Shown here: positions 1 to 61,451 of the stretch, piece after piece | Layout of the letters: the number at the start of each line of letters is the position of its first letter | How positions within the stretch are numbered: position 1 is the first letter of the stretch | Virus record (IMG/VR): IMGVR_UViG_3300025632_000003 | Coordinates: 1 to 61,451 of that record | Source of the DNA: a virus | DNA: 61,451 nt | Direction: 5' to 3' (one strand) | Notes under the pieces: generated by a model | Seen by the model: only the letters and a program-made list of their open reading frames with translations | The model's database searches: none | Told to the model about the DNA's origin: nothing | Position numbers and translations under genes: made by a program

Positions 1-312
1 AAAAAGAAGGAGGAAAAAGGAAGTTGCGCAAAGTCACCTGCTAAAAAGACAGCAGCTTGGACACGTAAGGAAGGTAAATCAGAAACTGGTGGCTTGAATC
101 AAAAAGGTGTTGATGCTTATAAAAGAGACAACCCTGGATCTAAACTACAAACAGCAGTTACAACAAAACCATCTAAACTTAAAAAAGGTAGTAAAGCCGC
201 TAAGCGTAGAAAATCGTTTTGCGCAAGAATGAGCGGGATGCCAGGGCCTATGAAAAAACCTAACGGAGAGCCAACAAGAAAGAAGTTAGCTTTAGACAAA
301 TGGAATTGCTAA
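1..312 (+). CDS. Basic DUF6321-like protein, 3' part (gene crosses the circle join)
   Basis: This is the C-terminal part of a 127-residue protein whose start codon is at 61253; joining 61253-61324 to base 1 keeps the frame. The complete product is Lys/Arg-rich, has S-P-x-K-type motifs near its N terminus, and ends in a block containing RRKSFCARMSGM and a final KWNC. That C-terminal block resembles DUF6321-type proteins of uncharacterised function common in marine phages (recognised from memory, not searched). The stop overlaps the next start as TAATG. Function unknown; a DNA- or virion-associated role is inferred from its composition and neighbours. Confidence 0.8.
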   Translation, partial: KKKEEKGSCAKSPAKKTAAWTRKEGKSETGGLNQKGVDAYKRDNPGSKLQTAVTTKPSKLKKGSKAAKRRKSFCARMSGMPGPMKKPNGEPTRKKLALDKWNC

Positions 313-461
313 TGGCATCAAAAGGGTTAGGAGATACAATAGAAAAAATTACAAAAGCAACAGGAATTAAAACAATAGTAGATAAACTTCCTGGCGATTG
401 CGGGTGTAACAAAAGAAAAGAAGCGTTAAACAAAGCGTTTCCGTATAAACAAAAACAGTAA
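312..461 (+). CDS. Small conserved phage protein, 49 aa, with CGC motif
   Basis: The start overlaps the upstream stop (TAATG). The product begins MASKGLGDTIEK, carries a GDCGCNKR segment near residues 28-35 and ends in basic residues. It resembles short proteins of unknown function that lie beside packaging genes in other marine phages. The two close cysteines could bind metal, but no function can be assigned. Coding is supported by the overlap and the reading-frame fit rather than by length. Confidence 0.65.
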   Translation: MASKGLGDTIEKITKATGIKTIVDKLPGDCGCNKRKEALNKAFPYKQKQ

Positions 462-484
462 CAATTAAATTAAATTAAATCATT

Positions 485-754
485 ATGGGTGAAGTAAAAA
501 CAATTGAGGTAGAAGCGAACGAAGTAAAGTCAATTTCAAAAGAACAATTAAAAGGCTTGCAAGAGGCTGTTAGCAAACAGAATCAAATTCAAATGCAAAT
601 TGGTGGACTTGAGGGCCATAAAGCCGAGCTGATAGTTCAGTTGCAGAGCGTAGTGAAAGATCTTTCCTCGCTACAAGCTGATCTTGAAAAAGAATTCGGA
701 TCTGTTAATATTGACCTACAAACAGGAATTATTTCAGATGCATCTAATTCGTAA
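485..754 (+). CDS. Coiled-coil protein, 89 aa, unknown function
   Basis: Mostly helical in appearance, with Glu/Gln/Leu-rich heptads over about residues 15-75, suggesting a coiled coil. It follows a leader of repeated AATTAAATT units with no Shine-Dalgarno sequence; a very similar A/T leader precedes the GroEL gene. It sits in the short run of genes that lead into the terminase, so a packaging or head-associated helper role is possible but unproven. Confidence 0.7.
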   Translation: MGEVKTIEVEANEVKSISKEQLKGLQEAVSKQNQIQMQIGGLEGHKAELIVQLQSVVKDLSSLQADLEKEFGSVNIDLQTGIISDASNS

Positions 755-956
755 GATAAGCATCGGTAAAGACTATAAGAATGACGCTATGCACTACGCT
801 GTTGGACAGGAAGTGTATGGCGGTCATACTATAGCCCATATATTGGAAGAAGAAGAAAAGTACTCTATACATATAACAAAAGGCGATACAATAATGCCTT
901 GGAAAGACTTTAACAAAAACATGTCCATTTCTGTGGAGTACGATTTAAACTATTAA
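738..956 (+). CDS. Hypothetical protein, 72 aa
   Basis: An upstream in-frame ATG at 684 exists, but the ATG at 738 (MHLIRKISIG) is preferred because it gives a 17-base overlap with the preceding gene instead of 71 bases. The product has a VGQEVYGGH segment and looks like a small beta-rich domain. The next gene starts two bases after its stop, so it is probably translated with the GroES-like protein. Not recognised beyond this. Confidence 0.6.
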   Translation: MHLIRKISIGKDYKNDAMHYAVGQEVYGGHTIAHILEEEEKYSIHITKGDTIMPWKDFNKNMSISVEYDLNY

Positions 957-957
957 A

Positions 958-1548
958 ATGCAAAGCGTTTTTAATTATCTAGTAAAACCAAAAGGCGATA
1001 GAACCGTTGGGTTTAAAAAAATAGAAGGGCAAACATTATTACTCAACACAGATCTACAGAATCACAGTTATACGAATAGAGTAGGGACAATACTTAATTT
1101 ACCTCTAGTTGGTAATGAAGAATTAAAAGAAGGAGATGACGTAATTGTGCATCATAATGTTTTTAGAAGGTTTAGAGACGTTAGAGGTAATGAGAAAGAC
1201 AGTAAAAATTATTTAGCTGAAGATGTTTATACTGTACAAGCTGATCAAATATACGCTTTTAAAAGAGACGACGAATGGAGAGCCTTAAAAGGGTTTTGTT
1301 TTATTAAACCCATAAAAGAAGACAAGATGTTTTCTGCAGCATTTGAGAAGCCATTAATAGGTATTGTAAAACTAGGTAATGACGAAATAAAAACCGAGTC
1401 ATTAGTAGGTTTTAAGCCGAACTCAGAATATGAGTTTGTAATAGAAGGGCAGAGGTTATACCGAGTACCCGCCAATTCAATCACAATTAAATATGAATAC
1501 AAAGGAAACGAAGAGGAATATAATCCTAGCTGGGCAAAAGGCAGTTGA
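958..1548 (+). CDS. GroES-like co-chaperonin-type protein, 196 aa
   Basis: Residues about 1-110 read like a divergent chaperonin-10 fold: a V-K-P strand near the start, a loop, an NRVGTIL strand, then LKEGDDVIVHHNVF, which matches the 'x-x-G-D-x-V' strand of GroES, followed by a KGFCFIKPI segment. A second, weaker half (GIVKLGNDE onward) may be another barrel. The phage also encodes GroEL and a short GroES elsewhere, so this would be a second co-chaperonin-like protein, placed just before the terminase. The family call is from motif memory; a structural search would decide between a co-chaperonin and an unrelated beta-barrel. Confidence 0.55.
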   Translation: MQSVFNYLVKPKGDRTVGFKKIEGQTLLLNTDLQNHSYTNRVGTILNLPLVGNEELKEGDDVIVHHNVFRRFRDVRGNEKDSKNYLAEDVYTVQADQIYAFKRDDEWRALKGFCFIKPIKEDKMFSAAFEKPLIGIVKLGNDEIKTESLVGFKPNSEYEFVIEGQRLYRVPANSITIKYEYKGNEEEYNPSWAKGS

Positions 1549-1768
1549 GGAGTTAATAAAAGTAGCTAAAGAGCCTATTGTAGATTCAGACGACGACCTA
1601 ACTGCGGATAAACTTAAAAATGCCGCAGCCACAAAAAAACTAGCTATATTTGACGCTTTTGAAATACTAACACGTATAGAGGAGGAAGAAAGAGTGTTGG
1701 AGAACAAACCTAAGAAAGAGCTTGAAACAATAGAGTTCAAAGGCTTTGCTGAAAACAGATCTAAGTAA
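1493..1768 (+). CDS. Possible small terminase subunit, 91 aa
   Basis: Acidic, all-helical looking protein lying directly before the large terminase and overlapping it by TAATG. It contains DSDDDLTADKLKNAAATKK and an AIFDAFEILTRIEEEE helix. Its start lies 56 bases inside the preceding gene in another frame. Small terminase subunits are typically short, helical and next to terL, so position and character suggest this role, but I see no recognisable helix-turn-helix. It could instead be a packaging accessory. Confidence 0.5.
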   Translation: MNTKETKRNIILAGQKAVEELIKVAKEPIVDSDDDLTADKLKNAAATKKLAIFDAFEILTRIEEEERVLENKPKKELETIEFKGFAENRSK

Positions 1769-3978
1769 TGTACGAGCAGAATCTATATAAGGTAGTAACC
1801 CCTGTAAAACTTACAACTATTTCTAGACTTAATAAAAGTAAGAAGTGGGGGTATGGATACAACAAAGAGCACAACATTGTAGTAATAAGCAAAACTGGTC
1901 AAATAGGTGAAATATACGAAATACAAAACCTTAGGATAGCTTTGCCGAAGTCACCAGGGAAGTTAGATAAGACAACAGACAGATGGACTGTCGAGGAGTA
2001 CCCTAGAGAATTAAATGCTATAAAGAGTATATTTGATTGGAGGGATTATCCTGAAGATTTTAAAACTAAATGGGGACCATATATAGATGAGCAATTTAAT
2101 AAAAGAGAAAACGGACACTGGTTTAATAATAAGGGCGTGGATACTTACATTACTGGTACTCACTTTATGTACCTGCAGTGGTCCAAGATTGATGTTGGGA
2201 AGCCAGAATTTAGGGAATCAAACAGATTATTCTACATATTCTGGGAAGCTTGTAAAGCAGACAGAAGAAGTTATGGTATGTGCTATCTCAAGAACAGACG
2301 TTCAGGGTTTTCATTCATGGCATCTGGGGAGACCGTTAATATGGCAACAATATCGTCCGACGCGCGTTTTGGGATTTTGTCCAAATCTGGCGCCGATGCA
2401 AAGAAAATGTTCACAGATAAGGTTGTACCCATTTCTGTTAACCTGCCGTTCTTCTTTAAACCCGTACAAGACGGTATGGACAGACCGAAGACAGAACTTG
2501 CGTACCGAGTACCTGCGTCAAAATTCACAAGGAGGCGACTCGATTCGAATAAGGCCACAGAGATCATCGCAGGACTTGACACAACGATTGACTGGAAAAA
2601 CACCGGTGATAACGCGTACGATGGGGAGAAACTCAAACTTCTCGTCCATGATGAATCGGGTAAATGGGAAAGGCCGAACAACATCCTCAACAACTGGAGG
2701 GTTACGAAAACAACATTAAGGCTAGGGGCAAGAGTTATTGGAAAGTGTATGATGGGATCAACGTCAAACGCTTTAGATAAAGGTGGTGAGAATTTTAAAA
2801 AGCTATATGCAACATCAGACGTTACAAAAAGAAACGCTAACGGACAAACTCGCTCAGGATTATATTCTTTGTTCATTCCTATGGAATGGAATTACGAAGG
2901 ATTCATTGATGCTTATGGGATGCCTGTATTCAATACCCCACCAGAAGGCTGTGAGGACTCACATGGCGACCCTATTGAAGTCGGAGTCATAGAACATTGG
3001 AATAATGAGGCTGAAGGATTAAAAGGCGACCAGGACGCTCTAAACGAATATTACAGACAGTTCCCTAGAACAGAGGAACACGCTTTTAGAGATGAAACTA
3101 AAAACAGTATATTTAACTTAGCAAAAATATACGAACAAATAGATTACAACGAAGACTTAGCTAACAGTAATGTAGTTACAAGAGGTAGTTTTCAATGGCA
3201 AAACGGTATAAAAGATTCTAAAGTTATATTTAGTCCAAATCCACAAGGTAGGTTCTTAATAACTTGGACACCTGCTCACGATATACAGAACAGGCAAATA
3301 ATTAAGAATGGAGCTAGATACCCTGGTAACGAACACATGGGTGCTTTGGGTTGTGATAGTTATGATATATCAGGAACAACAGACGGGAGAGGATCTAAGG
3401 GAGCATTGCATGGGTTAACTAAATTTAGTATGGAAGACGCACCTCCAAGTACTTTCTTTTTAGAATATATAGCAAGGCCTCAAACAGCTGAGATATTTTT
3501 CGAAGATGTGCTAATGGCTTGTGTATTTTACGGAATGCCTTTATTATGTGAAAACAACAAACCTAGGCTTTTGTATTATTTTAAGAGAAGAGGCTACAGA
3601 GGATACTCAATGAACCGACCGGATAAACTTTGGAATAAGTTGTCGGTAACAGAAAAAGAAATAGGTGGAATACCGAATTCAAGTGAAGATATAAAACAAG
3701 CGCACGCATCTGCTATAGAAATGTATATAGATAGTTACGTAGGTTTAAAGTCAGATGGAAATTACGGTACAATGTATTTCACAGAGACATTGAATGACTG
3801 GTCTAAATTTGATATAAATAATAGAACAAAGTTTGATGCGGCAATAAGCTCCGGCTTAGCGATAATGGCATGCAACAAAGATCTATACAGGCCGAGTGCT
3901 CCAATACAAAAAAGAACAATGAAAGTTAAATTTGCAAAATATAGGCAAGACGGCAATTTATCCGAGATAATAAAATAA
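1768..3978 (+). CDS. terL: Large terminase subunit (packaging ATPase/nuclease)
   Basis: Motor that threads DNA into the prohead and cuts the concatemer. At 736 residues it is on the long side. The N-terminal ATPase region has a deviant phosphate loop around residues 171-185 (KNRRSGFSF) and a Walker-B-like VHDES near 295. The C-terminal nuclease has an acidic cluster at about 525-535 (LGCDSYDIS) and a further FDAAISSGLA segment near 687, where terminase nucleases place metal ligands. It is followed four bases after its stop by the portal, the usual partner. The stretch at about 2300-2720 uses noticeably more G/C-ending codons than its flanks. Confidence 0.85.
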   Translation: MYEQNLYKVVTPVKLTTISRLNKSKKWGYGYNKEHNIVVISKTGQIGEIYEIQNLRIALPKSPGKLDKTTDRWTVEEYPRELNAIKSIFDWRDYPEDFKTKWGPYIDEQFNKRENGHWFNNKGVDTYITGTHFMYLQWSKIDVGKPEFRESNRLFYIFWEACKADRRSYGMCYLKNRRSGFSFMASGETVNMATISSDARFGILSKSGADAKKMFTDKVVPISVNLPFFFKPVQDGMDRPKTELAYRVPASKFTRRRLDSNKATEIIAGLDTTIDWKNTGDNAYDGEKLKLLVHDESGKWERPNNILNNWRVTKTTLRLGARVIGKCMMGSTSNALDKGGENFKKLYATSDVTKRNANGQTRSGLYSLFIPMEWNYEGFIDAYGMPVFNTPPEGCEDSHGDPIEVGVIEHWNNEAEGLKGDQDALNEYYRQFPRTEEHAFRDETKNSIFNLAKIYEQIDYNEDLANSNVVTRGSFQWQNGIKDSKVIFSPNPQGRFLITWTPAHDIQNRQIIKNGARYPGNEHMGALGCDSYDISGTTDGRGSKGALHGLTKFSMEDAPPSTFFLEYIARPQTAEIFFEDVLMACVFYGMPLLCENNKPRLLYYFKRRGYRGYSMNRPDKLWNKLSVTEKEIGGIPNSSEDIKQAHASAIEMYIDSYVGLKSDGNYGTMYFTETLNDWSKFDINNRTKFDAAISSGLAIMACNKDLYRPSAPIQKRTMKVKFAKYRQDGNLSEIIK

Positions 3979-3982
3979 TAAT

Positions 3983-6415
3983 ATGGCTAGAGGCGTAACA
4001 AATAGTTTTTTTCCAAGTCAAGTTGTAAGTGATCAAGAGAAGATGTCTTTTGATTATGGGTTACAAGTTGGTAGAGCAATTGCTAATGAATGGTTTGATG
4101 GTAATTCCGGAATAACTAGATTTAAAAGCAATCAAAATACATTCAATGCTTTAAGATTGTATGCAAGAGGAGAGCAACCTATACAAAAGTATAAAGACGA
4201 AATGTCTATAAACGGAGATTTATCTTACCTAAACTTAGACTGGAAACCCGTACCTATTTTATCTAAATTTGTAGATATTGTAGTTAATGGTATATCCGAT
4301 AGAAGTTTTGATATCACAGCTTACTCTCAAGACCCTTACGGTATTTCTAAAAGGACCGCTTATATGGAGTCCATAATCAGAGATATGCAAACGCAAGAAT
4401 TAAACAACTTTGCTCAAGAGCAATTTGGTATTAATCTGTTTGAGAATGCTCCTGATAAATTACCTGACTCTGAAGAGGAGCTAGATATACACATGCAACT
4501 TAGCTACAAGCAAGGTATCGAGATAGCGGAAGAAGAAGCTATTAATACAATGCTTGTTACCAATAATTACGATTTAACAAAAAGAAGAATAAACGAAGAT
4601 TTAACTATACTAGGTATTGGAGCTGTTAAGAACAACTTTACAGAATCTAATGGAGTTACTGTTGAATACGTAGATCCAGCTTATATGGTTTATTCTTATA
4701 CAGAAGACCCCTACTTTCAAGATATATATTATGTAGGTGAAGTAAAATTTGTGCCTATTAATGAGCTTAAGAAACAATTCCCCGATTTAACACAAAGTCA
4801 GTTAGAGCAAATTCAACAACAAGGAACACAGAATAAGGGTGTATATAACAATAATTTAACCAACGACTATAATAACAACAGAGACTCAAACGTAATACAG
4901 CTTTTGTACTTTAATTACAAAACTTATATGAATGAGGTTTACAAGGTTAAAGAAACAGCAACCGGCGCAACTAAGGTAATAGTAAGAGATGATCAGTATG
5001 ATCCACCTATAGAAGCTTATGAAGCAGAGTACGGTAAGTTATCTAGATCTTTAGAAGTGCTATACGAAGGTGTGATGGTATTAGGTACTAACCTATTATT
5101 GCGATGGGAAATGGCTCCGAATATGATGCGACCTAAAAGTGATTCATCTAAAGTTAAAATGAATTACTCTATTACTGCACCTAGAATGTATCAAGGCAAG
5201 ATAGAATCTATAGTTAGTAGATGTACAGGTTTTGCAGATATGATTCAATTAACTCATTTAAAGCTACAGCAAGTACTTCAGAGAATGATACCTGACGGTG
5301 TTTATTTAGACGCTGATGGTATTAATGAAGTTGATTTAGGTAACGGAACTAACTACAACCCTCAAGAAGCGCTTAATATGTTCTTCCAAACAGGATCTGT
5401 TATTGGTAGATCGTTCACCCAAGATGGAGATATGAATCCTGGAAAAGTTCCAATTCAGGAAATACAAACTGGTAGTGGTGGTCAAAAAATGGCAACATTA
5501 ATTCAGACTTACAATTATTATCTACAAATGATAAGAGATGTAACTGGATTAAACGAAGCGAGAGACGGTAGCACACCTGATTCAAGAGCTTTAGTGGGTA
5601 TTCAAAAAATGGCGGCAGCAAATTCAAACACAGCTACAAGACATATACTAGATGCCGGATTGTTCTTAACAAAAGAAACAGCGGAGTGCTTATCTCTTAG
5701 GATATCTGATATATTAGAATACCATCCAGCTAAAGAGGCTTTTATTCAAAAGATAGGTGGATTTAATGTAGCTACTCTAGAAGAGCTAAGTGACTTGCAT
5801 TTACACGACTTTGGTATATTTTTAGAGTTAAGACCTGATGATGAACAAAAACAGGTTTTGGAAAACAATGTACAAGTAGCTTTACAAGCAGGTTTAATAG
5901 ATTTATCCGATGCTATCGATATCCGCGAAGTTAAAAATATAAAATTAGCTAATCAATTGCTGAAAGTTAAGCAAAAAAAGCGTCAAGAAAGAATTCAAGC
6001 TGAACAGCAAGCTAACATACAAGCACAAGCACAAGCAAACGCTCAAGCCCAGCAAGTAGCAGCTCAAGCTGAAATACAAAAGGATCAGGCTCTATTCTCT
6101 ACAAAATCTCAACTTGAACAGTTGAAAGGGCAGATCGAACAACAAAGAATACAAGTTGAAGTAGCAGCAAAGAAAGAATTGATGGAGCTGGAATTTCAGT
6201 ACAACATGAAACTTAAAGATGTTGAGGTTGAAGCTATGAAGGCAAAAGAAAATTCCATAGAAGACCGAAAGGACAAGCGTACTAAGATGCAGGGTACGCA
6301 ACAGAGTGAGATGATTGCTCAAAGACAACAAGATTTACCACCAAAAGACTTTGAATCGTCGGGAAATGACGTGATGGGTGGTGGATTTGGCTTAGGTTCC
6401 TTCGAACCTAGGTAA
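3983..6415 (+). CDS. Portal protein
   Basis: An 810-residue protein between the large terminase and the scaffold/capsid genes, which is the portal position. The N-terminal two thirds look globular alpha/beta and contain the conserved-looking GLNEARDGSTPDSRALVGIQKMAAANS segment region near residues 520-555 (quoted in part as RDGSTPDSRALVG), typical of podoviral-type portals. The last ~150 residues are a long Gln/Ala/Lys coiled coil, followed by a Gly-rich tail, as in portals with a C-terminal barrel or extended helix. It would form the dodecameric DNA channel at the capsid vertex. Confidence 0.8.
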   Translation: MARGVTNSFFPSQVVSDQEKMSFDYGLQVGRAIANEWFDGNSGITRFKSNQNTFNALRLYARGEQPIQKYKDEMSINGDLSYLNLDWKPVPILSKFVDIVVNGISDRSFDITAYSQDPYGISKRTAYMESIIRDMQTQELNNFAQEQFGINLFENAPDKLPDSEEELDIHMQLSYKQGIEIAEEEAINTMLVTNNYDLTKRRINEDLTILGIGAVKNNFTESNGVTVEYVDPAYMVYSYTEDPYFQDIYYVGEVKFVPINELKKQFPDLTQSQLEQIQQQGTQNKGVYNNNLTNDYNNNRDSNVIQLLYFNYKTYMNEVYKVKETATGATKVIVRDDQYDPPIEAYEAEYGKLSRSLEVLYEGVMVLGTNLLLRWEMAPNMMRPKSDSSKVKMNYSITAPRMYQGKIESIVSRCTGFADMIQLTHLKLQQVLQRMIPDGVYLDADGINEVDLGNGTNYNPQEALNMFFQTGSVIGRSFTQDGDMNPGKVPIQEIQTGSGGQKMATLIQTYNYYLQMIRDVTGLNEARDGSTPDSRALVGIQKMAAANSNTATRHILDAGLFLTKETAECLSLRISDILEYHPAKEAFIQKIGGFNVATLEELSDLHLHDFGIFLELRPDDEQKQVLENNVQVALQAGLIDLSDAIDIREVKNIKLANQLLKVKQKKRQERIQAEQQANIQAQAQANAQAQQVAAQAEIQKDQALFSTKSQLEQLKGQIEQQRIQVEVAAKKELMELEFQYNMKLKDVEVEAMKAKENSIEDRKDKRTKMQGTQQSEMIAQRQQDLPPKDFESSGNDVMGGGFGLGSFEPR

Positions 6416-6447
6416 TAATAGTAGTAACAATTATATAATATTTTATC

Positions 6448-7689
6448 ATGGCGGAAGCACAAAACACAGAAGGTACGTTTAAAATAAAAAAACCTACCGA
6501 AAAACCTACTGAAGCACCAGCTACAGTGGAGCAAGTAGAGCAAACAGGTCCAGCATCTGTCTCGGAAGACGGAACTCTAAAGCTTGATTTATCAAAACCA
6601 ATGGAAACAAATGCCAATACAGAGCAAGAAACAGCAGACGTGGTTGCAGATCAACAAGCCGAACCTATACAAGAAGTGGAAGCAGAAGTACCACAACAAC
6701 CGGACCCCGTTCAAGTTGAAGAATCCGTTCCTGAAGAATTAGAGAATGAATTTTTACAAGAAGTAACAGACGAAGAAATTGCAGAGACAGCAGTAGAACT
6801 CGAAGAGCAGGTTGAGCAAGCTATAGTAGAACAGGCTGCAGGTGTTGAGTTACCGGAGAACATCCAAAAAGTAGTTGATTTTATAAATGACACAGGAGGA
6901 AGTTTAGAGGACTACGTTAAATTAAATGTAGATTATGGTTCATTAGATGAAGATCAATTATTAAAAGAATATTATCAATCATCAAAACCTCACTTAAACA
7001 GCGATGAAGTTGAATTCTTATTAGATGAGAATTTCGCATATGATGAAGACATAGACGAAGACAGGGATGTAATAAAAAAGAAAATAGCTAGGAAAGAAGA
7101 ACTCTCAAAAGCTAAAACATACTTAGACAATTTAAAATCTAAATATTACGAAGAAATAAAAGGAGGTAGTAAATTAGCTCCAGAACAAAAGAAAGCGGTG
7201 GATTTTTTCAATCGCTATACAAAAGAAAACGAACTAGCAACTCAAACAGCTGAGAAGCAAACAAATGTGTTTTTAGATAAAACAGGTAAATTATTTAATA
7301 AGGATTTCAAAGGTTTTGATTATTCTGTTGGTGATAAAAAATACCGTTTTAAAGTAAAAGATGCGGAAACAGTGAAAAATACTCAAAGTGACATTAACAA
7401 TTTTGTCAAGAAGTTCTTGAATGAAGATGGTGAAATGTCAGATGCTTCGGGTTATCACAAAAGTTTGTTTACAGCTATGAATGCTGATTCTGTCGCACAA
7501 CATTTCTATGAGCAGGGTAAAGCCGATGCATTGAAAGCAAGCGTATCAAATTCAAAAAACATTAAAATGGGTGCGAGAGGTGTTCACGAAGATGTTAAAC
7601 CGAACAATGGTGGGTGGAGCGTAAGAGCAGTTGACAGTGGAGGTGATGGTTCAAAACTAAAGATAAAATCATTTAAACATTTAAAGTAA
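6448..7689 (+). CDS. Putative scaffold (head assembly) protein
   Basis: A 413-residue protein directly before the major capsid gene. The first ~130 residues are extremely rich in Glu, Pro, Val and Gln (low complexity, acidic); the middle is helical and charged; the C terminus is basic (KLKIKSFKHLK). Acidic, helical proteins with a basic capsid-binding tail between portal and capsid are typically scaffolds. No protease catalytic motif was seen. Identification rests on position and composition. Confidence 0.65.
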   Translation: MAEAQNTEGTFKIKKPTEKPTEAPATVEQVEQTGPASVSEDGTLKLDLSKPMETNANTEQETADVVADQQAEPIQEVEAEVPQQPDPVQVEESVPEELENEFLQEVTDEEIAETAVELEEQVEQAIVEQAAGVELPENIQKVVDFINDTGGSLEDYVKLNVDYGSLDEDQLLKEYYQSSKPHLNSDEVEFLLDENFAYDEDIDEDRDVIKKKIARKEELSKAKTYLDNLKSKYYEEIKGGSKLAPEQKKAVDFFNRYTKENELATQTAEKQTNVFLDKTGKLFNKDFKGFDYSVGDKKYRFKVKDAETVKNTQSDINNFVKKFLNEDGEMSDASGYHKSLFTAMNADSVAQHFYEQGKADALKASVSNSKNIKMGARGVHEDVKPNNGGWSVRAVDSGGDGSKLKIKSFKHLK

Positions 7690-7695
7690 AAAATT

Positions 7696-9141
7696 ATGGC
7701 AGGATTTGCACAAGCGCCAGCTACATTAGCTAATTTAGCGCATTTAACACCAAGACCAGTAAAAGGTTTATTCGGAGACAACTATTTGTCTTTACAGGAT
7801 ATGGACTGGGCACAACAATTTTTACCAGAAGTATATGAGAAAGAAGTAGAGAGATACGGTAATCGTACTATCGCTGGTTTCTTACGTATGGTTGGAGCAG
7901 AGATGCCTATGGCTTCTGATCAAGTAGTTTGGTCTGAACAAGGGAGATTGCATATCGCTTATGATACTGTAGAATCTAACGCTACAGGTACAGAAATATC
8001 TATACCTTCTCCTGGAGCAGATGGAAAAGTTCCGTTATTAGGTCCTGGAATGACGGTTGTTATTTCAAAAGGTAACGTAACAAATAAAGCTTTTATTGTA
8101 TCAGCAGGAGCAGTTGCTGGTGGATTACAGCCTTATACCATTAAAGCATACGATACAGCTACTGGAGCATTAGACGTAGCTCTTCAAGGAGCAACAGCGG
8201 CATTGCCTCTTAACTTATTCGTATTTGGTTCTGAATATGGAAAAGGATCTAGCTTAGCTGGTAATTCAGTTGACGCTTCTTTCACTACTTTCAGTAACAA
8301 ACCAATCATCTTAAGAGACAAGTACTCTGTAAATGGTTCAGATGTTGCTCAAATTGGATGGGTTGAAGTTACTACTGAAATCGGAACAGGTGGATACTTA
8401 TGGTATTTAAAATCTGAGCATGAATCTAGAATTCGTTTTGAAGACTATTTAGAAATGAGTATGGTTGAAGCAACTAATGCACAAAGTGCTTTTACAGATG
8501 CATCAGGAGCAGCTATCACAGGTACTCAAGGTTTATTCTCTACTATTGAAGAAAGAGGATTGGTTTACAACGACCCAGACTTTGGATCAGTTACAGCACC
8601 TACTGGTATTTCTCAGTTTGACGAAGTATTACAAGAACTAGACAAGCAAGGAGCTATTGAGGAGAACATGTTATTCTTGGATAGAAGTACATCTTTATCT
8701 ATTGACAATATGTTAGCTGCTCAAAATTCTTATGGAGCTGGTGGTACATCTTACGGTGTATTTGACAACTCTGAAGATATGGCTTTAAACCTTGGATTCT
8801 CAGGATTCAGACGTGGAGCTTATGACTTCTACAAAACTGACTGGAAATATCTAAATGACTCTACAACTCGTGGATTAATCGACGACGTTAAAGGTGTATT
8901 AGTACCAGCTGGAACTTCTACAGTTTATGACCAACAATTAGGACAGAACATCTCAAGACCTTTCTTACACATCCGTTATAGAGCTTCAGAGGCTGATGAC
9001 AGACGTTTGAAATCTTGGGTTACTGGTTCAGTTGGAGGAAACTATACAAGTGACGAGGACGCAATGAATGTTCACTTCTTATCAGAAAGAACAATGTGTA
9101 CTCAAGCTGCTAACAACTTTGTATTATTCAAAGCAACTTAG
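7696..9141 (+). CDS. Major capsid protein
   Basis: A 481-residue protein immediately after the putative scaffold. It has features of HK97-fold capsid proteins of crAss-like and related phages: a helical N terminus (LPEVYEKEVERYGNRT), a long beta-rich middle and a C-terminal LHIRYRASEADDRRLKSW segment. Codon use is visibly more regular than in neighbours (many TTA/GGA/ACT, few rare codons), consistent with high expression. A strong hairpin follows the gene at 9163-9189, which would suit a highly transcribed capsid gene. Confidence 0.8.
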   Translation: MAGFAQAPATLANLAHLTPRPVKGLFGDNYLSLQDMDWAQQFLPEVYEKEVERYGNRTIAGFLRMVGAEMPMASDQVVWSEQGRLHIAYDTVESNATGTEISIPSPGADGKVPLLGPGMTVVISKGNVTNKAFIVSAGAVAGGLQPYTIKAYDTATGALDVALQGATAALPLNLFVFGSEYGKGSSLAGNSVDASFTTFSNKPIILRDKYSVNGSDVAQIGWVEVTTEIGTGGYLWYLKSEHESRIRFEDYLEMSMVEATNAQSAFTDASGAAITGTQGLFSTIEERGLVYNDPDFGSVTAPTGISQFDEVLQELDKQGAIEENMLFLDRSTSLSIDNMLAAQNSYGAGGTSYGVFDNSEDMALNLGFSGFRRGAYDFYKTDWKYLNDSTTRGLIDDVKGVLVPAGTSTVYDQQLGQNISRPFLHIRYRASEADDRRLKSWVTGSVGGNYTSDEDAMNVHFLSERTMCTQAANNFVLFKAT

Positions 9142-9162
9142 TAGATTAAATTAATGTAATTC

Positions 9163-9189
9163 TTACCCTCGTTGAAACTACGGGGGTAA
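9163..9189 (+). terminator. Hairpin after the capsid gene (terminator or attenuator)
   Basis: TTACCCTCG and CGGGGGTAA form a nine-pair stem with one G-T pair and a nine-base loop. It is followed by TTATTACTCTTATT, only moderately T-rich, so partial termination or mRNA 3'-end protection is more likely than complete termination. Confidence 0.6.
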
Positions 9190-9225
9190 TTATTACTCTT
9201 ATTAACATTTATATTATATTATATT

Positions 9226-10011
9226 ATGGCTGTAAAAGCAAAAGCAAAAGTGAGTGAAGCTCCAAAGAAAGATGATTGGATCATCAAAGATAGATTATAT
9301 GAGTTAACTAGAGGTAAAAAGCCTTTAGTGTTTACAGTGCCGACAGCGCACAGCTCAAAAAAAGCATTACTGTGGTTTGACGAAGACGCTGGGTATCAAA
9401 GAGAATTAAGATATGCAACCAATCAAAAAAGTTGTTTCGTAGACGAACAGCAAGGGCAGGTTACGCTAGGTAGAATTGTATTTAGAGACGGTATGCTAAG
9501 GGTAAAGAAAGAGGATGTTGTTTTACAAAAACTACTGTCGATCTATCACCCATACACCGCGGATGGAATTATTGAAGAATACAAGCCTGTACAAATTGCT
9601 CAAAATCAATCAGACTGGATTGAATACGAATTAGCTGCTTTAAATTTAGCAAAGAGTCTTCCTATAGAAGAAGCTGAAGCTATACTAAGAGTTGAAATAG
9701 GGGAGAAAGTGAACTCCTTAACATCCACAGAATTAAAAAGAGACGTACTAGTTTTTGCTAGGAACCAACCTCAGTTGTTTATGGACTTAGCTCAAGACGA
9801 CAATGTACAATTAAGAAGCTTTGGCGCGAAAGCCGTAGAAGCTAATATATTGACTTTATCGCCGGATCAAAGAACATTTACATACGGAGAGAGTGGTAGA
9901 AAAGTGATGACAGTGCCTTTTGACGAACACCCATACTCTGCATTAGCAGCATTCTTTAAAACCGATGAAGGTATGGAAATATATAAAGCAATAGAAAAGA
10001 GACTTAAATAG
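9226..10011 (+). CDS. Conserved structural-region protein, 261 aa
   Basis: Lies between the major capsid protein and the neck genes, each side bounded by a hairpin. The N terminus is Ala/Lys-rich (MAVKAKAKVSEAPKK), followed by an alpha/beta region and a helical C-terminal half. No catalytic motif is visible. Similar-sized proteins after the capsid gene in related phages are head or decoration-associated, but I cannot name the family. Function unknown. Confidence 0.7.
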   Translation: MAVKAKAKVSEAPKKDDWIIKDRLYELTRGKKPLVFTVPTAHSSKKALLWFDEDAGYQRELRYATNQKSCFVDEQQGQVTLGRIVFRDGMLRVKKEDVVLQKLLSIYHPYTADGIIEEYKPVQIAQNQSDWIEYELAALNLAKSLPIEEAEAILRVEIGEKVNSLTSTELKRDVLVFARNQPQLFMDLAQDDNVQLRSFGAKAVEANILTLSPDQRTFTYGESGRKVMTVPFDEHPYSALAAFFKTDEGMEIYKAIEKRLK

Positions 10012-10012
10012 T

Positions 10013-10052
10013 CACCTTTATAGTAATAGGCTATCGAGAGGTGGCCTATTAT
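10013..10052 (+). promoter_or_regulatory. Alternative hairpins between head and neck genes
   Basis: TAATAGGC (10024-10031) pairs perfectly with GCCTATTA (10044-10051). An alternative structure pairs CACCT (10013-10017) with AGGTG (10039-10043) and ATAG (10020-10023) with CTAT (10031-10034). The two share bases and exclude each other, as in an attenuator. The core ATAG-TAATAGG-CTAT recurs in variant form at 49639-49653 and 50891-50905. Confidence 0.5.
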
Positions 10053-10074
10053 TATAATAATTAAAAAATAAATT

Positions 10075-10824
10075 ATGGCTGTAAGCATAGATACTGTATA
10101 TCAAAGGGTATTAGCAATACTTAATAAAGAGCAAAGAGGATATGTTACTCCTCAAGAGTTTAATCTATTTGCTAATCAAGCGCAATTAGATATATTTGAA
10201 CAATACTTTTATGATATTAATCAGTTCGGAAGAATCTCAGGTAATGATACTGAATTCTCAGACATGCTTAACATCCTTAACGAAAAAATAAACATATTTG
10301 AAACTACTGCAGATATGGTGTGGTCTAATAACTATTGGAACCCACCTGCTAATCTGTATAGAATAGGATCTATAGTTTACGAGAATACAATTACTACAAA
10401 ATCATTGTACCCAACGCCAAATACAGTGGTTACAACAAAAGTTCCTGTAGAAGCGGAGCGTATAAATTATAATGAATATTTATACATAGCCCAATCAGGA
10501 ATGACAAAACCAACAAACTCAAGACCCGTATTCGTAGCTAGCACTTCAGGTTACAAGGTATACGGAGCTGCTGAAGTGACTTCAAATGATGTTAAGTGCA
10601 ATTACATTAGAAAACCAGTAGAAGCTGCCTGGGGCTACCAAATGGTCTATGGGGAAGCGCTATACGATTCTACTGTGTCAACTGATTTTGAATTACATCC
10701 ATCAGAGGAAACGGAGCTAGTTACAAAAATATTAGAATTCGCTGGATTATCTGTGCAAGATGTTCAAATGTATCAAGTAGCAGCAGGGATGGGCGCTCAA
10801 AATAACCAACAAGAAAAATCATAA
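10075..10824 (+). CDS. Putative neck/adaptor protein, 249 aa
   Basis: Begins MAVSIDTVYQRVLAILNKEQRGYVTPQEF, a helical N terminus typical of head-tail adaptor or neck proteins encoded after the capsid in crAss-like and podoviral genomes. It is followed by beta-rich sequence with a C-terminal helix (ETELVTKILEFAG). The next gene starts three bases downstream. The role is inferred from position and fold impression. Confidence 0.6.
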   Translation: MAVSIDTVYQRVLAILNKEQRGYVTPQEFNLFANQAQLDIFEQYFYDINQFGRISGNDTEFSDMLNILNEKINIFETTADMVWSNNYWNPPANLYRIGSIVYENTITTKSLYPTPNTVVTTKVPVEAERINYNEYLYIAQSGMTKPTNSRPVFVASTSGYKVYGAAEVTSNDVKCNYIRKPVEAAWGYQMVYGEALYDSTVSTDFELHPSEETELVTKILEFAGLSVQDVQMYQVAAGMGAQNNQQEKS

Positions 10825-10827
10825 TAT

Positions 10828-11745
10828 ATGGGACTTATAGATAAAACACAGGAAGAATACTATTTAGGCCCTGACGGCGTTTGGGATAGTCACGATGAAG
10901 ATTACGGGAGTTATCAGTTTGTACCTATTAATGATATCATAAATACCTTTATGGTGGCTTATGTTGGTGAGGATAAGAACATTTCAAAAGTAAAAAGAAC
11001 AGATGTGCAATTTCATGCTATGCGCGCTATTCAAGAGTTTAGCTTTGACATGCTCCCTCAAGATAAATCTATTGAAATAGACGTACCTCCTGGTTTATAT
11101 TTTGTGCTGCCACAAGATTATGTTAACTTCACTAAGTTATCATGGACAGATACTCAAGGTATTGAAAGACCTATATATAGAACAAACATAACTAGTAATC
11201 CTAGTGCGCCGCTTCAGGATACAGATTATGAATACACGTTCGATCAAAATGGTAACATTTTAAAAGCCGAGAAGTCAGAAACTCTAAAGCGATGGAATGA
11301 AAGATCTACAAGTGGAGCTTCTAATGCTAATAGTGCATTTAATATAAACAATCCAGATCTACTAGGACTTTATGCTTACGGTAGAAGATACGGTTTAAAT
11401 CCGGAATTAGCTCAAGCAAATGGTACTTTTTATATAGATAACGCAAATGGCGTAGTTAGGTTTAGCTCTGATCTTAGAGGAAAGCTAATAACATTAAAAT
11501 ACATAAGCGACGGTCTAGGTTCAGATGAAGACATGGTTGTCCACAAGTTTGCCGTAGACGCTATATACAAGTACATACTTTACGCTATACTTTCTACTAG
11601 AGCAAATACGCAAGAGTATTTAGTAGCTAGGCATAAAAGAGAATTAGCAGCAGCAAGAAGAAACGCTAAAATTAGATTGTCTCAATTAAAATCTGAATTG
11701 ATTGCGCAAGTAATGAGAAACCAATCCAAGTGGATTAAACACTAA
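10828..11745 (+). CDS. Putative neck/tail connector protein, 305 aa
   Basis: Second member of the neck gene pair. The C-terminal ~70 residues form a basic helix with YILYAILSTRANTQEYL followed by HKRELAAARRNAKIRLSQ, similar in style to tail-tubular-A-like connectors. The next gene begins five bases after the stop. No enzymatic motifs. Connector or ring-forming role is inferred. Confidence 0.6.
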   Translation: MGLIDKTQEEYYLGPDGVWDSHDEDYGSYQFVPINDIINTFMVAYVGEDKNISKVKRTDVQFHAMRAIQEFSFDMLPQDKSIEIDVPPGLYFVLPQDYVNFTKLSWTDTQGIERPIYRTNITSNPSAPLQDTDYEYTFDQNGNILKAEKSETLKRWNERSTSGASNANSAFNINNPDLLGLYAYGRRYGLNPELAQANGTFYIDNANGVVRFSSDLRGKLITLKYISDGLGSDEDMVVHKFAVDAIYKYILYAILSTRANTQEYLVARHKRELAAARRNAKIRLSQLKSELIAQVMRNQSKWIKH

Positions 11746-11750
11746 TATAT

Positions 11751-14700
11751 ATGCCGGAATTAACACATACATTTACTAGAGGTAAAATGAATAAAGATCT
11801 CGATGAGAGATTAGTTCCTAATGGTGAATATAGAGACGCTCTTAACTTAGAACTTGCTTCTTCTGAAACATCTCAAGTTGGAGCATTCCAAAACATAAAG
11901 GGTAATTTAGAATTGCTTAACAAATCGGTTAACGCAGTAACTGGAGCATTTACTACGTGGCCTGCTGGTGACTATATATCTATACTAAACAATCCAGTGT
12001 GTATTGGAGTAAAAGCAGATGAGAATTCTGATGAGATATATTGGTTTATTGCCTCAGACCCTGACCCTGTAACAGGGGTAAAGATTAGTGTGATAGCATC
12101 CTATAATACCACTACAAAGCTTACTTTACCTTTAGTGGTTGATACTCAAAGCGTTTTAAACTTTAGTAAAGATTATCTTATTACAGGTATAAATGTCCTT
12201 GAAGGTATATTAATGTGGACAGACAATCAAACAGAGCCTAAGAAGATAACTATAAAAGACTGGGTCAACTCTACTGCAAATTTTATAACACATTCACAAA
12301 TATATAATAGAGACTTTATAGAGTCCGATTTAACTGTTATAAAAAGATACCCACTCAATCCACCTACCATTGAAGCTAGCTCTACTAAACGTAGTGGTCC
12401 TGTAGATACGGTAACAACATACGCTTTTACAGAAACGCCAGCTGGAGCACCTGTTGGCACAGTAGTACCTATGACTCCCGAGAGCGGACCTCAAGCTTTA
12501 ACTTGGGCATCAAATAGCCTTCCAACATACGAACAAGGTGATATACTTATACTTACTAATGCGGAGAACGATCCATTAGATCCGGATGCTATTATTAGAG
12601 TAGAAGTTCAATCTGTAAGCACACCTCAAACTGGAGCGGTGGTAACAGTCCTTTCTGTAGGAGAAGGAGTTGAAAGCCAAACTTTAGATCCAACAACATT
12701 TGACGTAACCTTAGAGCAAGAAACTCCATTTTTTGAAATGCGATTTGCAAGATTCGGTTATAGGTATAAATATGCAAATAACGAATTATCTGCATTCTCT
12801 CCTTTTTCCAACCCTGCTTTTATACCCGGCGAATTTAATTATTCTCCACAGCAAGGTTACAATCTAGGTATGGTTAACAATATAAGGCAGCTCAATATAT
12901 CTGAGTGGAGGCCAGATGCAGCTATATACCCAGATGTTAAAGCGGTTGATATCTTGTACAAAGCTACTAACAACTCCAATGTATACGTTGTAGATACGTT
13001 TACCAACGAAGATCCGGAATGGATTGCAAACACTTTTGAAATAGAAAGCGAAATAATAACATCTGTAGTTAACGCTAACCAATTGCTAAGACCTTATGAT
13101 AACGTTCCAAGAAAAGCGTTAGCTCAAGAGGTTACAGCTAATAGGTTAATATACGGTAATTACACTCAGAATTTTAATTTACTGAATGAAGACGGCACTC
13201 CTTTTTCAACTTATATTTCAGTAGGTGAAATTTCCAGAACAGTGTCCGCGGAGTTAACACCTGAAGGAGCTCCTAAAGGAGTTAGTATCGATGGGGAGGA
13301 AGTTGCTGAATCAGCTAAGTCAATAAGAACATATCAAATAGGGGTTGCTTATATGGATAAATACGGTAGAACAACTCCAGTATTTACAAGCAATAAGGCT
13401 TCTGTGTATATACCTAAAACTAACGCTGCTTTTTCTACAAAACTAACGGCGCAATTAGGATCTAGCCCTGGTGGGAATTCTTCATTAATTCCTTACTATG
13501 ATCAAACAAACCAGTTTCCATATTTTAAATATTATGTAAAAGAAACATCTCAGCAGTATTACAACTTAGCATTGGATAGATTCTATGATGCTGAAGATGG
13601 GAATCTTTGGTTATCGTTTCCTTCTGCTGAAAGAAATAAAGTTGACGAGGATACATTTATCATACTTAAAAAAGGACATGATAATGCCGAGCCTGTTACT
13701 GAAGATGCTAGATATAAGATTATAGCAATAGAAAACGAAGCTCCTCAGTACCTAAAAGAAACAAAGCTTTCTATGGGTAGCATGGATACTGAATTTGACA
13801 TTGTAGCTTTCCCTATACCTGGAACTAATGAAGTACAGGTGGATAAAGATGATTTTGATAAACAATTTGGAGCGGAAGCTAGAACAATATCAGGTCTTTT
13901 AATGAGAGTTTTAAGTGGAGCAACATTTAGTTCTTATTATAAAATATCGACTTTTGGGCTTGACGCTACAGGAAACAAAGTAAGAATTACAGTGTCTACC
14001 TCTTTTGGAGAGGATATGGCTTTTACTTCTATACAAGAACCATATGGATTTGCAAATAGAATAGGTGACTTAAAGCTAGAATTAACCAAGGTAGAAATAC
14101 AGAACAAACCCGAATTTACTGGTAGATTTTTTGTAAAAGTTTTTCAAGATGACTTATTAGAAGCAAAAATAGCAAGTGCTAGTAATGTTAATAATAACAA
14201 CTATGTTAGGAAAGCGTTGGGTTACATGTATCACCTCAAAGGTACTTACACTAGCGGCGGTTTTTGGGGTGAATCCAATATAGGAGGCAACAACTGGACA
14301 AGAGCTGATGCTCAAAATAATAACGAAAGGTTATTTGTAGATGAGATAAGAACAGATGGACTCAGTACTACTGGTACTGGTCTTACTGAAAATAATGTAA
14401 TGCAGATAAGCTGGGCTGGAGGATATGGACAATGGAGGCAAAGAGGCCTTTCGCTGTCTAACCCGGCTTTGTTAGAGCAGCTAAACAGCAAGCGAGCGTT
14501 ATTTAGATTTGTAGATGCTGGTAACGGCAAAGCGGATCCTAATGGACAAGTATATCAAATGACTAATTCCATAGAGAGAAGAAGTTATAACTATGCTTCC
14601 AGGCCTTGGATAAACGACGGAACGTATGACAATCCTACAAATCAAATAACTAGATGGACTATAAATTTTAGAAAAGCAGATTCTACATGGGAAGGGCTTG

Positions 14701-16772
14701 GATGGAATCCTGTTAGTGGCCAAAATGGCATTTTAGAATGGGAGACAGGTTTGACTGACTACTCTGAAAGATACATAGGGATAGAGTTTATAGAGTTAGC
14801 AGGCGACAGTGATAATAATACTTTTACCACTAATAATCCGGCTATATTCGAAACAGAACCTAAAGAAGCTGCGGAATTAGATATATATCATGAAGTCCCT
14901 GGGGTTTACACTAAAGATCAAGCAGGCGAAATTCATTCTTTAGACTTTTTTAATAGTTATTCGTTTGGTAATGGTGTAGAATCTGATCGTATTAGAGACG
15001 ATTACAATCAACCTGTTATTGAGAACGGAGTTAAAGCATCAACTACATTAGATGAGCCTTACAACGAAGAGCATAGAAGCAATGGTTTAATATTTTCACA
15101 AATATTCAATTCTGTGTCAGGTGTTAATGGATTAAACCAGTTTATACAAGCTGAATCTATAACTAAAGATGTAAATCCAGAATACGGTAGCATTCAGAAA
15201 CTCTACTCTAGAGACACTAACTTAGTTACTCTATGCGAGAATAAGTCTATGAAGATTCTAGCTAATAAGGATGCTCTATTTAACGCAGATGGAAGCTCTA
15301 ATGTTACATCTAACAGAGCTGTTCTTGGGCAAACGATAACATTTCAAGGTGAATTTGGTATTGGGACAAATCCAGAGTCTTTTGCTGAATTTGGATTTAG
15401 AATGTACTACACGGACTCTAACAGAGGTACTGTTATTAGATTGTCTAACGATGGCTTAACAGAAATATCTGACTATGGTATGCACGGATTTTTCCAGGAC
15501 AATTTAAAGTTAAATGAAAAATTGATTGGTACATGGGATATTGAAAAAATGAACTACAATTTATCTTTGTCTAACTTGTCTCCGTACTGGAAACAGACTT
15601 TAGGAGCTGGTCAGTTTGATAGAACAAATCTAGATTCTTCTTGTGGTCAGTTTTTAAATACAAAACCAACAACTAGCACAACTGTATCTTTCAAAGAAGC
15701 TGTAAACGGATTTACTTCAAGAAAAACATATATACCGGAAGCTGGAGCGTTTTTAAACAATACGTACTACACGTTTAAGAACGGTAGAATATGGGAGCAC
15801 GGGGCCAATCCTTTGTACAATACATTTTATGATATTGGACCAGATCACGCTACGTTAGGTAGTTATTACGAAAGTTCTTTTAACACTGTATTTAACGAAG
15901 AACCAACGTCTGTTAAAGGATTCAAGACAGTAGATTATAGCGGATCCGCTTCAAAGGAGTATGCTTATACTGTAGGAACTAGTCTTAAAACGTATTCTTT
16001 AGCTCAAGTGCAAGCTCAGCGATTAGTACCTACTTCTTTTACCACCTCAAAAGGTTGGTATGCAAATTCTATCTTCACAGATTTACAAGAGGGTGAAATA
16101 AAGGAATTTATTGATAAAGAAGGCAAATACTTTAACTACGTAAAAGGATTAAGCACTTTTTACAATAGCAACTGTAATAACAATGTTGATTCCCATGAAT
16201 TCAATGTTCAAGGAATCGGTAGAGCAATATCAATAACCGGGGATCCAGAGCCAAGTGAGTTTACTGTATTTAATGAATTAGATTTCGAATGCAACCCTCC
16301 GGCTCCGTTGGAACCAGACATGACTATGAGCACTAATGCTTCCATAGGACCTATAAGCGGAACCTCTATAGGTGTAGTAGATTTTTCTAGCTATGCTTAT
16401 CCTAGCTCTGTAGATGGTCTTTTCTGTGAGCTTAGGGAATTTATGGATCAATATAACAATTTACAACCACCAACAAATTCAAAGCGATGGGGTGGCAGAA
16501 GTATTTATTGGTACGGGCCAAATGATTTCGTGCTAGGTACAATACTTTATGTTAAAAACTTTGAAGAATATGCCGCGATGGATAATAAAGTTTTTATTCA
16601 AGTAAATCCTAGCCCTACTGAAAACGGGGGCTTAATAAATTATTACGCTGGATCCAGTTGGACAGATATAGCTTTAGTGCCAGACAGCTATCGATTAGTT
16701 AGAACAGACGCTAGTGGAGCTGTTGCGGAAATAACGCAAATAAATACATTGACAAATCCAAGTTGTACTTAA
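11751..16772 (+). CDS. Large tail/stabilisation protein, 1,673 aa
   Basis: Begins with MPELTHTFTRGKMNKDLDER, a recognisable N terminus (T-H-T-F-x-x-G-x-M-N-K-D-L-D-E-R) of the large structural proteins of crAss-like and other marine phages that form the tail hub, analogous to T7 gp12 or P22 gp10. The body is long, beta-rich and Asn/Thr/Ser-rich, with no membrane segments or catalytic motifs. At 5 kb it is the second largest gene. It lies between connector genes and small tail proteins, agreeing with a tail-tube or nozzle role in a short-tailed particle. Confidence 0.7.
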   Translation: MPELTHTFTRGKMNKDLDERLVPNGEYRDALNLELASSETSQVGAFQNIKGNLELLNKSVNAVTGAFTTWPAGDYISILNNPVCIGVKADENSDEIYWFIASDPDPVTGVKISVIASYNTTTKLTLPLVVDTQSVLNFSKDYLITGINVLEGILMWTDNQTEPKKITIKDWVNSTANFITHSQIYNRDFIESDLTVIKRYPLNPPTIEASSTKRSGPVDTVTTYAFTETPAGAPVGTVVPMTPESGPQALTWASNSLPTYEQGDILILTNAENDPLDPDAIIRVEVQSVSTPQTGAVVTVLSVGEGVESQTLDPTTFDVTLEQETPFFEMRFARFGYRYKYANNELSAFSPFSNPAFIPGEFNYSPQQGYNLGMVNNIRQLNISEWRPDAAIYPDVKAVDILYKATNNSNVYVVDTFTNEDPEWIANTFEIESEIITSVVNANQLLRPYDNVPRKALAQEVTANRLIYGNYTQNFNLLNEDGTPFSTYISVGEISRTVSAELTPEGAPKGVSIDGEEVAESAKSIRTYQIGVAYMDKYGRTTPVFTSNKASVYIPKTNAAFSTKLTAQLGSSPGGNSSLIPYYDQTNQFPYFKYYVKETSQQYYNLALDRFYDAEDGNLWLSFPSAERNKVDEDTFIILKKGHDNAEPVTEDARYKIIAIENEAPQYLKETKLSMGSMDTEFDIVAFPIPGTNEVQVDKDDFDKQFGAEARTISGLLMRVLSGATFSSYYKISTFGLDATGNKVRITVSTSFGEDMAFTSIQEPYGFANRIGDLKLELTKVEIQNKPEFTGRFFVKVFQDDLLEAKIASASNVNNNNYVRKALGYMYHLKGTYTSGGFWGESNIGGNNWTRADAQNNNERLFVDEIRTDGLSTTGTGLTENNVMQISWAGGYGQWRQRGLSLSNPALLEQLNSKRALFRFVDAGNGKADPNGQVYQMTNSIERRSYNYASRPWINDGTYDNPTNQITRWTINFRKADSTWEGLGWNPVSGQNGILEWETGLTDYSERYIGIEFIELAGDSDNNTFTTNNPAIFETEPKEAAELDIYHEVPGVYTKDQAGEIHSLDFFNSYSFGNGVESDRIRDDYNQPVIENGVKASTTLDEPYNEEHRSNGLIFSQIFNSVSGVNGLNQFIQAESITKDVNPEYGSIQKLYSRDTNLVTLCENKSMKILANKDALFNADGSSNVTSNRAVLGQTITFQGEFGIGTNPESFAEFGFRMYYTDSNRGTVIRLSNDGLTEISDYGMHGFFQDNLKLNEKLIGTWDIEKMNYNLSLSNLSPYWKQTLGAGQFDRTNLDSSCGQFLNTKPTTSTTVSFKEAVNGFTSRKTYIPEAGAFLNNTYYTFKNGRIWEHGANPLYNTFYDIGPDHATLGSYYESSFNTVFNEEPTSVKGFKTVDYSGSASKEYAYTVGTSLKTYSLAQVQAQRLVPTSFTTSKGWYANSIFTDLQEGEIKEFIDKEGKYFNYVKGLSTFYNSNCNNNVDSHEFNVQGIGRAISITGDPEPSEFTVFNELDFECNPPAPLEPDMTMSTNASIGPISGTSIGVVDFSSYAYPSSVDGLFCELREFMDQYNNLQPPTNSKRWGGRSIYWYGPNDFVLGTILYVKNFEEYAAMDNKVFIQVNPSPTENGGLINYYAGSSWTDIALVPDSYRLVRTDASGAVAEITQINTLTNPSCT

Positions 16773-16787
16773 AATAAAAATATATAA

Positions 16788-18236
16788 ATGGCAAATTTTA
16801 CAGTTAATATAGTTTCTTTTCCAGCTTTTGAAGGTGTAGATTTTACAATACAAAATCCAACAGCTACTCTTTCGCTTGTACCAGATCAAGGCTACACGTT
16901 GACAGCATCTAATTTCACAGCAGACAATCCGCTGCCTAGTTATGTTGACAGTGTTGTTTTTGCTCAAGACGGATTAAATGTTAGCTGTGTTATAACTTAC
17001 AACTCTCCAAGCATTATGCCTGCTGAGGATTTATTCATAAGCGTGTGCTCCACTGGTTTTGCTGAGGAATCTTTAATAAGCGTGTCTGGTTCGGTAATTA
17101 ATTGCGGTATATCAAATGTTTCACAGCCAGGGATAGGGGTTTTACCTTTGAACTATAACAGCAGTGGCACTTTTGGTAGTAGTAGCACTGCATTTACGCA
17201 GACTGTTGCCGCAGAGGCAGGATATTATTTTGCGTCGGTACCTGTATTATCGTTAAGTATAGGTAATCCAAGTAATTATACTATAACAGACGTTAAAACT
17301 TATAACGCCAGCAATCAGTTAATTCAAGTTGTATTTACAGTTACATATACTTTTCCTAAAGCGAATGTTACCGGCAATGTATTTTGCTTAAAAGCAAATG
17401 CGTTTCAAATATATGTACCTGATATTAAAATTACCTCATACTCATTTATTACTTCCCCTGTAGATGGAGGAACCACTACTAGATCATTCAAAATATATGG
17501 TATAGCTGGAGCTAACTGGGCTTTAACAGCTAGCTACACACCAGGAGGTGTTAGTATAGTAAACACTTCTGGGGTTATTGACGCTACAGGCTCAACAGTA
17601 GTCACCGTTATATTTCCAGCTACCACAGAGAATAGAGTTTATACTTTTACGCTTACAGGAGATTTAGCATCATCATTTGATACGCTTAGCGGACAACCTT
17701 CTGTGTTTACAGTCAATCAGTATATAGAATCTACTTTAAGTTTTGTATTTTCTAGCTCTAATACAGACGTAACCGTAGGAGCAGCTGATGTAGAAACATA
17801 TTTACCTTATTCTAATAACCAAACGCGTCAGTATACCGTGACCGCAACGTCTGTTAGTGACTTTGTTTTTGATCTAACACCTCCTTTATCCGGTTGGTCT
17901 AATCAAAACTTAGCTTCAACAGGTGATGATTATGTTCAAGCTGTTGATTATCAAAAGCTCGTTATAGATAATGTAGCCATACCTTCTACATTAACGGCTA
18001 ATTTATCTGTTACTGTTGGTTTTGCAGGAGCTTTAGATATGGTCAGCGTGCTTAATTTAGATAACTATTTGCAAGGGCCGTTAACACCTATAGTACTTAC
18101 CTATAGTTTAACCGATGCTTGCTGCGACGGAGTTCAGAACACTTACTTTATAGCTAACGGAGAAACATTTTTAACAGCAACATCAATACTAGATGCTTCA
18201 GGCAATCCTGCTGCAGACGGATTTTACAGACAATAA
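16788..18236 (+). CDS. Tail-associated beta-domain protein, 482 aa
   Basis: Ser/Thr/Val-rich, beta-strand-rich sequence suggesting several Ig-like or adhesin domains. The last ~40 residues (CCDGVQNTYFIANGETFLTA, then a Y-R-Q end) resemble the small proteins encoded next at 18241-18501 and 18505-18822, sharing a Cys pair, a G-E-T-x-x-T-A-T segment and a terminal G-[FYW]-Y-R/S. This suggests repeated duplication of one small domain. Probably displayed on the tail; receptor binding is a guess. Confidence 0.65.
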   Translation: MANFTVNIVSFPAFEGVDFTIQNPTATLSLVPDQGYTLTASNFTADNPLPSYVDSVVFAQDGLNVSCVITYNSPSIMPAEDLFISVCSTGFAEESLISVSGSVINCGISNVSQPGIGVLPLNYNSSGTFGSSSTAFTQTVAAEAGYYFASVPVLSLSIGNPSNYTITDVKTYNASNQLIQVVFTVTYTFPKANVTGNVFCLKANAFQIYVPDIKITSYSFITSPVDGGTTTRSFKIYGIAGANWALTASYTPGGVSIVNTSGVIDATGSTVVTVIFPATTENRVYTFTLTGDLASSFDTLSGQPSVFTVNQYIESTLSFVFSSSNTDVTVGAADVETYLPYSNNQTRQYTVTATSVSDFVFDLTPPLSGWSNQNLASTGDDYVQAVDYQKLVIDNVAIPSTLTANLSVTVGFAGALDMVSVLNLDNYLQGPLTPIVLTYSLTDACCDGVQNTYFIANGETFLTATSILDASGNPAADGFYRQ

Positions 18237-18240
18237 ATAT

Positions 18241-18501
18241 ATGGCAAATTATAGACAACAAACAGCTGGAGTTTTAGGTAGCTCACTGGTATGCGCGCCC
18301 TGCTACGATACCTTAACTTTATGTTATTCAACTACATATCAGGATTTATGTTGCGGCTCACCTACTTCAGTGACCGTGTATGTTAACGCTGGAGAAACTT
18401 TAGCAACAGCTACCAACTTATATTCGGACACAGCTTTAACAACAGTCGCTACAGCTGGATACTACAGCGACGATACTAATAATTGTGGATTAACACCTTA
18501 A
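18241..18501 (+). CDS. Small Cys-containing tail protein, YRQQT family, copy 1
   Basis: The start at 18241 (MANYRQQTAGVLG) is preferred over an upstream ATG at 18193, which lies inside the preceding gene. The 86-residue product has an N-terminal C-x-x-C region, a CCG motif and an AGETLATATNLYSD segment. The next gene begins with nearly the same M-A-x-Y-R-Q-Q-T motif, so the two are tandem paralogues. Confidence 0.7.
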   Translation: MANYRQQTAGVLGSSLVCAPCYDTLTLCYSTTYQDLCCGSPTSVTVYVNAGETLATATNLYSDTALTTVATAGYYSDDTNNCGLTP

Positions 18502-18504
18502 ATC

Positions 18505-18822
18505 ATGGCAACTTACAGACAACAAACAGGAATATTAGGAGCAATAACTACGTGCCCTTCTTGCGTAACACCATCTTCAAACCCAGCAGGTTTTTCAAGA
18601 AGTACTTTATCTGAAGCTTGCGCATCAACTGATATTACATACTACTTTTACTTTGAAGACAACACTATAGCTAACGGTGTAACAGTATATACTGATCAAA
18701 GCCTTAGCAATGTATTTGTAGGTGATAATGGTTGGTATAGAGTATCTGTTTCTGGTGAGCCAGTGAGATCAATGCAGATAAATGCATCCGGAGAAGTATT
18801 TTCATTATCCCTATGCCCATAA
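18505..18822 (+). CDS. Small Cys-containing tail protein, YRQQT family, copy 2
   Basis: Starts MATYRQQTGILG, followed by CPSC, and ends with a Cys-Pro. It shares the N-terminal motif and the V-Y-T-D-x-x-L strand pattern with the preceding gene, so it is a tandem paralogue, 105 residues long. Likely a minor virion or tail-tip component given its place; function unknown. Confidence 0.7.
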   Translation: MATYRQQTGILGAITTCPSCVTPSSNPAGFSRSTLSEACASTDITYYFYFEDNTIANGVTVYTDQSLSNVFVGDNGWYRVSVSGEPVRSMQINASGEVFSLSLCP

Positions 18823-18838
18823 CAAATAAGAAACACAC

Positions 18839-19165
18839 ATGGACGAAATAACTTTAACTTTCCCTAAACCTATAAATGTATCTGTACAGGTAGGCGACAC
18901 CGCTTACTACACGAACGATATAAACGGTAAAGATATTAAATTAATAGGGTTGATAACGAATATCGGCGGTAGCAGTTTTACTGCTCAAATCAGTTCGTCT
19001 CAGGTGAGACCAACAACAGCTAGCTTCATATTGTTCAGTAAGACAGCAAGCGTTAACACTAGCGGTCTTAGAGGCTACTATGCTGAAATGCAGTTCAAGA
19101 ATGATTCAACAGCTTATGCTGAGCTGTTCTCTGTAGGCTCGGAAATATTTATAAGTAGCAAATAA
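18839..19165 (+). CDS. Hypothetical tail-region protein, 108 aa
   Basis: Beta-rich protein (MDEITLTFPKPINVSVQVGD) without cysteines. It closes the group of small tail proteins before the internal virion genes. No known family recognised. Confidence 0.65.
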   Translation: MDEITLTFPKPINVSVQVGDTAYYTNDINGKDIKLIGLITNIGGSSFTAQISSSQVRPTTASFILFSKTASVNTSGLRGYYAEMQFKNDSTAYAELFSVGSEIFISSK

Positions 19166-19197
19166 TACGTAATAATAACACATAAAACAATATAATT

Positions 19198-19869
19198 ATG
19201 CCAATAGGAATATTAAGCGCCGTTCAAGGTCTTTCAGGCATTGCTGGTGGCCTCATAGGCAGCGGAGCAAGAAGAAGAGAGCAACGGGAGGCTCAGAAAG
19301 AATTTAACATAAATAAAGCCAGAATGGAAGGTGCAGATACATCTAATTTGGCTACTAATCAGGAAAACGTATACGAAGACTTAACTGTTAATACACAGCA
19401 AGCTGACTTTGTTAATCAACAGCAGCAAGCCGGTATGGCAAATACTATGGACGCTCTTCAAGGTGCAGCTGGCGGTTCAGGTATTGCAGCGTTAGCACAA
19501 TCAATGTCTAACCAACAAGCGCAAAATGCACAAAGCGCATCAGCTAGTATTGGGCAGCAAGAAGCCGGTAATCAAATGGCGGAAAGACAAATGGCCGGTC
19601 AGCTACAGTCTCAAGAACTTCAGGGAGCTTATGCTTCTAGAGCTGCTGAAAAAGACAAAACAGATACTATGCTCGGAATGTCTCAGCAAAGATTAGGTGC
19701 TGCAAACGCGGCTCAGCAACAAGCTACACAGTCTATACTGGGAGGTGTTGGTAGTATGGCAGCAGGAGTTTTACCACAAATACCAGGCTTAGCTAAAGGA
19801 GGTGACTTCTTGCAGAACATGTTCGGTATGCAACCCGCAACAACAACACAGGATTTAACGAAACCGTAA
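19198..19869 (+). CDS. Internal virion protein (T7 gp14-like position)
   Basis: A 223-residue Ala/Gln/Gly-rich helical protein with a hydrophobic, Gly-rich N-terminal segment (ILSAVQGLSGIAGGLIGSGARRREQ) and a second Gly/Ala-rich patch near the C terminus (SILGGVGSMAAGVLPQIPG). This is typical of the small ejection protein of podoviruses, which may insert into the outer membrane during DNA entry. It is followed by two further putative internal proteins of increasing size, the T7 gp14-gp15-gp16 order. Confidence 0.65.
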   Translation: MPIGILSAVQGLSGIAGGLIGSGARRREQREAQKEFNINKARMEGADTSNLATNQENVYEDLTVNTQQADFVNQQQQAGMANTMDALQGAAGGSGIAALAQSMSNQQAQNAQSASASIGQQEAGNQMAERQMAGQLQSQELQGAYASRAAEKDKTDTMLGMSQQRLGAANAAQQQATQSILGGVGSMAAGVLPQIPGLAKGGDFLQNMFGMQPATTTQDLTKP

Positions 19870-19870
19870 T

Positions 19871-21103
19871 ATGGCAAACAACGCATTAATACAAGGAGCT
19901 GCTCAAACAAGCAAGAAATTTTTAGATGTAGGCGGCGCGATCGGAGCGGGGATTGCAGCGGGAGACTCTACTGTTTTAGCAACTCAAACCCCTCCTAGAA
20001 CAAAAGCAAACGAATCTATTCAGCAGAAAGTTAACGGATACATGGCAAAGATGAAGACCGACATGGATTTCACTAGCTTTACTCCTGCTGAAACTAAGTC
20101 TATGCGCGAATTTCTACTTGCGGAGCGTTCAAAGTACGCTGACGCAGCAAAGATAGCAGCTCAGTTTAAAGATGCTACATCTCCAGAGTATTTAGAAGCA
20201 GTTGATATTATGCAAGGTGTTAATAACAGTTTTACCAATTTAGCTTCTCAGTTAGGTGCTTACAAAAAAGGAAAAGTAGATTATGCTTCCGCAATGCAGC
20301 AAGGTTTGTTTTCTAACGGTAATGATCCTAGCAGATCCAGAGAGTCTATGATTGCTTATGGCTTTTACGATGGAGATGGCGACGGTAGAAGTGATTCTCG
20401 TTATGATTCTCCTTTTCAAATACAAGAAGGTGGAAACATCGGTTTTAAAGTTGACGGCAATGTTATAGATTATAGAGACATGGCTGAACCATTTGTTAAG
20501 GACACTAAGTTTTTAAATAGCTTAAACAAAGTGAGTGAAAACGCTTACAACAACGGAGCTAGTGGAAAAAACGATAATCAATATGCGCAAGATTCATACA
20601 ATCAGTCATTAGACAGCGCTTTGCAAAACGAAGATACCTTAAGATCTATTATATACGACTTTAAGTCGGAAGTAAAACTAGATGACGTAGGAAACGCCTT
20701 AGATGCTGGCAATATAACTATAGAACAAGCAAGGGAAAACGTAAAATCCAGATTACTTGTAGCTAGAAATCAAGCTTTTGCAGATGGTTCAAGGGAATAT
20801 AAAGCAAAACAAAACAAAGCGACTATAGCGTCAATGAGTCCTGCTCAGCAATTCCAGGCAAATGCTATGAATAAAAAACTAAAACTACTTGAAAGCGGTA
20901 AAGAAATCACAGCTAGAACTCAAGGTAATAAGTTATCTGCTCAGGTGGTGAACCAAGGTGATAATCCTTACTACGAGATAAAAGACGCTACTGGGTTTCC
21001 AATTGAAGAAATAGGTCCAAACGGAGAGTATGTTACTAAAAGGTTCTCACTAGACGAAGTTATAGACAAATTAGATTTAAACGTAATGGGATTAAACAAT
21101 TAA
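19871..21103 (+). CDS. Internal virion protein, 410 aa (T7 gp15-like position)
   Basis: Helical, Asp/Ala/Lys-rich protein between the small and giant internal virion proteins. Its N terminus, ALIQGAAQTSKKFLDVGG, is clearly related to a segment of the S-P-x-K protein at 59826-60293 (ALVAGAGQTGKRFVDAGA). A short DGDGDGRSDSRYDSPF stretch near residue 165 looks like a calcium-binding dockerin/EF-hand-type loop. Probably ejected with the DNA. Confidence 0.65.
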   Translation: MANNALIQGAAQTSKKFLDVGGAIGAGIAAGDSTVLATQTPPRTKANESIQQKVNGYMAKMKTDMDFTSFTPAETKSMREFLLAERSKYADAAKIAAQFKDATSPEYLEAVDIMQGVNNSFTNLASQLGAYKKGKVDYASAMQQGLFSNGNDPSRSRESMIAYGFYDGDGDGRSDSRYDSPFQIQEGGNIGFKVDGNVIDYRDMAEPFVKDTKFLNSLNKVSENAYNNGASGKNDNQYAQDSYNQSLDSALQNEDTLRSIIYDFKSEVKLDDVGNALDAGNITIEQARENVKSRLLVARNQAFADGSREYKAKQNKATIASMSPAQQFQANAMNKKLKLLESGKEITARTQGNKLSAQVVNQGDNPYYEIKDATGFPIEEIGPNGEYVTKRFSLDEVIDKLDLNVMGLNN

Positions 21104-21115
21104 ATAAAATTAAAT

Positions 21116-24100
21116 ATGGCAAATCCAGATCCAATATACAAAATAAATAATAAAGAAATACCTGCGTCTACCATAAAGTTAGCAGCGGAGCAAAACGGTA
21201 TGACTTTTGAAGAATATGTAACTAGACGCGGCGCTGTTTTAGTGCCGGGAAAGAAGACAGACTCTACAACTGCGGATCCAAATGTGGAGTCAGAAAATAC
21301 GGGATCAACTTCGGCAGAAGATTTTTCGGTATCGAGGTTAGGTGATGCTGAAGTGCAATTAGATGAATTTAGTGAACCGGTTACTATAAAAGCCTGGGAA
21401 GAAGAAACTAACAAATACATTGATGAAAATCCAGACTTAACGGCTGATGAATTATCTGAATGGATAAATCGACCAGGTGGGCCTACAGAATCTCAATACT
21501 CTTTTCAAGAAGAAAAAGAAATATTTGAGGCTAACAAAAAAGAGCCTAAACTAGATAATCCTAATTACAGTCCTAACGATTTCATTATAAGCTTATATGA
21601 AGATCCTGGGTTTAATAAAAACAAACCGGCTTTATCCGCTTATGATAATGAACTTGAATTTTTAAAAAATAAACAAAAAGATTATCCCATAATGTCCACA
21701 GAATCTGCGGATATACAATCTCAAATTAATCAACTTGAATATAACAAGCAAAACGAATTAGAGGATAATAGAACCACTGCGTCTAGAGCAAGAAATTTAA
21801 TTACTCAAAAAATTAACGAAGCTGACGCTTATTGGAATGATGCCCAAGCAAAGCTTCAAGCAGGGGAAATAACTCCAGAAGAGTTTGCCGCGGTAGAGCG
21901 TAACTATGACAACAAAAGAGCAAACATATTTCAAAATTCTCTCGAAAAAGATAGATATGACGAGCAAACATTACTACTAAACGAAGTATCTACAGCTAAA
22001 ACCAAAGATACTTATAGTAGTTTTGGCTCAAGCGACTTAGGCGAAAACAAAAAAGAACAAATTGAATTTGACCAAAAAGTCGAAGATGAAATAATAAATA
22101 AATTATATTCTGACAATAAATTAAAAGGTAAAACTCTTGATGGCAATCTTAATCTTGAGGGAAAAGAAATGCTTATTACCGAAGCAAAAAGTAAAGTACT
22201 GAATCAATCTTACGAAGAGTATTTAAACGAATACGATAAAGCTCAAGAAATAATATTTGCTGCAGACGAAGCAAGCTCAGTAACCCCTGAAGCCGCTACC
22301 GCAGCTCAAGCTATATTGTATAACGCAGCTGATAAATTACAAACAACATCTACTAAACTAGCTTTTAATATAGGAGAGCAGGTTTTTGATAACAATTTTC
22401 AAATGACTGAAGATTTTATTAAATGGAGAGATAGACATATCGATGGTGGTTTTGTTGGAGGTACAGCAGATTTTATAGGTACCCTTGTCCAAGGAGGGCA
22501 AAAACTCATTGGGGAATCCATTGTTGGTAGTGCTATTTGGTTAAATAGACTTGCTTTTACAGGTATGGGTACTTTTGAAGAAGATGAGTATTCTAGATTA
22601 GACATGGTAAGCGACATGTTTTCTAACTACAACTCATTTAATTACCTAGGAGTTAGTCCTAAAGGCGGGAGTTTATCTGAAGATGGGATATCTTTTAGAT
22701 CTGGTAGCAAAACTATAGCTAATATGTTACCTTTTACGATAGGAGTAGCGCTAGCTGCCCGTAAAGGTGATATGAAAGGTCTAAAAAACGCTTACTCTTT
22801 ATTAAAAGGAATGGGGGCAAGTGCTAGCACCATAAATAAAATAAAAATGGGCGGGTTTGCTTTTAGAGCAACCGTTAATGATAATTACATGGAAGGTAAG
22901 CAAATGGGGTTAGATGACAGTCAAGCTCTTGCTTATTCAAGCATGGCATCCACTGCTACGGCTGTAGTGCAGGGTATCATGCCTGATGTAAATTTCTTTA
23001 AAACCAACATAGGTAAATCTATGTTAAATACCGTTGTAGAAAACTTAAAGAAAGCAACTACAAAAGAAGCTAGAAAAGCGGTAGGAAAGCAGTTTGTTAA
23101 TAGTCTTTTAGGAGAGATTGGTGAGGAAGAGGCTGAATTATTACTTCAAGATATAGCTAAAATAACTGTAGGCTTAAGTAATGAAACCAAATTTACTGAT
23201 TTTGACACTCAATTTGAAACCATAGGAGGAACAATCCTTTTAGCAGGTGGTACTTCTACGGTAATGGCTCCTACTCAATTTAGTAATTTTAAAAATAAAA
23301 TATATAATCAATACAGAACTCAAGGTGCTGATATAATAAAAACTTTACAAGAAAGCAAAAAAGTTGTAGAGACTAAATTAAAAAGAGCTAGAACTCAACA
23401 AAGTAAAGACGCTGCTCAACGCCAATTAGACGAAATAAATTCGGCTATAGACTATGGAGGCGATATTATAAAAGCTATTAATGTTGCTCCTGATGTAATG
23501 AATGACGAGCAAATAGATTTGCTTATACAAAAAAATCAATTACTAGAGAGAAAAGCAAAAGCAGATAAAAGATACACAAAGGGGATTGATGCAGAAATTG
23601 AAGCTATTGATGCTAAAATAGAAGCTTCTCAAGTTAAGCAACAATCTTCAATTATAGAAGAAAGAACAGAAGCTGGTACTAAAAAAATAGCAGACGCTTT
23701 AGGTATTACTTTTGAAAAAGGTAACAAGGCAAAAATTAGTGAACTAATAGCTCAAGAAAATGCAGCTAGAGAAGAAAGAAACAAAGGAAAAAGCAAAGCT
23801 AATAAAGAAGATTTAATAAATGTGAATGAGGCTTTAGCTCAAAACGGATTTATTATACAAAATGCGGATGGCACTCAAACCATAGCGGTTAATGAAGACG
23901 TTGCAGGTACAAATAAAGCAGTAACCACAGCTCAGCATGAATTACTACATGGAGTGTTGCTTAAAACCATTACAGACAATCCTGGAGCAATAGTACAAAT
24001 GGGCAATGCTCTTAGATCTGAAATTGATAAAATGTTACCTAATGACATTAGTTTTAACAATGTTTATATTCAAGGTAGACTCGAAGCTTATAAGGATTCT

Positions 24101-27100
24101 CCGTCTAGCGTAAAAGCTGAGGAATTACTTACTATATTTTCAGAAGGATTAACCCAAGGATTTATATCGTTTGAAGAAAACGCTTTTACCAAAATAGGTG
24201 ATTTTATTCGCCAAGGGTTACAAAGAGCTGGTATGAATGTTACTTTTAATTCAGGTAGAGACGTATTTAATTTTATAAAAGATTTTAATAAAAGTGTAAT
24301 TGAAGGAAAAGGATTAGGTAAAGGATTAACTAAAGCAGCTAAAGAAGGAGCAAAAGTTGGTAAAAAACTTGGAAGCACTAGTGCGTTTTTATATAACGCA
24401 AATTTTGAAGCAAACATACAAAATGAATACAATAGTTCTAAACTAGAATTACCTAAAAAAGCTTTAAAAATAGCTATGGCCTACAGGTCACGAGTACAAG
24501 AACTAATAAACAAATCTTCTAACGACGTTTTTGGTACCGCTGAAAAAGCAAACGCTGTTGAATACGCTTTAATTGGTAAAAATAACCCCAACAGTATATA
24601 TAACACCGTGTTAAATTATGATAATAATTCCGGTATTACATTAGACGATACTATAGGTAAAACGGTTTCAGGTATTGGGGAAACTGCTGTTACTGAAAAA
24701 TACTCCAAAGAAGGACCTAAATCTGTTTTGAACGAAATTAACAATTTAGTTCCACCTAGTGTTAAAACTCAAGCAGACTATTTTTCACCTAAAGTTTTTA
24801 ATCCTATATACAATGCTACCTTACCAAACGGTGTTATTAGCAATTACATAAAGTCAAAATCACCTAGTAAAGAAGTTGGAGAAAAAGCTATAGCGGGAAT
24901 ACAAGATCGATTAGTTAACTATGATCCAGCAGCAGAAAGAAAGAAAGCTGGAAACAAAGAGCCCATTACTTTTGGCGAGTTTATATTCGCTAACACAAAT
25001 TTCATTAAGTTAGATGCTAAAAAAGCTTTATTTAAAGAAAGTGAAGCCGCTAAGAAAACTACAGACTTAGATACTAAAGAAGCACAGAGTAAAATTGCTG
25101 AAGATGATGCTGTTAAAAAAGATAGACCTAAATTTAGGAAACTAATTGACAGTAGCGTTTTACCCGGTTTTACTATTAAAGAAATTGGCGGTAAATTAAC
25201 TAAAGTTTTAAAAGTATTAAAATCTAAGCTTGATGCTAAAGTTTCTATAAACAAATCGGTTTCACCTTTAATCGCTGAGATAAAGAAAGCAATGGGTAAG
25301 CAAGCTGATATTGATCTTAAAAAGGCTATGGGTGGAAAAGCCGATGCACAACTACAAAAATGGTTGTTAAAGAATAAGAAGGCAATACTAGAGAACATGA
25401 CAACCACTTGGTTAATGGGCGCGATTCCTAAGGCTATTCAAAAATCCGTGGGAGGTACGTATAAAGTGGATTCTAATGGAACAAGAGTTAAAGATTCTTA
25501 TGGAGACTTTGTATTTGTACCAAACTTTACAAGTGATTGGCAAGGTAAGACTATAGATAGAGAGAAGACATCGACAAACAAGTTAGGAAAAACTGCTGGA
25601 GGAGATATAGTTAGAAGATTACCTAATATAGCGACTGCTTTAAGTGACGCTGACTTCGTTGGATCTGTGTTACAGGATGTAAGTATAGATGCTGATGGTA
25701 AGATGACCTCAGGAGCTCCTATACGAGGCAAGAAAGAGTCTATGGCTAAAGCTATAGCTGAAGAAATATCATTAGAGATATTCAACAAAGAGTTACAAGA
25801 CGAAAACAGTGAAATAAGTAAGGCTTTTGAAAATAATCAAGTTGCCAGAGGTGTTGTTTTGGTAGATAACTTCGTTGAAGATGTAGCTAGGCAATCTGAA
25901 AGAGGTACCGTTAAGTTTTCTAAGGCGGCAATAAGATTGGGGGTAGCATCTGATATTATAGATGGCATAAATACAGAAGAATTTAAAAATAGATTTTTCA
26001 CGCATGCCAACGACCCTAAAAACAAACTACCTCTTTACACTTCTTTAATAGAACAATTCCAGAGATACTCAATAGAAGACCTTAAGGTAAGTGATTTAAG
26101 AACAATAGCAGCTGAACTAAGCAAAGATTATACATTTAAACCTTTTGGAGAAATAGGTATTGAAAGAATACAAGAAACCGAGGGTGTTTTAAAAACGCTT
26201 AAGTATATACTAGAAAACACTAAAGAAGGCCTTACTAGGGGCAATAGCTATGCTACTGCTCAACAAATATATCAAAGCGTAGACACTAAACTTGACGAAA
26301 AAACAATACAGGGATTAAACGAAGGTAGAGCAGCTGTTAAGAAAGTTGTGGAAGTGCTGGTTGATCAAGGTTTCACTGGTAATGAAATTAAGAATATATT
26401 TGTAGCCGTATACAGCCCTAGTGGGTTAGGAGGCTTTAAAGGCAAGCTAAATAAAGATGGAAAAACCAGAGCTACACCTGATAGTGACATTTTAGTAGAA
26501 AGTGATTTAGGGCTGCCGAATTACAAGAAGGATACTGAAACCGGAATGCCAACTACGCAAATTGAGAATAGAGGATCTTTTATGGTCAGTGTATCTGATT
26601 TTGAACAGAATTTTCTTAGAGGCATTGAAATGGGGGATAAAGTTTCCACCAGAACGGACGCTTACACTAAAAATTTCTGGTCAAAAGATAACTCTGTATA
26701 CAATAAGTTGGATAACGAAGGTAAAAAAGAATACCTACAAGAATTACAAGAAGGTAAAAAAGAATTTCAAGCCAGCTTAATAAAATTTATAGAAGCAGTT
26801 AACAAAGCAGATATATCACCAGCAGCGCAAAGAACTTTAATTAGATTGCCTTTTGCAGCAATGGATGGACTGGGTAAAATTACTTCAGCTCCTAGATGGA
26901 TGCCTGCCAAACTAGACGGCACGTTATTAAGCTTAAAAGACTTAGTTAAGCTTGGATTTGGTAGAAAAGACGGTAAGATTGATAAAGGTGTGTTTGAACA
27001 TACAAAACCCGCTAATAGAATGGCTATAGCAGCTTACATATATTCTATGACTGGTAAAAAAGCTGACCTGGATATTCTAATAGAAGAACTTTCTGATTTT

Positions 27101-30100
27101 GACACAGCTTTTATTACGGAAGGCATGGATAAGGGTTTAGTAAGAAACAAACTGCAATCACTTATGGGCCTTAATTATGTTCGTGGAGCAGGCGTTATGA
27201 CAACCAGGTATGCGGAAATGATCCAGGAAATGAATAAAGCTGGGGTAACTTTCTATGACGCTAAAAATAATACCTTTTTAAGCCCTGCTGGAGCCCTTGG
27301 CCCGCAATTGAATCAGGAAATGGAAAACAATCTTGCTCCTGTAAAAACAGAACAAAAGGCTATCAATAATGCTAGAAGTATTAAGTGGTCTCAATCACCT
27401 AAAAAAATAAGGGTATTTGATTTCGACGATACATTAGCTCGTACAAAAAGTAATGTGCTATACACAATGCCTGACGGAACTACTGGTAAAATTGATGCGG
27501 CTACTTTTGCTAAAGACGCGGGTAAGATGGAAGCTGAAGGTGCTCAATGGGATTTTTCTGAGTTTAGTAAAGTAATGAATGGACAAGCTGGACCTTTGCT
27601 TGAGGTTGCTAAAATTATAGCAGACAAAAGAGGAACTAAAGATGTATTTGTTTTAACAGCAAGACCTGCTGATGCTGCTGGTCCTATTCAAGAATTTCTT
27701 AGTGAGCTAGGATTAGATATACCTTTAGAAAATATTACTGGGTTAGGCAACGGAACACCTAAAGCTAAAGCTGATTGGATTATAGATAAAGTAGCTGATG
27801 GCTACAACGACTTTTATTTTGCTGATGATCACACAGGAAATGTTAAAGCAGTTAAAGACGCTTTAGATACTTTCGATGTTAAAGGCAAAGTTCAGTTAGC
27901 TAAAGTTAAGTTTTCACAAAGCTTAGACACTAAGTTTAATGATATGATCGAACGCCAAAAAGGTGTGGAATCGTTTAAAGAGTTTTCTAAAGCAACCGCT
28001 CAGAGAAGAGGTAAAAAAACAGGTAAGTTTAAATTCTTTATATCTCCATCAGCAGAAGATTTTAGAGGATTAACTCAATACAAATTTGCTGGTAAAGGAA
28101 AGCAAGGTGAAGCTGACCAAAAGTTTTTTGAAGAAAGTTTGATGGATCCTTATTTCCAAGGGGTTGCGGCATTAGAATCAGCAAGGCAAACAATCAAAGA
28201 AGACACGAAGGCTTTACTTAAAACCTTTAAGCCAGTTAGAAAGAAGCTAAATAAACTAATAAAAGGTGAGCAGTATACTTATGACGCTGCTGTTCGAGTT
28301 TACTTATGGAATAAAGCTGGAGAAGAAGTGCCTGGACTTTCTAAAAGAGACAACAAGAAATTGAACGATCTTGTAGCTAATGATCCTGAATTAAGCAGCT
28401 TTGCAGATGGATTATTAATAGTATCTAAGAAAGACGCGTGGCCAGCTCCTAGTGAATATTGGATGGCTCAGACGACCTTAAGCGACTTAAATAACCTAAC
28501 TGAAAAAACAAATAGAAAAGAATACTTAGCTGAATTCATTGAGAATGTGGATATTATATTTAGCGAAAAGAATCTAAATAAAGTAGAAGCGCTGTATGGA
28601 GAAGCTTCTAGGAAAGCTATTGAGAACTCTATATACGCAATGAAGTCCGGTAGTAATAGCCCAAACCAAAGTGGTGACGCTATAACTAGTAAATGGATGA
28701 ACTGGGTTAACAGCTCTATTGGTACAATAATGTTTTTTAACAGAAGATCTGCAGTACTGCAAACTCTTTCTGCAGCTAACTTTATAAACTGGTCTGATAA
28801 CAATCCAGCTAAAGCGGCAATAGCATTTGCAAATCAGCCACAATACTGGAAAGACTTTGTAACAATATTTAACTCAGATAAATTAAAGCAACGTAGAGGT
28901 GGTTTGAAATCAGATGTTCAAGAAGCTGAAATTGCTAATGCTGCTAAGAATTCTCAGGATAAAGCTCAAGCTGTTATTTCATATATACTAAAGATAGGTT
29001 TTACACCAACGCAAATTGCGGATAGTTTTGCTATCTCGATGGGTGGGGCTACGTTGTATCGTAATAGAATCAATACCTACAAAAAGCAGGGTCTTAGTCT
29101 AAAGGAAGCGGAAACAAAAGCTTTTGAGGATTTTAGTAAATTGTCAGACGAAGCTCAGCAGTCAGGTGATCCTGCATTAGTCTCTCAACAACAGCGAAGC
29201 GTTGCGGGACGTCTTATCTTGTCGTTTCAAAACACAACGATGCAATACACTAGACTTATGAAAAAGTCTGGCCAGGACCTTATAAATGGACGTGGGGATG
29301 CAAAGACACATATATCTAAGATACTTTATTATGGAGCTATACAAAACTTTTTGTTTAACGCGTTGTCAAAAACAGCGTTTGCATTAATACCTGGATTCGA
29401 AGAAGAAGATGAAGAAGATGAAGATAAAAAGAATCAAGCTATAGAAAAGAAAGCTGCTGGTATATTAGACGGTATGGCTGATTCGGTTATACGAGGTACT
29501 GGAATATACGGAGCTATATTTACTACTTTAAAGAATTCGATATCTACATGGAAAAGAGAAGACGAGAAAGGTTTTACAGGAGATCAAACCAAGACAATTA
29601 TTGAACTAGCAAACCTAGCACCGGCAATAGGTTCTAAACTTAGAAAAGTTTATTCAAGCATTCAGACACGGCAATTTGATAGGGATATTATAGAGAAGCA
29701 TCCTTGGGATGTTACAATAAATGGTAAGTTTAATCCATCATCAACGTATACTATAATAGCTAACTTATCTTCTGCTGCTTTTAATGTACCACTTGATAGA
29801 GCTTTAGCGGAAGCTAGGAGTGTAGGGGAAATGTTGGACGACAGAAATAGCAAGTTTCAAAGAATAGCATTAGCTTTAGGTTGGAGAACATGGAACGTTG
29901 GCGCCAAGAATGAAGAGTTTGATCTTATAAAGCTTGAAGGTAAAGCTAAGAGAAAAATAGAGGGTAAGGAAAAAGCTAAAAGAACTAGAGCTGCTAAAAA
30001 AGAAAAAGAGAAACAACGAGTAGCTAATCTATCTCCAGCAGAAGCTCTTAAAGAAAGAAGAGACAAGGCAGCAGAAAAAAAGAGAAAAGCTTTAGCTAAA

Positions 30101-30145
30101 AGACGAGAAAAATTAAGATCAAGATTAACAAAAAATAAAAAATAA
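21116..30145 (+). CDS. Giant internal virion/polyvalent protein, 3,009 aa, with zincin and HAD domains
   Basis: Third and largest protein of the internal-virion set. Visible segments in order: an acidic, Lys/Glu-rich N-terminal ~400 residues; hydrophobic Gly-rich stretches around 445-480 and 535-550 that could contact membranes; helical coils; a zincin-like HELLH at about 940-945 with a downstream EELLTIFSEG near 1000 that may supply the third ligand; a long middle of unknown fold; a complete HAD-type phosphatase signature at about 2,098-2,250 (FDFDDT, then LTAR, a Lys, and YFADDHTGN); a C-terminal ~700-residue helical region; an acidic run near 2,762; and a Lys/Arg coil tail. Large multi-enzyme proteins of this kind are known as phage 'polyvalent proteins', thought to enter the cell with the DNA. 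Roles of the middle are unknown. Confidence 0.75.
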   Translation: MANPDPIYKINNKEIPASTIKLAAEQNGMTFEEYVTRRGAVLVPGKKTDSTTADPNVESENTGSTSAEDFSVSRLGDAEVQLDEFSEPVTIKAWEEETNKYIDENPDLTADELSEWINRPGGPTESQYSFQEEKEIFEANKKEPKLDNPNYSPNDFIISLYEDPGFNKNKPALSAYDNELEFLKNKQKDYPIMSTESADIQSQINQLEYNKQNELEDNRTTASRARNLITQKINEADAYWNDAQAKLQAGEITPEEFAAVERNYDNKRANIFQNSLEKDRYDEQTLLLNEVSTAKTKDTYSSFGSSDLGENKKEQIEFDQKVEDEIINKLYSDNKLKGKTLDGNLNLEGKEMLITEAKSKVLNQSYEEYLNEYDKAQEIIFAADEASSVTPEAATAAQAILYNAADKLQTTSTKLAFNIGEQVFDNNFQMTEDFIKWRDRHIDGGFVGGTADFIGTLVQGGQKLIGESIVGSAIWLNRLAFTGMGTFEEDEYSRLDMVSDMFSNYNSFNYLGVSPKGGSLSEDGISFRSGSKTIANMLPFTIGVALAARKGDMKGLKNAYSLLKGMGASASTINKIKMGGFAFRATVNDNYMEGKQMGLDDSQALAYSSMASTATAVVQGIMPDVNFFKTNIGKSMLNTVVENLKKATTKEARKAVGKQFVNSLLGEIGEEEAELLLQDIAKITVGLSNETKFTDFDTQFETIGGTILLAGGTSTVMAPTQFSNFKNKIYNQYRTQGADIIKTLQESKKVVETKLKRARTQQSKDAAQRQLDEINSAIDYGGDIIKAINVAPDVMNDEQIDLLIQKNQLLERKAKADKRYTKGIDAEIEAIDAKIEASQVKQQSSIIEERTEAGTKKIADALGITFEKGNKAKISELIAQENAAREERNKGKSKANKEDLINVNEALAQNGFIIQNADGTQTIAVNEDVAGTNKAVTTAQHELLHGVLLKTITDNPGAIVQMGNALRSEIDKMLPNDISFNNVYIQGRLEAYKDSPSSVKAEELLTIFSEGLTQGFISFEENAFTKIGDFIRQGLQRAGMNVTFNSGRDVFNFIKDFNKSVIEGKGLGKGLTKAAKEGAKVGKKLGSTSAFLYNANFEANIQNEYNSSKLELPKKALKIAMAYRSRVQELINKSSNDVFGTAEKANAVEYALIGKNNPNSIYNTVLNYDNNSGITLDDTIGKTVSGIGETAVTEKYSKEGPKSVLNEINNLVPPSVKTQADYFSPKVFNPIYNATLPNGVISNYIKSKSPSKEVGEKAIAGIQDRLVNYDPAAERKKAGNKEPITFGEFIFANTNFIKLDAKKALFKESEAAKKTTDLDTKEAQSKIAEDDAVKKDRPKFRKLIDSSVLPGFTIKEIGGKLTKVLKVLKSKLDAKVSINKSVSPLIAEIKKAMGKQADIDLKKAMGGKADAQLQKWLLKNKKAILENMTTTWLMGAIPKAIQKSVGGTYKVDSNGTRVKDSYGDFVFVPNFTSDWQGKTIDREKTSTNKLGKTAGGDIVRRLPNIATALSDADFVGSVLQDVSIDADGKMTSGAPIRGKKESMAKAIAEEISLEIFNKELQDENSEISKAFENNQVARGVVLVDNFVEDVARQSERGTVKFSKAAIRLGVASDIIDGINTEEFKNRFFTHANDPKNKLPLYTSLIEQFQRYSIEDLKVSDLRTIAAELSKDYTFKPFGEIGIERIQETEGVLKTLKYILENTKEGLTRGNSYATAQQIYQSVDTKLDEKTIQGLNEGRAAVKKVVEVLVDQGFTGNEIKNIFVAVYSPSGLGGFKGKLNKDGKTRATPDSDILVESDLGLPNYKKDTETGMPTTQIENRGSFMVSVSDFEQNFLRGIEMGDKVSTRTDAYTKNFWSKDNSVYNKLDNEGKKEYLQELQEGKKEFQASLIKFIEAVNKADISPAAQRTLIRLPFAAMDGLGKITSAPRWMPAKLDGTLLSLKDLVKLGFGRKDGKIDKGVFEHTKPANRMAIAAYIYSMTGKKADLDILIEELSDFDTAFITEGMDKGLVRNKLQSLMGLNYVRGAGVMTTRYAEMIQEMNKAGVTFYDAKNNTFLSPAGALGPQLNQEMENNLAPVKTEQKAINNARSIKWSQSPKKIRVFDFDDTLARTKSNVLYTMPDGTTGKIDAATFAKDAGKMEAEGAQWDFSEFSKVMNGQAGPLLEVAKIIADKRGTKDVFVLTARPADAAGPIQEFLSELGLDIPLENITGLGNGTPKAKADWIIDKVADGYNDFYFADDHTGNVKAVKDALDTFDVKGKVQLAKVKFSQSLDTKFNDMIERQKGVESFKEFSKATAQRRGKKTGKFKFFISPSAEDFRGLTQYKFAGKGKQGEADQKFFEESLMDPYFQGVAALESARQTIKEDTKALLKTFKPVRKKLNKLIKGEQYTYDAAVRVYLWNKAGEEVPGLSKRDNKKLNDLVANDPELSSFADGLLIVSKKDAWPAPSEYWMAQTTLSDLNNLTEKTNRKEYLAEFIENVDIIFSEKNLNKVEALYGEASRKAIENSIYAMKSGSNSPNQSGDAITSKWMNWVNSSIGTIMFFNRRSAVLQTLSAANFINWSDNNPAKAAIAFANQPQYWKDFVTIFNSDKLKQRRGGLKSDVQEAEIANAAKNSQDKAQAVISYILKIGFTPTQIADSFAISMGGATLYRNRINTYKKQGLSLKEAETKAFEDFSKLSDEAQQSGDPALVSQQQRSVAGRLILSFQNTTMQYTRLMKKSGQDLINGRGDAKTHISKILYYGAIQNFLFNALSKTAFALIPGFEEEDEEDEDKKNQAIEKKAAGILDGMADSVIRGTGIYGAIFTTLKNSISTWKREDEKGFTGDQTKTIIELANLAPAIGSKLRKVYSSIQTRQFDRDIIEKHPWDVTINGKFNPSSTYTIIANLSSAAFNVPLDRALAEARSVGEMLDDRNSKFQRIALALGWRTWNVGAKNEEFDLIKLEGKAKRKIEGKEKAKRTRAAKKEKEKQRVANLSPAEALKERRDKAAEKKRKALAKRREKLRSRLTKNKK

Positions 30146-30318
30146 TGTCAACACCAATCACAACAAAAATTAGACAAGCTAGAGTAGGCTTAACAGCTAA
30201 GGAAGGTATGAAAATATCAGTAAGTCCAGATGGAACAGGAGCTGCGGTTCCTGATTATAATCCAGATCCAGCAACCCCAGGCTGTGGTTGCGGAGGCAAC
30301 TGCAAATGCAATAAATAA
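30145..30318 (+). CDS. Small Cys-rich protein, 57 aa
   Basis: Start overlaps the giant gene's stop (TAATG). The product begins MSTPITTKIRQARVGLTAKE and ends with a compact cysteine knot, CGCGGNCKCNK. The N terminus resembles that of the S-P-x-K protein at 60297 (T-P-I-T-A-R-V-S-T-G-L). Four cysteines within nine residues suggest metal binding or disulfides. Function unknown. Confidence 0.6.
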   Translation: MSTPITTKIRQARVGLTAKEGMKISVSPDGTGAAVPDYNPDPATPGCGCGGNCKCNK

Positions 30319-30324
30319 ATGATC

Positions 30325-30492
30325 ATGGCTGATAACTTAAGAATATATATGATAAACGGATCTGTAATGGGGTTAGCTACTTTTAGTCAAATAGAAGATT
30401 GGTTAAAATTAATATTACTTTTAGTGACTATAGGTTATACAATATCTAAGTGGACTAAAATAAAGGAAGAAAGCGATGACAAAACTAACTAA
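30325..30492 (+). CDS. Putative holin, one membrane segment, 55 aa
   Basis: Begins MADNLRIYMINGSVMG; residues about 27-42 (LKLILLLVTIGYTISK) form one membrane helix followed by a charged Lys/Glu tail. An alternative ATG lies six bases earlier. It overlaps the start of the endolysin gene by 17 bases. A small single-span protein coupled to an endolysin is the usual arrangement of a holin that permeabilises the inner membrane. A second holin-like gene lies at 55931, so one of the two may be an antiholin or have another role. Confidence 0.6.
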   Translation: MADNLRIYMINGSVMGLATFSQIEDWLKLILLLVTIGYTISKWTKIKEESDDKTN

Positions 30493-30865
30493 TAACTTTT
30501 ATTTATGGGAATTTGAATGCAAGTGTGGTTGTACTATGCCTGAATTTGTTAAAAATAATATAATTGAACTAGCTGAAAACCTACAGGTGTTGAGAGATGA
30601 GGTTGGTAAACTAGATCTTACTAACGCATATAGATGTAAAGCTCATAACGATGATGTAGGCGGGGCTACTAATTCTCAACATATAACAGGTAAAGCTGCT
30701 GACGTAAAGTCTGAAACAAAAAGTCCTAGCGAAATTGCAGAAACAGTTAACGACTTAATGAAAAGTGAAAGATTTAAAATGGGTGGCGTAGGCGAATACA
30801 ATACATTTACACATATAGATATTCGAGGGTTTAAAGCGAGATGGAGTAAAACGACTAAAAAGTAA
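30476..30865 (+). CDS. Endolysin, M15-family peptidase
   Basis: A 129-residue protein with the M15 zinc-peptidase signature: NSQHITGKAADV (His and Asp zinc ligands) around residues 60-72 and THIDIRG near 113 (third His). An N-terminal WEFECKCGC segment, common in this group, precedes it. It would cut peptide cross-links in peptidoglycan at the end of infection. No signal peptide is visible, so release would depend on the holin encoded just upstream. Confidence 0.85.
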   Translation: MTKLTNNFYLWEFECKCGCTMPEFVKNNIIELAENLQVLRDEVGKLDLTNAYRCKAHNDDVGGATNSQHITGKAADVKSETKSPSEIAETVNDLMKSERFKMGGVGEYNTFTHIDIRGFKARWSKTTKK

Positions 30866-30868
30866 AAT

Positions 30869-31441
30869 ATGAGAACAAAAGGAATAGGTCCACAAGGATT
30901 AGGAATTAAAGGCAACAATGGATATCATATAGGATCTCCCGCGAAACAAGCAAAAAAATACAGCGAGCTAGCTAATCGAATGGAAAATTTTAATCAACGT
31001 AAAGATACTCTTGTTACAAGTAGGGGTACTAATCGGAATGTACTTAGAGCCGAGAACAGCTTTAAAGCCTCGGTTGGTCATAAAAAAGGGTTGATGGATA
31101 TGAGAATAAAAGATTCAAAGACTCTCCTAAATAATGATGGGACGTTGCAATACATTACGCAACATGAAAAGACACCTACAAAATCTCCTGCTAAGCAAAC
31201 AACTCGCTCTGAGAGATTATACGCAAGGTCTGAAAAGAATGCAGCTAAGGGTAGAAAAGCTGTAGATGAAGGAAGAGATAGAAGAGCGACTCGCTTACTT
31301 AAAAGAGCAGCTAAGCAAGAAGACAGAGCTATTAGACTAGAAGAGAGAGCTATGCAAGAAAACAAGGCAATACTATTAGAGATAGCTAAAAAAGATAAAG
31401 AGAAGAAAGTAGGAAAGAAGGGAGTAAAAAAACAAATATAA
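30869..31441 (+). CDS. Basic S-P-x-K protein with GIGPxGLG motif, 190 aa
   Basis: Strongly basic, helical protein with GIGPQGLGIK at the N terminus and SPAKQ motifs near residues 24-28 and 105-110, followed by a Lys/Arg/Glu coil. GIGPNGLG and SPTKQ recur in the protein at 59130-59459, and S-P-x-K motifs recur in six other genes. It closes the plus-strand block before the bidirectional terminator. Function unknown; nucleic-acid or virion binding is inferred from charge and motif. Confidence 0.7.
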   Translation: MRTKGIGPQGLGIKGNNGYHIGSPAKQAKKYSELANRMENFNQRKDTLVTSRGTNRNVLRAENSFKASVGHKKGLMDMRIKDSKTLLNNDGTLQYITQHEKTPTKSPAKQTTRSERLYARSEKNAAKGRKAVDEGRDRRATRLLKRAAKQEDRAIRLEERAMQENKAILLEIAKKDKEKKVGKKGVKKQI

Positions 31442-31448
31442 TAAATAA

Positions 31449-31478
31449 TAAAAGGCTCTCAATTACGAGAGCCTTTTT
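31449..31478. terminator. Bidirectional terminator between convergent blocks
   Basis: AAAGGCTCTC (31451-31460) and GAGAGCCTTT (31467-31476) form a perfect ten-pair stem with a six-base loop. There is an A-run before and a T-run after, so it can terminate on both strands. It lies exactly where the plus-strand late block and the minus-strand nrd operon converge. Confidence 0.9.
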
Positions 31479-31501
31479 TATTTGTAAACTTACTGGTTTA
31501 C

Positions 31502-33223
31502 TTAGCCATCACAAGCTAAACAGTCTTCGCTCATTGCGTTAGCAGCAATGTCTCCACGTAGAACGCTTTCAGTTCTTGTGTAATACAAAGTTTTAACCCC
31601 TTTTTTCCATGCCTCAAAGTGAACTTTGTTCAACCATTTAGGAGTGGCTTCTGAAGGAAACGCAAGATTCAAACTAACTGATTGATCTATATACTGTTGT
31701 CTTAATCCTGCTTGATTAACTAATTCTAACTGATTAATCTCTTTGAAAGTTCGAAAAACTTCTTTAACAGGTATATCGTGATCACCAACAAGAACATCAT
31801 CAAGCTCCTTGATATCCTGCACAGATCCACCATCAGATAATATTTTATTCCATATATCGCTAGTATTCAAACCGTTATCTTCCAACACTTGCTCAAGCGT
31901 AGGGTTTTTCCTTATGAATGTTCCATTGGCTCCTTGTTCTGTGAATACATTCGCAGCCCACGGCTCAATGCCTGGACTAACGTTACCGGAAAGCTTACTA
32001 TTAGAGACAGTAGGAGCGACAGCCCGAAGATGAGTATTACGCATACCAGTACCAGCACACCAAAGAGGTTCACCATACACCTCAGCAAGCGCTCTAGAGG
32101 CTCTTTCACTTTCAATTTTGATTTGCGAAAAAACTTTCCTAGTTTCAAACTGAGAAAGTAAACCTTCGAAAGGAATACCTTTCTCCTGTAAGTAGGTATG
32201 CCATCCGAGGACACCCAGCCCCAATGCTCTCCCTTTCTGTGCAGATCGAATAGTGTTTTCGAATCCTCTAAGACCTTTGGCGCGTTGAATAAATTCCTCC
32301 ATAACTCCATCAAGAAACCAAATGGCGTCGTGTATAAGATTAGTGTCTTTCCATTCTTCATATTTTGCTAAATTTAATGATGATAAACAGCATACAAAGC
32401 TATGTGTTTCATCAGTGTGTAGTGCTATCTCAGAACAAATGTTCGTCATATGCACTTTTAATCCATTTTGTTTATATGCTTCTGGATTTGCTTTGTTAAC
32501 ATTTCCTTTAAACATGATATACGGCTCTCCAGTTGCTTTTCGTTTTCTAAGAAGTTTACTCCATCTATTTCTAGCTTCCTTATCCCCTTGTTCAAGTCTA
32601 CGCATAAACTTATCACCAACAATTGCGCACTGATGTAGATTAAGCGACTGTCTGTTAACATCTCCTTTAGGTTCTCTGATTTCAAGCCACTCGTCAAAGT
32701 CGTCATGTTCAATGTTGATATTAACAGAAGCAGCTCCTCTTCTAACTGATCCTTGGTTTGTGGCAAGTATTGTTGAATCGTATATTTTGCAAAAGGGTAC
32801 GACTCCATCTGATGTTCCATTACCTGTTATTTTAGCTCCGGCTGGCCTAATTTGATTAATACCGATACCAACGCCACCACCGTGCTTAGCGAGCATCATC
32901 ATTTCTAAATTTTTACTCCCAATATCTTGTATGCTATCCGCTACGTCAATACCGAAACAGCTAATAGGCAACCCACGGTCAGTACCAGTATTACTAAGTA
33001 CAGGAGATGCCAAGCATAACCAACCATTCCAAATATATTCGAAAAAGGTTTCAGCAAGTTCCGGTTTATAAAGCCTACGAGCAACAGTTTTAGCGACTCT
33101 TTGGTATGCTTCTTTAGGACTCTCTCCGTCAAATAGATATCCCCCGGATATTGTCTTCTTGTATACGTCTGTATCACCCCACGCAGGGTAATCTTCTCCT
33201 TTAATCCAATTTTCATTCCACAT
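31502..33223 (-). CDS. nrdA: Ribonucleotide reductase class I, large (catalytic) subunit
   Basis: Reduces ribonucleotides to deoxyribonucleotides for phage DNA synthesis. At 573 residues it is shorter than cellular NrdA (about 750) and starts at the catalytic domain, so the N-terminal ATP-cone that senses dATP is missing. Visible signatures: ASPVLSNTGT, KHGGGVGIG, TNICSEIAL (Asn, Cys and Glu of the radical site), the GNVSPGIEPW region and a C-terminal CLAC pair that shuttles electrons. Lack of the ATP-cone suggests no overall dATP shut-off, as in several phages. It forms an operon with the small-subunit gene upstream. Confidence 0.92.
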   Translation of the reverse strand: MWNENWIKGEDYPAWGDTDVYKKTISGGYLFDGESPKEAYQRVAKTVARRLYKPELAETFFEYIWNGWLCLASPVLSNTGTDRGLPISCFGIDVADSIQDIGSKNLEMMMLAKHGGGVGIGINQIRPAGAKITGNGTSDGVVPFCKIYDSTILATNQGSVRRGAASVNINIEHDDFDEWLEIREPKGDVNRQSLNLHQCAIVGDKFMRRLEQGDKEARNRWSKLLRKRKATGEPYIMFKGNVNKANPEAYKQNGLKVHMTNICSEIALHTDETHSFVCCLSSLNLAKYEEWKDTNLIHDAIWFLDGVMEEFIQRAKGLRGFENTIRSAQKGRALGLGVLGWHTYLQEKGIPFEGLLSQFETRKVFSQIKIESERASRALAEVYGEPLWCAGTGMRNTHLRAVAPTVSNSKLSGNVSPGIEPWAANVFTEQGANGTFIRKNPTLEQVLEDNGLNTSDIWNKILSDGGSVQDIKELDDVLVGDHDIPVKEVFRTFKEINQLELVNQAGLRQQYIDQSVSLNLAFPSEATPKWLNKVHFEAWKKGVKTLYYTRTESVLRGDIAANAMSEDCLACDG

Positions 33224-33438
33224 TATTTTAAATCCATTTTAGGTTCTACTGGTTCAGCTTCAGCTATTTTTGAAGTAAGTTCGTGTATAGCATCTGCATA
33301 TCCCGGCATTAATTGAACTGTTTGCAATAGCCCTTGAGTTAAGGTATTTAAACCTACTAAATCTCTTATGGTATTATGCATAGCTTCTGCCAGCTTTCCC
33401 ATATCATGCTTCATGTTAATCAGTGTTTGTTCTTTCAT
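33223..33438 (-). CDS. Hypothetical protein between nrdB and nrdA, 71 aa
   Basis: Helical protein (MKEQTLINMKHDMGKLAEAM) whose stop overlaps the nrdA start as TAATG. It contains the ADAIHE segment encoded by one copy of the GCTATACAC word. Possibly a small accessory of ribonucleotide reductase by position, but no family is recognised. Confidence 0.65.
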   Translation of the reverse strand: MKEQTLINMKHDMGKLAEAMHNTIRDLVGLNTLTQGLLQTVQLMPGYADAIHELTSKIAEAEPVEPKMDLK

Positions 33439-33456
33439 TTTGTTTTAGTTTTTAGT

Positions 33457-34425
33457 TTACCAAATATCTTCATAATCTTCATCCTCACCCGCTTTGGAAT
33501 AATCCGTCGGCCTAATCGCAAAAAAATCAGTATGGGTAACGCCCCCGGTAAGATGGTAAAACCAATCAAGATTACTCGCTGCTTTAGTGTCATACGCGAA
33601 ATAGTTCCCCAAGTCGACATACCCAAGTTCAACAAGCTTTTCATTTGTTCTTTTCTTTATAAAGTGTTTTAAATCGTTTGACTTGATGCCCTCTATGTCA
33701 CCCTTTTCAAACATCTTGGTAATGTAATTAGTTTCTAGCTTAACCATTGCCTCAGCTGACTTAATGATATCCTCGCGACACAATTCAAGTAGCTGACTAT
33801 CTTCTTCACACATATGTCTAAATAATTGACAACCCATTTTGCTGTGCAGAGATTCATCTCTTACAGACCATTTCATTTGTTGCCCTATTCCCTTAAGTAA
33901 ATTACGTAATTGGAAACTGTACAAAACAGCGAAAGCGCTATAAAGGGATACGCCTTCGGCAAACGCTGAAAATACAGCAAGGGACTTAGCAATACCAGTG
34001 CGGTTACTACCATTATAAGCAACCAGGTTATTAAACCTCTCAGCAGTTGCCGGCTCGTGGAGGAAAGCTTCATAATCTTCTAGTTTTAAAGTCTCATTTA
34101 AGTAACTGTAAGCTACCGCGTGAATTGTTTCTTGTGATCCAAACATCATAGCCATTTGTTGTATTTCATGTTTTGGGAACCAACCAACAACTTTTTGTGT
34201 CCAGTAATCTGATACTGCACATTCTGTTTGAGCAAAGCCGAGAAGTATATTACCAACTAAATGCTTTTCTTTCTCATCTAATTTTTCATTCCAGTCTTTT
34301 AAATCGCCTTGCATCGATATTTCTGTATGTAGCCAAAAAGCCTGAGCTTGTTTTAGCCAACCTTCAGTGTAATATTCTGGATACTCAAAAGGTTTGTAAG
34401 CAATTCTCTCGTCAAATAATCCCAT
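33457..34425 (-). CDS. nrdB: Ribonucleotide reductase class I, small (radical) subunit
   Basis: A 322-residue ferritin-like protein that generates the tyrosyl radical used by NrdA. The SQETIHAVAY segment carries the Glu and His metal ligands and the radical Tyr, spaced as in cellular NrdB; a later EGVSLYSAF and SLHSKMG supply the second set of ligands (E-x-x-x-x-x and E-x-x-H region RDESLHSKMG). The first carboxylate ligand appears to be Glu (QTECAVSD) rather than Asp. The start overlaps the upstream small gene's stop as TAATG. Confidence 0.92.
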   Translation of the reverse strand: MGLFDERIAYKPFEYPEYYTEGWLKQAQAFWLHTEISMQGDLKDWNEKLDEKEKHLVGNILLGFAQTECAVSDYWTQKVVGWFPKHEIQQMAMMFGSQETIHAVAYSYLNETLKLEDYEAFLHEPATAERFNNLVAYNGSNRTGIAKSLAVFSAFAEGVSLYSAFAVLYSFQLRNLLKGIGQQMKWSVRDESLHSKMGCQLFRHMCEEDSQLLELCREDIIKSAEAMVKLETNYITKMFEKGDIEGIKSNDLKHFIKKRTNEKLVELGYVDLGNYFAYDTKAASNLDWFYHLTGGVTHTDFFAIRPTDYSKAGEDEDYEDIW

Positions 34426-34592
34426 TATATATCTATTATGTATTTAATTGTTTCTAACGTATTCTGCCATGCACTCATATGAGCTAGCATGACAGGTTTT
34501 GTTGTTGATTTATTTACTGTTTTCATATCGTCTAGTATATCTCTAACGAATAGATCTATGGTATGAAACTGAGTTTCTATATCTTCTGACAT
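34425..34592 (-). CDS. Hypothetical protein, 55 aa
   Basis: Small helical protein (MSEDIETQFHTIDLFVRDIL) joined to nrdB by TAATG at its 3' end and to the next small gene by another TAATG at its 5' end. These overlaps support coding. No family recognised. Confidence 0.65.
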   Translation of the reverse strand: MSEDIETQFHTIDLFVRDILDDMKTVNKSTTKPVMLAHMSAWQNTLETIKYIIDI

Positions 34593-34747
34593 TATAAATC
34601 TATTTCTAAAGCCAGATCGACAAACGGCATGTATAGCACATGCGTTACCATATCTACTTGCTTATATGTTCTAAACCCTAATAATATACCAGGATAAATT
34701 CCTAGTGATAACGCCCATCCTTTACTGTCTTCGTCTTTAATTTGCAT
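34592..34747 (-). CDS. Hypothetical protein, 51 aa
   Basis: Begins MQIKDEDSKGWALSLGIYPG and has a hydrophobic central stretch (GILLGFRTY) too short for a sure membrane span. It overlaps both neighbouring small genes and is part of the nrd operon. No known function. Confidence 0.6.
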   Translation of the reverse strand: MQIKDEDSKGWALSLGIYPGILLGFRTYKQVDMVTHVLYMPFVDLALEIDL

Positions 34748-34913
34748 AACATTCTATTTTATATCGTTTATGTAATTTTTCTATATCTGTGGATCTTACC
34801 CTACCTTTAATCTCCCAGCTCCATTTAATGAACTTTTCAATTTGGCGCTCAGCGTATTTTTGCCTTGCTATCCTTTTTGCTTCGAAAGGATTAACCTTAC
34901 TGTCTCTTGACAT
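34737..34913 (-). CDS. Basic hypothetical protein, 58 aa
   Basis: Lys/Arg-rich helical protein (FEAKRIARQKYAERQIEKF). The start shown lies 46 bases inside the 3' end of the upstream nuclease gene in another frame, and the end overlaps the next gene by 11 bases. A nucleic-acid-binding role is possible from charge only. Confidence 0.5.
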   Translation of the reverse strand: MSRDSKVNPFEAKRIARQKYAERQIEKFIKWSWEIKGRVRSTDIEKLHKRYKIECYAN

Positions 34914-35326
34914 TCTGCTTGATTTTGTGGTTTATAAATCGTATACCCCGGGAATTGATTAGTAACTAATTGTTTAAATAGTTTCCATCGCATAGGGAAT
35001 GATTCATTAGCTCTACCCTTTGTTTCTATTATAAAGTCTTCGCCAATAAAATCCGGTGTATACTTAATAGGTAGTATTCGCTTACACCCTCTATTTTTGT
35101 ATTCGCCTTTACCATTCGCTTGTCTTTCATATACTTCATTCTCAAAATGAAAACCGTTCAATAGAACAAATGTTTCTCCTTCGTATTTGCTTTTTATACC
35201 AGCTTCTTTCATAGCCACATACATATGCTTCTCAAGACCTGAAGCAAAGTCGATACCGTCATAGAATACCTTCTTTGCTCTTACCGGTCCTCGTTTGCCG
35301 GTTTTTCTTTTAAAAGACTTCCTCAT
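34868..35326 (-). CDS. PD-(D/E)XK endonuclease, likely Holliday-junction resolvase type
   Basis: A 152-residue basic protein with the nuclease core YTPDFIGEDFIIETKGR (Asp, then Glu-x-Lys) near residues 92-108. A basic N terminus and a conserved GLEKHMYVAMKEAG helix precede it. Size and motif order match T7 endonuclease I-like or DUF1064-like phage nucleases that resolve branched DNA before packaging. Its neighbours are nucleotide and replication genes. Confidence 0.75.
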   Translation of the reverse strand: MRKSFKRKTGKRGPVRAKKVFYDGIDFASGLEKHMYVAMKEAGIKSKYEGETFVLLNGFHFENEVYERQANGKGEYKNRGCKRILPIKYTPDFIGEDFIIETKGRANESFPMRWKLFKQLVTNQFPGYTIYKPQNQAECQETVRLILSKQKG

Positions 35327-35573
35327 CTGAAAATTCTAAGTCCGACAATAAATCTTCTTGTAGCTCTTCAGTATAGGTTTCTTTAGCTTTCTGAAGATAC
35401 AATACAGCATCCATAAGTTCTTCTTGCAAATGATTAAGCCATTCAAACATTCTTGATGGGTCATCTTGCAATGTAACACCATACTTATCAAAGCCTACAT
35501 CAGATCTTGATACAAATTTATTTACAACACGTTTAACAACTGGATCTCTAAACTCTATTTCTTGTTTGCTCAT
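35310..35573 (-). CDS. Small MazG-like/DUF protein, 87 aa
   Basis: Contains RSDVGFDKYGVTL followed by WLNHLQEELMDAVLYLQK, a pattern found in phage proteins near nucleotide-metabolism genes. The E-E-L-x-D-A helix resembles half of an all-alpha NTP pyrophosphohydrolase site. It overlaps the nuclease by 17 bases and abuts the MazG-fusion gene. Enzymatic activity is not certain. Confidence 0.6.
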   Translation of the reverse strand: MSKQEIEFRDPVVKRVVNKFVSRSDVGFDKYGVTLQDDPSRMFEWLNHLQEELMDAVLYLQKAKETYTEELQEDLLSDLEFSDEEVF

Positions 35574-36346
35574 TATAATGTTTCTTTTACGAATGTTCCA
35601 TTAACCATTTTACCTTGTCTAGATTTAATTACGCTATAAGCAGATGCAACACAGTCTTCTATATTATGACCTCTTAGTTTAGCTAAGTTCGTTAGAACAA
35701 CAACCATATCGCCAATAGCATCTATAACTTCTGTTTCATCATTTTTTAATAAAGCTTCTGCAAGCTCGCCTGACTCTTCCATAAGTTTTAAGTACTGGGT
35801 TTTTGAATCACCTTTTGCATATATACCTTTGTCTGCAGCCCAAGTTCTTATCTTATCGTATATGTTCGCTTCGTCACTTAGGTTTGAAGGTTTTTTATTT
35901 TCAGTGCTATTAACTTTAAAAGCTTTGTTATATACATAACATCTGCAATCATTAAACATTGAAGTTCTAGCATTTTTAATTATCCAAGGTATATTTTCTT
36001 TAGTTATTTTAAAAGTTCCGTGTGTTGTTTCCCAGCTTAAGCCTAAATTGTCCATTAATTGGCCTTTCAGCTTGTTTAATGGACATGGAAATGTTGAAGT
36101 CTGCTCTGTAGCGTTAATTGTCATTGAATTGTTTTTATTTATTAAATTTTTATAAGTTTGTCTATCTACTTTATAGCCATAAGACTTTTGAAGTTCTATT
36201 TCCAAGTCAGATATCTCATCGATATCGTCGCTAGTATGTAGAACTTCGTATTCGTCTAAAGCATAACCTTGTTGCTTCGTAACTCTTTTATTAAGATCAC
36301 GTGTTACTCCGATTTTTTTACCAGTAATGTGATATATGTAATACAT
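35573..36346 (-). CDS. GIY-YIG-like domain fused to MazG-type NTP pyrophosphohydrolase
   Basis: A 257-residue protein in two parts. Residues 1-70 (YYIYHITGKKIGVTRDLNKRV and a Glu-rich continuation, quoted here as YIYHI and KIGVTRDL) look like a divergent GIY-YIG nuclease fold. Residues about 165-250 carry the MazG signature EESGELAEAL followed by EVIDAIGDM, i.e. E-E-x-x-E and E-x-x-D metal ligands, expected to hydrolyse surplus NTPs or ppGpp-like nucleotides. The middle is unassigned. GIY-YIG genes are often mobile, so the fusion may have come from insertion of a homing-type gene. Confidence 0.7.
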   Translation of the reverse strand: MYYIYHITGKKIGVTRDLNKRVTKQQGYALDEYEVLHTSDDIDEISDLEIELQKSYGYKVDRQTYKNLINKNNSMTINATEQTSTFPCPLNKLKGQLMDNLGLSWETTHGTFKITKENIPWIIKNARTSMFNDCRCYVYNKAFKVNSTENKKPSNLSDEANIYDKIRTWAADKGIYAKGDSKTQYLKLMEESGELAEALLKNDETEVIDAIGDMVVVLTNLAKLRGHNIEDCVASAYSVIKSRQGKMVNGTFVKETL

Positions 36347-36354
36347 TTTTTAAT

Positions 36355-37173
36355 TTATTTACCAACACTTAGCTCTGCTTTAATTGCAGCGTAAGGATTG
36401 TAGTTTAATAATTTAATTTCATCAGCTTTAGGGATTTTAATTCCAGATCCAGCAGTAATACCTCTACTTAATTCTAATTGAGGCAGTGCTCTTCTAGGTC
36501 TATCTCTATATTCTTTAGCTTGTTCTAAATGATTATTATATAAATGACAATCACCAAGTTGACCAATTAATTGACCAGCTTTATAGCCGGCCCCTTCAGC
36601 TAGCATTTCTAATAGTAAACCATACATTGTAATATCGTAAGGTAAACCTAAGAAAACATCGGCAGATCGCTGTTGCCACATTAAATCCATAACACCATTA
36701 TTGATATAAACTTGAAAAGCATAATGACAAGGAGGTAACGCCATATCGTCTAGCTCGTGTGGAGCCCATGCGCTAACTATCATGCGCCTTGAATCAGGAT
36801 TGTGATTAATGCTATACACAAGTTTTTCGAGCTGATCTACGCCGTTAAAATCACGCCATTGTTTTCCGTATACTGGACCTAATGTTTCATCAGTTCTGCC
36901 TGAGCGTTCATAATCTGGTCGCCAGTACTTAACTCCATTATCTTCAAGATATTTTAAATCAGTTCTACCTTGTAATATCCAAAGCAACTCAGTTCTTGCT
37001 GCATTGAAGCTTATTCTTTTTCCTGTAAGAATAGGGAACCCCAGTGACATATCGTGCCTAATCGTTCTTCCGAAGACAGACTTTGTCCCAGTTCCTGTTC
37101 TATCCGATTTATCCATTCCTCTGTTGAGTATTTCTGATAATAATCCTTTGTATTCATTTTCTATGTTTGTCAT
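36355..37173 (-). CDS. thyA: Thymidylate synthase (ThyA type)
   Basis: Makes dTMP from dUMP with methylene-tetrahydrofolate. Signatures: DRTGTGTKSVFG near the N terminus, ELLWILQG, GPVYGKQWR, the catalytic Cys in LPPCHYAFQ and QRSADVFLGLPYD. The start at 37173 (MTNIENEYKG) gives 272 residues, normal for the family; an ATG further upstream would add 32 unrelated residues inside the preceding gene. Downstream of the primase in the same operon. Confidence 0.93.
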   Translation of the reverse strand: MTNIENEYKGLLSEILNRGMDKSDRTGTGTKSVFGRTIRHDMSLGFPILTGKRISFNAARTELLWILQGRTDLKYLEDNGVKYWRPDYERSGRTDETLGPVYGKQWRDFNGVDQLEKLVYSINHNPDSRRMIVSAWAPHELDDMALPPCHYAFQVYINNGVMDLMWQQRSADVFLGLPYDITMYGLLLEMLAEGAGYKAGQLIGQLGDCHLYNNHLEQAKEYRDRPRRALPQLELSRGITAGSGIKIPKADEIKLLNYNPYAAIKAELSVGK

Positions 37174-37402
37174 AATAGTATTTGTAGTATTCAAATATTT
37201 TTGTCCATATTTCATTTTTACCAAAAGTATCAGGGCTAGTATTAACATTGCCTTTGTTTCTAATATCAATATACCAGGCTTTATCGTTCTTAGCTTTTGG
37301 GGCTATATGAATACCTTCTCTGATACACCATCGCTGCGCGATCCACAAATCCTCGTCAAAAGGAGGTTTGCCCATATCGCACTGACTCTTTTTTACTCCC
37401 AT
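37154..37402 (-). CDS. Hypothetical protein between primase and thyA, 82 aa
   Basis: Begins MGVKKSQCDMGKPPFDEDLW. Trp- and Tyr-rich, with a WYIDIRNKG strand. It overlaps the 3' end of the primase gene and the start of thyA, consistent with translational coupling. Function not recognised. Confidence 0.6.
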   Translation of the reverse strand: MGVKKSQCDMGKPPFDEDLWIAQRWCIREGIHIAPKAKNDKAWYIDIRNKGNVNTSPDTFGKNEIWTKIFEYYKYYYDKHRK

Positions 37403-39105
37403 GGCATCTTAGTTCCTTCTAATGAAACTTGCTCGTGCGGAATATAGCCTCCAGAATCAGGATTCCATTTAAAATGTACCTCAGCGCCATTTTCTCCAAG
37501 ATTTTGAAACTTAACTTTTAAAACTTTAACCATTACAGTTTTGTTTAAGTAATTTCTATGGACAACTAATCCGTGATAGGAAGCATCATACCATTCTCCA
37601 CCGCCTTTGATATTATACATTGTAGGTACTTCTATTACGCCTTTATCATTCTTATACATCTTAGTAGGGTGAGCAACAATTATAACCAATACATCATGCT
37701 TCCTTGCAAATGTTTCTATTTGCATTAAGTATTCCATTGTATATTTGTTAACGTCGCTATCATTAGCTGTTGTTGCTCTTACTTTATTGAATGGATCAAT
37801 TACTAAGCACTTTATTCCTTTACGCTTAACCAATTCAGCACCCTTAGCTAAGACAGATTCTAGACTGTACCGATCCATATCAATATGATAAAAATTGCTA
37901 TTGACATGATCTGCTACCTGATTCCACCTTTCAGTATGGATATCTGCTTTTTGAGGCATCCCTCCCCACACTTTTCTCATTAACTTGTGAGCGTGTAGAA
38001 AGTTAGGTTTGTTCTCAGGAGATGCAAAGGCTGTTTTCCATCCATAATTGTTATTGTATCCAACGCACATTTGGTCTACAAAATCAGATTTACCTGATGA
38101 AGGTATACCAGTTACTGTTATAAACTGACCTGTGTAAGTAGAAAACACTTCATCAAAGTTATTTAAGCCAACTTGAAAACCTGGCTTAAATCCATTTTCT
38201 ACAAAGTCAATAACTTCACCCTCGTGATCTCTAAATGTTGTTACATTTTCAAGAGGTACAGGTTTTGCACCTGTTATTCTTTTTACTAATTCTTCTTTAC
38301 CATACTTTAGCAGATACTCGTTAGCGTCTTTGCAGTCTTGAAACGTAGCTGTTAAGCAAACTTCAGATCCCAATCTTCTAATTAGTTCTGTTTGCAAAGC
38401 TAGTCCAGCATCATCAGTATCTGTAGCGATGATTATGTTACTCATGTTCTCGAAGTAATCAATACAAGAATCTAAGTAATCTAAATTGTTAGTCTTTAGT
38501 GTTGCTCCGTTTGGAACTGATATAGCGTTAGTTATGCCAGCTTCGTGAAGAGCTAATACATCCATTTCTCCTTCAACTATAACGCAATAGTCATATCCAA
38601 CTATTGAATCTATATTATAGAATACTTTTTCAGCTCCTTTAAATAGTTTGAAGTTTTTTTTACCGTCTCGATATTTGACGTTTAATAACTCGCCACCCAT
38701 AAAGTAATTAAACTTTATAACATTTTCTGACTTTTGTGTTTGGGGCATCCATTCAGGGCCCTCACTGACTTTTAAATCAGCGAGAGTCTGCTTGGAGATA
38801 CCTCTTGTTTTAAACCACTCTTCAACTTTAGTGCCGACATCGTGTATAGCACTTGGCTGGGCTGGTTTGATATAAACCTTTTCAGCTTCGCCTTTACGCT
38901 TGTAAGTATGTAGTTGAAAACTAGTATCACAATTGTGGCAAGTACCGAGACCCCGATCCCAATCATAAGAAGCACACTTTGCTTTCTGATTCTTAGGTTT
39001 TCTATCAGGAGAACAAACAGGACATATACCCTGCTTGTGACCTTCTTCAAGCTTATGTGTATTGAACTCGTCAATCACAAATCCATTGATCTCTGTTGTT
39101 TGCAT
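37393..39105 (-). CDS. Primase-helicase, T7 gp4-like
   Basis: A 570-residue bifunctional replication protein. A zinc ribbon with CPVC and CHNC occupies the first ~60 residues; a TOPRIM domain follows (VIVEGEMDVLALHEAG near 175, then a D-T-D-D-A motif); the C-terminal RecA-like helicase has Walker A GIPSSGKSD near 330 and Walker B CLVIDPFNK near 435. It would prime and unwind DNA at the phage fork. The preceding genes encode a tiny zinc protein and SSB, giving a compact replication operon. No DNA polymerase gene was recognised in the window. Confidence 0.9.
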   Translation of the reverse strand: MQTTEINGFVIDEFNTHKLEEGHKQGICPVCSPDRKPKNQKAKCASYDWDRGLGTCHNCDTSFQLHTYKRKGEAEKVYIKPAQPSAIHDVGTKVEEWFKTRGISKQTLADLKVSEGPEWMPQTQKSENVIKFNYFMGGELLNVKYRDGKKNFKLFKGAEKVFYNIDSIVGYDYCVIVEGEMDVLALHEAGITNAISVPNGATLKTNNLDYLDSCIDYFENMSNIIIATDTDDAGLALQTELIRRLGSEVCLTATFQDCKDANEYLLKYGKEELVKRITGAKPVPLENVTTFRDHEGEVIDFVENGFKPGFQVGLNNFDEVFSTYTGQFITVTGIPSSGKSDFVDQMCVGYNNNYGWKTAFASPENKPNFLHAHKLMRKVWGGMPQKADIHTERWNQVADHVNSNFYHIDMDRYSLESVLAKGAELVKRKGIKCLVIDPFNKVRATTANDSDVNKYTMEYLMQIETFARKHDVLVIIVAHPTKMYKNDKGVIEVPTMYNIKGGGEWYDASYHGLVVHRNYLNKTVMVKVLKVKFQNLGENGAEVHFKWNPDSGGYIPHEQVSLEGTKMPWE

Positions 39106-39123
39106 TTAATTTAATTTGATTAG

Positions 39124-39213
39124 TTATTCTCCGTCTAAGCAATCGGGACACATATCGCAGTAATCAAAGTCACACTTAGTCATAACTTCACCGCACATTT
39201 CGCATTGATCCAT
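39124..39213 (-). CDS. Tiny Cys-rich zinc-finger-like protein, 29 aa
   Basis: Begins MDQCEMCGEV; cysteines at about 4, 7, 14, 19, 22 and 25 form two C-x-x-C pairs plus two more, in an acidic 29-residue chain. The start overlaps the SSB stop as TAATG. Such short zinc ribbons are often missed by gene callers. Binding of zinc is inferred from spacing only. Confidence 0.55.
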   Translation of the reverse strand: MDQCEMCGEVMTKCDFDYCDMCPDCLDGE

Positions 39214-39521
39214 TAGAATGGTAGATCATCTGGTTCTCCAACTGAGGCTGCTGCTGCTTGAGGTTGATCGGTTCTAGGAGCGGCGGCTACATTATCTCCG
39301 TTTGTCCATACAACTTTTACATTCCCTAAATAGATTTTAGCTGCTTTAGCTTCGCGTTCTTCTTTAGACTGCTCAATAACTACTGGTCCTTGATTTCCAT
39401 AGTTGTCTACTTCATCGTTAATAGTAATTGTAATAGGTAAATACTTACCCTTTTTTCCAACATAGATTTTAGACTTGTCAATCATGTCTAAGTTGATACT
39501 CGCTTTAATAATACTTGCCAT
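39213..39521 (-). CDS. ssb: Single-stranded DNA-binding protein
   Basis: A 102-residue protein with an N-terminal OB-fold-like beta region (KIYVGKKGKYLPITITIND), a flexible Ala/Gln-rich linker and the acidic tail DDLPF, the hallmark interaction tail of SSBs. It is the first gene after a promoter-like element and precedes the zinc peptide and primase-helicase, consistent with a replication role. Confidence 0.8.
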   Translation of the reverse strand: MASIIKASINLDMIDKSKIYVGKKGKYLPITITINDEVDNYGNQGPVVIEQSKEEREAKAAKIYLGNVKVVWTNGDNVAAAPRTDQPQAAAASVGEPDDLPF

Positions 39522-39546
39522 TTGTTTTAGTTTTAATTGTTAATCG

Positions 39547-39584
39547 TTTATATTATCTATAGTCATTCGTGTTACATTTGTAAG
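39547..39584 (-). promoter_or_regulatory. Promoter-like element P1 (ssb-primase operon)
   Basis: Copy of the repeated element, read on the minus strand as TACAAA, four bases, ACACGA, nine bases, GATAATATAAA. It ends about 26 bases before the SSB start. It probably drives the replication/nucleotide operon running down to nrdA, since no other copy was seen in 31.5-39.5 kb. Confidence 0.75.
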
Positions 39585-39585
39585 C

Positions 39586-40329
39586 CTATAATGTCTTATT
39601 GATAAAATAGTTTTCCGGTTTAAAGTCCGGGTTTTCGTAAAATAATTTATACTGTTCTACTGCTTGCTGCACTTTGTTCTTACCACTTTCGTAGAAAGAA
39701 TCTGAACAATCGAATATACCGATTTGCCGCGTAGTTTTGTCTATTGCTATGAAGATTAAATCATAACCAAATATCTTACGATAGATGTAGGCTTGACTGT
39801 CGTAATTGTAACGGAAAGCTGAGCTTCTAAACTTTGTTATATCACTGGTTGTTTTAAGATCTATTATTAATCTTTCGTCGTGATTTACTATATCAGCTTT
39901 ACCTTTCCACATCATACCTTCAATCTCACCAATCCCAGGCTGTTCGTATTCGACGTTAATGCCGTTTATTAATCCACTACAAGTTTCGTTAGATGTCATA
40001 GTATCTATAAGTAATTCTAACTTATCTACTTCGTGGGATAACAAACACATTTCGCCACCTGAGATCTCCTTGTACGCTTTAGTATTCCTAGTTGTTGTAC
40101 CTTCTATAATTCTATACTTTTTTAATTTGTCAGGTTCTAGTATAGCTGTATGAAAATAACCACCAATCAAAAAATTAATGTTTGGCTTCTGTGGAGTACC
40201 AAGCGCAAGAGGGTTTGTTAACAGTGTAGAAATATCAGAGTTGCTTCTAAATTGTCGGCCAAAGTCACCATAGTAATCTTCATCGCTTTTAAGTCTATCT
40301 AATATTTCTTTTTTGTTAAGATCATTCAT
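39586..40329 (-). CDS. RecE/Cas4-like PD-(D/E)XK exonuclease
   Basis: A 247-residue protein with the nuclease core GKADIV, then IIDLKTT (Asp and D-x-K), and a following YDSQAYIYRKIFG helix typical of the RecB/RecE-like exonucleases used in phage recombination. It is encoded directly after the Erf-type annealing protein, the usual exonuclease-annealase pair that repairs and concatenates phage DNA. Confidence 0.8.
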   Translation of the reverse strand: MNDLNKKEILDRLKSDEDYYGDFGRQFRSNSDISTLLTNPLALGTPQKPNINFLIGGYFHTAILEPDKLKKYRIIEGTTTRNTKAYKEISGGEMCLLSHEVDKLELLIDTMTSNETCSGLINGINVEYEQPGIGEIEGMMWKGKADIVNHDERLIIDLKTTSDITKFRSSAFRYNYDSQAYIYRKIFGYDLIFIAIDKTTRQIGIFDCSDSFYESGKNKVQQAVEQYKLFYENPDFKPENYFINKTL

Positions 40330-40333
40330 TGTT

Positions 40334-40882
40334 TTACAGGGTTGTTAATTTTGCCTCGATTTCTTTAGACAAGGCATACTTTGCTTTTATTGCTTCAACT
40401 TTACCACCTGCTTTAATATATTCCTGCGCCTTCTTAAAGGCTGGATCTTTTTCTGAGGTTAAGGTATTTTTAGTTTTAGCAGCGGTTGCATTTCCGCTTC
40501 CATTAGTGGCGTCACTATCAGCCGTGTCATCAATTAAGAATAAGTTTCCGAGTGCATATTTTTTTCCGTAAGAGGAAGCACTACCAAATTTTTGTGGCAT
40601 TTGCATACCTTTCTGAACTAAATCTACACCAACAATAGCAGCAGCGTGTATAGCACTTTCGCCGTCAGAGATAGTAGCCTTTGATTCCAAAATAGGGAAT
40701 GGCTCATTCTGAATTAACACTTCGTTAATTGTTACGCTTACTCCTAATTCTAATAAATAGGGTTTTGTTGCTTCTAGGATGTCTTCGGCTGATCTGAAGT
40801 TGTACTTGCCGAATGAATTAAATCTACTTTTTTTAGATTTGAATTTAGTCTGGATAGTAGCCAGTTTTTCATTTAATTTCAT
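40334..40882 (-). CDS. erf: Erf-family single-strand annealing protein
   Basis: A 182-residue protein whose N terminus (MKLNEKLATIQTKFKSKK, then NSFGKYNFRSAEDILEA) matches the Erf/essential-recombination-function superfamily, including the later FGSASSYGKKYALGNLF segment. It anneals complementary single strands in partnership with the adjacent exonuclease. The upstream gap 40883-40943 has no clear copy of the promoter-like element. Confidence 0.88.
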   Translation of the reverse strand: MKLNEKLATIQTKFKSKKSRFNSFGKYNFRSAEDILEATKPYLLELGVSVTINEVLIQNEPFPILESKATISDGESAIHAAAIVGVDLVQKGMQMPQKFGSASSYGKKYALGNLFLIDDTADSDATNGSGNATAAKTKNTLTSEKDPAFKKAQEYIKAGGKVEAIKAKYALSKEIEAKLTTL

Positions 40883-40943
40883 TAGATTGCATTTTGTTGT
40901 TATTAATATAATTACGCATTATCACTTTAATTTAAGCCTTAAG

Positions 40944-41705
40944 TTAAAGATAATCAATCACTTGTGTTGCGTCGACGTTGGCGATTAAACGGTCAATTGC
41001 TTCTTTTTTTATTTGAGAAACAATTACAATAGCTGTTACAGCAGTGATTCCCACTCGCTTAGCTATTTCTTTAGCTGGCACTTTTTCGCAATCTAAACCA
41101 TAGGACATTCTTAATATATCATATTGTTTTTCCGTAAGATGCTCTCGCATTATACTTAACAAATAAGTGTTGAGTAAGTCAATATTATATGGTTCAGATT
41201 TATCAGCTATATTCATAACCCACGAGGAATTTTCATCATCTTCTCCTTTGTACTCGTTGTCGTAGCTAGCGAATACACTGTTGAAAAACAATGACACTAA
41301 TTTATCGTCATTAGGATTTTTTCTTATTTGTATTAATTTGTTTTCAGGAATCTTTATGTCTCCTCTGTTTATGTCTATAGCTCTCCGTATTGCTCCTTTA
41401 ATTCTTTTGGATAGAAACGACTTTAATGTTTTTTCTATGTCCTCAGAACTGTTTAATTGTTCCCAGTCTAATTTATCAACCGCTAAAACTAATCCAGCAT
41501 TACCTTCTTGTATTAGATCGTTTATACTTAAAACACCTGAAGCTTGATCGCTGGTTGAAAATTTTCTAGCTATATTCTCTACTAAAGGCAGAAATGAAAC
41601 TATTAGCTCATTCCTGGTATAATCTTGAAAAAATTGCTCTAGTGGCATGGATCTTTTTACATCGTTTTTATATCTAACATAATTCTGTATATTGTATTTT
41701 TTCAT
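40944..41705 (-). CDS. Phage-encoded sigma-70-family RNA polymerase sigma factor
   Basis: A 253-residue protein with region 2 (NDLIQEGNAGLVLAVDKLDW and RIKGAIRRAID) and a region-4 helix-turn-helix (LTEKQYDILRMSYGLD and AKEIAKRVGITAV). It would redirect host RNA polymerase to phage promoters; no phage RNA polymerase was recognised, so this is the most likely transcriptional switch. A promoter-like element lies only six bases before the ATG shown, so the transcript may be leaderless or translation may start at the Met 19 codons in (41648). Confidence 0.85.
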   Translation of the reverse strand: MKKYNIQNYVRYKNDVKRSMPLEQFFQDYTRNELIVSFLPLVENIARKFSTSDQASGVLSINDLIQEGNAGLVLAVDKLDWEQLNSSEDIEKTLKSFLSKRIKGAIRRAIDINRGDIKIPENKLIQIRKNPNDDKLVSLFFNSVFASYDNEYKGEDDENSSWVMNIADKSEPYNIDLLNTYLLSIMREHLTEKQYDILRMSYGLDCEKVPAKEIAKRVGITAVTAIVIVSQIKKEAIDRLIANVDATQVIDYL

Positions 41706-41710
41706 ATATT

Positions 41711-41745
41711 CATATTATCAAACACTGTTCGTGTTATTTTTGTAA
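41711..41745 (-). promoter_or_regulatory. Promoter-like element P2 (sigma factor)
   Basis: Minus-strand copy: TACAAA, four bases, ACACGA, nine bases, GATAATATGAA. The inner dyad CGAAC/GTTTG is complementary with one G-T pair. It overlaps the 3' end of the upstream gene. Confidence 0.7.
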
Positions 41746-42366
41746 ACTAATTTGTTGGTTTAAAAGAGTTTTTTCTTTCTTCAGTTCGTTGCCCATGTTT
41801 CTATGTATTGTTCTAACCGAACATTTTAACTCTTCAGATAGCTTGTTTATAGTTATCTTTTCATTTTCGTTGTTTATTAGAACCATAGCATCGTATATTT
41901 CTGATTCAGATATACTCTTCCTACCAACCATCTTGCCTACTATAGACAATTTTTCTCTCATAGTCAGACCAGTAAAATCTTTAAATATTATCTTCCTTAA
42001 TTTATTAGGAGGTGGCTTGTCTAAATCCATGAGGGAAACATCATATACCATATTATCTAGTAATTGATCAGAAACAGTAAATGTCACAAATCCGTTTTCT
42101 CTTTTGCATACATGCTTTGCAATCGTATTAAAGTCTTCTTGGTCCATTTGAGGATTCAAGTACCATAACACATACAGATGCCATTTAAGACTCTTATAAG
42201 TCGTTATTTTAGCTTTAGAGTTAAAGAGTGTATAGCATTCATGCGTACCATTCTCATAAAAGCTACCCCATTCAAAGACCTCTGTAGGTTTGTCTACTAT
42301 TGGATCTCGCTTATAAGTAACTTTATATCTATGCAGGTAATCCATTCTTCTTTCGTATTGTGACAT
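41734..42366 (-). CDS. Helix-turn-helix protein, 210 aa
   Basis: The C terminus (ITINKLSEELKCSVRTIHRNM) is a clear helix-turn-helix. The N-terminal ~130 residues are alpha/beta with aromatic residues and no recognised family. It lies directly before the sigma gene and may be a transcription regulator or replication initiator. It contains one GCTATACAC word, in a different reading frame from the other copies. Confidence 0.65.
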   Translation of the reverse strand: MSQYERRMDYLHRYKVTYKRDPIVDKPTEVFEWGSFYENGTHECYTLFNSKAKITTYKSLKWHLYVLWYLNPQMDQEDFNTIAKHVCKRENGFVTFTVSDQLLDNMVYDVSLMDLDKPPPNKLRKIIFKDFTGLTMREKLSIVGKMVGRKSISESEIYDAMVLINNENEKITINKLSEELKCSVRTIHRNMGNELKKEKTLLNQQISLQK

Positions 42367-42376
42367 TAGCTTATTA

Positions 42377-42412
42377 CTATTATATTATACTAGCTATTGT
42401 CGCATTTCTGCC
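42377..42412 (-). promoter_or_regulatory. Degenerate promoter-like element P3
   Basis: Minus strand reads ATGCGA, nine bases, GTATAATATAAT, matching the ACACGA-N9-GATAATATAA core with a few changes; the TACAAA block is not clear. It lies 11 bases before the helix-turn-helix gene. Confidence 0.4.
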
Positions 42413-42633
42413 TAGTATATAATTAATTTTAATCTTCTGTTATATTTTTTTAAAAGCTTAGCTTTATTTTCTATGTTACCTTTTACTACAGTTATGTTTT
42501 TATTACAGCTATATTCACTTTTGAATGAAGATATAATTATCTCGTGGTTTAATTCAGCTATTCTGTCTTGTACTAGGTGCACGTGTTTCCGCTTTCTTCT
42601 GCTCTTTTTTAACTTTTGTATTAATGTTCGCAT
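42412..42633 (-). CDS. Basic hypothetical protein, 73 aa
   Basis: Very Lys/Arg-rich (IQKLKKSRRKRKHVHLVQDR) helical protein, overlapping the upstream gene by 13 bases. A nucleic-acid-binding role is plausible from charge only. Confidence 0.55.
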   Translation of the reverse strand: MRTLIQKLKKSRRKRKHVHLVQDRIAELNHEIIISSFKSEYSCNKNITVVKGNIENKAKLLKKYNRRLKLIIY

Positions 42634-43112
42634 AATTCGTTAATGTTAAGTGGACGTATAATTTTTTGCTCATTTTTATTTGCTATTTTGTATTTATCTT
42701 GTTCGTAATAATTCCAGTAAGCTGAAACGCTGTTGTTTTTTACTTTATATTCGTCCGGCATACACTGGGGAGGTTCTGTAAAAGACCCTGTTGGTATATT
42801 TGAAGGGGCTACTGCTAAAATATCTTTGCATTTTGTAATTGTTAAGTGGGTTTTATTATATCGTTTTGTGTATTCAGCACCTAATGCTAGCATGTGATTA
42901 TATAGCCATTGATAATTCTCGTTGTTTGCTCGTACCCATACAGAGCTAGGATGATTTAAGTGAGACTTTTTGTACGGTACATTTTCATTGCCTAACGCAT
43001 GATGAGCAGTACACAACATTTGAGCACACTCAAGTATCATCTTAACTTTGTGTTTATCGTAAAAGTAACTAGCAGCTACTTTAGGATCTGGGTGTAAATA
43101 AAATATATTCAT
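42621..43112 (-). CDS. Conserved phage protein with YDKHKVKM motif, 163 aa
   Basis: Begins MNIFYLHPDPKVAASYFYDK; the pattern 'D-K-H-x-V-K-M-x-x-E-x-A-Q-M-L-C-T-A-H' is shared by many phage proteins sometimes labelled pyrimidine-dimer glycosylase-like. The HPSSVWVRANNENYQWL segment is also typical. The biochemical role is unproven; a DNA-repair label should be treated as tentative. The start overlaps the preceding stop as TAATG, and it belongs to the ligase operon. Confidence 0.65.
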   Translation of the reverse strand: MNIFYLHPDPKVAASYFYDKHKVKMILECAQMLCTAHHALGNENVPYKKSHLNHPSSVWVRANNENYQWLYNHMLALGAEYTKRYNKTHLTITKCKDILAVAPSNIPTGSFTEPPQCMPDEYKVKNNSVSAYWNYYEQDKYKIANKNEQKIIRPLNINELCEH

Positions 43113-43219
43113 TAGTATCTTTTTTTACTTAGTCTGTTATAATGTTTGTCTAATAATAGGTTTGCGACTTCTTCGCTTATCATGTTTTCGTTGTATAGTT
43201 GCCATATTAGTTTACTCAT
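43112..43219 (-). CDS. Small protein downstream of ligase, 35 aa
   Basis: The start at 43219 (MSKLIWQLYNENMISEE) is chosen because it overlaps the ligase stop by eight bases (ATGAGTAA); a longer frame from 43318 would run deep inside the ligase gene. It ends in a basic KHYNRLSKKRY tail and couples to the next gene by TAATG. Confidence 0.5.
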   Translation of the reverse strand: MSKLIWQLYNENMISEEVANLLLDKHYNRLSKKRY

Positions 43220-44039
43220 AGTTACGTAAGGTTTTATATAACGGGTGACGGTAGCTATTAGCTTTAGTACGCTCGAAATAAGTGAATGTAGCACGCTTGC
43301 CAACATAATTTTTAACATTAGCTAGTATATCGCGGCGATCTTGAAAGTTGTAGCCTTTGCCGATAGGACAGCCGAACTCAATACCGTTGTCGTCGCGCAT
43401 TAAGAACTTGCCGATTAAGCCAGTGAACTTGCCTTTGCCGGGTACATAGCCTACAATTGTAGCTTCGGTGTCGTGAAAATCTTTGAACTTTTGTAAGTTG
43501 TAAGAACGTTTACATTCGTAAACACCGTTAAGACGCAATATAGAGCCTTCGTAGCCTTCGTCAAGCCAGTTTTCGTGTATAGCATTAGCTAAGTCGCGAG
43601 TTGCAACAGAATGCGTAGGAACATACTTAACACAATAAGAATACAATGCTGCAGTAGACAAAAATTTCATACGCTCTTCGAACATAGCTGAAGTATCAAT
43701 GTAATCGTAACAATGGAATTGAACGAGATCACACGATTCAACGCGATCGGAAGCAGTTGGTTTGGTTTTACGAACAAGTGAAATGATTTTTTCGAAATCG
43801 TTTTTTAGTTCGTGGTTGTATAATTCACCGTCTAGTATTAAGTCTGGGTGTTTGTGAAACACTGGGACTAAGCTAGATAGTATATGGTCGATGTTTAGCC
43901 ACGGTTTACCTGTGCGTGAAAATGCACCGGCTTTAGAAATTACACAACGTACACCGTCAAGCTTAGGCTGCATGAATACTTTCTCGGACCAGTTAACAGG
44001 TTTTTTGTCTACTTTGTATGCGAGCATTGGTTTTATCAT
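43212..44039 (-). CDS. ATP-dependent DNA ligase
   Basis: A 275-residue minimal ligase. Motif I KLDGVR near residue 28 has the adenylated Lys; LILDGELY, EGSILR and LQKFKD match motifs III, IV and V. The C-terminal OB-fold part is short, with no zinc finger or BRCT domain. It seals nicks in phage DNA. Followed in the operon by several small genes and preceded by promoter-like element P4. It contains a GCTATACAC word encoding NAIH. Confidence 0.9.
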   Translation of the reverse strand: MIKPMLAYKVDKKPVNWSEKVFMQPKLDGVRCVISKAGAFSRTGKPWLNIDHILSSLVPVFHKHPDLILDGELYNHELKNDFEKIISLVRKTKPTASDRVESCDLVQFHCYDYIDTSAMFEERMKFLSTAALYSYCVKYVPTHSVATRDLANAIHENWLDEGYEGSILRLNGVYECKRSYNLQKFKDFHDTEATIVGYVPGKGKFTGLIGKFLMRDDNGIEFGCPIGKGYNFQDRRDILANVKNYVGKRATFTYFERTKANSYRHPLYKTLRNYE

Positions 44040-44060
44040 AATGTTTATATTTTAGTTACA

Positions 44061-44097
44061 TTTATATTATCAATATATAATCGTGTTTTGTTTGTAA
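44061..44097 (-). promoter_or_regulatory. Promoter-like element P4 (ligase operon)
   Basis: Minus strand: TACAAA, four bases, ACACGA, nine bases, GATAATATAAATG, then TAAC. It lies 22 bases before the ligase start and directly after the preceding gene's stop. Confidence 0.78.
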
Positions 44098-44098
44098 G

Positions 44099-44368
44099 TT
44101 AGTCTTCGTCTAAGAATTCAGATATTTTGGTTTGTAGCTTAATAGCTAATGAATAGTCTTCATCTTTTACAGCTTGAGCTAGTTTTGTTTCAAGTGATTC
44201 AAGAGTTACTTCTTCAGTTGCTTTATTAGGCATCACTTCCCATGTACCTGATTGAATGTCGATCTGCTTAGCAAATTCTTCATCATATTCTTTTTGTTTT
44301 TTTTCCATAGCAGCGATGACAGTCTTAGCCACCGCTGTAGCTAGCTTTTCTATTTCTTTATCAGTCAT
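44099..44368 (-). CDS. UVR-motif-like helical protein, 89 aa
   Basis: The C-terminal half, LETKLAQAVKDEDYSLAIKL, resembles the UVR motif of UvrB/UvrC and ClpC-type proteins (E-x-A-x-x-x-E-D-Y-x-x-A-x-x-L). The N terminus is helical and charged. It is coupled to the KTSC gene. A protein-interaction role is likely; DNA repair is not implied by this motif alone. Confidence 0.6.
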   Translation of the reverse strand: MTDKEIEKLATAVAKTVIAAMEKKQKEYDEEFAKQIDIQSGTWEVMPNKATEEVTLESLETKLAQAVKDEDYSLAIKLQTKISEFLDED

Positions 44369-44598
44369 TAAGCGAAGCTGTAGTTATATACAGGTAGCAC
44401 GTATTTGTTAATAAATTTACCTTTAGATTCAGAAATTCTTAAGCCTTCAAACACATGGTTTGGTACTTTAGTATAATTGTAACTTCTTCCGTTGGTAAAG
44501 GTTAACTTTAAGCGGTACTTATCATATTGATATTCAGCTGTTGAGATTGCGGTAGAGTTAACATCTACAGATTGCATTGGTAATACTAATTTGTTCAT
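44368..44598 (-). CDS. KTSC-domain protein, 76 aa
   Basis: Matches the small KTSC domain: STAISTAEYQYDKYRLKLTF, then NGRSYNYTKVP and ESKGKFINKYV. The family is frequent in phages and plasmids, and its role is still unclear. First gene after promoter-like element P5. Confidence 0.78.
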   Translation of the reverse strand: MNKLVLPMQSVDVNSTAISTAEYQYDKYRLKLTFTNGRSYNYTKVPNHVFEGLRISESKGKFINKYVLPVYNYSFA

Positions 44599-44620
44599 AA
44601 GTTTAATTTGTTTTAGTTAT

Positions 44621-44656
44621 TATTATTATCGATTGTTGTTCGTGTTTATTTTGTAA
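44621..44656 (-). promoter_or_regulatory. Promoter-like element P5 (KTSC operon)
   Basis: Minus strand: TACAAA, four bases, ACACGA, nine bases, GATAATAATAA. It lies 23 bases before the KTSC start. Confidence 0.72.
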
Positions 44657-44658
44657 GA

Positions 44659-45264
44659 TTAATGGAATACTAATCCTACTTTGTGATTTTTACTAAACCA
44701 TCTCGTTGCCATTAAGTCAATCTCAGAAGAATCCACATAGTCAGCAGAAACAAGATCGCTGTGGCTAGAAAATATTCTGGTGTGTCGGTGTTTTCTTTCA
44801 TTTATTAATTCTTTTTGTTTACCGGAGTCACTAAATATTATGTCATAGTTACTAGGCAAAGGTACACTTAAAAACATTTTGATCATGTTGGTATAACTGT
44901 AAAACCGCACGTTTGGGTTGGCTTTTGCAACCTCAATCCACTTATTTAGATATGCGCGAGAATAATAATCGCCACTATCATGGACTCTTACGTAGTCAGG
45001 TTTCTTCTTACGTATTTCAGTGTTCATAGCTTCTACAAAATCATCTGTTTTGCTTAGCTCATAACGCTTTTCAAACGCCGGTTTTACATTAGACCAGATG
45101 TAGGCTCCTTTCTTGGCGTAACAGAACTTTACACATTCGTCAGCCATAGGACATGTTAACTTACCACTTGCAGATTTATATGCAGGTATGCCAAAGTTAA
45201 ACACACGAAGCCCTAATACTTTAGATGTCTTCTTTAATTTAGTATTTTGAGTTAGTAAATTCAT
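44659..45264 (-). CDS. Gene product 88-like protein (Cys-rich, 201 aa)
   Basis: Contains TCPMADECVKFCYAKKGAY near residues 37-55 and VRVHDSGDYYSRAYLNKW near 92-110, both hallmarks of the phage 'gene product 88' family, which has a cysteine cluster reminiscent of radical-SAM-like proteins. Function is not established. Last gene of its operon; its stop abuts promoter-like element P5. Confidence 0.75.
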   Translation of the reverse strand: MNLLTQNTKLKKTSKVLGLRVFNFGIPAYKSASGKLTCPMADECVKFCYAKKGAYIWSNVKPAFEKRYELSKTDDFVEAMNTEIRKKKPDYVRVHDSGDYYSRAYLNKWIEVAKANPNVRFYSYTNMIKMFLSVPLPSNYDIIFSDSGKQKELINERKHRHTRIFSSHSDLVSADYVDSSEIDLMATRWFSKNHKVGLVFH

Positions 45265-45265
45265 A

Positions 45266-45529
45266 TTAGTCTAATAATATCATATAAGCCTCGCTGTTAT
45301 GCGTGCGAAACCAAGTTAACGCTTTTTGAAAGTCACTTATTTGCTTTTCTGTTACTGCTTTTGGAGCCATTTCGAAAACATACTGCGATCCCATTATAAA
45401 ATCGTATATAGATAGCTCTAAGCCATTAAGTGTATAACATTCGCCGGTAAAACTGTTGGTAACTCTTTCACCTTCGTCGTAAATCATTCCTTTAAACCAT
45501 TTAGGCACTACTTGTTCTTTAGTCTTCAT
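45266..45529 (-). CDS. Hypothetical protein, 87 aa
   Basis: The start at 45529 (MKTKEQVVPKWFKGM) is chosen because it overlaps the upstream stop by 11 bases (ATGAAGACTAA), as elsewhere in this block; an ATG at 45556 would add nine residues. The C-terminal QKALTWFRTHNSEAYM is conserved-looking in small phage proteins. Function unknown. Confidence 0.6.
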   Translation of the reverse strand: MKTKEQVVPKWFKGMIYDEGERVTNSFTGECYTLNGLELSIYDFIMGSQYVFEMAPKAVTEKQISDFQKALTWFRTHNSEAYMILLD

Positions 45530-45872
45530 CTTCTTCGATATTAAATAATTCTTCAATTTCTACAGATAATTGCTCAGCGATCTCGTCTACATTGTTGAAT
45601 TCGATGTTGCTTAATTCAAGTTGGTTGTTGTAGTTTATTTCAAAATCGTAATCATAATCACTACCGTTATTGAAATCGTAATTGTCGAGTATATGTTGTA
45701 TAACCTCTCGTATTTCGTTTACTGTTTCTTTAGTGATAACAGGTTTGTTAACATTCGCTAACTCTCGTTGCGCAATATTTAGATCGTCTTTTAAGTTTTG
45801 AGCGTTTGCTTCCACCGCGTTTAAGGTTAATTCTAGATCGTTTACTTTTACTTCTAATTCGTGTTTTGTCAT
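45519..45872 (-). CDS. Acidic coiled-coil protein, 117 aa
   Basis: N-terminal coiled coil (MTKHELEVKVNDLELTLNAV) followed by an acidic, Asp/Asn/Glu-rich C-terminal half. The strong negative charge suggests DNA mimicry or binding to a basic partner, but that is speculative. Part of the P6 operon. Confidence 0.6.
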   Translation of the reverse strand: MTKHELEVKVNDLELTLNAVEANAQNLKDDLNIAQRELANVNKPVITKETVNEIREVIQHILDNYDFNNGSDYDYDFEINYNNQLELSNIEFNNVDEIAEQLSVEIEELFNIEEDED

Positions 45873-45876
45873 ATTA

Positions 45877-46110
45877 TTATATTTTATTTGATTTTTCTAT
45901 TAATTCAGCAATATACTGCCATACTTTTAATTCTGTTTTGTTACCTTCGGCGATTAATGTAGCTTGCTCAAGAGTTATATCAGCACCGTAATTTTTTGTT
46001 TCAAGATTGTGTTCGTCTTGTTGTATTATTATTTGACACATCTCTACTTTAGCGAAAGCTTTGTTGCTAGCTCGCTGGTGTATAGCATTAATCTTCGAAT
46101 GCATCGCCAA
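45877..46110 (-). CDS. Hypothetical protein, 77 aa
   Basis: Helical protein starting MAMHSKINAIHQRASNK; the INAIH segment is encoded by a GCTATACAC word. It overlaps the upstream gene's end by 23 bases; a Met two codons later is an alternative start. Function unknown. Confidence 0.55.
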   Translation of the reverse strand: MAMHSKINAIHQRASNKAFAKVEMCQIIIQQDEHNLETKNYGADITLEQATLIAEGNKTELKVWQYIAELIEKSNKI

Positions 46111-46291
46111 AAAAATTAAGATCGCAAGTTGAGACTACATCGAAAGCAATACCGTATTTGACTTCAGTAAAAAATTCTTCGTAAGATAGTACTCTTACTA
46201 TTTCATGATGCAAGTGAGGCATATTAGAATAGCGATTTGCTAATTTTTGTTTGTGCTCTGGTTTAAGGCGTTCGTAAAGTGATAGTCTCAT
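46088..46291 (-). CDS. Hypothetical protein, 67 aa
   Basis: Begins MRLSLYERLKPEHKQKL with helices followed by a beta-rich C terminus (YGIAFDVVSTCDLNFFG). First gene after promoter-like element P6. No known family. Confidence 0.6.
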   Translation of the reverse strand: MRLSLYERLKPEHKQKLANRYSNMPHLHHEIVRVLSYEEFFTEVKYGIAFDVVSTCDLNFFGDAFED

Positions 46292-46318
46292 ATTATTATT
46301 ATTGTTTTTATTTGTTAC

Positions 46319-46356
46319 ATTTATATTATCGATCGGCGATCGTGTTTTGTTTGTAA
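46319..46356 (-). promoter_or_regulatory. Promoter-like element P6
   Basis: Minus strand: TACAAA, four bases, ACACGA, nine bases, GATAATATAAATG. The inner dyad CGATC-GCC-GATCG is perfect. It lies 28 bases before the gene at 46088-46291 and overlaps the 3' end of the preceding gene. Confidence 0.78.
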
Positions 46357-46592
46357 TCCTCGTTATACGCTGTAGCTAGCTCTATATATTCTACTTCAGC
46401 TAAAAATGCTCTCGCATAATCTTCTATTAAGTAAGGTGTATTGCAAGTGTTAGGGTTTCTAAACACGCAATCTTCAACTATTTCTTTTAATTCGCTTGGT
46501 TGAACTACATAGTCAAACTCTATATCGCCAAGTATATCTACGTTAATTCTCCACGTAGCATAGTTACTCCAGCCATTGTATTTTTTACTCAT
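46326..46592 (-). CDS. DUF7249-like protein, 88 aa
   Basis: Starts MSKKYNGWSNYATWRINVDI; the 'Y-N-G-W-[ST]-N-Y-A-T-W' opening is a recognisable small phage family (named DUF7249 from memory). It is mainly helical after the motif. Its role is not known. Its 3' end overlaps promoter-like element P6. Confidence 0.7.
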   Translation of the reverse strand: MSKKYNGWSNYATWRINVDILGDIEFDYVVQPSELKEIVEDCVFRNPNTCNTPYLIEDYARAFLAEVEYIELATAYNEDYKQNTIADR

Positions 46593-46599
46593 AATAATT

Positions 46600-46911
46600 T
46601 TATTTTAAGGTTGTTTGATCATGGTATGCTTCTTGAAATTCATAAGTAATATCTTGCTCAAACTTCTTGAAAGAGTCTACGCCGTATAGTTTTTCGTATA
46701 GTTCTTTGAAGCCTTGGTATTTACAATACTGATCGTTTATATAGTATGCTATTTCGACATCGCTTATTTCGTGATCATAAGCTTTTTTACGCTCGTTGTA
46801 TATAGCGTGACTCCACACGGTTGCATTTACTTTGAATAAACCTAAGTCTTTAGTTAATCCAGTGCTTAAACTGTAACTTTTGTCCTCGAATGTTTTAGTT
46901 ATTTTACTCAT
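46600..46911 (-). CDS. Hypothetical protein, 103 aa
   Basis: Alpha/beta protein beginning MSKITKTFEDKSYSLSTGLT, with a FKELYEKLYGVDSFKKFEQD helix at the C terminus. It lies between the RNA cluster and the DUF7249-like gene. No family recognised. Confidence 0.6.
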   Translation of the reverse strand: MSKITKTFEDKSYSLSTGLTKDLGLFKVNATVWSHAIYNERKKAYDHEISDVEIAYYINDQYCKYQGFKELYEKLYGVDSFKKFEQDITYEFQEAYHDQTTLK

Positions 46912-46930
46912 AATATTTATTTTAAATTAG

Positions 46931-47007
46931 TGGAGGTGGAGAGATTCGAACTCTCTTCCGCGATAGTTCCATATAGGCTTTCTATCACGTCAATACCAGG
47001 TCACCCC
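46931..47007 (-). ncRNA. tmRNA-like/tRNA-like RNA C (77 nt)
   Basis: On the minus strand the RNA starts GGGGTGACCTGGTATTGACG, close to the 5' tRNA-like end of tmRNA (GGGGnUGAnnCUGGnnUnGACG). It ends with a T-arm GAGAG-TTCGAAT-CTCTC, an acceptor strand CACCTCC and a discriminator A; no CCA is encoded. An eight-pair stem CGTGATAG/CTATCGCG takes the place of the tmRNA P2 helix, but its loop is only 15 bases and holds no tag frame or pseudoknots. The acceptor can pair with a G-U at the 3:70 position if one C bulges, or as six contiguous pairs shifted by one. It fits no ordinary tRNA cloverleaf. Confidence 0.5.
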
Positions 47008-47011
47008 AAAA

Positions 47012-47085
47012 CGGTTATCTTCGTCACTTTGACGGTCGGACTTCCACCGTGCCAGCGATTAATTACTTCGCCGCTCGTGATACCG
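47012..47085 (-). ncRNA. Structured segment between the two tRNA-like RNAs
   Basis: CGGTATC (47079-47085) pairs with GATAACCG (47012-47019) with one bulged A. Inside lie hairpins GGCGA/TCGCT around an AGTAATTAA loop and ACGGT/ACCGT, plus a small GTC/GAC hairpin. The TAATTAA loop recalls the stop-codon hairpin of tmRNA, but no convincing tag peptide precedes it. It may be an RNA in its own right or a spacer that folds. Confidence 0.3.
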
Positions 47086-47091
47086 TATTTT

Positions 47092-47200
47092 GTAACTAGT
47101 GAGGATTCGAACCTCATACCCGTCGGTAGCGTTGCTTTGGGTCTCTGGCTTTGAAGAGTATTCAAAGGTGCTTGTACCACTAGCGCTCCATGCCTAGTCA
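47092..47200 (-). ncRNA. tRNA-like RNA A (109 nt), atypical
   Basis: The ends TGACTAG (47194-47200) and CTAGTTA (47093-47099) form a seven-pair acceptor stem. A canonical T-arm TGAGG-TTCGAAT-CCTCA precedes the 3' strand. A short D-arm-like GCT-AGTGGTACA-AGC and a strong hairpin CTTTGAA-TACTC-TTCAAAG follow. The molecule is about 20 bases longer than a class-II tRNA, with extra bases before the D-arm and a 32-base variable region, so I cannot assign an anticodon with confidence. Confidence 0.5.
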
Positions 47201-47207
47201 TTGTTGT

Positions 47208-47393
47208 TTACTTATTTAGCTGATCGTACATTTTTGACACAGCAAGCGCCATTACTTCAGAGTGTATAGCATTATACTCGTCGCCATTTTGGTCAAAGTC
47301 CTCTAATTGCCAATCAATACTGTCATTCATTAATTCCAGAGTGACGTCCGCAATACCGCTTGCGATCTCGTCAATTTGCTTAGTTACACTCAT
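47208..47393 (-). CDS. Acidic hypothetical protein, 61 aa
   Basis: Helical and acidic (MSVTKQIDEIASGIADVTLE), with a YNAIHSEVM segment encoded by a GCTATACAC word. It lies just upstream of the RNA cluster in the P7 operon. Function unknown. Confidence 0.6.
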   Translation of the reverse strand: MSVTKQIDEIASGIADVTLELMNDSIDWQLEDFDQNGDEYNAIHSEVMALAVSKMYDQLNK

Positions 47394-47395
47394 AG

Positions 47396-47572
47396 TTACG
47401 CTGGTATATAAGTTAAACCTTTATAATTAAACCACTCTGTGATACCGTCTTTGTCTTCGTTGGCATCATATTCGAATGCGAACAGTGAAGGCAAGTTGCC
47501 TATTAAGTATGGTTTGTAAACTTTGTTGTCTAGTAAGATGTTTTTACTTTTTAGGAATTTTATATGTTTCAT
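47396..47572 (-). CDS. Hypothetical protein, 58 aa
   Basis: The start at 47572 (MKHIKFLKSKNILLD) is preferred; a Met seven codons earlier lies inside promoter-like element P7. The chosen start leaves about 20 bases from the element, like most other operons here. It has a C-terminal EWFNYKGLTYIPA strand pair. Function unknown. Confidence 0.6.
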   Translation of the reverse strand: MKHIKFLKSKNILLDNKVYKPYLIGNLPSLFAFEYDANEDKDGITEWFNYKGLTYIPA

Positions 47573-47592
47573 AGTTATATATTTTAGATTCA

Positions 47593-47629
47593 ATTATATT
47601 ATCGATTGATGATCGTATTTTTTTTGTAA
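47593..47629 (-). promoter_or_regulatory. Promoter-like element P7
   Basis: Minus strand: TACAAA, four bases, ATACGA, nine bases, GATAATATAATTG. The inner dyad CGAT/ATCG is intact. It heads the operon containing the RNA cluster and overlaps the 3' end of the preceding small gene. Confidence 0.75.
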
Positions 47630-47725
47630 ATGTTTTACTTTCCTAGAATACTTTTTCTTATTCTTTTCAACGCTAGGTCTCGTTGCTTCCCAAACTTCTT
47701 GTTTAGTTATTACTATCCTTTTCAC
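47594..47725 (-). CDS. Basic hypothetical protein, 43 aa, GTG start
   Basis: Starts at a GTG two bases after the upstream stop and encodes a Lys-rich chain (KRIVITKQEVWEATRPSV). Its last codons run through promoter-like element P7. The GTG start and small size make this tentative. Confidence 0.4.
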   Translation of the reverse strand: MKRIVITKQEVWEATRPSVEKNKKKYSRKVKHLQKKYDHQSII

Positions 47726-47726
47726 G

Positions 47727-47987
47727 CTAATCTAGTTTATACTCGTCAATCTCATAAGTGCTAGCGATAGCTTTTTTAGTTAACTCTTCAGCGTCTAGTA
47801 ATGCTTGTCTATTATCTAGGTAAAAACTGATCTTCACTTTCATTTCATCTTCATTTCTTGTACCGAAAGAAGTAGTTGACAATCCACTTAGTAATCTATC
47901 GTCACTACATTGGTAGCCACTTGCTAGCGTGTTGTCATAAGTTCTCCACTCTCTGTATTCGTAGGTTATTCCTTTGTAGTTTTTCAT
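47727..47987 (-). CDS. Hypothetical protein, 86 aa
   Basis: Begins MKNYKGITYEYREWRTYDNT; aromatic-rich N-terminal half and a helical C-terminal half (LLDAEELTKKAIASTY, in part). First gene after promoter-like element P8. No known family. Confidence 0.6.
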   Translation of the reverse strand: MKNYKGITYEYREWRTYDNTLASGYQCSDDRLLSGLSTTSFGTRNEDEMKVKISFYLDNRQALLDAEELTKKAIASTYEIDEYKLD

Positions 47988-48012
47988 TATATTATTGTTT
48001 TGTTATTAGATT

Positions 48013-48050
48013 CATTTATATTATCGATCGGCAATCGTATTTGTTTTGTA
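48013..48050 (-). promoter_or_regulatory. Promoter-like element P8
   Basis: Minus strand: TACAAA, four bases, ATACGA, nine bases, GATAATATAAATG. The inner dyad CGATT-GCC-GATCG is complementary with one G-T pair. It lies 26 bases before the gene at 47727-47987. Confidence 0.77.
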
Positions 48051-48287
48051 TTACCAATCGAACTTAATCTTGTACACTGATTCTAGATCATTGTGACGCC
48101 ATAGATCGGTGTGTGCATGTTTTCTACCACGACTCCCCGCTCCTTTTACTTTCACCTTAATACTTTTGTATTGTTTTTCCGTTACTCCACTACAAGATCC
48201 GTTGATCGCAACAACATTGTTACGGTGTATAGCATTCGCTTTCTTCTGGTTTTTAACGTACTCACACGCTTCTTTCATTGTCATCAT
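48051..48287 (-). CDS. Basic hypothetical protein, 78 aa
   Basis: Lys/Arg/Gly-rich protein with MKEACEYVKNQKKANAIHRN at the N terminus and a VKGAGSRGRKHAHTDLWRH segment. The start region overlaps the upstream TGA; Met 2 or Met 4 could also serve. It contains the NAIH segment encoded by a GCTATACAC word. Function unknown. Confidence 0.6.
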   Translation of the reverse strand: MMTMKEACEYVKNQKKANAIHRNNVVAINGSCSGVTEKQYKSIKVKVKGAGSRGRKHAHTDLWRHNDLESVYKIKFDW

Positions 48288-48460
48288 AGTATTCGTTTTA
48301 ATTGTTCTTTAATTGCTAGTACATCCTCGTCAGTTACTTCAACCTCTTCGTCGCTTTCCCGATCAAATATAATATCGTACATTGCGTCATGAAAATGGTT
48401 ACCCACTATTTCATCTAAGAGATTAGCGATATCTTTAATTTCTTCCCACGTTAAATTCAT
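48284..48460 (-). CDS. Acidic hypothetical protein, 58 aa
   Basis: Begins MNLTWEEIKDIANLLDEIVG; helical, with an acidic run ESDEEVEVTED and a C-terminal KEQLKRIL. The TGA stop overlaps the next start. Second gene of the P9 operon. Confidence 0.6.
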   Translation of the reverse strand: MNLTWEEIKDIANLLDEIVGNHFHDAMYDIIFDRESDEEVEVTDEDVLAIKEQLKRIL

Positions 48461-48466
48461 AATTAT

Positions 48467-48619
48467 TTATTTATTTAATTTATTTCTTAAATCCCATAAT
48501 CTATAGTATTTTCTTCTTACTTCAAGATCTCGATCGTCTTGGTATTCGTCGTTTAGTTGTTCCATTAGTGTCTCGCACGCTAAGGTAAGATAACTTATTT
48601 CTTGTTTATCAAAGTTCAT
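48467..48619 (-). CDS. Hypothetical protein, 50 aa
   Basis: Helical protein MNFDKQEISYLTLACETLME with a charged C terminus (LEVRRKYYRLWDLRNK). First gene after promoter-like element P9, about 21 bases from it. Confidence 0.6.
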   Translation of the reverse strand: MNFDKQEISYLTLACETLMEQLNDEYQDDRDLEVRRKYYRLWDLRNKLNK

Positions 48620-48633
48620 ACAGTATTTATTTA

Positions 48634-48795
48634 TTATTCAATTATATTATCGATGGCGGTTCGTATCAATTTTGTATTTATTTTTTTATTTACTCCGGCA
48701 ATTTCCTCAAATTCCGCACTAGTTATCTTACCCTCTAAGAGTAGTATGTAATCTCTCGTCACATCTCGTCTAGTTATACTGTTTATTACTCTCAT
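48634..48795 (-). CDS. Small helical protein, 53 aa
   Basis: Begins MRVINSITRRDVTRDYILLL, then EGKITSAEFEEIAG, which resembles part of a small DNA-binding domain. The start overlaps the preceding stop as TAATG. Its last codons (AIDNIIE) run through promoter-like element P9, so the element lies inside coding DNA. Confidence 0.55.
   Translation of the reverse strand: MRVINSITRRDVTRDYILLLEGKITSAEFEEIAGVNKKINTKLIRTAIDNIIE
48640..48676 (-). promoter_or_regulatory. Promoter-like element P9
   Basis: Minus strand: TACAAA, four bases, ATACGA, nine bases, GATAATATAATTG. Only the outer CGA/TCG of the dyad is kept. It heads the operon of three small genes at 48051-48619. Confidence 0.72.
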
Positions 48796-49052
48796 TACTT
48801 ACAATTGTTTTCATTGAAGTTTATAAGGTGTTTAATACGATCAACGTGATTTGGTATTAATACTCTTTCAACTCTTGAATAAGGTTGTGGTATATCTTCA
48901 AACTTTTGTTTGTTTATTTGATATAATCTAGAGTGAGAATACTTTGTTGATACTCTAACATACCCACTTTGGTAAGTTACACCTAATCGTCCGTCACTTA
49001 GTTTAAAATGTAGTGATCCACCTTTAGTTACTTTTAGTAATTCCATATTCAT
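48795..49052 (-). CDS. Basic beta-rich protein, 85 aa
   Basis: Begins MNMELLKVTKGGSLHFKLSD; strands alternate with basic residues (SGYVRVSTKYSHSRLYQINK). A second Met two codons in is an alternative start. It is coupled to the next gene by TAATG. Function unknown. Confidence 0.6.
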   Translation of the reverse strand: MNMELLKVTKGGSLHFKLSDGRLGVTYQSGYVRVSTKYSHSRLYQINKQKFEDIPQPYSRVERVLIPNHVDRIKHLINFNENNCK

Positions 49053-49065
49053 TTAGTTTTATTGG

Positions 49066-49176
49066 TTAATATCTTTTCACTGCATGGATAGCACGAGCAC
49101 ATTCTTTAAGTTCGTTTAGAACTAATATTGCAAAGTGATTAAATTTTCGTCTAGTAGTAGTTAATTTTAATTTCAT
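49066..49176 (-). CDS. Basic hypothetical protein, 36 aa
   Basis: Very short Lys/Arg-rich helical peptide, MKLKLTTTRRKFNHFAILVL then NELKECARA. It lies 20 bases after promoter-like element P10 and 13 bases before the next gene, the same spacing as other operons here. Size makes this tentative. Confidence 0.45.
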   Translation of the reverse strand: MKLKLTTTRRKFNHFAILVLNELKECARAIHAVKRY

Positions 49177-49195
49177 AGTTATTATATTTTTTATT

Positions 49196-49233
49196 CATTT
49201 ATATTATCGAAATAGTTTCGTGTTAATTTTGTA
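49196..49233 (-). promoter_or_regulatory. Promoter-like element P10
   Basis: Minus strand: TACAAA, four bases, ACACGA, nine bases, GATAATATAAATG. The inner dyad CGAAA-CTA-TTTCG is perfect. Confidence 0.77.
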
Positions 49234-49389
49234 TTAAATCGTTTCCCAAAATAAATCTCTTTGTTCGTCATTTAAACCGATCAAATTGTCTTGACCAAAT
49301 AGACTTTGACAAATCTTAGTTCTTCGTTTTGATTCATTAAATGCGTTAGTCACTTCGTCCCACGCTTCGTTGTTAGTTAAATATCTCAT
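49234..49389 (-). CDS. Hypothetical protein, 51 aa
   Basis: Begins MRYLTNNEAWDEVTNAFNES, with a KRRTKICQSLFGQDNL middle. It has its own upstream element (P11), 41 bases before the start, and its stop abuts P10. Function unknown. Confidence 0.55.
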   Translation of the reverse strand: MRYLTNNEAWDEVTNAFNESKRRTKICQSLFGQDNLIGLNDEQRDLFWETI

Positions 49390-49430
49390 TTTATTATAGT
49401 TTTTAGTTAGTTATATATTTGTTTTTGTTA

Positions 49431-49468
49431 CATTTATATTATCGAAGATACATCGTATTTATCTTGTA
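49431..49468 (-). promoter_or_regulatory. Promoter-like element P11
   Basis: Minus strand: TACAAG, four bases, ATACGA, nine bases, GATAATATAAATG, then TAAC. It lies upstream of the gene at 49234-49389. Confidence 0.73.
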
Positions 49469-49539
49469 AAAAGTATATTGTTTATTAAGTAGTAAAAAAA
49501 GTATGGTAGGTATTACTCTAAGTCTAAGTGTGTACAATT

Positions 49540-49694
49540 AAATTTATTGTAGGATGGAGTCTACTCTTCCGGGTAGATTTGATCTACTCAGGCCAATTTT
49601 ACTTAAAAAAAAGTGTGACGTTAGCTAGTTATATAATTATAGTAGTAGGCTATTGTCACCTTTTTGGAAAGACCCGAGATTGAGGCGAATCTCG
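49540..49694. promoter_or_regulatory. Structured noncoding stretch with GTGAC hairpin, copy A
   Basis: About 240 bases (49470-49709) carry no gene. They hold a GTAGAT/ATCTAC hairpin near 49573-49587; a 45-base hairpin element at 49615-49659 with GTGAC/GTCAC ends, a TAGTTATATAA apex side and ATAG-TAGTAGG-CTAT; and a seven-pair hairpin CGAGATT/AATCTCG at 49675-49694 just after the stop of the gene at 49710. The 45-base element recurs at 50868-50911. The last hairpin may be a terminator for the minus-strand gene. Confidence 0.5.
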
Positions 49695-49709
49695 TTACAT
49701 CGCCCTAGA

Positions 49710-50039
49710 TTACTTTACTTCATCTAGCTCAGACCTTTCACTTAGATGCCTAACATTTGCCGGCATATCGGTACTTTGAGACCAATAACCTCTTTTAATC
49801 CAACAAGGCATTATAGACAATTTAGGTAACATTAAGTTTAATACCTCATCATGATTGTAAGTCACTTGAACAGACGGTTTAGTTTTCGTCGGTTTAGTAT
49901 TAAAAGTTATGATTTGGTTTCGACCTAACCATGATTTTCTTACTACAAAGTTTTTTCTTTCGATCGGTGGGAAGATTTGTAGTTTTTCTTCGTTAGACAT
50001 TTTCGCAATCGCGTTGGTAATTAATTCTTGATTTGACAT
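49710..50039 (-). CDS. Hypothetical protein, 109 aa
   Basis: Begins MSNQELITNAIAKMSNEEKL, then a basic beta-rich region (FVVRKSWLGRNQIITFNTK) and a helical C terminus. It has its own upstream element (P12). Size and isolation resemble early host-takeover proteins of other phages, but no family is recognised. Confidence 0.65.
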   Translation of the reverse strand: MSNQELITNAIAKMSNEEKLQIFPPIERKNFVVRKSWLGRNQIITFNTKPTKTKPSVQVTYNHDEVLNLMLPKLSIMPCWIKRGYWSQSTDMPANVRHLSERSELDEVK

Positions 50040-50075
50040 AATTTTATATTTATTTAAGTTATTATTTGTTTGTTA

Positions 50076-50114
50076 CATTTATATTATCGAATACTATTCG
50101 TGTTAAGTTTGTAA
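50076..50114 (-). promoter_or_regulatory. Promoter-like element P12
   Basis: Minus strand: TACAAA, four bases, ACACGA, nine bases, GATAATATAAATG, then TAAC. The inner dyad CGAATAGTATTCG is perfect. Confidence 0.78.
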
Positions 50115-50154
50115 GTGTGTGTGCATCGTAAATGCTGTGCAAGCTATACACGGA

Positions 50155-50295
50155 TCACGATGAGGTTCCGAACGCTTCGATAGCTCTCATCATTCTGATC
50201 TGGTCTTCTGTCATCTGGACAGGTTCTGATTCGATTCGTGTGACCTGGACGTACTTGGTTCCGTCTGGTCTAGTCATTAGTTTACTTGTATACAT
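50155..50295 (-). CDS. Hypothetical protein, 46 aa
   Basis: Begins MYTSKLMTRPDGTKYVQVTR, with a helical C-terminal half (MTEDQIRMMRAIEAFG). It has its own upstream element (P13), 22 bases before the start. Function unknown. Confidence 0.55.
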   Translation of the reverse strand: MYTSKLMTRPDGTKYVQVTRIESEPVQMTEDQIRMMRAIEAFGTSS

Positions 50296-50316
50296 ATTGT
50301 TTTATTATTTGTTATT

Positions 50317-50355
50317 CGTATATATTATCGGTGGTAATTCGTATTTTAGTTGTAA
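50317..50355 (-). promoter_or_regulatory. Promoter-like element P13
   Basis: Minus strand: TACAAC, four bases, ATACGA, nine bases, GATAATATATACG. A less exact copy, with the dyad largely lost; it overlaps the 3' end of the preceding small gene. Confidence 0.65.
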
Positions 50356-50504
50356 ATTCCGAATGATACTGATGCGCCATTTGTGAAAGCATCGATCAAG
50401 ATGGCCGTTGCACACACGCATACGAATGCCGTGATGCCGTATACGATTGTTCCGATTGTTGCGTTAGTGATTGGATTGTGGTGGAATTTGTTTTGAGATT
50501 TCAT
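50346..50504 (-). CDS. Small membrane protein, 52 aa
   Basis: Begins MKSQNKFHHNPITNATIGTI and continues with a hydrophobic VYGITAFVCVCATAILI segment, giving one membrane span at about residues 17-40. It is the first gene of the minus-strand block, so probably made very early; a small inner-membrane protein here could act in superinfection exclusion, but that is a guess. Its GC content is higher than that of its neighbours. Confidence 0.55.
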   Translation of the reverse strand: MKSQNKFHHNPITNATIGTIVYGITAFVCVCATAILIDAFTNGASVSFGIYN

Positions 50505-50532
50505 AAGTATAATATTTATTTGTTTTTGTTAC

Positions 50533-50569
50533 ACTTATATTATCGGTGTTAAATCGTATTATATTTGTA
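50533..50569 (-). promoter_or_regulatory. Promoter-like element P14
   Basis: Minus strand: TACAAA, four bases, ATACGA, nine bases, GATAATATAAGTG, then TAAC. It lies 29 bases before the membrane-protein gene and is the outermost copy of the family. Confidence 0.75.
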
Positions 50570-50570
50570 G

Positions 50571-50950
50571 TTGTATATACTATACACGTTGTGCTGTAAC
50601 CAGGACCGGGACCGTGTGATGTGAGCCGTGTGCCAGTGAAAAAGCTAGGATCCTGCACGGAAAATAGTAGTTGCTGCTGTAATGCTATACACGTTGTGCT
50701 GGGATTATCCTGAACCGTGGACCGTAAACGTAAAACGTAGGTGGGGGCTGGGTAAACGAAACGAGTTTGTGAATAAGGGGTAGCGTTGATATAGTATATT
50801 GCAACACAATGACTATATATTTGCAACAAAAAATTTTTTACTATATTTTTTTTAAAGTATTGAAAACGTGACAGTAGGTAGTTATATATAATAGTAACAG
50901 GCTATCGTCACACTTTTAGTTTTGGATATAATTGCGTAATCATACTTCGT
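50571..50950. other. Noncoding divergence region; candidate origin/regulatory switch
   Basis: Some 380 bases with no convincing gene. It holds two exact copies of CTATACACGTTGTGCTG (50580-50596 and 50685-50701), each followed by a GGACCG-containing tract, so the duplication is longer but imperfect. A GC-richer stretch is followed by an AT-rich tract (about 50780-50860) with two TTGCAAC words, then the 44-base GTGAC hairpin element (50868-50911). Direct repeats beside an AT-rich tract at a point of divergence are typical of replication origins, but there is no functional proof. Confidence 0.45.
50868..50911. promoter_or_regulatory. GTGAC hairpin element, copy B
   Basis: GTGAC...GTCAC ends with ATAG-TAACAGG-CTAT inside; closely matches the copy at 49615-49659. 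It lies 40 bases before the first plus-strand gene. Downstream, TTTTGG (50918-50923) and TACTTCG (50941-50947) are 17 bases apart, similar to Bacteroidota promoter boxes (TTTG and TAnnTTTG), so this may be the late promoter region. Confidence 0.5.
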
Positions 50951-51196
50951 ATGGCACAGAAACTTTCAGCAACAGCAAGAAGAGACAAAGCAGCTAGGGA
51001 TTTGGCGTTTGCTAAGACACCTGCTAGAAAAGCAAAAAAAGCGCACGCGCAGAGAGAAGCAAGAGCTAATCCATCTGCAGCTAAAGGCAAGGATTATGAT
51101 CACAAAGATCAGAGATGGGAAACTCCTAGTAGGAACCGAAGTAATGACGGTGAAGGAACAAAGAAAGAAAGTGGTAAGAAGTACCGCACAGACTAA
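50951..51196 (+). CDS. Conserved basic phage protein, 81 aa
   Basis: Begins MAQKLSATARRDKAARDLAF and includes GKDYDHKDQRW and NRSNDGEGTKKESGKKYRT. Very similar small proteins occur in many marine phages (recognised from memory). Strongly basic, with no fold beyond helices; a nucleic-acid or virion role is likely but untested. First gene of the plus-strand block. Confidence 0.75.
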   Translation: MAQKLSATARRDKAARDLAFAKTPARKAKKAHAQREARANPSAAKGKDYDHKDQRWETPSRNRSNDGEGTKKESGKKYRTD

Positions 51197-51205
51197 TATA
51201 ACAGC

Positions 51206-51916
51206 ATGGCAAGAATAAGTACATACCCAAAAGACATAGACGTTAATGATTACGATGCTTGGATTGGGACAAACTACCCAGACGGAGCTACTAAGCAGTT
51301 TACGGCTAAAGCTGTAGCTGATTACTTGAACACTAAGGGTAAGGTATCTATATCTGCTCAGATGGTCTTTAGGTATTGGACAAATAACCCCTTAAATACG
51401 CAAGTACCAGGGACCGGAGACTTTTATGGGCCTGCAGCTAGCTCACCTATAGCAGGTATAACAACGATGCAGTTATCTAAGAACGATGTTTCAGGTCAAA
51501 ACGTAGTTGCTTTTATGGATTACATAGTGGGTAGCCATATACTCGTAAGTCAGCAGAACGAAATAAGTATTTTTGGACACTTTTTGATTGATAGCTACAC
51601 TATTAATGACCCAGATGATGATTTTTATACACTAAATTTGACTAGTGTCGCTGGCAATGGTAACTTAACAGAATTACTGTACTACAATTTCGCAATATTT
51701 ACCCCATCAGCCTTAATTAATGATAAAAACTTTGTGTTTTCACAGAATGTAGCTTCTGCTACGTGGACAGTTCAACATAACTTAGACAAATTCCCATCAT
51801 GTACTATGGTTTTATCCACAGGGCAGCAAGGATTTGGAGATGTAACCTTTATAGACGAAAATAACTTAACAATAACCTTTGCCTCAGCCGAAACCGGTAA
51901 GGCTTATATAAACTAA
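51206..51916 (+). CDS. Tail fibre-associated protein, 236 aa
   Basis: N-terminal segment with DVNDYDAWIGTNYPDGATKQ and a C-terminal beta-rich domain (ATWTVQHNLDKFPSCTMVLS, then strands) like those found on tail fibres or collars. It lies at the head of the fibre module, four bases before the next gene. Probable structural component. Confidence 0.65.
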   Translation: MARISTYPKDIDVNDYDAWIGTNYPDGATKQFTAKAVADYLNTKGKVSISAQMVFRYWTNNPLNTQVPGTGDFYGPAASSPIAGITTMQLSKNDVSGQNVVAFMDYIVGSHILVSQQNEISIFGHFLIDSYTINDPDDDFYTLNLTSVAGNGNLTELLYYNFAIFTPSALINDKNFVFSQNVASATWTVQHNLDKFPSCTMVLSTGQQGFGDVTFIDENNLTITFASAETGKAYIN

Positions 51917-51919
51917 AGC

Positions 51920-53185
51920 ATGGCAATACCATTTTTAAATAACATTACTCTCAATAACAACGAGATACAAAACGTAAGATTGCATAACACCGGCACATCA
52001 AACGCTGCTGCAGGTCAAATATTCTTTAACACAGGCATAAACTTAGCTCAGTACTACGCAAACGGGGTAGACGAATGGGTTACCTTAAAAGAATACTCTT
52101 TTGGAAACGGAACGTATATTAATGCTAACGTAACCGGCACCGCAGCTAAACCTATTATAACTCCAGATCTTTCAGCCACTGGAACACCTGATTTAACAAC
52201 GTATCTAAGAGGAGACAATACTTGGTCACCTATAAGTGGTATATCTGGTACTACCTATGACTTAGGTAGCTCTCAAGCTGGAGCTAACGCAGCTGTAACA
52301 TTAACCGGATCTGACGCAACACTAGACACTATTACGTTTGTTGCTGGTACAAATATAACGATCACTGATGATGGATCTAACAATATAACTATAGACTCAG
52401 CTAACCCTGACCAAACTATAGAACTAACAGGTGAAGTAACTGGGTCTGGAACAACTTCAATATCAACAACAGTTGCTAATAACGTTTTGGATGTAGCTAA
52501 TTTCAATGCATCGGCTATTGTAACAGTTGCAGAGGGAATTGAAAACAACGACAATGACACAACTCTGCCAACCTCAGCTGCTGTAAAAGCTTATGCTGAC
52601 AGTTTAATTGTAGGTGGTTTAATTTATCAAGGAGGTTTTGATGGATCTACAGGTTTTGTAACTGGAACAAGTAATTATTTGGATAGTAGAGGTACTCAAA
52701 TAGCAGTAAATAAAGGTTGGACGTATACAGTTACAACTGCAGGTACCTTTTATGGTGAAGTAGTTGAAGTAGGTGATGTTCTTATAGCAGAAGATGACCT
52801 AGCGTCTGGAACTGGAGCGTTAACTGATTGGACAACTGTTCAAAACAACGTCGACCTTGCTAGTTTAACACAAGTAGGTATTGGTAATGTGAATGCTGGA
52901 ACAGGTATTGACGTTAGTTATGCTTCAGGTACAGCTACGGTTTCATTGACAGCTACAGCCGCTAGGTCAGGAAGTATTGCGGTTCCTACTTCGGGCACTT
53001 ATACGTATCCAAATAATATAACTTCTACAGGTGGAACTAACAGTGTTTTAATACAACTAGTTGACGGAGGCACAAGTGAAACTGTTTATGCGGACGTAAC
53101 TAGAGTATCACCAACAACGTTCTCTGTTGATTACGCGGTAGCTGAACCAACAAATGTTATTGCATTGATTCAGTTGATAGGTTAA
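51920..53185 (+). CDS. Tail fibre protein, 421 aa
   Basis: Begins MAIPFLNNITLNNNEIQNVR; repetitive Gly/Thr/Asn-rich sequence with a LIYQGGFDGSTGFV domain near residue 235 and a C-terminal beta domain. Sequence style and position match trimeric fibre shafts. No chaperone or enzyme domain visible. Likely adsorption apparatus together with the next gene. Confidence 0.7.
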   Translation: MAIPFLNNITLNNNEIQNVRLHNTGTSNAAAGQIFFNTGINLAQYYANGVDEWVTLKEYSFGNGTYINANVTGTAAKPIITPDLSATGTPDLTTYLRGDNTWSPISGISGTTYDLGSSQAGANAAVTLTGSDATLDTITFVAGTNITITDDGSNNITIDSANPDQTIELTGEVTGSGTTSISTTVANNVLDVANFNASAIVTVAEGIENNDNDTTLPTSAAVKAYADSLIVGGLIYQGGFDGSTGFVTGTSNYLDSRGTQIAVNKGWTYTVTTAGTFYGEVVEVGDVLIAEDDLASGTGALTDWTTVQNNVDLASLTQVGIGNVNAGTGIDVSYASGTATVSLTATAARSGSIAVPTSGTYTYPNNITSTGGTNSVLIQLVDGGTSETVYADVTRVSPTTFSVDYAVAEPTNVIALIQLIG

Positions 53186-53201
53186 TAATTAAATAAAATA
53201 G

Positions 53202-55547
53202 ATGAAATTTAAAAACTACATAGAGGTACAATCTGGTGTTAAGGACAACAATGCGTCATCTGGTACGCCTGGTCAAATATTGTCGTCCACACAGACAGGT
53301 GTAGAATGGATAAATCAAGACGCTATATCTTCGTCTTCTAACTTTGTTTACTTTTCAGTTAAAAATGAAACTGGCACTACTATACCAAGAGGAGCTGGTG
53401 TAATGGCTGTTGGTACTGACGGCAACTCTGGTCACATACTTATCGATGAGTTTATTGCTGATGGTAGTGTAGAACCTAAGTACTTCCTTGGTTTAATGGA
53501 AGACTCTATAGCTAATGGAGCTTTTGGTAGAGCTGTTTCATTCGGGGAGATAGATCAAATAAATACAAACGCTTTTTCTGACGGCGATGTTCTATGGACG
53601 GATCCAGCAGTTCCTGGCGGTTTAACAACCACAGAACCAGATGGTCCAAACACAAAGCTTGCTGTAGCTATAGTTTTAAACTCTTCTACTAATGGTAAAG
53701 TTTTCTGTAGAGTTCAAGGGAATGAAGGTGTTAACGATTTGCACGACACTAAGATAGTAAACCAGGTAGATGGTGATGTTTTGGTTTGGGATAATACTAC
53801 AGGTGTCTGGTTTAACGATAGCACGTTGAATGTTGATTATACTAACGGTAGAGTTGGTATCGGAACGACTAGCCCTAACTATCCTTTAGAGGTTGTTGGA
53901 AAGTCTGCCTCTAGTGATGGGTTTCATAAAACAGGTTCACAAGGAGTTATTTTATCAGCAGGATCTGGAGCAGATACAGCTGTGATATCTAACGGATGGA
54001 CAAGTGGAGTTGGAGACTGGATGAGATTAGAAGTTCCCTCAGCTGACGACGAAGGAGGGATTATTCAATTAAATTCTAACGGTAACGTCGGGATCGGAAC
54101 GACTAGTCCTGTGGTAGAGTTAGATGTTCAGGGTAGCATATTCACCAGGGGAGGTCTTTACTTTACCCCTAATGGATCTACGTCTAGTGTACCAACCTGG
54201 GGTATGCTGTTGAATGCAGCAGGTGACTTAGTTATAGACGACACAACTGGTCCGCAGAATGTTATATTTTCTAATTCTGGTAACGTCGGTATCGGGACGA
54301 CTAGTCCTAATCAAAAACTGCACGTAAATGGAGGGACTCAGTTAGGTGATTTTAACGCTACAACTAATTTCGGAACGGTAGCATTAAAAGTTGTAGAGGG
54401 AACTGTGGCTACAGGGCCAACATTAGGATCAGGCACTGTAGGTGCTCAAGCGGTGTTATACTCAAATGGGCAATTTGGCATGTACACAGGAGTAAGCAAT
54501 AATGGAGATACTTGGATGCAGTCTCAAAGAAATGATACAGGCACTTCTACTTACAATATACTTTTAAATCCAGCAGGCGGGAACGTCGGGATTGGAACGA
54601 CTAGTCCATCAGCTAAATTATCAGTAAAAAGTAGTGGCACAAACAATTGGGTTTTTAGAGCAACGGCTTCTGACGGTGGAGACTTAGGCGGTATTTACGA
54701 AGACGGTGGAACCAACGCCGAGCTATATATTAAAAATAGCGCTGGAACATCTTCTGTATTAATAAACAGTAGTGGAGACTCTTATTTCAATGGTGGCAAC
54801 GTTGGTATCGGAACAACTAGTCCTACGACCAATTACAGTAAAGTTCTACAAATCAACGCTGCGGGAAATGGGTCAACATTAAGATTAACTGACGTAGGAA
54901 GCGGCTCTGCAGTAGGCAGCGGCTTAGAACTATTACAATATGGAGTGGATTCTTATATTATAAATAGAGAAAACGGGGTAATGCGTTTTTGGAATAATAG
55001 TAGTTCAAAAATGGTTATTTTAGCCAACGGCAACGTTGGTATAGGAACTACTAGTCCTAGCCAAAATTTGCATGTTGTTGGAATTTCCGGAGCTACAACT
55101 GGTCTTCAAATAATAAACAGTTATGGTAGTCCAACTATCAACGCTTATTATAACTCTTTTACAACAAGTGCTTCACTTTATGTTGGTACTCCGTTTTCTG
55201 GGCTAAGCTGTAATGCATCTGCTTTTAATATAACTTCAGATTACAGATTAAAAGAAAATATTATTGAATTAACAGGAGCTATAAGTAAAATAAAAAATTT
55301 AAGACCTGTTAGATTTAATTATAAAAACAAAGAAGAAACTATAAATGGATTTATAGCACACGAGGTTCAGGATGTTGTTCCGGAAGCGGTAACAGGTGAA
55401 AAAGACGCTTTATATGAAGATGGTAAAGAAAAATATCAAGGATTAGATAATGGTAAATTAGTACCTTTACTAACAGCTGCTTTACAGCAAGCTATAGGTA
55501 AAATAGAAGAATTAGAGTTAAGAATACAAACGTTAGAAAATAAATAA
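53202..55547 (+). CDS. Tail fibre/spike with S74 intramolecular chaperone, 781 aa
   Basis: An N-terminal attachment region is followed by six GNVGIGTTSP-type repeats between about residues 216 and 620. The C-terminal ~110 residues contain DYRLKENII and NGFIAHEVQDVVPEAV, the S74 chaperone that folds the trimer and then cleaves itself off (Ser/Lys catalytic pair expected in the DYRLKEN segment), followed by a coiled coil. The repeats are also conserved in DNA (about 30 bases each at 53847, 54081, 54279, 54579, 54795 and 55029), a substrate for recombination that could change fibre length or host range. Confidence 0.85.
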   Translation: MKFKNYIEVQSGVKDNNASSGTPGQILSSTQTGVEWINQDAISSSSNFVYFSVKNETGTTIPRGAGVMAVGTDGNSGHILIDEFIADGSVEPKYFLGLMEDSIANGAFGRAVSFGEIDQINTNAFSDGDVLWTDPAVPGGLTTTEPDGPNTKLAVAIVLNSSTNGKVFCRVQGNEGVNDLHDTKIVNQVDGDVLVWDNTTGVWFNDSTLNVDYTNGRVGIGTTSPNYPLEVVGKSASSDGFHKTGSQGVILSAGSGADTAVISNGWTSGVGDWMRLEVPSADDEGGIIQLNSNGNVGIGTTSPVVELDVQGSIFTRGGLYFTPNGSTSSVPTWGMLLNAAGDLVIDDTTGPQNVIFSNSGNVGIGTTSPNQKLHVNGGTQLGDFNATTNFGTVALKVVEGTVATGPTLGSGTVGAQAVLYSNGQFGMYTGVSNNGDTWMQSQRNDTGTSTYNILLNPAGGNVGIGTTSPSAKLSVKSSGTNNWVFRATASDGGDLGGIYEDGGTNAELYIKNSAGTSSVLINSSGDSYFNGGNVGIGTTSPTTNYSKVLQINAAGNGSTLRLTDVGSGSAVGSGLELLQYGVDSYIINRENGVMRFWNNSSSKMVILANGNVGIGTTSPSQNLHVVGISGATTGLQIINSYGSPTINAYYNSFTTSASLYVGTPFSGLSCNASAFNITSDYRLKENIIELTGAISKIKNLRPVRFNYKNKEETINGFIAHEVQDVVPEAVTGEKDALYEDGKEKYQGLDNGKLVPLLTAALQQAIGKIEELELRIQTLENK

Positions 55548-55565
55548 ATAAACAAAACAAGAATT

Positions 55566-55928
55566 ATGACTACTTACAACTGGAATTGCAAAACAGTGGA
55601 TGCTTACCCACAGAATGGAGAATACGCAGACTTAGTGTATAATGTACACTGGATTGTTACTGGTGTATCAGATGAATTGAATCCAGAAGGTATTGCTTAT
55701 TCAGTAACTAGCATTGGAACGCAGACACTAGACGTTAGTGATGTAACAGATTTTATACCGTTTGAGGATTTAACAAACGAACAAGTTGTTACCTGGACAA
55801 AAGGAGCTATGGGAGAAGAGCAAGTTGCTTCTATTGAAGCTAGTATCCAATCTCAGATTAATTCTTTGATTACACCTACCACGGTTACTTTAACTATTGG
55901 AGAACCAGTGCCAGTAATTGAATATTAA
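55566..55928 (+). CDS. DUF7936-like protein, 120 aa
   Basis: Begins MTTYNWNCKTVDAYPQNGEY, followed by V-V-x-V-H-W-x-V-T-type strands. This small domain is common next to fibre genes of cyanophages and other marine phages; the DUF name is from memory. Possibly a fibre-assembly or tip protein. It lies between the fibre and the holin. Confidence 0.7.
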   Translation: MTTYNWNCKTVDAYPQNGEYADLVYNVHWIVTGVSDELNPEGIAYSVTSIGTQTLDVSDVTDFIPFEDLTNEQVVTWTKGAMGEEQVASIEASIQSQINSLITPTTVTLTIGEPVPVIEY

Positions 55929-55930
55929 GT

Positions 55931-56383
55931 ATGGTAAGAAAAAAGTTTAAAGACACTAAAGTAGGACAGTTCTTGCTAGGTAAATCAGGGGTGGTGAATT
56001 CTATAGCAAATGTTTTGCCGGATAAAGGATTGCTTGGTTTAGTGAAGAACCTTATAACTAGCGACAAGGAATTATCTCCTGTAGATAAAGAAACTGCACT
56101 TAAGCTATTAGAACAAGATATGGTTGAAATGCAAGAAGTGAGTAAAAGGTGGCAAGCGGATATGTTGTCCGATTCTTGGCTTTCTAAAAACACTAGACCG
56201 TTAAGCTTAATATTTTTAACGGTTATGACTATAGCTTTGATTTGGGTTGATAGTAATAACTACGTGGATTTTACAGTAAGCGAAGAATGGATAAGTTTGC
56301 TAAAAACTCTTACAATGACGGTGTATGTTGCTTATTTTGGATCAAGAGGAGCTGAAAAAGTAGGAAGTATAGTAAGAAAGTAA
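55931..56383 (+). CDS. Holin of the 3-TM (GTA/DUF3154-type) family
   Basis: A 150-residue protein with a helical, charged N-terminal half and a C-terminal half with SDSWLSKNTRPLSLIFLTVM, a second hydrophobic segment and a FGSRGAEKVG end. The D-S-W-[LF]-S-K-x-x-R-P-L and S-R-[GT]-x-E-K motifs match the phage/GTA holin family. It would make the inner-membrane lesion at lysis. The endolysin lies in another operon at 30476, beside a second candidate holin. Confidence 0.8.
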   Translation: MVRKKFKDTKVGQFLLGKSGVVNSIANVLPDKGLLGLVKNLITSDKELSPVDKETALKLLEQDMVEMQEVSKRWQADMLSDSWLSKNTRPLSLIFLTVMTIALIWVDSNNYVDFTVSEEWISLLKTLTMTVYVAYFGSRGAEKVGSIVRK

Positions 56384-56440
56384 ATAAACCACGTAATAAT
56401 AACCTTAACATTCAAATTAAATCAAACTAAATTAAATCAA

Positions 56441-58006
56441 ATGGAATTCAATTTACCAAGTCAGATCGTAAAAGATCTAAGTTTCGGAAACGAAGGTAGA
56501 AATAAAATAATGTCCGGCGTTGATAAATTAGCAAGCGCAGTAAAGTCCACTTTAGGGGCTTCTGGAAAATGCGTAATATACGAAGACGCTATGGGCCGAC
56601 CGGTTATAACAAAAGACGGAGTAACCGTTGCAGAAAGCGTAGTCTTAATGGATCCGGTCGAAAATATAGGTGCAACCCTTATAAAGGAAGCAGCGAGTAA
56701 TACCGTTAGAGAAGCAGGTGATGGTACTACAACAGCTACTGTAATAGCTCACTCTCTATTAACTAATATAAACGAATACAAAGGTGAAGAACAAATTAGA
56801 GATATTAAAAGAAGCGTTGACGAATGTCTTGAAGAAGTTACTAATTATCTTGATAACACCAGGATTGAAGTTGAGGGTGATATGCTACAGCAAGTTGCTT
56901 ACATTAGCTGTAACAATGACGCTGAGCTTGGAGACAAAATTGGCGAAGCATTCGAAAGAGTTGGAAAGACTGGAGTCGTTTTAATGGAGGATTCTGACAC
57001 AAATGAAACGCATGTTGAGTTTGTTGAAGGAACTCAGTTTGAATCAGGTATAAAGTCATCACACTTATTAACAGACAAAGATAAAGGAGTTGCTGTACTG
57101 GAAGAACCGTTGGTCTTAATAGTTAGTTCACCTGTGCCTAATATACGTAGAATCCAAAATATATTGGAACATGTGGTTAAAACCAAACGTAGTTTGTTAA
57201 TAATCGCTCCGCTAGAGCAACAGCCTTTTGCGACGTTATTAGCTAATAAAGTAAAGGGTAATATAAAGGTCAACATTGTAGACCCTCCAGGGTTTGGACC
57301 AACTAAAGCTGATACACTAGAAGACTTAGCTATCCTAACAGGCGCCACGGTCGTAGATGAAGAGCTTGGTGACGACTTAGACCTTTTAGATATTAATGTA
57401 CTAGGCGAAGTTTTAAAGTCCGTTACAGACGCTAAAAACACGATATTGCAAATTAAAGATACCACCTTAGATTTAACAGAACGAATAGAAGAAGTTAAAA
57501 CTAAGATTGATAAAGAGACCAACGCTTATATCAAGATGAAACTAGAGAAGAGATTGTCTATGTTAACCGGTAAGGTTGGTGTTATTTATGTAGGTGCTGA
57601 TTCAGCAGTTGAACTAAAAGAAAAGAAAGATCGAGTAGATGATGCTCTCCACGCTACGAAAGCAGCCTTAATGGAAGGAATAGTAGCGGGTGGCGGTATT
57701 GCATTATTAAATGCGTCAAACAAGATCAAGCCTAAGAATGACGGGTATAAGTTATTATTAGATTCTATTAAAGCTCCTTTCTACACTATATTAGATAATG
57801 CTGGTATTGTTGAAATTAAAAAGCAAACAATTAAGAATAGAGGTATTGACGTTAAAACAGGTAAAGAAGTTAATATGATTAAAGCTGGTATTATAGATCC
57901 AGTATTAGTTACAAAGTCAGCGTTAAAGAATGCGGTTAGTGTGGTAAAGACTATTATATCCGCAGATTGTATAATCTCAAATGTAAGATCCCTTGAACGC
58001 AGTTAA
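56441..58006 (+). CDS. groEL: Phage-encoded chaperonin GroEL (Cpn60)
   Basis: A 521-residue group-I chaperonin subunit. Conserved ATPase motifs are present: ITKDGVTVA near 65, AGDGTTTATV near 92, VGADSAVELKEKKDR near 380, and EGIVAGGG near 408. It lacks the GGM repeats at the C terminus. Expected to form a heptameric ring that folds phage proteins such as the capsid. The GroES gene overlaps its end by 14 bases. Viral GroELs are known from large Pseudomonas phages and marine viromes; in a 61-kb phage it is unusual. Confidence 0.92.
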   Translation: MEFNLPSQIVKDLSFGNEGRNKIMSGVDKLASAVKSTLGASGKCVIYEDAMGRPVITKDGVTVAESVVLMDPVENIGATLIKEAASNTVREAGDGTTTATVIAHSLLTNINEYKGEEQIRDIKRSVDECLEEVTNYLDNTRIEVEGDMLQQVAYISCNNDAELGDKIGEAFERVGKTGVVLMEDSDTNETHVEFVEGTQFESGIKSSHLLTDKDKGVAVLEEPLVLIVSSPVPNIRRIQNILEHVVKTKRSLLIIAPLEQQPFATLLANKVKGNIKVNIVDPPGFGPTKADTLEDLAILTGATVVDEELGDDLDLLDINVLGEVLKSVTDAKNTILQIKDTTLDLTERIEEVKTKIDKETNAYIKMKLEKRLSMLTGKVGVIYVGADSAVELKEKKDRVDDALHATKAALMEGIVAGGGIALLNASNKIKPKNDGYKLLLDSIKAPFYTILDNAGIVEIKKQTIKNRGIDVKTGKEVNMIKAGIIDPVLVTKSALKNAVSVVKTIISADCIISNVRSLERS

Positions 58007-58250
58007 TCACTTTATTATAATCGACAAAATCAAGGAAGCTCCGAAGACAGTAGGAGGACTTGAAATAACACAAAATCAAAATCACGACGTTAGGTACTTA
58101 AAGGGTAACATAATTAGTGTTGGAGATAAGATAGATTTTCTCAAAGAAGGCGATGTTGTTAGATATGACAAACACGCAGGGCACGGAATAGAATGGAATG
58201 ATAAATTGTATTTTGTAATTACAATAGGTGATGTAGTTTTAGTAGAATGA
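57993..58250 (+). CDS. groES: Phage-encoded co-chaperonin GroES (Cpn10)
   Basis: An 85-residue protein with KTVGGLEIT, matching the GroES mobile loop that binds GroEL, then YLKGNIISVGDKIDFLKEGD and VVRYDKHAGHGIEW, matching the GroES core barrel. It overlaps the GroEL gene by 14 bases, so they are co-translated, in reverse order to most bacterial groESL operons. This short GroES makes a complete chaperonin pair. Confidence 0.9.
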   Translation: MNAVNHFIIIDKIKEAPKTVGGLEITQNQNHDVRYLKGNIISVGDKIDFLKEGDVVRYDKHAGHGIEWNDKLYFVITIGDVVLVE

Positions 58251-58687
58251 GACTAGGCTCAAGTGATTTAAGAGAAATGAATTTACTTAAGTATTACAGG
58301 CTTGTTAGAAAATGGGCCTGTAAAACTTACAACCTTAAAGACGCTGATATTGAATTATTAATATATTTGGATTGCAAAAAGCAATTTACACGTAATGATT
58401 TCATAGACGGTGTTTATACATACTCTTGGGATAAAGCAAGATGGGAGAGATTAAGGCGAGAGGGTTGGATCGATGTCTGGAGAAAAAGAAATAGAACTAC
58501 TATGAAGACTAATATATATAGTACTTCACACAAATGTAAAAGTTTAATAAACAGAATTTACAGAATACTACTAGGGGAAGAGGATTTACCAACGTCAGCT
58601 AGAAGTACGTTTTACAAGAATAAAACATATACGGATAAAGTTTACAACAAAGCTATTGATGATATGATAAAAGACAAAGAAAGATAA
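58247..58687 (+). CDS. Winged-helix-like basic protein, 146 aa
   Basis: Begins inside the GroES stop region (GAATGAG). The region LLIYLDCKKQFTRNDFID, then WSWDKARWERL and GWIDVWRKR, resembles a winged-helix fold seen in marine phage MarR-like proteins (here S-W-D-K-A-R-W is read from residues about 63-70). The Lys/Arg-rich C terminus could bind DNA. Possibly a late regulator; not proven. Confidence 0.6.
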   Translation: MRLGSSDLREMNLLKYYRLVRKWACKTYNLKDADIELLIYLDCKKQFTRNDFIDGVYTYSWDKARWERLRREGWIDVWRKRNRTTMKTNIYSTSHKCKSLINRIYRILLGEEDLPTSARSTFYKNKTYTDKVYNKAIDDMIKDKER

Positions 58688-58689
58688 TT

Positions 58690-59127
58690 ATGGCATTTAA
58701 AATGAACCCTAAATCACCAACTTTAAAATCAGTTGGACAGTACGCAGCTCCTCGAGGCATACAGCAAGCCGCAGTATCACCTGCTAAACAAAGTACGCAA
58801 GGAGACTACGAAAAAAGTTTAAAACAAAAGCATATTGTAAAATCAAAAACCTCAGCGCAAGGTGATAACGATAATGTTAAAAGAAGCCGTAGAAGCGAGG
58901 TTACAAATATAGAAAGTAAATCAAATAGAAGAGTACAACAAGTAGCTGGAAATGATAGTAATGACAAAAAAGGCTATAAAGCTACATTGACGACTGTAAA
59001 AGATCCAAACACGGGAGGTAGACTTGTTGTTGGTCCTGAAGGAGGCTATCATGAAATGGGGAGTGAAGTAGCTCAAAAAGAAGTTAAGAACTTTCAAAAG
59101 AATTATCTAAAAACAAAAAATAAATAA
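58690..59127 (+). CDS. Basic S-P-x-K protein, 145 aa
   Basis: Contains KSPTLKSVGQYAAPRG and VSPAKQSTQGDYEKSL, followed by a Ser/Lys/Asn-rich low-complexity middle and a glycine-rich PNTGGRLVVGPEGGYHEMG segment. Belongs to the group of basic proteins with S-P-x-K motifs described elsewhere. Function unknown. Confidence 0.65.
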   Translation: MAFKMNPKSPTLKSVGQYAAPRGIQQAAVSPAKQSTQGDYEKSLKQKHIVKSKTSAQGDNDNVKRSRRSEVTNIESKSNRRVQQVAGNDSNDKKGYKATLTTVKDPNTGGRLVVGPEGGYHEMGSEVAQKEVKNFQKNYLKTKNK

Positions 59128-59129
59128 CA

Positions 59130-59459
59130 ATGGCATACTCAGGATTTAAAGGAATTGGACCAAACGGTTTAGGTGGAAGTAAAAAATCAGTAATATCACC
59201 AACTAAGCAAATGGGTACTGACGCAGGCGAAACGGCAGCATTCGAAGAAAGCAAACGATTAGAGTTAGCGGCAGACGAGAAAATGGAGCGAGCTAAGGGT
59301 AACAAAAAGAAACAAGCTGAAATAATAGCTAAGACTAATAAAAAAATGGACAAAAAAGTTCCTGCCGCTAAGAAAAAAGCAGAAAAAGAAGGATATACAG
59401 CGTTTGGTGAAAGCAAAAAAATACCCGCAAAAAAAGCTCCTGGTTTCAAAAAACAATAA
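59130..59459 (+). CDS. Basic S-P-x-K protein with GIGPNGLG, 109 aa
   Basis: N-terminal GFKGIGPNGLGGSKKSVISP and SPTKQM are shared in style with the protein at 30869-31441 (GIGPQGLG and SPAKQ). The rest is a Lys/Ala/Glu helix (ERAKGNKKKQAEIIAKTNKK). Charged and simple; DNA or virion binding is inferred. Confidence 0.65.
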   Translation: MAYSGFKGIGPNGLGGSKKSVISPTKQMGTDAGETAAFEESKRLELAADEKMERAKGNKKKQAEIIAKTNKKMDKKVPAAKKKAEKEGYTAFGESKKIPAKKAPGFKKQ

Positions 59460-59469
59460 AAGCAAAACA

Positions 59470-59823
59470 ATGGCATTCAAACTAAAATCACACGGAGAAG
59501 TATTCGGTATTCACGAGAAGACCTCTAAGTTTGGTACTCCTGTCATTATAAAAGATGACCTTGAAAGTGGGGTTGAGGCTGAAGCCAATCGTGATGGCAC
59601 TATTTTTGTTAACTCTAAACTGTCTGACAAAAAAATAGAAAAAGCTGTTGCTCACGAAAAAGTTCATTTAGATCAAATGGCTTCAGGTAGATTGCAATAC
59701 TCTGAAGACTCTGTAACTTGGAAAAGGGATACAAGATCACCTGCTAGAGTTTACAAGAGAGCTACTATGAATGAAGGGCATCCTGATTTCGAATGGGAGA
59801 ATGAAGCATATAAACAATCATAA
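59470..59823 (+). CDS. Putative zincin-like metalloprotease, 117 aa
   Basis: The start at 59470 (MAFKLKSHGEVFGIHEKTSK) is preferred over one 22 codons upstream inside the preceding gene. VAHEKVHLDQM near residues 57-67 has the H-E-x-x-H zinc signature, and an acidic HPDFEWENEAYK near the C terminus might supply a third ligand. It also has an SPARVYKR motif. Small zincin-like proteins are frequent in phage structural regions; activity is not assured. Confidence 0.55.
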   Translation: MAFKLKSHGEVFGIHEKTSKFGTPVIIKDDLESGVEAEANRDGTIFVNSKLSDKKIEKAVAHEKVHLDQMASGRLQYSEDSVTWKRDTRSPARVYKRATMNEGHPDFEWENEAYKQS

Positions 59824-59825
59824 TT

Positions 59826-60293
59826 ATGGCAATTACATTTAGGGGTCAAGCCTCAAAACTTAAAAAGTCTGCAGCTAGTAATAACCGCAATGGATTTCAA
59901 GAAGTATCAGCCCCTGGGCCGAGAAGAGGAACTGGAGGTTTCGAAAATAGCCCTGCTAAAAAAAGTTGTTCACCTATAACTCAGAGATCAAAGTCTCCTT
60001 TAAAAATGAATGAAGCGCTAGTTGCTGGAGCTGGGCAAACAGGTAAAAGATTTGTTGATGCCGGTGCTGAAGTAGGTAGAGCTTTCGAACAAAAGCAAGA
60101 ACCTGCTGCTGCAAATCTTGGACACCAAGACCTTACGAGCAAAAATAAAAGCGCAAATAATAAAGAGGGTAATCAAAATAAACGCAAAGAAGTGAAAGGC
60201 GTTGATGCTGGACAGTTTGCTAAAGGGGTCATTATCCCATCAACTTCAGAAATGGATCTCACGCTAGCTCCAACAACACTTACAAAAAACTAA
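59826..60293 (+). CDS. Basic S-P-x-K protein related to an internal virion protein, 155 aa
   Basis: Contains NSPAKKSCSPITQ and KSPLKMNE, then ALVAGAGQTGKRFVDAGAEV, which matches the N terminus of the internal virion protein at 19871 (ALIQGAAQTSKKFLDVGGAI). The rest is Lys/Asn/Ser-rich. The match links this group to the particle interior. Confidence 0.65.
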   Translation: MAITFRGQASKLKKSAASNNRNGFQEVSAPGPRRGTGGFENSPAKKSCSPITQRSKSPLKMNEALVAGAGQTGKRFVDAGAEVGRAFEQKQEPAAANLGHQDLTSKNKSANNKEGNQNKRKEVKGVDAGQFAKGVIIPSTSEMDLTLAPTTLTKN

Positions 60294-60296
60294 ACC

Positions 60297-61253
60297 ATGT
60301 CAAAAAACACACCAATTACAGCAAGAGTAAGCACAGGCTTATTTAACAAAAAGAAAGGAGTAACAGAACCTTTACTAAACGTAGGGAAAGCCGGCGTACA
60401 CGGCAATAATCAAACTAGAGATATTCCATCGCCGAGTAAAATAAAGGGATATGCAATGAAAAGCTCACCGTTCAAACAGAAAATGGTTGACGGCAAGCCT
60501 GTTGAAGCCAAGATTAAAAGTGCTGGTCAGAGAATAATAGAGGAAACTCCAGGAAAACCAGGTTCAGATAATTACGATAAAGCAGTCGCTGCTGAAGGTA
60601 CTAAAATTGTTGACCCCGCGTTAATTACCCCAGAGATGACAGCAAGAGCTAATAAGAAAAGAGCCGACGCAAAAGCAGCCGACGTACTAGCAGCTAAACC
60701 TGTCAAAAAAGAAAAAATTATTCCGGGTAAAGATATTGATCTTAAAGATTTTGAGGTTGAAGGCAAAAGAGGTATGGTTGAAAGCTGGGAAGCTGGATCT
60801 CAAGGTAGACGAATGAAAAAACTGAGTGATGATATTTCAGACTCACAGAGAAATGTTGATAGATACAAAAGTCGACTTAAAGGATACGCTAAGCAAGATA
60901 AAAAAGGCAACTGGGTTAAAACAGATCCAAAGGTGTCTGACAGAAAGTTTAATAGAAACCTTAGAAAATTTCAAGAATCATCAAGAAACGTAAAAGGGTC
61001 TCAAGATCAGTATGATGTTTATTCCAAAGGAGTTTCACGAGGAGCTAGCGGATATCGAGGGGGTACATTTAATGTAACAGAACAAGCTACGAAGAAATCA
61101 CTAGGAAACGTAAATCAGCAAATAGAATTTGAAAAGAAGCAGTTAAAGCCTGAAAAGGCTGTAACAAAGACAAATCCAAACCCAATCGCAAATAAAAAGA
61201 GTAACAATTTCTTTAAAAAGACTACTCCTTTAAAAATGAAATACTTTAAATAA
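60297..61253 (+). CDS. Basic S-P-x-K protein, 318 aa
   Basis: Largest of the group: IPSPSKIKG and KSSPFKQKM near residues 42-65, a Lys/Glu/Arg coiled middle, and a C-terminal KKTTPLKMKYFK. Many Ser/Lys/Asn residues and no catalytic motif. The stop overlaps the next start as TAATG. Nucleic-acid or virion binding inferred. Confidence 0.65.
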   Translation: MSKNTPITARVSTGLFNKKKGVTEPLLNVGKAGVHGNNQTRDIPSPSKIKGYAMKSSPFKQKMVDGKPVEAKIKSAGQRIIEETPGKPGSDNYDKAVAAEGTKIVDPALITPEMTARANKKRADAKAADVLAAKPVKKEKIIPGKDIDLKDFEVEGKRGMVESWEAGSQGRRMKKLSDDISDSQRNVDRYKSRLKGYAKQDKKGNWVKTDPKVSDRKFNRNLRKFQESSRNVKGSQDQYDVYSKGVSRGASGYRGGTFNVTEQATKKSLGNVNQQIEFEKKQLKPEKAVTKTNPNPIANKKSNNFFKKTTPLKMKYFK

Positions 61254-61451
61254 TGGCGTACAAACAGGAACCTAAATCCCCAATACTAAAAAGATGTTGG
61301 GAAGGGTACTCTCCGGTGCCTGGCAAAAAGAAGGAGGAAAAAGGAAGTTGCGCAAAGTCACCTGCTAAAAAGACAGCAGCTTGGACACGTAAGGAAGGTA
61401 AATCAGAAACTGGTGGCTTGAATCAAAAAGGTGTTGATGCTTATAAAAGAG
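61253..61451 (+). CDS. Basic DUF6321-like protein, 5' part (continues at base 1)
   Basis: Start codon and first 66 residues of the gene whose remainder is read at 1-312. The N terminus has KSPILKR, a YSPVPGKKK segment and AKSPAKKTAAW, so it also belongs to the S-P-x-K group. Bases 61325-61451 duplicate 1-127, so the true gene is counted once in the circle. Confidence 0.8.
   Translation, partial: MAYKQEPKSPILKRCWEGYSPVPGKKKEEKGSCAKSPAKKTAAWTRKEGKSETGGLNQKGVDAYKR
61325..61451 (+). repeat. 127-base terminal overlap with bases 1-127
   Basis: The last 127 bases are the same as the first 127. The overlap falls inside a coding sequence and keeps its frame across the join, so it most likely reflects assembly of a circular or circularly permuted genome rather than a true terminal repeat. 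Confidence 0.9.

Follow-up and report, generated by a model that had tools for sequence, protein, structure and literature searches.

A giant polyvalent-type phage protein with a single zincin domain, a polynucleotide phosphatase-like HAD domain and exchangeable cassettes

The window analysed here, a viral sequence of 61,451 nucleotides (IMGVR_UViG_3300025632_000003), encodes a 3,009-residue protein that we assign, as a variant form, to the polyvalent-protein class described by Iyer et al. in 2017 (PMC5512222). The assignment is made because the protein contains two real enzyme domains, a zincin metallopeptidase and a HAD phosphatase, together with an N-terminal region homologous to virion proteins and a C-terminal part predicted to adopt a polyvalent-protein fold. 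Both enzyme domains are under strong selection. The best overall explanation, which we hold to be somewhat probable, is a polyvalent protein packaged in the virion, with a zincin that acts on the protein itself, a HAD domain that repairs nucleic-acid ends, and cassettes that have been exchanged. The protein is probably packed in a marine bacterial virus and probably enters the host with the viral DNA, arranged as beads on a string: a constant protease, a phosphatase and swappable parts.

Genome, locus and relatives

A 127-nt repeat at both ends of the 61-kb window indicates that it is a complete phage genome. The terminase and portal genes (1768-6415) are related to those of Flavobacterium elemo, Cellulophaga phi18:3/phi38:1, Maribacter Panino and Tenacibaculum Gundel phages, and the genome is related to those of flavobacterial podophages; we take the virus to be a Bacteroidota-type podophage. 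Sequence matches also occur in bacterial genome bins, but most of these contigs are short and metagenomic and their host names disagree, so they were not used to infer a host. The giant gene is the final member of a conserved virion-gene cluster, with the terminase, portal and structural genes upstream, and a giant gene occupies the equivalent place at the end of the cluster in MW202828, elemoB, phi18:3, phi38:1 and Panino. Elsewhere, the genome codes for an ATP-dependent DNA ligase (43212-44039) and a pyrimidine-dimer glycosylase, a pair compatible with end repair though no proof of it.

The protein had been proposed from an earlier, sequence-only reading, and its extent and strand are exactly those of a single open frame (Table 1). 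Relatives were collected from viral contigs by three separate queries, and 103 non-redundant complete frames were kept. Pfam and NCBIfam searches with the whole protein gave chance matches only (a coiled stretch hit DUF4618). When the zincin and the C-terminal half were compared by BLAST with 50,697 phage records, neither found a match, and HAD and zincin profiles found nothing meaningful among PDB sequences. Foldseek alone against the PDB was not significant for either structure model; the structural matches reported below come from VIA-align.

Table 1. Features of the giant protein, in window coordinates
Feature	Position	Strand	Residues	Remarks
Giant polyvalent-type virion protein	21116..30145	+	3,009 aa	ATG start, single open frame
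N-terminal glycine-rich/hydrophobic domain, proposed ejection domain	22346..23686	+	411-857	profile homology
Zincin metallopeptidase domain	23663..24370	+	850-1085	invariant H/E/H/E, fold matches
HExxH (HELLH)	23936..23950	+	941-945	
Third zinc ligand Glu E1003	24122..24124	+	1003	invariant; 62 residues past first His
KYS linker at recombination border	24698..24706	+	1195-1197	L014 95% identity starts 1197; L122/L175 homology stops 1194
Conserved middle module D	24704..25921	+	1197-1602	in 44/103 relatives
KFS linker at recombination border	25913..25921	+	1600-1602	homology to L014, L016, L173 stops at 1602
Exchangeable cassette	25922..27334	+	1603-2073	unrelated in L014 and L016 despite 84-97% identical flanks
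HAD phosphatase, polynucleotide 3'-phosphatase type (predicted)	27353..27985	+	2080-2290, core 2096-2265	PHROG_415, motifs, structure
KWS linker ahead of HAD domain	27383..27391	+	2090-2092	
KFS linker, HAD/C-terminal domain junction	27908..27916	+	2265-2267	HAD homology to L143 stops 2265; low pLDDT nearby
Conserved helical C-terminal domain	28013..29950	+	2300-2945	in 102/103 relatives

An iterated HMM of the N-terminal region failed to reach known phages. A profile of this region built from 52 relatives (A4) and compared profile to profile by hhalign matched elemoB gp20 (4.4e-19), phi38:1 gp101 (1.3e-17), phi18:3 gp123 (5e-14) and Panino (6e-7), and gave no match to MW202828. The real matches score 65-164, compared with no more than 35 for reversed and window-shuffled controls. 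The record of phi18:3 gp123 carries the note 'annotation based on experimental MS/MS proteomics analysis'. This homology, along with the shared locus in the virion cluster, makes it very probable that the window protein is present in the virion, which agrees with the original description of it as an internal virion protein; from the same comparisons we infer that it is ejected into the host. At the other end of the protein, a structure model of aa 1955-2945 (pLDDT 80, pTM 0.73) matches predicted structures of viral polyvalent/LPD proteins, mostly through its C-terminal part, with E-values of about 1e-13 to 1e-5. A C-terminal profile found no match in the giant proteins of elemoB, phi18:3 and MW202828.

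The zincin and HAD domains

The HExxH motif and downstream Glu recognized in the sequence-only reading hold up across the family. Each of the 103 full-length relatives has one HExxH and no more, whereas from composition a total of 0.66 would be expected in the whole set. The zincin H, E, H and distal Glu are invariant in alignment A1 (39/39) and in alignment A6 (24/24), in a domain with a mean column identity of 26%. By iterated profile, 91 of the 103 zincins group with that of the window and the other 12 form a second type; the zincin profile also matches the zincin of the elemoB structural protein (1.3e-7). In an AlphaFold model of aa 850-1610 (761 residues, pLDDT 72), the helices that bear the HExxH and the Glu lie behind a small sheet. 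For model residues 1-192, VIA-align gives M34-type zincin peptidases as the best matches, with Z ~6 over 143-145 residues, and PPEP-1 scores Z 4.8; these values are modest and below the clear range, and speak for the fold rather than for a function.

All four HAD motifs (I, D2102/D2104/T2106; II, T2181/R2183; III, K2218; IV, D2237/D2238), likewise noted earlier, proved invariant in 68/68 relatives, the mean column identity of the domain being 52%. The domain is present in 87 of the 103 relatives, and in 44 of the 59 gathered by the C-terminal query alone. PHROG_415 ('polynucleotide kinase') matches the whole protein at 1.6e-6 and the HAD domain at 3.9e-8, as well as the HAD domains of 54/68 relatives. 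The top structural matches are 4xrp (Z 10.2), 4xru (10.1), 1ltq (10.0) and 2ia5 (9.2), with Pnkp1 and the T4 Pnk phosphatase as the nearest folds (120-122 residues, rmsd 2.4-3.1). As modeled, the domain resembles polynucleotide 3'-end phosphatases rather than nucleotide phosphatases generally, although other HADs occur at Z 8.9, the next entry, and below, so that a substrate class read from the fold is weak evidence.

No P-loop kinase was found in the window protein, which is accordingly not a bifunctional polynucleotide kinase/phosphatase. Such a kinase does occur between HAD motifs I and II in relatives L044, L065 and L073, and in L047 a kinase replaces the HAD domain. Four further relatives (L015, L070, L072 and L081) have another domain between motifs I and II; ART-PolyVal matches it, below its cut-off, in L070 and L015, the two tested. 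Among PDB sequences, the L044 kinase best matches four (E 0.0045-0.005), including 4gp7, 4jst and 4mde, which we take to be bacterial Pnkp kinase domains; zeta toxin scores 0.079. Relatives with the nested kinase would be inside-out kinase/phosphatases, and the presence of a Pnkp-like kinase weakly favors nucleic-acid ends as the HAD substrate. The nesting of putative kinase and ADP-ribosyltransferase cassettes inside the phosphatase of relatives is a new point.

Mosaic structure and the linker motif

The roughly 1,100 residues between the two enzyme domains, left unassigned in the sequence-only reading, can now be divided into a conserved module and an exchangeable cassette (Table 1); no family matched the module. 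To illustrate, relative L014 shares 97% identity with the window protein over aa 2076-3009 and 95% over aa 1197-1602, but has no relationship to it across most of aa 63-922 and 1603-2075. Breakpoints recur at aa 1197, 1602 and 2073-2078. Such alignments show that phages exchange cassettes with one another by recombining at the borders of modules. That the predicted zincin is obligate while the cassettes flanking it are exchanged is a second new point.

A short motif, [KR][FWY]S, marks many of these borders. Four of its five sites in the window protein (1195, 1600, 2090 and 2265) are at or near module borders, and two fall in low-confidence stretches of the aa 850-1610 model. Across the family, 46 of 291 high-identity breakpoints are within 8 residues of the motif, compared with a mean of 6.9 and a maximum of 31 for shifted positions, a count in which many breakpoints are homologous and hence not independent. 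The subset K[FW]S is likewise enriched at breakpoints, and none of five control patterns is. Motif density is 1.69 per 1000 aa in the cassette region vs 0.39-0.68 elsewhere. The linker is not universal, since K[FW]S is missing altogether from 22 of the 103 relatives. The motif Ser is encoded by both AGY and TCN codons, which implies selection on the protein, making the motif a protein feature; these varying codons rule out a DNA recombination site. Enrichment of the motif at cassette borders, apparently maintained as protein and not as DNA, is the third new point.

Comparison with known systems and possible roles

Like polyvalent proteins (PMC5512222), the window protein is a giant, multi-enzyme protein encoded at a virion-gene locus, with modular cassettes and a zincin of the MPTase type (HExxH plus a second-helix Glu). 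Its predicted C-terminal fold resembles that of LPD/ART-PolyVal viral proteins, and a candidate ART-PolyVal cassette, matched below cut-off, occurs in relatives. It differs in that no LPD or MPTase model of Pfam or NCBIfam matches it, in that a HAD phosphatase is absent from the main text of Iyer et al. (PMC5512222), and in that its family keeps to a single conserved scaffold, in which one zincin is obligate. This class nevertheless fits better than the T7 gp16-like frame of the sequence-only reading. Both are proposed to be large ejected internal proteins, but Pfam and NCBIfam detect no lytic transglycosylase domain, just as that reading had observed, which speaks against a T7 gp16-like identity. 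N4 virion RNA polymerase is likewise a giant virion protein with a zincin (PMC5512222); a T7-type RNA polymerase domain, such as it has, was not found by Pfam or NCBIfam. Further parallels are phi18:3 gp123, phi38:1 gp101 and elemoB gp20, whose genes likewise close the virion cluster and whose N-terminal domains are homologous to that of the window protein; the elemoB zincin is homologous also. At 1,935 and 1,691 aa, the proteins of phi18:3 and phi38:1 are shorter, and no homology to the zincin was found in either. A HAD match was not found by profile in the giants of elemoB, phi18:3 and MW202828. T4 Pnk and bacterial Pnkp1 have the same HAD phosphatase fold and motifs, and in three relatives a P-loop kinase is joined to the phosphatase within one polypeptide. 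Unlike these enzymes, the window protein has the phosphatase alone, embedded in a virion protein, and the kinase of the relatives is nested within the phosphatase, not in front of it.

In the reading that we prefer, the N-terminal hydrophobic and helical C-terminal domains would handle packaging and ejection, as homology to virion proteins suggests. The zincin most likely would act on its own protein or on sister copies and cut the linkers that join the modules, the [KR][FWY]S sites being candidates, and the enzymes would be released either inside the head or once the protein has entered the host. The freed HAD domain, being of the polynucleotide 3'-phosphatase type, may then, within minutes of the start of infection, strip broken ends of nucleic acids of their 3'-phosphates or cyclic phosphates, for instance ends produced by host RNases or DNases. 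Zincin self-processing was proposed for polyvalent proteins by Iyer et al. in 2017, citing the processing of P1 DdrB (PMC5512222); N4 virion RNA polymerase, which has a zincin too, enters the virion without being cut, which counts against it (PMC5512222). A more specific version is a self-cutting virion polyprotein, in which the obligate zincin recognizes the [KR][FWY]S linkers and frees the exchangeable cassettes in the new host, including an end-repair phosphatase (with a nested kinase in relatives) that counters host nucleases before phage genes are expressed. In this full form we consider it unlikely. Polyvalent proteins have been proposed to be injected with DNA, and the family offers a testable answer to how their modules might be released: the protease is single and obligate, the module borders carry a motif that is a candidate cut site, and one domain would repair nucleic-acid ends at entry. 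Cultured relatives exist in the Flavobacterium elemo phages and Cellulophaga phi18:3.

The sequence-only reading had cast the zincin as a protease directed at the host. Its intact, invariant protease site stands. An injected effector that cuts at least one host protein, kept because every host has the target, would suit a fold common to known secreted effector proteases and a divergence as strong as 26% mean column identity, as in an arms race, and Iyer et al. allow such a role for some members (PMC5512222). A single-copy zincin in a similar place in 103/103 relatives, amid neighbors that are swapped, is however unlike an optional effector; one obligate zincin among changing neighbors fits self-processing, or a comparable housekeeping role, better than host attack, and the divergence is equally explained by co-evolution with its own linkers. 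An effector role is thus possible but doubtful. Maturation before packaging, with only fragments entering the virion, would follow P1 DdrB, which is processed at that stage (PMC5512222). We regard it as decidedly unlikely: phi18:3 gp123 and phi38:1 gp101 are virion proteins from the same locus without zincin homology, and processing is therefore not required by all.

The phosphatase had been suggested to act on host proteins or nucleotides; its motifs are indeed intact, but the resemblance is to polynucleotide 3'-end phosphatases instead. A small-molecule substrate (a nucleotide or sugar phosphate) in place of nucleic-acid ends would be in keeping with the promiscuity of the HAD fold, with NagD- and phosphoserine-phosphatase-type structures further down the matches (Z ~8.5) and with a weak PHROG_1238 (phosphoheptose isomerase) match in the HAD domains of 17/68 relatives. 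Such a substrate appears rather unlikely, as the PHROG and the top four structures all point to Pnk/Pnkp and the nested kinase of a relative best matches Pnkp kinase (E ~0.005). That the protein is essentially structural, with decayed enzyme domains, might be supposed from the position of the gene among structural genes; it is highly improbable given catalytic residues that are invariant in 39/39 zincin and 68/68 HAD sequences, against the mean column identities of 26% and 52%.

Cassettes in relatives of the giant protein

In three relatives of the giant protein (L044, L065 and L073), a P-loop kinase is nested within the HAD phosphatase domain, and in a fourth, L047, such a kinase replaces the HAD domain. 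L124 carries, at residues 2205-2650 between the HAD and C-terminal domains, a tandem pair of cassettes of ~200 amino acids each, which match DUF6934 weakly and are each bordered by KFS linkers. One similar cassette apiece occurs in L070, L075 and L081.

Positional counterparts in related phages

The counterpart by position in MW202828 (L005:741-12320) is a protein of 3,859 amino acids with two HExxH motifs, annotated as 'reticulocyte binding/rhoptry protein'. That in Panino (L003:35423-40912) has an N-terminal domain in common with the giant protein of the window; its annotation as 'tRNA methyltransferase' looks doubtful.

Other features of the window

The GroES-like and GroEL-like genes lie towards opposite ends of the phage record, and the genes for the pyrimidine-dimer DNA glycosylase and the ATP-dependent DNA ligase adjoin one another. 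An intergenic repeat of ~51 nt, TTATATTATCGAT...ATCGTGTT...TTGTA, is found in 13 copies in the minus-strand early region, and these may be promoters recognised by the phage sigma factor.

Coordinates of additional features in the window
Feature	Position
GroES-like gene	958-1548
Intergenic repeats	39532-50569
Phage sigma factor	40944-41705
Pyrimidine-dimer DNA glycosylase and ATP-dependent DNA ligase genes	42621-44039
GroEL-like gene	56441-58006

Follow-up and report, generated by a model that had tools for sequence, protein, structure and literature searches.

The whole stretch of viral DNA analysed here (61,451 nt, hereafter the window) carries 13 copies of a tripartite element that, judging by their conservation and placement, are very likely promoters of one phage-specific class, and that are probably read by a sigma factor of the phage itself acting on host RNA polymerase. 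Searched with up to three mismatches allowed, the minus strand between 39545 and 50569 holds 13 matches to TACAAA-N4-AYACGA-N9-GATAATATAAATG and the plus strand none, with a chance expectation of zero in 100 dinucleotide shuffles of the window. The copies, together with the sigma gene that lies among them, are:

39545 to 39582, minus strand: putative promoter copy ahead of the 39213-39521 gene and an 8-kb replication and nucleotide operon; +1 predicted at 39545
40944 to 41705, minus strand: phage sigma-70 family factor of 253 aa, the proposed promoter reader (Pfam Sigma70_r2/r4, PHROG 351, PDB profile and fold matches)
41707 to 41744, minus strand: putative promoter copy ahead of the sigma gene; +1 predicted at 41707, with the ATG at 41705 (near-leaderless)
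44059 to 44096, minus strand: putative promoter copy ahead of the DNA ligase gene; +1 predicted at 44059
44618 to 44655, minus strand: putative promoter copy; +1 predicted at 44618
46318 to 46355, minus strand: putative promoter copy; +1 predicted at 46318
47591 to 47628, minus strand: putative promoter copy; +1 predicted at 47591
48013 to 48050, minus strand: putative promoter copy; +1 predicted at 48013
48639 to 48676, minus strand: putative promoter copy; +1 predicted at 48639
49196 to 49233, minus strand: putative promoter copy; +1 predicted at 49196
49431 to 49468, minus strand: putative promoter copy; +1 predicted at 49431
50076 to 50113, minus strand: putative promoter copy; +1 predicted at 50076
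50317 to 50354, minus strand: putative promoter copy; +1 predicted at 50317
50532 to 50569, minus strand: putative promoter copy, the first in the early block; +1 predicted at 50532

In a weight matrix built from the 13 copies these score 44-56 bits, the next-best site on either strand of the window reaching 2.5 bits, and no copy lies ahead of any plus-strand structural gene. The plus strand encodes terminase, portal, virion and chaperonin genes; ligase, Erf, exonuclease, primase-helicase, thymidylate synthase and ribonucleotide reductase are encoded in the minus-strand arm. The predicted +1 precedes the ATG of the next open reading frame by 19-42 nt for 12 copies and by 2 nt for the sigma copy. 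These figures agree with the initial annotation, which had described at least 13 near-identical elements some 15-45 bases ahead of the first gene, closer for a phage sigma gene encoded in the same block behind its own copy; its labels P1 to P14, given the gap in scores, overstate the count by one. That a copy precedes nearly every minus-strand operon is a fair description, apart from a helix-turn-helix (HTH) gene at 41734-42366, just upstream of the sigma gene, which lacks one. The decamer TGCTATACAC is over-represented.

The anatomy of the element was refined on related viruses, of which 80 contigs were fetched with the sigma gene (40944-41705) as query at 58-100% identity. The matrix refined on the sigma-bearing sequences yields the consensus TTACAAAC-NN-AATACGA-N9-GATAATATAAATR, whose final R falls at +1 because the G of GATAAT is set as -12. 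In this register the -35 region TTACAAAC spans -38 to -31, a conserved middle element, AATACGA, spans -28 to -22, and the -10 element GATAATAT spans -12 to -5, with GATAAT as the most strongly conserved part of the motif. Counting 12 nt on from the G of GATAAT leads to a purine at essentially every site of the family, and the same predicted +1 position is A or G at 119 of the 121 sites of a later scan. In all phages that have a copy ahead of the sigma gene, the ATG of that gene lies at about +1 to +4; the promoter register is therefore fixed and a later start disfavoured, and a near-leaderless sigma mRNA is implied. Across 388 sites, an ATG opening a reading frame occurs within 60 nt of +1 at 86% of sites, compared with 34% of nearby positions, at a median distance of 20 nt, and the -10 element falls within a same-strand reading frame at 7% of sites, compared with 64% of nearby positions. 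The motif is thus not equally common away from gene starts, and transcription start sites would be predictable base by base from this promoter class.

Scanning the genome and its relatives, as the initial annotation had proposed, gave the 13 copies in the window and positive results in 74 of 81 sigma-bearing sequences, with 477 forward sites and 2 on the reverse strand. Held-out loci (34, later scan) gave 121 forward sites, none on the reverse strand and none in reversed sequence, and whole records keep this strand lock, commonly with 5-14 sites on one strand and 0-1 on the other (control matches, 0-1). Among records of at least 60 kb, the sigma gene is present in 19/19 that bear the motif, and the motif in 22/22 that bear the sigma gene. 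Fifteen shorter motif-bearing records without the sigma gene also lack the neighbouring Erf gene, and one of them breaks off inside the sigma gene, just past its first codons. Conversely, the motif is absent from three terminase homologues without the sigma gene, namely MW202828 (TerL 62% identical), Elemovirus and Maribacter phage Panino, in which a profile search finds no Sigma70_r4 domain, and both motif and sigma gene are absent from terminase-homologous IMG/VR contigs of 60.6, 60.4, 58.8 and 56.5 kb. This co-occurrence is confounded by descent, and may reflect a single gain of both in the clade. Carriers of the pair are mostly marine, uncultured viruses. An alignment search of IMG/VR returned 489 candidate sigma relatives, and none was found among 50,697 phage records, so that no cultured relative with the same sigma exists there. 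Where the host of a terminase relative is known, it is Flavobacterium, Cellulophaga, Tenacibaculum or Maribacter, and the host in the present case is therefore probably a member of the Flavobacteriia.

The product of the sigma gene scores above the cut-offs of both Pfam Sigma70_r2 and Sigma70_r4, and in the PDB it is closest in sequence to the SigA and FliA sigma factors. Its predicted structure (mean pLDDT 76) has confident sigma2 (about residues 31-114) and sigma4 (about 175-243) domains joined by a poorly ordered linker. The fold matches sigma chains in initiation complexes, with a low whole-chain TM-score of about 0.3 because the placement of the domains differs.

A link between the promoters and a reader proper to each phage is suggested by base -13. 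In the window this is the C of TCG, but across the family any of the four bases may stand there; it is uniform within a phage and different between phages (z=35.5), and has switched at least 11 times along the sigma tree. Positions -36, -35, -31, -30, -26, -23 and -14 are also phage-uniform, to a lesser degree than -13, and the spacer from -19 to -16 has no within-phage uniformity of that kind. Since such change is concerted at several non-homologous sites per genome, it argues for a shared phage-specific reader, implying that one such reader serves all copies in a phage. When promoter positions were compared with sigma columns for raw covariation, no clear sigma signal emerged; after correction for distance, with HTH, Erf and exonuclease serving as controls, the DNA-contacting residues of sigma were not singled out for -13, and only -23 and -14 showed a weak lean. 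Base -13 followed no simple residue code in sigma.

Conservation, strand lock, position ahead of the ATG, the +1 purine, the joint presence and absence of motif and sigma gene, and base -13 together give good support to the reading of these elements as promoters tied to the phage sigma, as had been suggested initially. We infer the phage sigma as reader from its co-presence and co-absence with the motif, the phage-specific -13 and the mismatch of the motif to the host consensus; timing and start site are likewise deduced from sequence. In the mechanism that we propose, host core RNA polymerase carrying the phage sigma would recognise TTACAAAC at -38 to -31 and GATAATAT at -12 to -5, and probably AATACGA at -28 to -22 as well, and would begin the transcript at the conserved purine, 12 nt downstream of the first base of GATAAT. 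Promoters of this class would drive all or most of the minus-strand arm, that is, the small early genes, ligase, sigma, and the recombination, replication and nucleotide genes, and the copy ahead of the sigma gene would yield a near-leaderless sigma mRNA and positive feedback. The first sigma may come from a few host-type starts, or from a palindrome-controlled operon of the HTH and sigma genes, the relevant features of which are:

41734 to 42366, minus strand: HTH protein, candidate regulator or partner (Pfam HTH_11 at its cut-off)
42361 to 42404, no strand: imperfect 44-bp palindrome GYGACAATAG...CTAATGTCAC, operator-like; the start codon of the HTH gene lies in the right arm

The HTH gene lies directly ahead of the sigma gene in most loci, often overlapping the sigma start codon, and in many phages its own start codon falls within the right arm of a GTGACAATAG...GGCTAATGTCAC palindrome. 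The palindrome has 37 matches, compared with none in a reversed control; further copies occur 7-9 kb upstream, near the divide between early and late genes, and in two relatives it also stands ahead of the first late gene. It looks like an autoregulatory operator, and its arrangement suggests that HTH protein and sigma may form a two-protein switch.

Sigma factors do not normally contact such a middle element, and its recognition may call for a further protein. It is possible, if on balance improbable, that the phage sigma acts jointly with another DNA-binding protein of the phage (plausibly the upstream HTH protein) that would bind the middle or the -35 element; this is a refinement of the explanation by phage sigma, and its probability overlaps with that of the latter. 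Besides the unusual conservation at -28 to -22 and the retention of the HTH gene directly ahead of sigma in most loci, it draws on the one small group in which no HTH gene was detected (L053, L071 and L076) and which has an altered -35 region, TCGAAA. That alteration is probably one event, however, whether the HTH gene is present bears no relation to the CGA core of the middle element, and the HTH protein would more plausibly bind the palindrome over its own start codon.

We consider it unlikely that the early promoters are read by a host sigma, primary or alternative, with the phage sigma serving other promoters. Phages often open infection with host-type promoters, the elements described here cover the earliest-looking genes and the sigma gene itself, and the analysis found no other route to the first sigma; the window has no host-type promoter of the form TTG-N17-22-TAnnTTTG where its early block begins. 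Against a host reader, the motif matches the host -7 element at only two of six key bases, base -13 is phage-specific, and the related phages without the sigma gene, some of them isolated on Flavobacteriia, lack the motif. Nor did another shared motif stand out ahead of late genes for the phage sigma to serve: in 66 late gaps from 7 genomes, nothing but AT-rich words rose above shuffles.

Still less probable is a register like that of T4 late promoters, with TATAAATG as the -10 element, AATACGA at -35 and the start about 6-7 nt further downstream. The resemblance of TATAAATG to TATAAATA, and the position into which AATACGA would then fall, speak for it, but in every phage whose sigma gene has a copy the start would then lie past the conserved ATG, inside the sigma coding sequence, and both the strongest conservation, at GATAAT, and the purine-only site fit the other register.

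Hairpin promoters of the N4 kind, in which a CGA...TCG dyad would be read by an injected single-chain RNA polymerase, have next to no probability: 3 of the 13 window copies do contain a perfect stem of 5 bp around a 3-nt loop, but relatives do not conserve the stem, its frequency within phages is that expected by chance, no stem-loop near -12 is conserved, and, at the sequence level, the two giant virion-type proteins have neither a polymerase family match nor a DxDxD loop. Among the large proteins examined, none showed the signature of a virion or phage RNA polymerase. Those three are the only window copies with five Watson-Crick pairs, not the five copies initially counted. Over 422 family sites the inner pairs of the dyad number 143 and 116, compared with 153+/-7 and 123+/-7 in within-phage shuffles, all five pairs occur in only 14 sites, and the TC ahead of GATAAT is not conserved in relatives; the dyad was rejected as a promoter feature.

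Transcription by a phage sigma has several precedents. SPO1 gp28 and T4 gp55 are phage sigma factors that redirect host polymerase to a class of phage promoters, as is proposed here, although sequences and geometry differ; the T4 late promoter has TATAAATA at -10 as its sole element and no -35, whereas -35 and middle elements are conserved in the present family. The sigma-28 promoter is TAAA-N15-GCCGATAA, and some copies contain CGATAA, FliA being among the nearest solved relatives of the phage sigma; the C ahead of GATAA is not conserved, though, since -13 varies among all four bases between phages. Compared with the standard sigma-70 promoter (TTGACA, 17+/-1 bp, TATAAT), the -10 GATAAT agrees at 5/6 positions but the -35 is ACAAAC. 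The initial view that the element is not of sigma-70 type by spacing is thus upheld for the -35, which is not TTGACA, and not for the spacing itself, since CAAACN taken as the -35 leaves a 17-bp spacer to GATAAT. It holds in full that this is no standard Bacteroidota promoter. The host primary sigma in this phylum uses a -7 element TAHHTTTG, with T-12, A-11 and T-8 to G-5 (PMC6847099), and the family matrix has neither the -33 TTTG nor the -7 TAnnTTTG (PMC6847099), bearing instead an E. coli-like GATAAT at -12. Likeness to Flavobacteriia promoters is confined to the probable host group and to A-rich leaders without Shine-Dalgarno sequences.

Close in organisation are phages phiEco32 and 7-11, in which a phage sigma works with host polymerase, a short motif is repeated ahead of phage genes, and structural and functional arms lie on opposite strands (PMC4331800), all as seen or proposed for the window. 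Their consensus TAATGTATA serves late structural and middle genes, whereas the present motif is tripartite and restricted to the functional (early) arm, with none seen ahead of structural genes. As in phage-sigma promoter classes generally, a sigma-70 family protein is encoded, one fixed -35/-10 geometry recurs ahead of many phage genes, and the motif is missing where the sigma is missing, the last being confounded by descent. Promoters read by a phage sigma are thus known from phiEco32 and SPO1; new here would be that the class is tripartite, serves the early arm and occurs widely in a group from which no phage with this sigma has been cultured. No published description of the motif was found in the literature searched, of which coverage was partial.

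It is tempting to speculate, and we do so tentatively, that ACAAAC, AATACGA and GATAATAT form a three-element code that co-evolves with its own sigma, with the HTH protein as a possible partner, and that the repeated switches at -13, spread over hundreds of phages, mark orthogonal pairs. To our knowledge, the means by which Bacteroidota phages seize control of transcription are little understood. The sigma described here, absent from 50,697 phage records, is common to hundreds of uncultured phages, most of them marine, and, if the proposed reading is true, would act as a switch private to the virus for redirecting the gene-reading machine of its host. These phages would then hold orthogonal sigma/promoter pairs as a natural series, within a phylum in which the host's own sigma does not respond to promoters of this kind, with the -13 switches as a test bed for the co-evolution of sigma and promoter, and might supply expression parts for hosts in which promoters of the E. 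coli type fail.

No other 10-mer in the window is as strongly over-represented as the decamer TGCTATACAC, of which there are 11 exact copies against 0.17 expected:

33283, 38842, 40646, 42228, 43575, 46078, 47262 and 48225 (-), decamer
27456, 36810 and 50683 (+), decamer

These copies, often directly preceded by RA and spaced about 1-2.5 kb apart, are mostly intragenic within the early arm (the minus-strand genes), and more than one reading frame is used. The decamer recurs in 62 of the 81 sequences (the window and 80 related viral contigs), with 260 copies in all and a bias of 204:56 towards the early strand; it was not found in those related phages lacking the phage sigma factor gene that were checked. 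It may represent a Chi-like, antitermination or protein-binding site.

An imperfect 44-bp palindrome, GTGAC..TAGCC..TTACT...AGTAA..GGCTA..GTCAC, is also kept across the phage group, and occurs in the window at:

42361-42404, palindrome
49615-49659, palindrome
50864-50908, palindrome

The right arm of one copy contains the start codon of the HTH gene lying directly upstream of the sigma gene, and one copy is located at the early/late divide. Flanked by small early genes, the apparently non-coding stretch 46930-47201 includes the tRNA-like phrases GGTTCGAATCC and GAGTTCGAATCTCTCCACCTCCAC, yet ARAGORN detected no tRNA or tmRNA there; these may be degenerate tRNAs.

Two large virion-type proteins are encoded:

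11751-16772, virion protein, 1673 aa
21116-30145, protein of 3009 aa

The former resembles, at a sub-threshold level (E=8e-5, below the Pfam cut-off), the muzzle C-terminal domain of crAss-like phages, a hint of remote kinship with crAss-like podoviruses. The latter, with almost no recognisable domains (residues 2091-2279 are weakly polynucleotide-kinase-like), is possibly an injected virion protein.

The sole match for sigma in genome_contigs, a 9.9-kb phage contig (L089, JAAGZR010000268.1) in a MAG labelled Aliivibrio, was probably mis-binned. The 129.5-kb contig IMGVR_UViG_3300047157_000162 carries two different sigma genes (L035, L042) about 62 kb apart, each with a separate promoter set in which base -13, just before GATAAT, is mostly C/T in one versus all A in the other. 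Probably two phages were fused during assembly; a true double phage would be striking.

Follow-up and report, generated by a model that had tools for sequence, protein, structure and literature searches.

The IMG/VR virus record IMGVR_UViG_3300025632_000003 carries a groEL gene, a groES gene that overlaps its end and, beside the packaging genes, a third gene for a GroES-like protein. This locus raises the question of why a phage encodes a chaperonin together with two kinds of co-chaperonin, and whether these genes are a recent capture from a host or the parts of a folding machine of its own. We analyzed the whole record of 61,451 bases, referred to here as the window, together with related phage and bacterial loci.

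Genome layout

The two ends of the window are identical over 127 bases. The record therefore represents the whole of a circular genome of 61,324 bases, which was opened arbitrarily. The features used below are the following.

1..127, no strand: terminal repeat copy 1, identical to 61325-61451
958..1548, plus strand: tandem Cpn10, a predicted double-domain co-chaperonin of 196 aa (AlphaFold2 and fold search)
1493..1768, plus strand: 91-aa ORF between the tandem Cpn10 and TerL (ORF call)
1768..3978, plus strand: terminase large subunit, TerL (PHROG 6681, E = 9.5e-164)
3983..6415, plus strand: portal protein (PHROG 6547, E = 1.7e-149)
7696..9141, plus strand: virion structural protein, 481 aa, 52.0 kDa (PHROG 13704 'virion structural protein', E = 3e-97)
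56441..58006, plus strand: groEL, group I chaperonin, 521 aa, 56.4 kDa (Pfam PF00118 Cpn60_TCP1)
57993..58250, plus strand: groES, single-domain co-chaperonin, 85 aa, TTG start (Pfam PF00166 Cpn10, E = 7e-9)
61325..61451, no strand: terminal repeat copy 2, identical to 1-127

Measured around the circle, 4,031 bases separate the end of groES from the start of the gene at 958-1548. That gene is followed by the 91-aa ORF, the large terminase, the portal, one more ORF and the probable capsid protein. The product of 7696-9141 is likely the major capsid protein and a candidate chaperonin substrate; its match to Pfam Crass_capsid is weak (E = 0.006, below the cut-off). The 91-aa ORF is kept in relatives, with 354 blastp matches in the fetched loci (contigs counted repeatedly), and its product is possibly the small terminase. 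Flavobacterium phage elemo, Maribacter phage Panino and Cellulophaga phage phi38:1 have no annotated gene at the corresponding position upstream of TerL.

Several features lie elsewhere in the genome. Thirteen dispersed 51-nt repeats occur on the minus strand between 39532 and 50569, with the pattern TACAAA-N4-A(C/T)ACGA-N8-9-GATAATAT, which some copies keep only loosely. Eight of the 13 lie at the start of an early minus-strand ORF or within 23 bases of it, and the repeats look like a phage early promoter. One promoter-like repeat stands at the start of a gene for a sigma-70 family factor (40944-41705, minus strand; Pfam regions 2 and 4), which may read the other twelve. Genes for thymidylate synthase and the large and small subunits of ribonucleotide reductase lie at 31502-37269 on the minus strand. 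The translation of a large ORF at 53202-55547 contains repeated GNVGIGTTSP motifs, and we take its C-terminus to resemble the S74 intramolecular chaperone.

A groEL-groES pair in reversed order

Both members of the pair are unambiguous by Pfam and PHROG, as the preliminary description had it. The Cpn60_TCP1 match spans GroEL as a whole-length domain (residues 30-514, E = 2.7e-47), and the protein belongs to PHROG 5725, 'chaperonin groEL' (E = 7e-133). GroES belongs to PHROG 3188 (E = 2e-11). It has the Cpn10 domain and a mobile-loop-like segment, GGLEIT, and its AlphaFold2 model (pLDDT 91) adopts the Cpn10 fold, aligning by VIA with Thermus Cpn10 (1wnr) at Z 11.3 and rmsd 1.6 over 75 residues. 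Its TTG start is supported because relatives use ATG or TTG at the aligned position (ATG in 77 of 130 relative GroES ORFs, TTG in 39, 14 not assignable).

The two genes overlap by 14 bases (57993-58006), and their order, groEL then groES, is opposite to that of bacterial groESL. This claim of the preliminary description was upheld by the 79 bacterial GroEL loci that we fetched, in 70 of which groES preceded groEL and in none of which it followed. Among the fetched viral loci that offered 400 or more bases of downstream sequence, GroES directly followed GroEL in 119 of 120, the exception being phi38:1, and the 14-base overlap recurred in 53 of the 119. When distinct IMG/VR GroEL proteins were considered, GroES was the next gene downstream in 92 of 92. 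The loci behind this and the other neighborhood counts are related and partly overlapping, and the counts are therefore not independent.

The earlier view that it is uncommon for a 61-kb phage to carry both subunits needs qualification. A tblastn search of 50,697 phage records with the window GroEL matched 280, including 73 from Flavobacterium, and GroEL had already been reported in this phage group.

A GroEL from a phage-only group

The closest bacterial GroELs were 43% identical to the window protein (among the best 80 of 593 stretches in the scan). First quick trees had long branches; the maximum-likelihood tree described here used 70 of 114 rows, with part of the bacteria dropped and without three long rows (Staphylococcus phage Machias, Halocynthia phage JM-2012 and phi14:2). 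In this tree, 20 IMG/VR rows, including the window, grouped with elemoF, Panino, MW202828, phi38:1 and Calle_1. This group contained no bacteria (branch support 100/96), immuto joined it next, and a 100/99 branch separated it from all 38 sampled bacteria. Branching among elemo, Panino and the remaining phage group was weak (support 40/27 and 41/24). The ancestry of the window GroEL is thus phage-only, and nesting within a single host genus, named in the preliminary description as the sign of recent capture, was not seen in the 70-row tree. Four Vibrio phage GroELs stood beside E. coli, and those of Bacteroides phage SJC03 and a 735-kb phage fell among Bacteroidota; these look like separate captures, unlike the window's group.

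Residues were counted across 93 distinct viral GroELs, namely that of the window and those of the fetched IMG/VR loci. We take D52, D87, D398 and the GDGTTT motif of E. coli GroEL to be ATPase residues. The window GroEL keeps all three aspartates and the motif; across the viral set, D87, D398 and T89-T91 were present in 93 of 93 and D52 in 91 of 93, with the other two gapped. The apical positions that we compared are, to our understanding, the E. coli GroEL sites for GroES and substrate binding, and they were altered as a group: L234Q in 92 of 93, Y203H in 82, F204L in 76, and Y199 replaced by L or I in 89. The window GroEL has hydrophobic residues at 199, 204, 237, 259, 263 and 264, histidine at 203 and glutamine at 234. 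The polar residues at 203 and 234 in the phage clade could weaken Cpn10 docking. A GGM-type tail was absent from all 93 viral GroELs and present in 77 of 79 bacteria, and the inter-ring positions 452, 461 and 464 were not conserved in the phage clade. A 66.6-kb relative (record G009) has its GroEL broken across two reading frames at 18236-19692, through either sequencing error or real decay.

Judged from these alignments, the ATPase site appears unchanged, the face that meets lid and substrate remodelled, and the GGM tail lost. The remodelled face and lost tail lend indirect support to the earlier suggestion of a chamber adapted to this phage.

The gene upstream of the terminase encodes two predicted Cpn10 domains

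The protein encoded by 958-1548 had been described as GroES-like. Structure prediction bore out the Cpn10 fold, twice over; the description had missed the double-domain architecture. The N domain comprises about residues 1-104 and the C domain about residues 105-181.

Sequence searches with the protein alone gave no Pfam match, and a PDB sequence search with the 196 residues found nothing useful; the protein was assigned to PHROG 13932, 'co-chaperonin GroES' (E = 6e-15). Relatives from IMG/VR amounted to 366 ORFs, 296 of them unique, with 119 representatives at 75%, and 101 of the 119 entered the alignment (four named-phage rows and 14 others were left out). Pfam Cpn10 detects 31 of these 101 family members (E up to 0.1), and the window's own protein is not among the 31.

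The AlphaFold2 model had a mean pLDDT of 86.1 and a pTM of 0.79, with a pLDDT of 73 for residues 121-130. Its top PDB match was 7ekq_R, listed as 'Cpn20 co-chaperonin subunit' (Foldseek E = 1.9e-5, TM 0.57), which VIA-align superposed on model residues 1-180 (Z 9.7, rmsd 4.0, 156 aligned). Taken separately, residues 106-180 of the C domain matched the GroES 8wuc_a (Z 8.6, rmsd 2.1, 74 aligned) and N-terminal residues 1-102 the GroES 8wuw_a (Z 8.0, rmsd 3.2, 81 aligned). Non-Cpn10 structures, mostly dehydrogenases and oxidoreductases, begin at Z 5.2.

Profile comparisons with hhalign were controlled by 20 column shuffles each, which reached at most 7.3%. The C half matched 73 bacterial GroES at 96.3% probability (shuffles at most 2.2%) and phage GroES at 61.8%, and the N half matched phage GroES at 87.2% (shuffles at most 3.5%). 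Because the N half scored 27.8% against bacterial GroES and 3.1% against the C half, the case for the N domain depends chiefly on its predicted structure and on the match to the profile of phage GroES. Collectively, the predicted fold and the matches of the half profiles lead us to regard 958-1548 as a tandem Cpn10.

The two halves differ in their loops. Across the 101 tandem sequences, positions 27 and 28 of the N-half loop are hydrophobic in all and position 29 in 83, forming a stretch of the type LLL/LIL; the C-half loop has no conserved hydrophobic triplet in the same 101. The C half, keeping the fold without a conserved hydrophobic loop, therefore probably adds to the dome and would not grip GroEL. 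We had considered that loss of the C loop was tied to possession of a phage GroEL, and dropped the idea, as phi38:1 has a GroEL yet, by alignment, an apparently hydrophobic C-loop segment.

A viral protein of 304 aa in BFVD (A0A516L046) matches the tandem model with a TM of 0.71 by query length and could hold more than two Cpn10 domains. A cellular source in Bacteroidota was considered and dropped: the full tandem was found in none of 148 genomes drawn from a larger group, and the one that matched did so in the C domain only (positions 106-190, E = 4.5e-5).

Distribution of the chaperonin genes among phages

The named relatives are Bacteroidota phages: Flavobacterium phage elemo, Cellulophaga phage phi38:1 and Maribacter phage Panino. 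Elemo (Elemovirus), phi38:1 and Calle (Pervagoviridae), Panino and Caudoviricetes sp. MW202828 encode GroEL and a single Cpn10, as here, and a tandem homolog of 180-194 aa upstream of TerL; identity to the window in this set is 28-34% for the tandem and 37-41% for GroEL. The groEL-then-groES order recurs in elemo, Panino and MW202828, whereas in phi38:1 Cpn10 precedes GroEL with one ORF between them. Cellulophaga phages phi46:3 and phi18:3 (Pachyviridae) carry a single Cpn10 together with a tandem of 200 aa, whose gene stands two genes before TerL, and no Cpn60 match was found in either of these complete circular records. The phi46:3 tandem protein matched the profile at E = 2.7e-13 and is 19% identical to the window's. 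Immuto has GroEL and a single Cpn10 without the tandem, and Gundel_1 has none of the three. In phi14:2 (Crassvirales; L470), GroEL is present and neither kind of Cpn10 was detected; the tandem profile found no match in its genome, and g095, upstream of TerL, was dropped as a tandem homolog after a profile comparison gave 0.1% probability.

The position of the tandem gene is constant. TerL followed it at a distance of no more than 1.5 kb in 352 of 352 loci long enough to show it and for 283 of 283 distinct proteins, in line with the earlier placement of 958-1548 beside the terminase, except that the overlapping 91-aa ORF intervenes.

Among 20 large IMG/VR records of 46 to 77 kb, which are possibly incomplete, the tandem was present in all 20, and GroEL and the single Cpn10 each occurred in 18. 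Nine had been selected by GroEL, and all nine carry the tandem; of the 11 selected by the tandem, nine carry GroEL and the single Cpn10. The same two records lack both, and unless they are fragments, these tandem-bearing records speak against the two kinds of Cpn10 traveling together. In the named tandem-bearing genomes checked, the single Cpn10 accompanies the tandem in 7 of 7, window included, and both were kept in 2 of 2 complete tandem carriers without GroEL. Because these two, phi46:3 and phi18:3, are closely related, they count as one evolutionary case. Since both Cpn10s are present there without GroEL, the tandem need not be paired with a phage GroEL.

A proposed folding chamber with two kinds of lid

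We consider it reasonably probable that these genes equip the phage with a folding chamber that takes both single and double lids and probably serves head proteins. With its fold and intact ATPase residues, the phage GroEL would form an ATP-driven ring. This ring would be capped by the ordinary Cpn10 encoded by the gene overlapping groEL and also by the tandem Cpn10 from the packaging and head gene cluster, with the GGLEIT loop of the former and the LLL/LIL loop in the N half of the latter docking on the remodelled apical face. By analogy with T4 gp31, the chamber would most likely fold a head protein, for which the 52-kDa capsid protein is a candidate. We infer such a lidded chamber for head proteins from T4 gp31, the chloroplast lids, the expression of GroEL by phi38:1 and the 52.0-kDa candidate. 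Methylated peptides of the phi38:1 GroEL (gp054) are reported from infected cells and virion samples (PMC13288928). Our literature search found no chaperone-function experiment in this phage lineage.

One tentative elaboration, suggested by chloroplasts, is a mixed seven-domain lid of, for example, three tandems and one single Cpn10, the phage tandem being of independent origin. The mismatch between even and odd numbers would then be solved as in chloroplasts and the Cpn10 pair would be the conserved unit; in Pachyviridae without a phage GroEL, the lid would take the host GroEL.

It is rather unlikely, in our judgment, that the phage runs two machines, in which the single Cpn10 caps the phage GroEL and the tandem is a gp31-like lid that enlarges or alters the host GroEL chamber for phage head proteins. 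The tandem's location in the head and packaging cluster, apart from groEL, is consistent with this arrangement, as is its presence in phi46:3 and phi18:3 without a GroEL of their own, and T4 gp31 operates in this way (PMC3012670). Immuto, with GroEL and a single Cpn10 but no tandem, fits as well without being decisive. However, phi46:3 and phi18:3 retain the single Cpn10, so the tandem is not the sole lid there.

We regard as improbable a role of the tandem outside chaperonins, as a ring adaptor that either acts in packaging or at the portal in place of a small terminase or caps a ClpP-type protease. Such a role would suit a gene that directly precedes TerL in elemo, Panino and phi38:1, a nearest solved structure that is the Cpn20 of a chloroplast ClpP complex entry (7ekq) and a C half without the conserved hydrophobic loop. 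However, the N half conserves a loop of the GroEL-docking type, the single Cpn10 co-occurs in 18 of the 20 large IMG/VR records and all 7 named tandem genomes, and the window has a separate small terminase candidate in the 91-aa ORF.

Recent capture of a host groESL without special significance would account for the host-type character of GroEL and GroES, and the GroELs of some Vibrio and Bacteroides phages do group with those of bacteria, but it is very improbable here and, on the sequences sampled at present, appears refuted by the 43% identity of the top bacterial match (best 80 of 593 stretches), the phage-only group set apart from 38 bacteria at 100/99, the reversed gene order and the absent GGM tail.

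Relation to earlier work and to known systems

Virioplankton chaperonins were reportedly treated by Marine et al. 2017, and the earlier report of GroEL in this phage group is that of Nishimura et al. 2017. Of the 78 environmental genomes that it places in the phi38:1 group, 36 have GroEL homologs (PMC5332604), and the Panino paper mentions GroEL and GroES homologs (PMC11590407). Database entries already label the tandem 'co-chaperonin GroES' or 'cpn10'. Our literature search, which covered subscription journals thinly, found no paper describing a tandem Cpn10 in a phage; what seems to be new is thus the double Cpn10 architecture, the GroEL of this phage group itself being already published.

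Double-Cpn10 co-chaperonins are described as a plastid specialty (PMC5780408). A tandem and a single Cpn10 beside the packaging genes of widespread Bacteroidota phages would offer a second, tractable case in which to ask how even-numbered lids fit a seven-fold ring, and would also reveal whether phages can tailor a lid to a single cargo. Some isolates can be grown on cultured hosts, namely elemo on Flavobacterium sp. BAL314 and phi38:1 and phi46:3 on Cellulophaga baltica, and they include a natural contrast between genomes with and without GroEL.

The combination of a folding chamber with single and double lids that we favor has its described counterpart in chloroplasts. Plastid and apicoplast Cpn20 has two Cpn10 domains head to tail, as in the 958-1548 model, and Cpn20 of Chlamydomonas chloroplasts is the closest structure across both domains. 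At a sequence identity of 17-19%, the likeness is one of architecture and fold, and we make no claim of common descent. Cpn20 presumably has GroEL-docking loops in both halves, unlike 958-1548, whose C half is without a conserved hydrophobic docking loop. Chloroplasts also have a single Cpn10, tandem and single forms make mixed rings, and even-numbered sets of Cpn10 domains still function on the seven-fold ring (PMC5780408). The same paper quotes a folding chamber of ~60 kDa, inside which the 52.0-kDa capsid candidate would fit.

Phage systems provide two further comparisons. T4 gp31, a phage-encoded co-chaperonin of the Cpn10 fold, is a lid that adapts the GroEL chamber to the capsid protein (PMC3012670). 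Both halves of 958-1548 align to gp31 (2cgt_O, Z 6.5, rmsd 1.6, 62 aligned; 1g31_A, Z 6.0, rmsd 2.9, 69 aligned), a resemblance of fold. However, gp31 is a single domain acting on host GroEL, whereas here two co-chaperonins accompany a phage GroEL. Pseudomonas phage EL encodes its own GroEL-like ring, which does not interact with the GroES of E. coli and for which a mechanism independent of encapsulation has been proposed by the authors (PMC7185714). Unlike that of phage EL, the window GroEL is accompanied, on genomic evidence, by Cpn10 genes.
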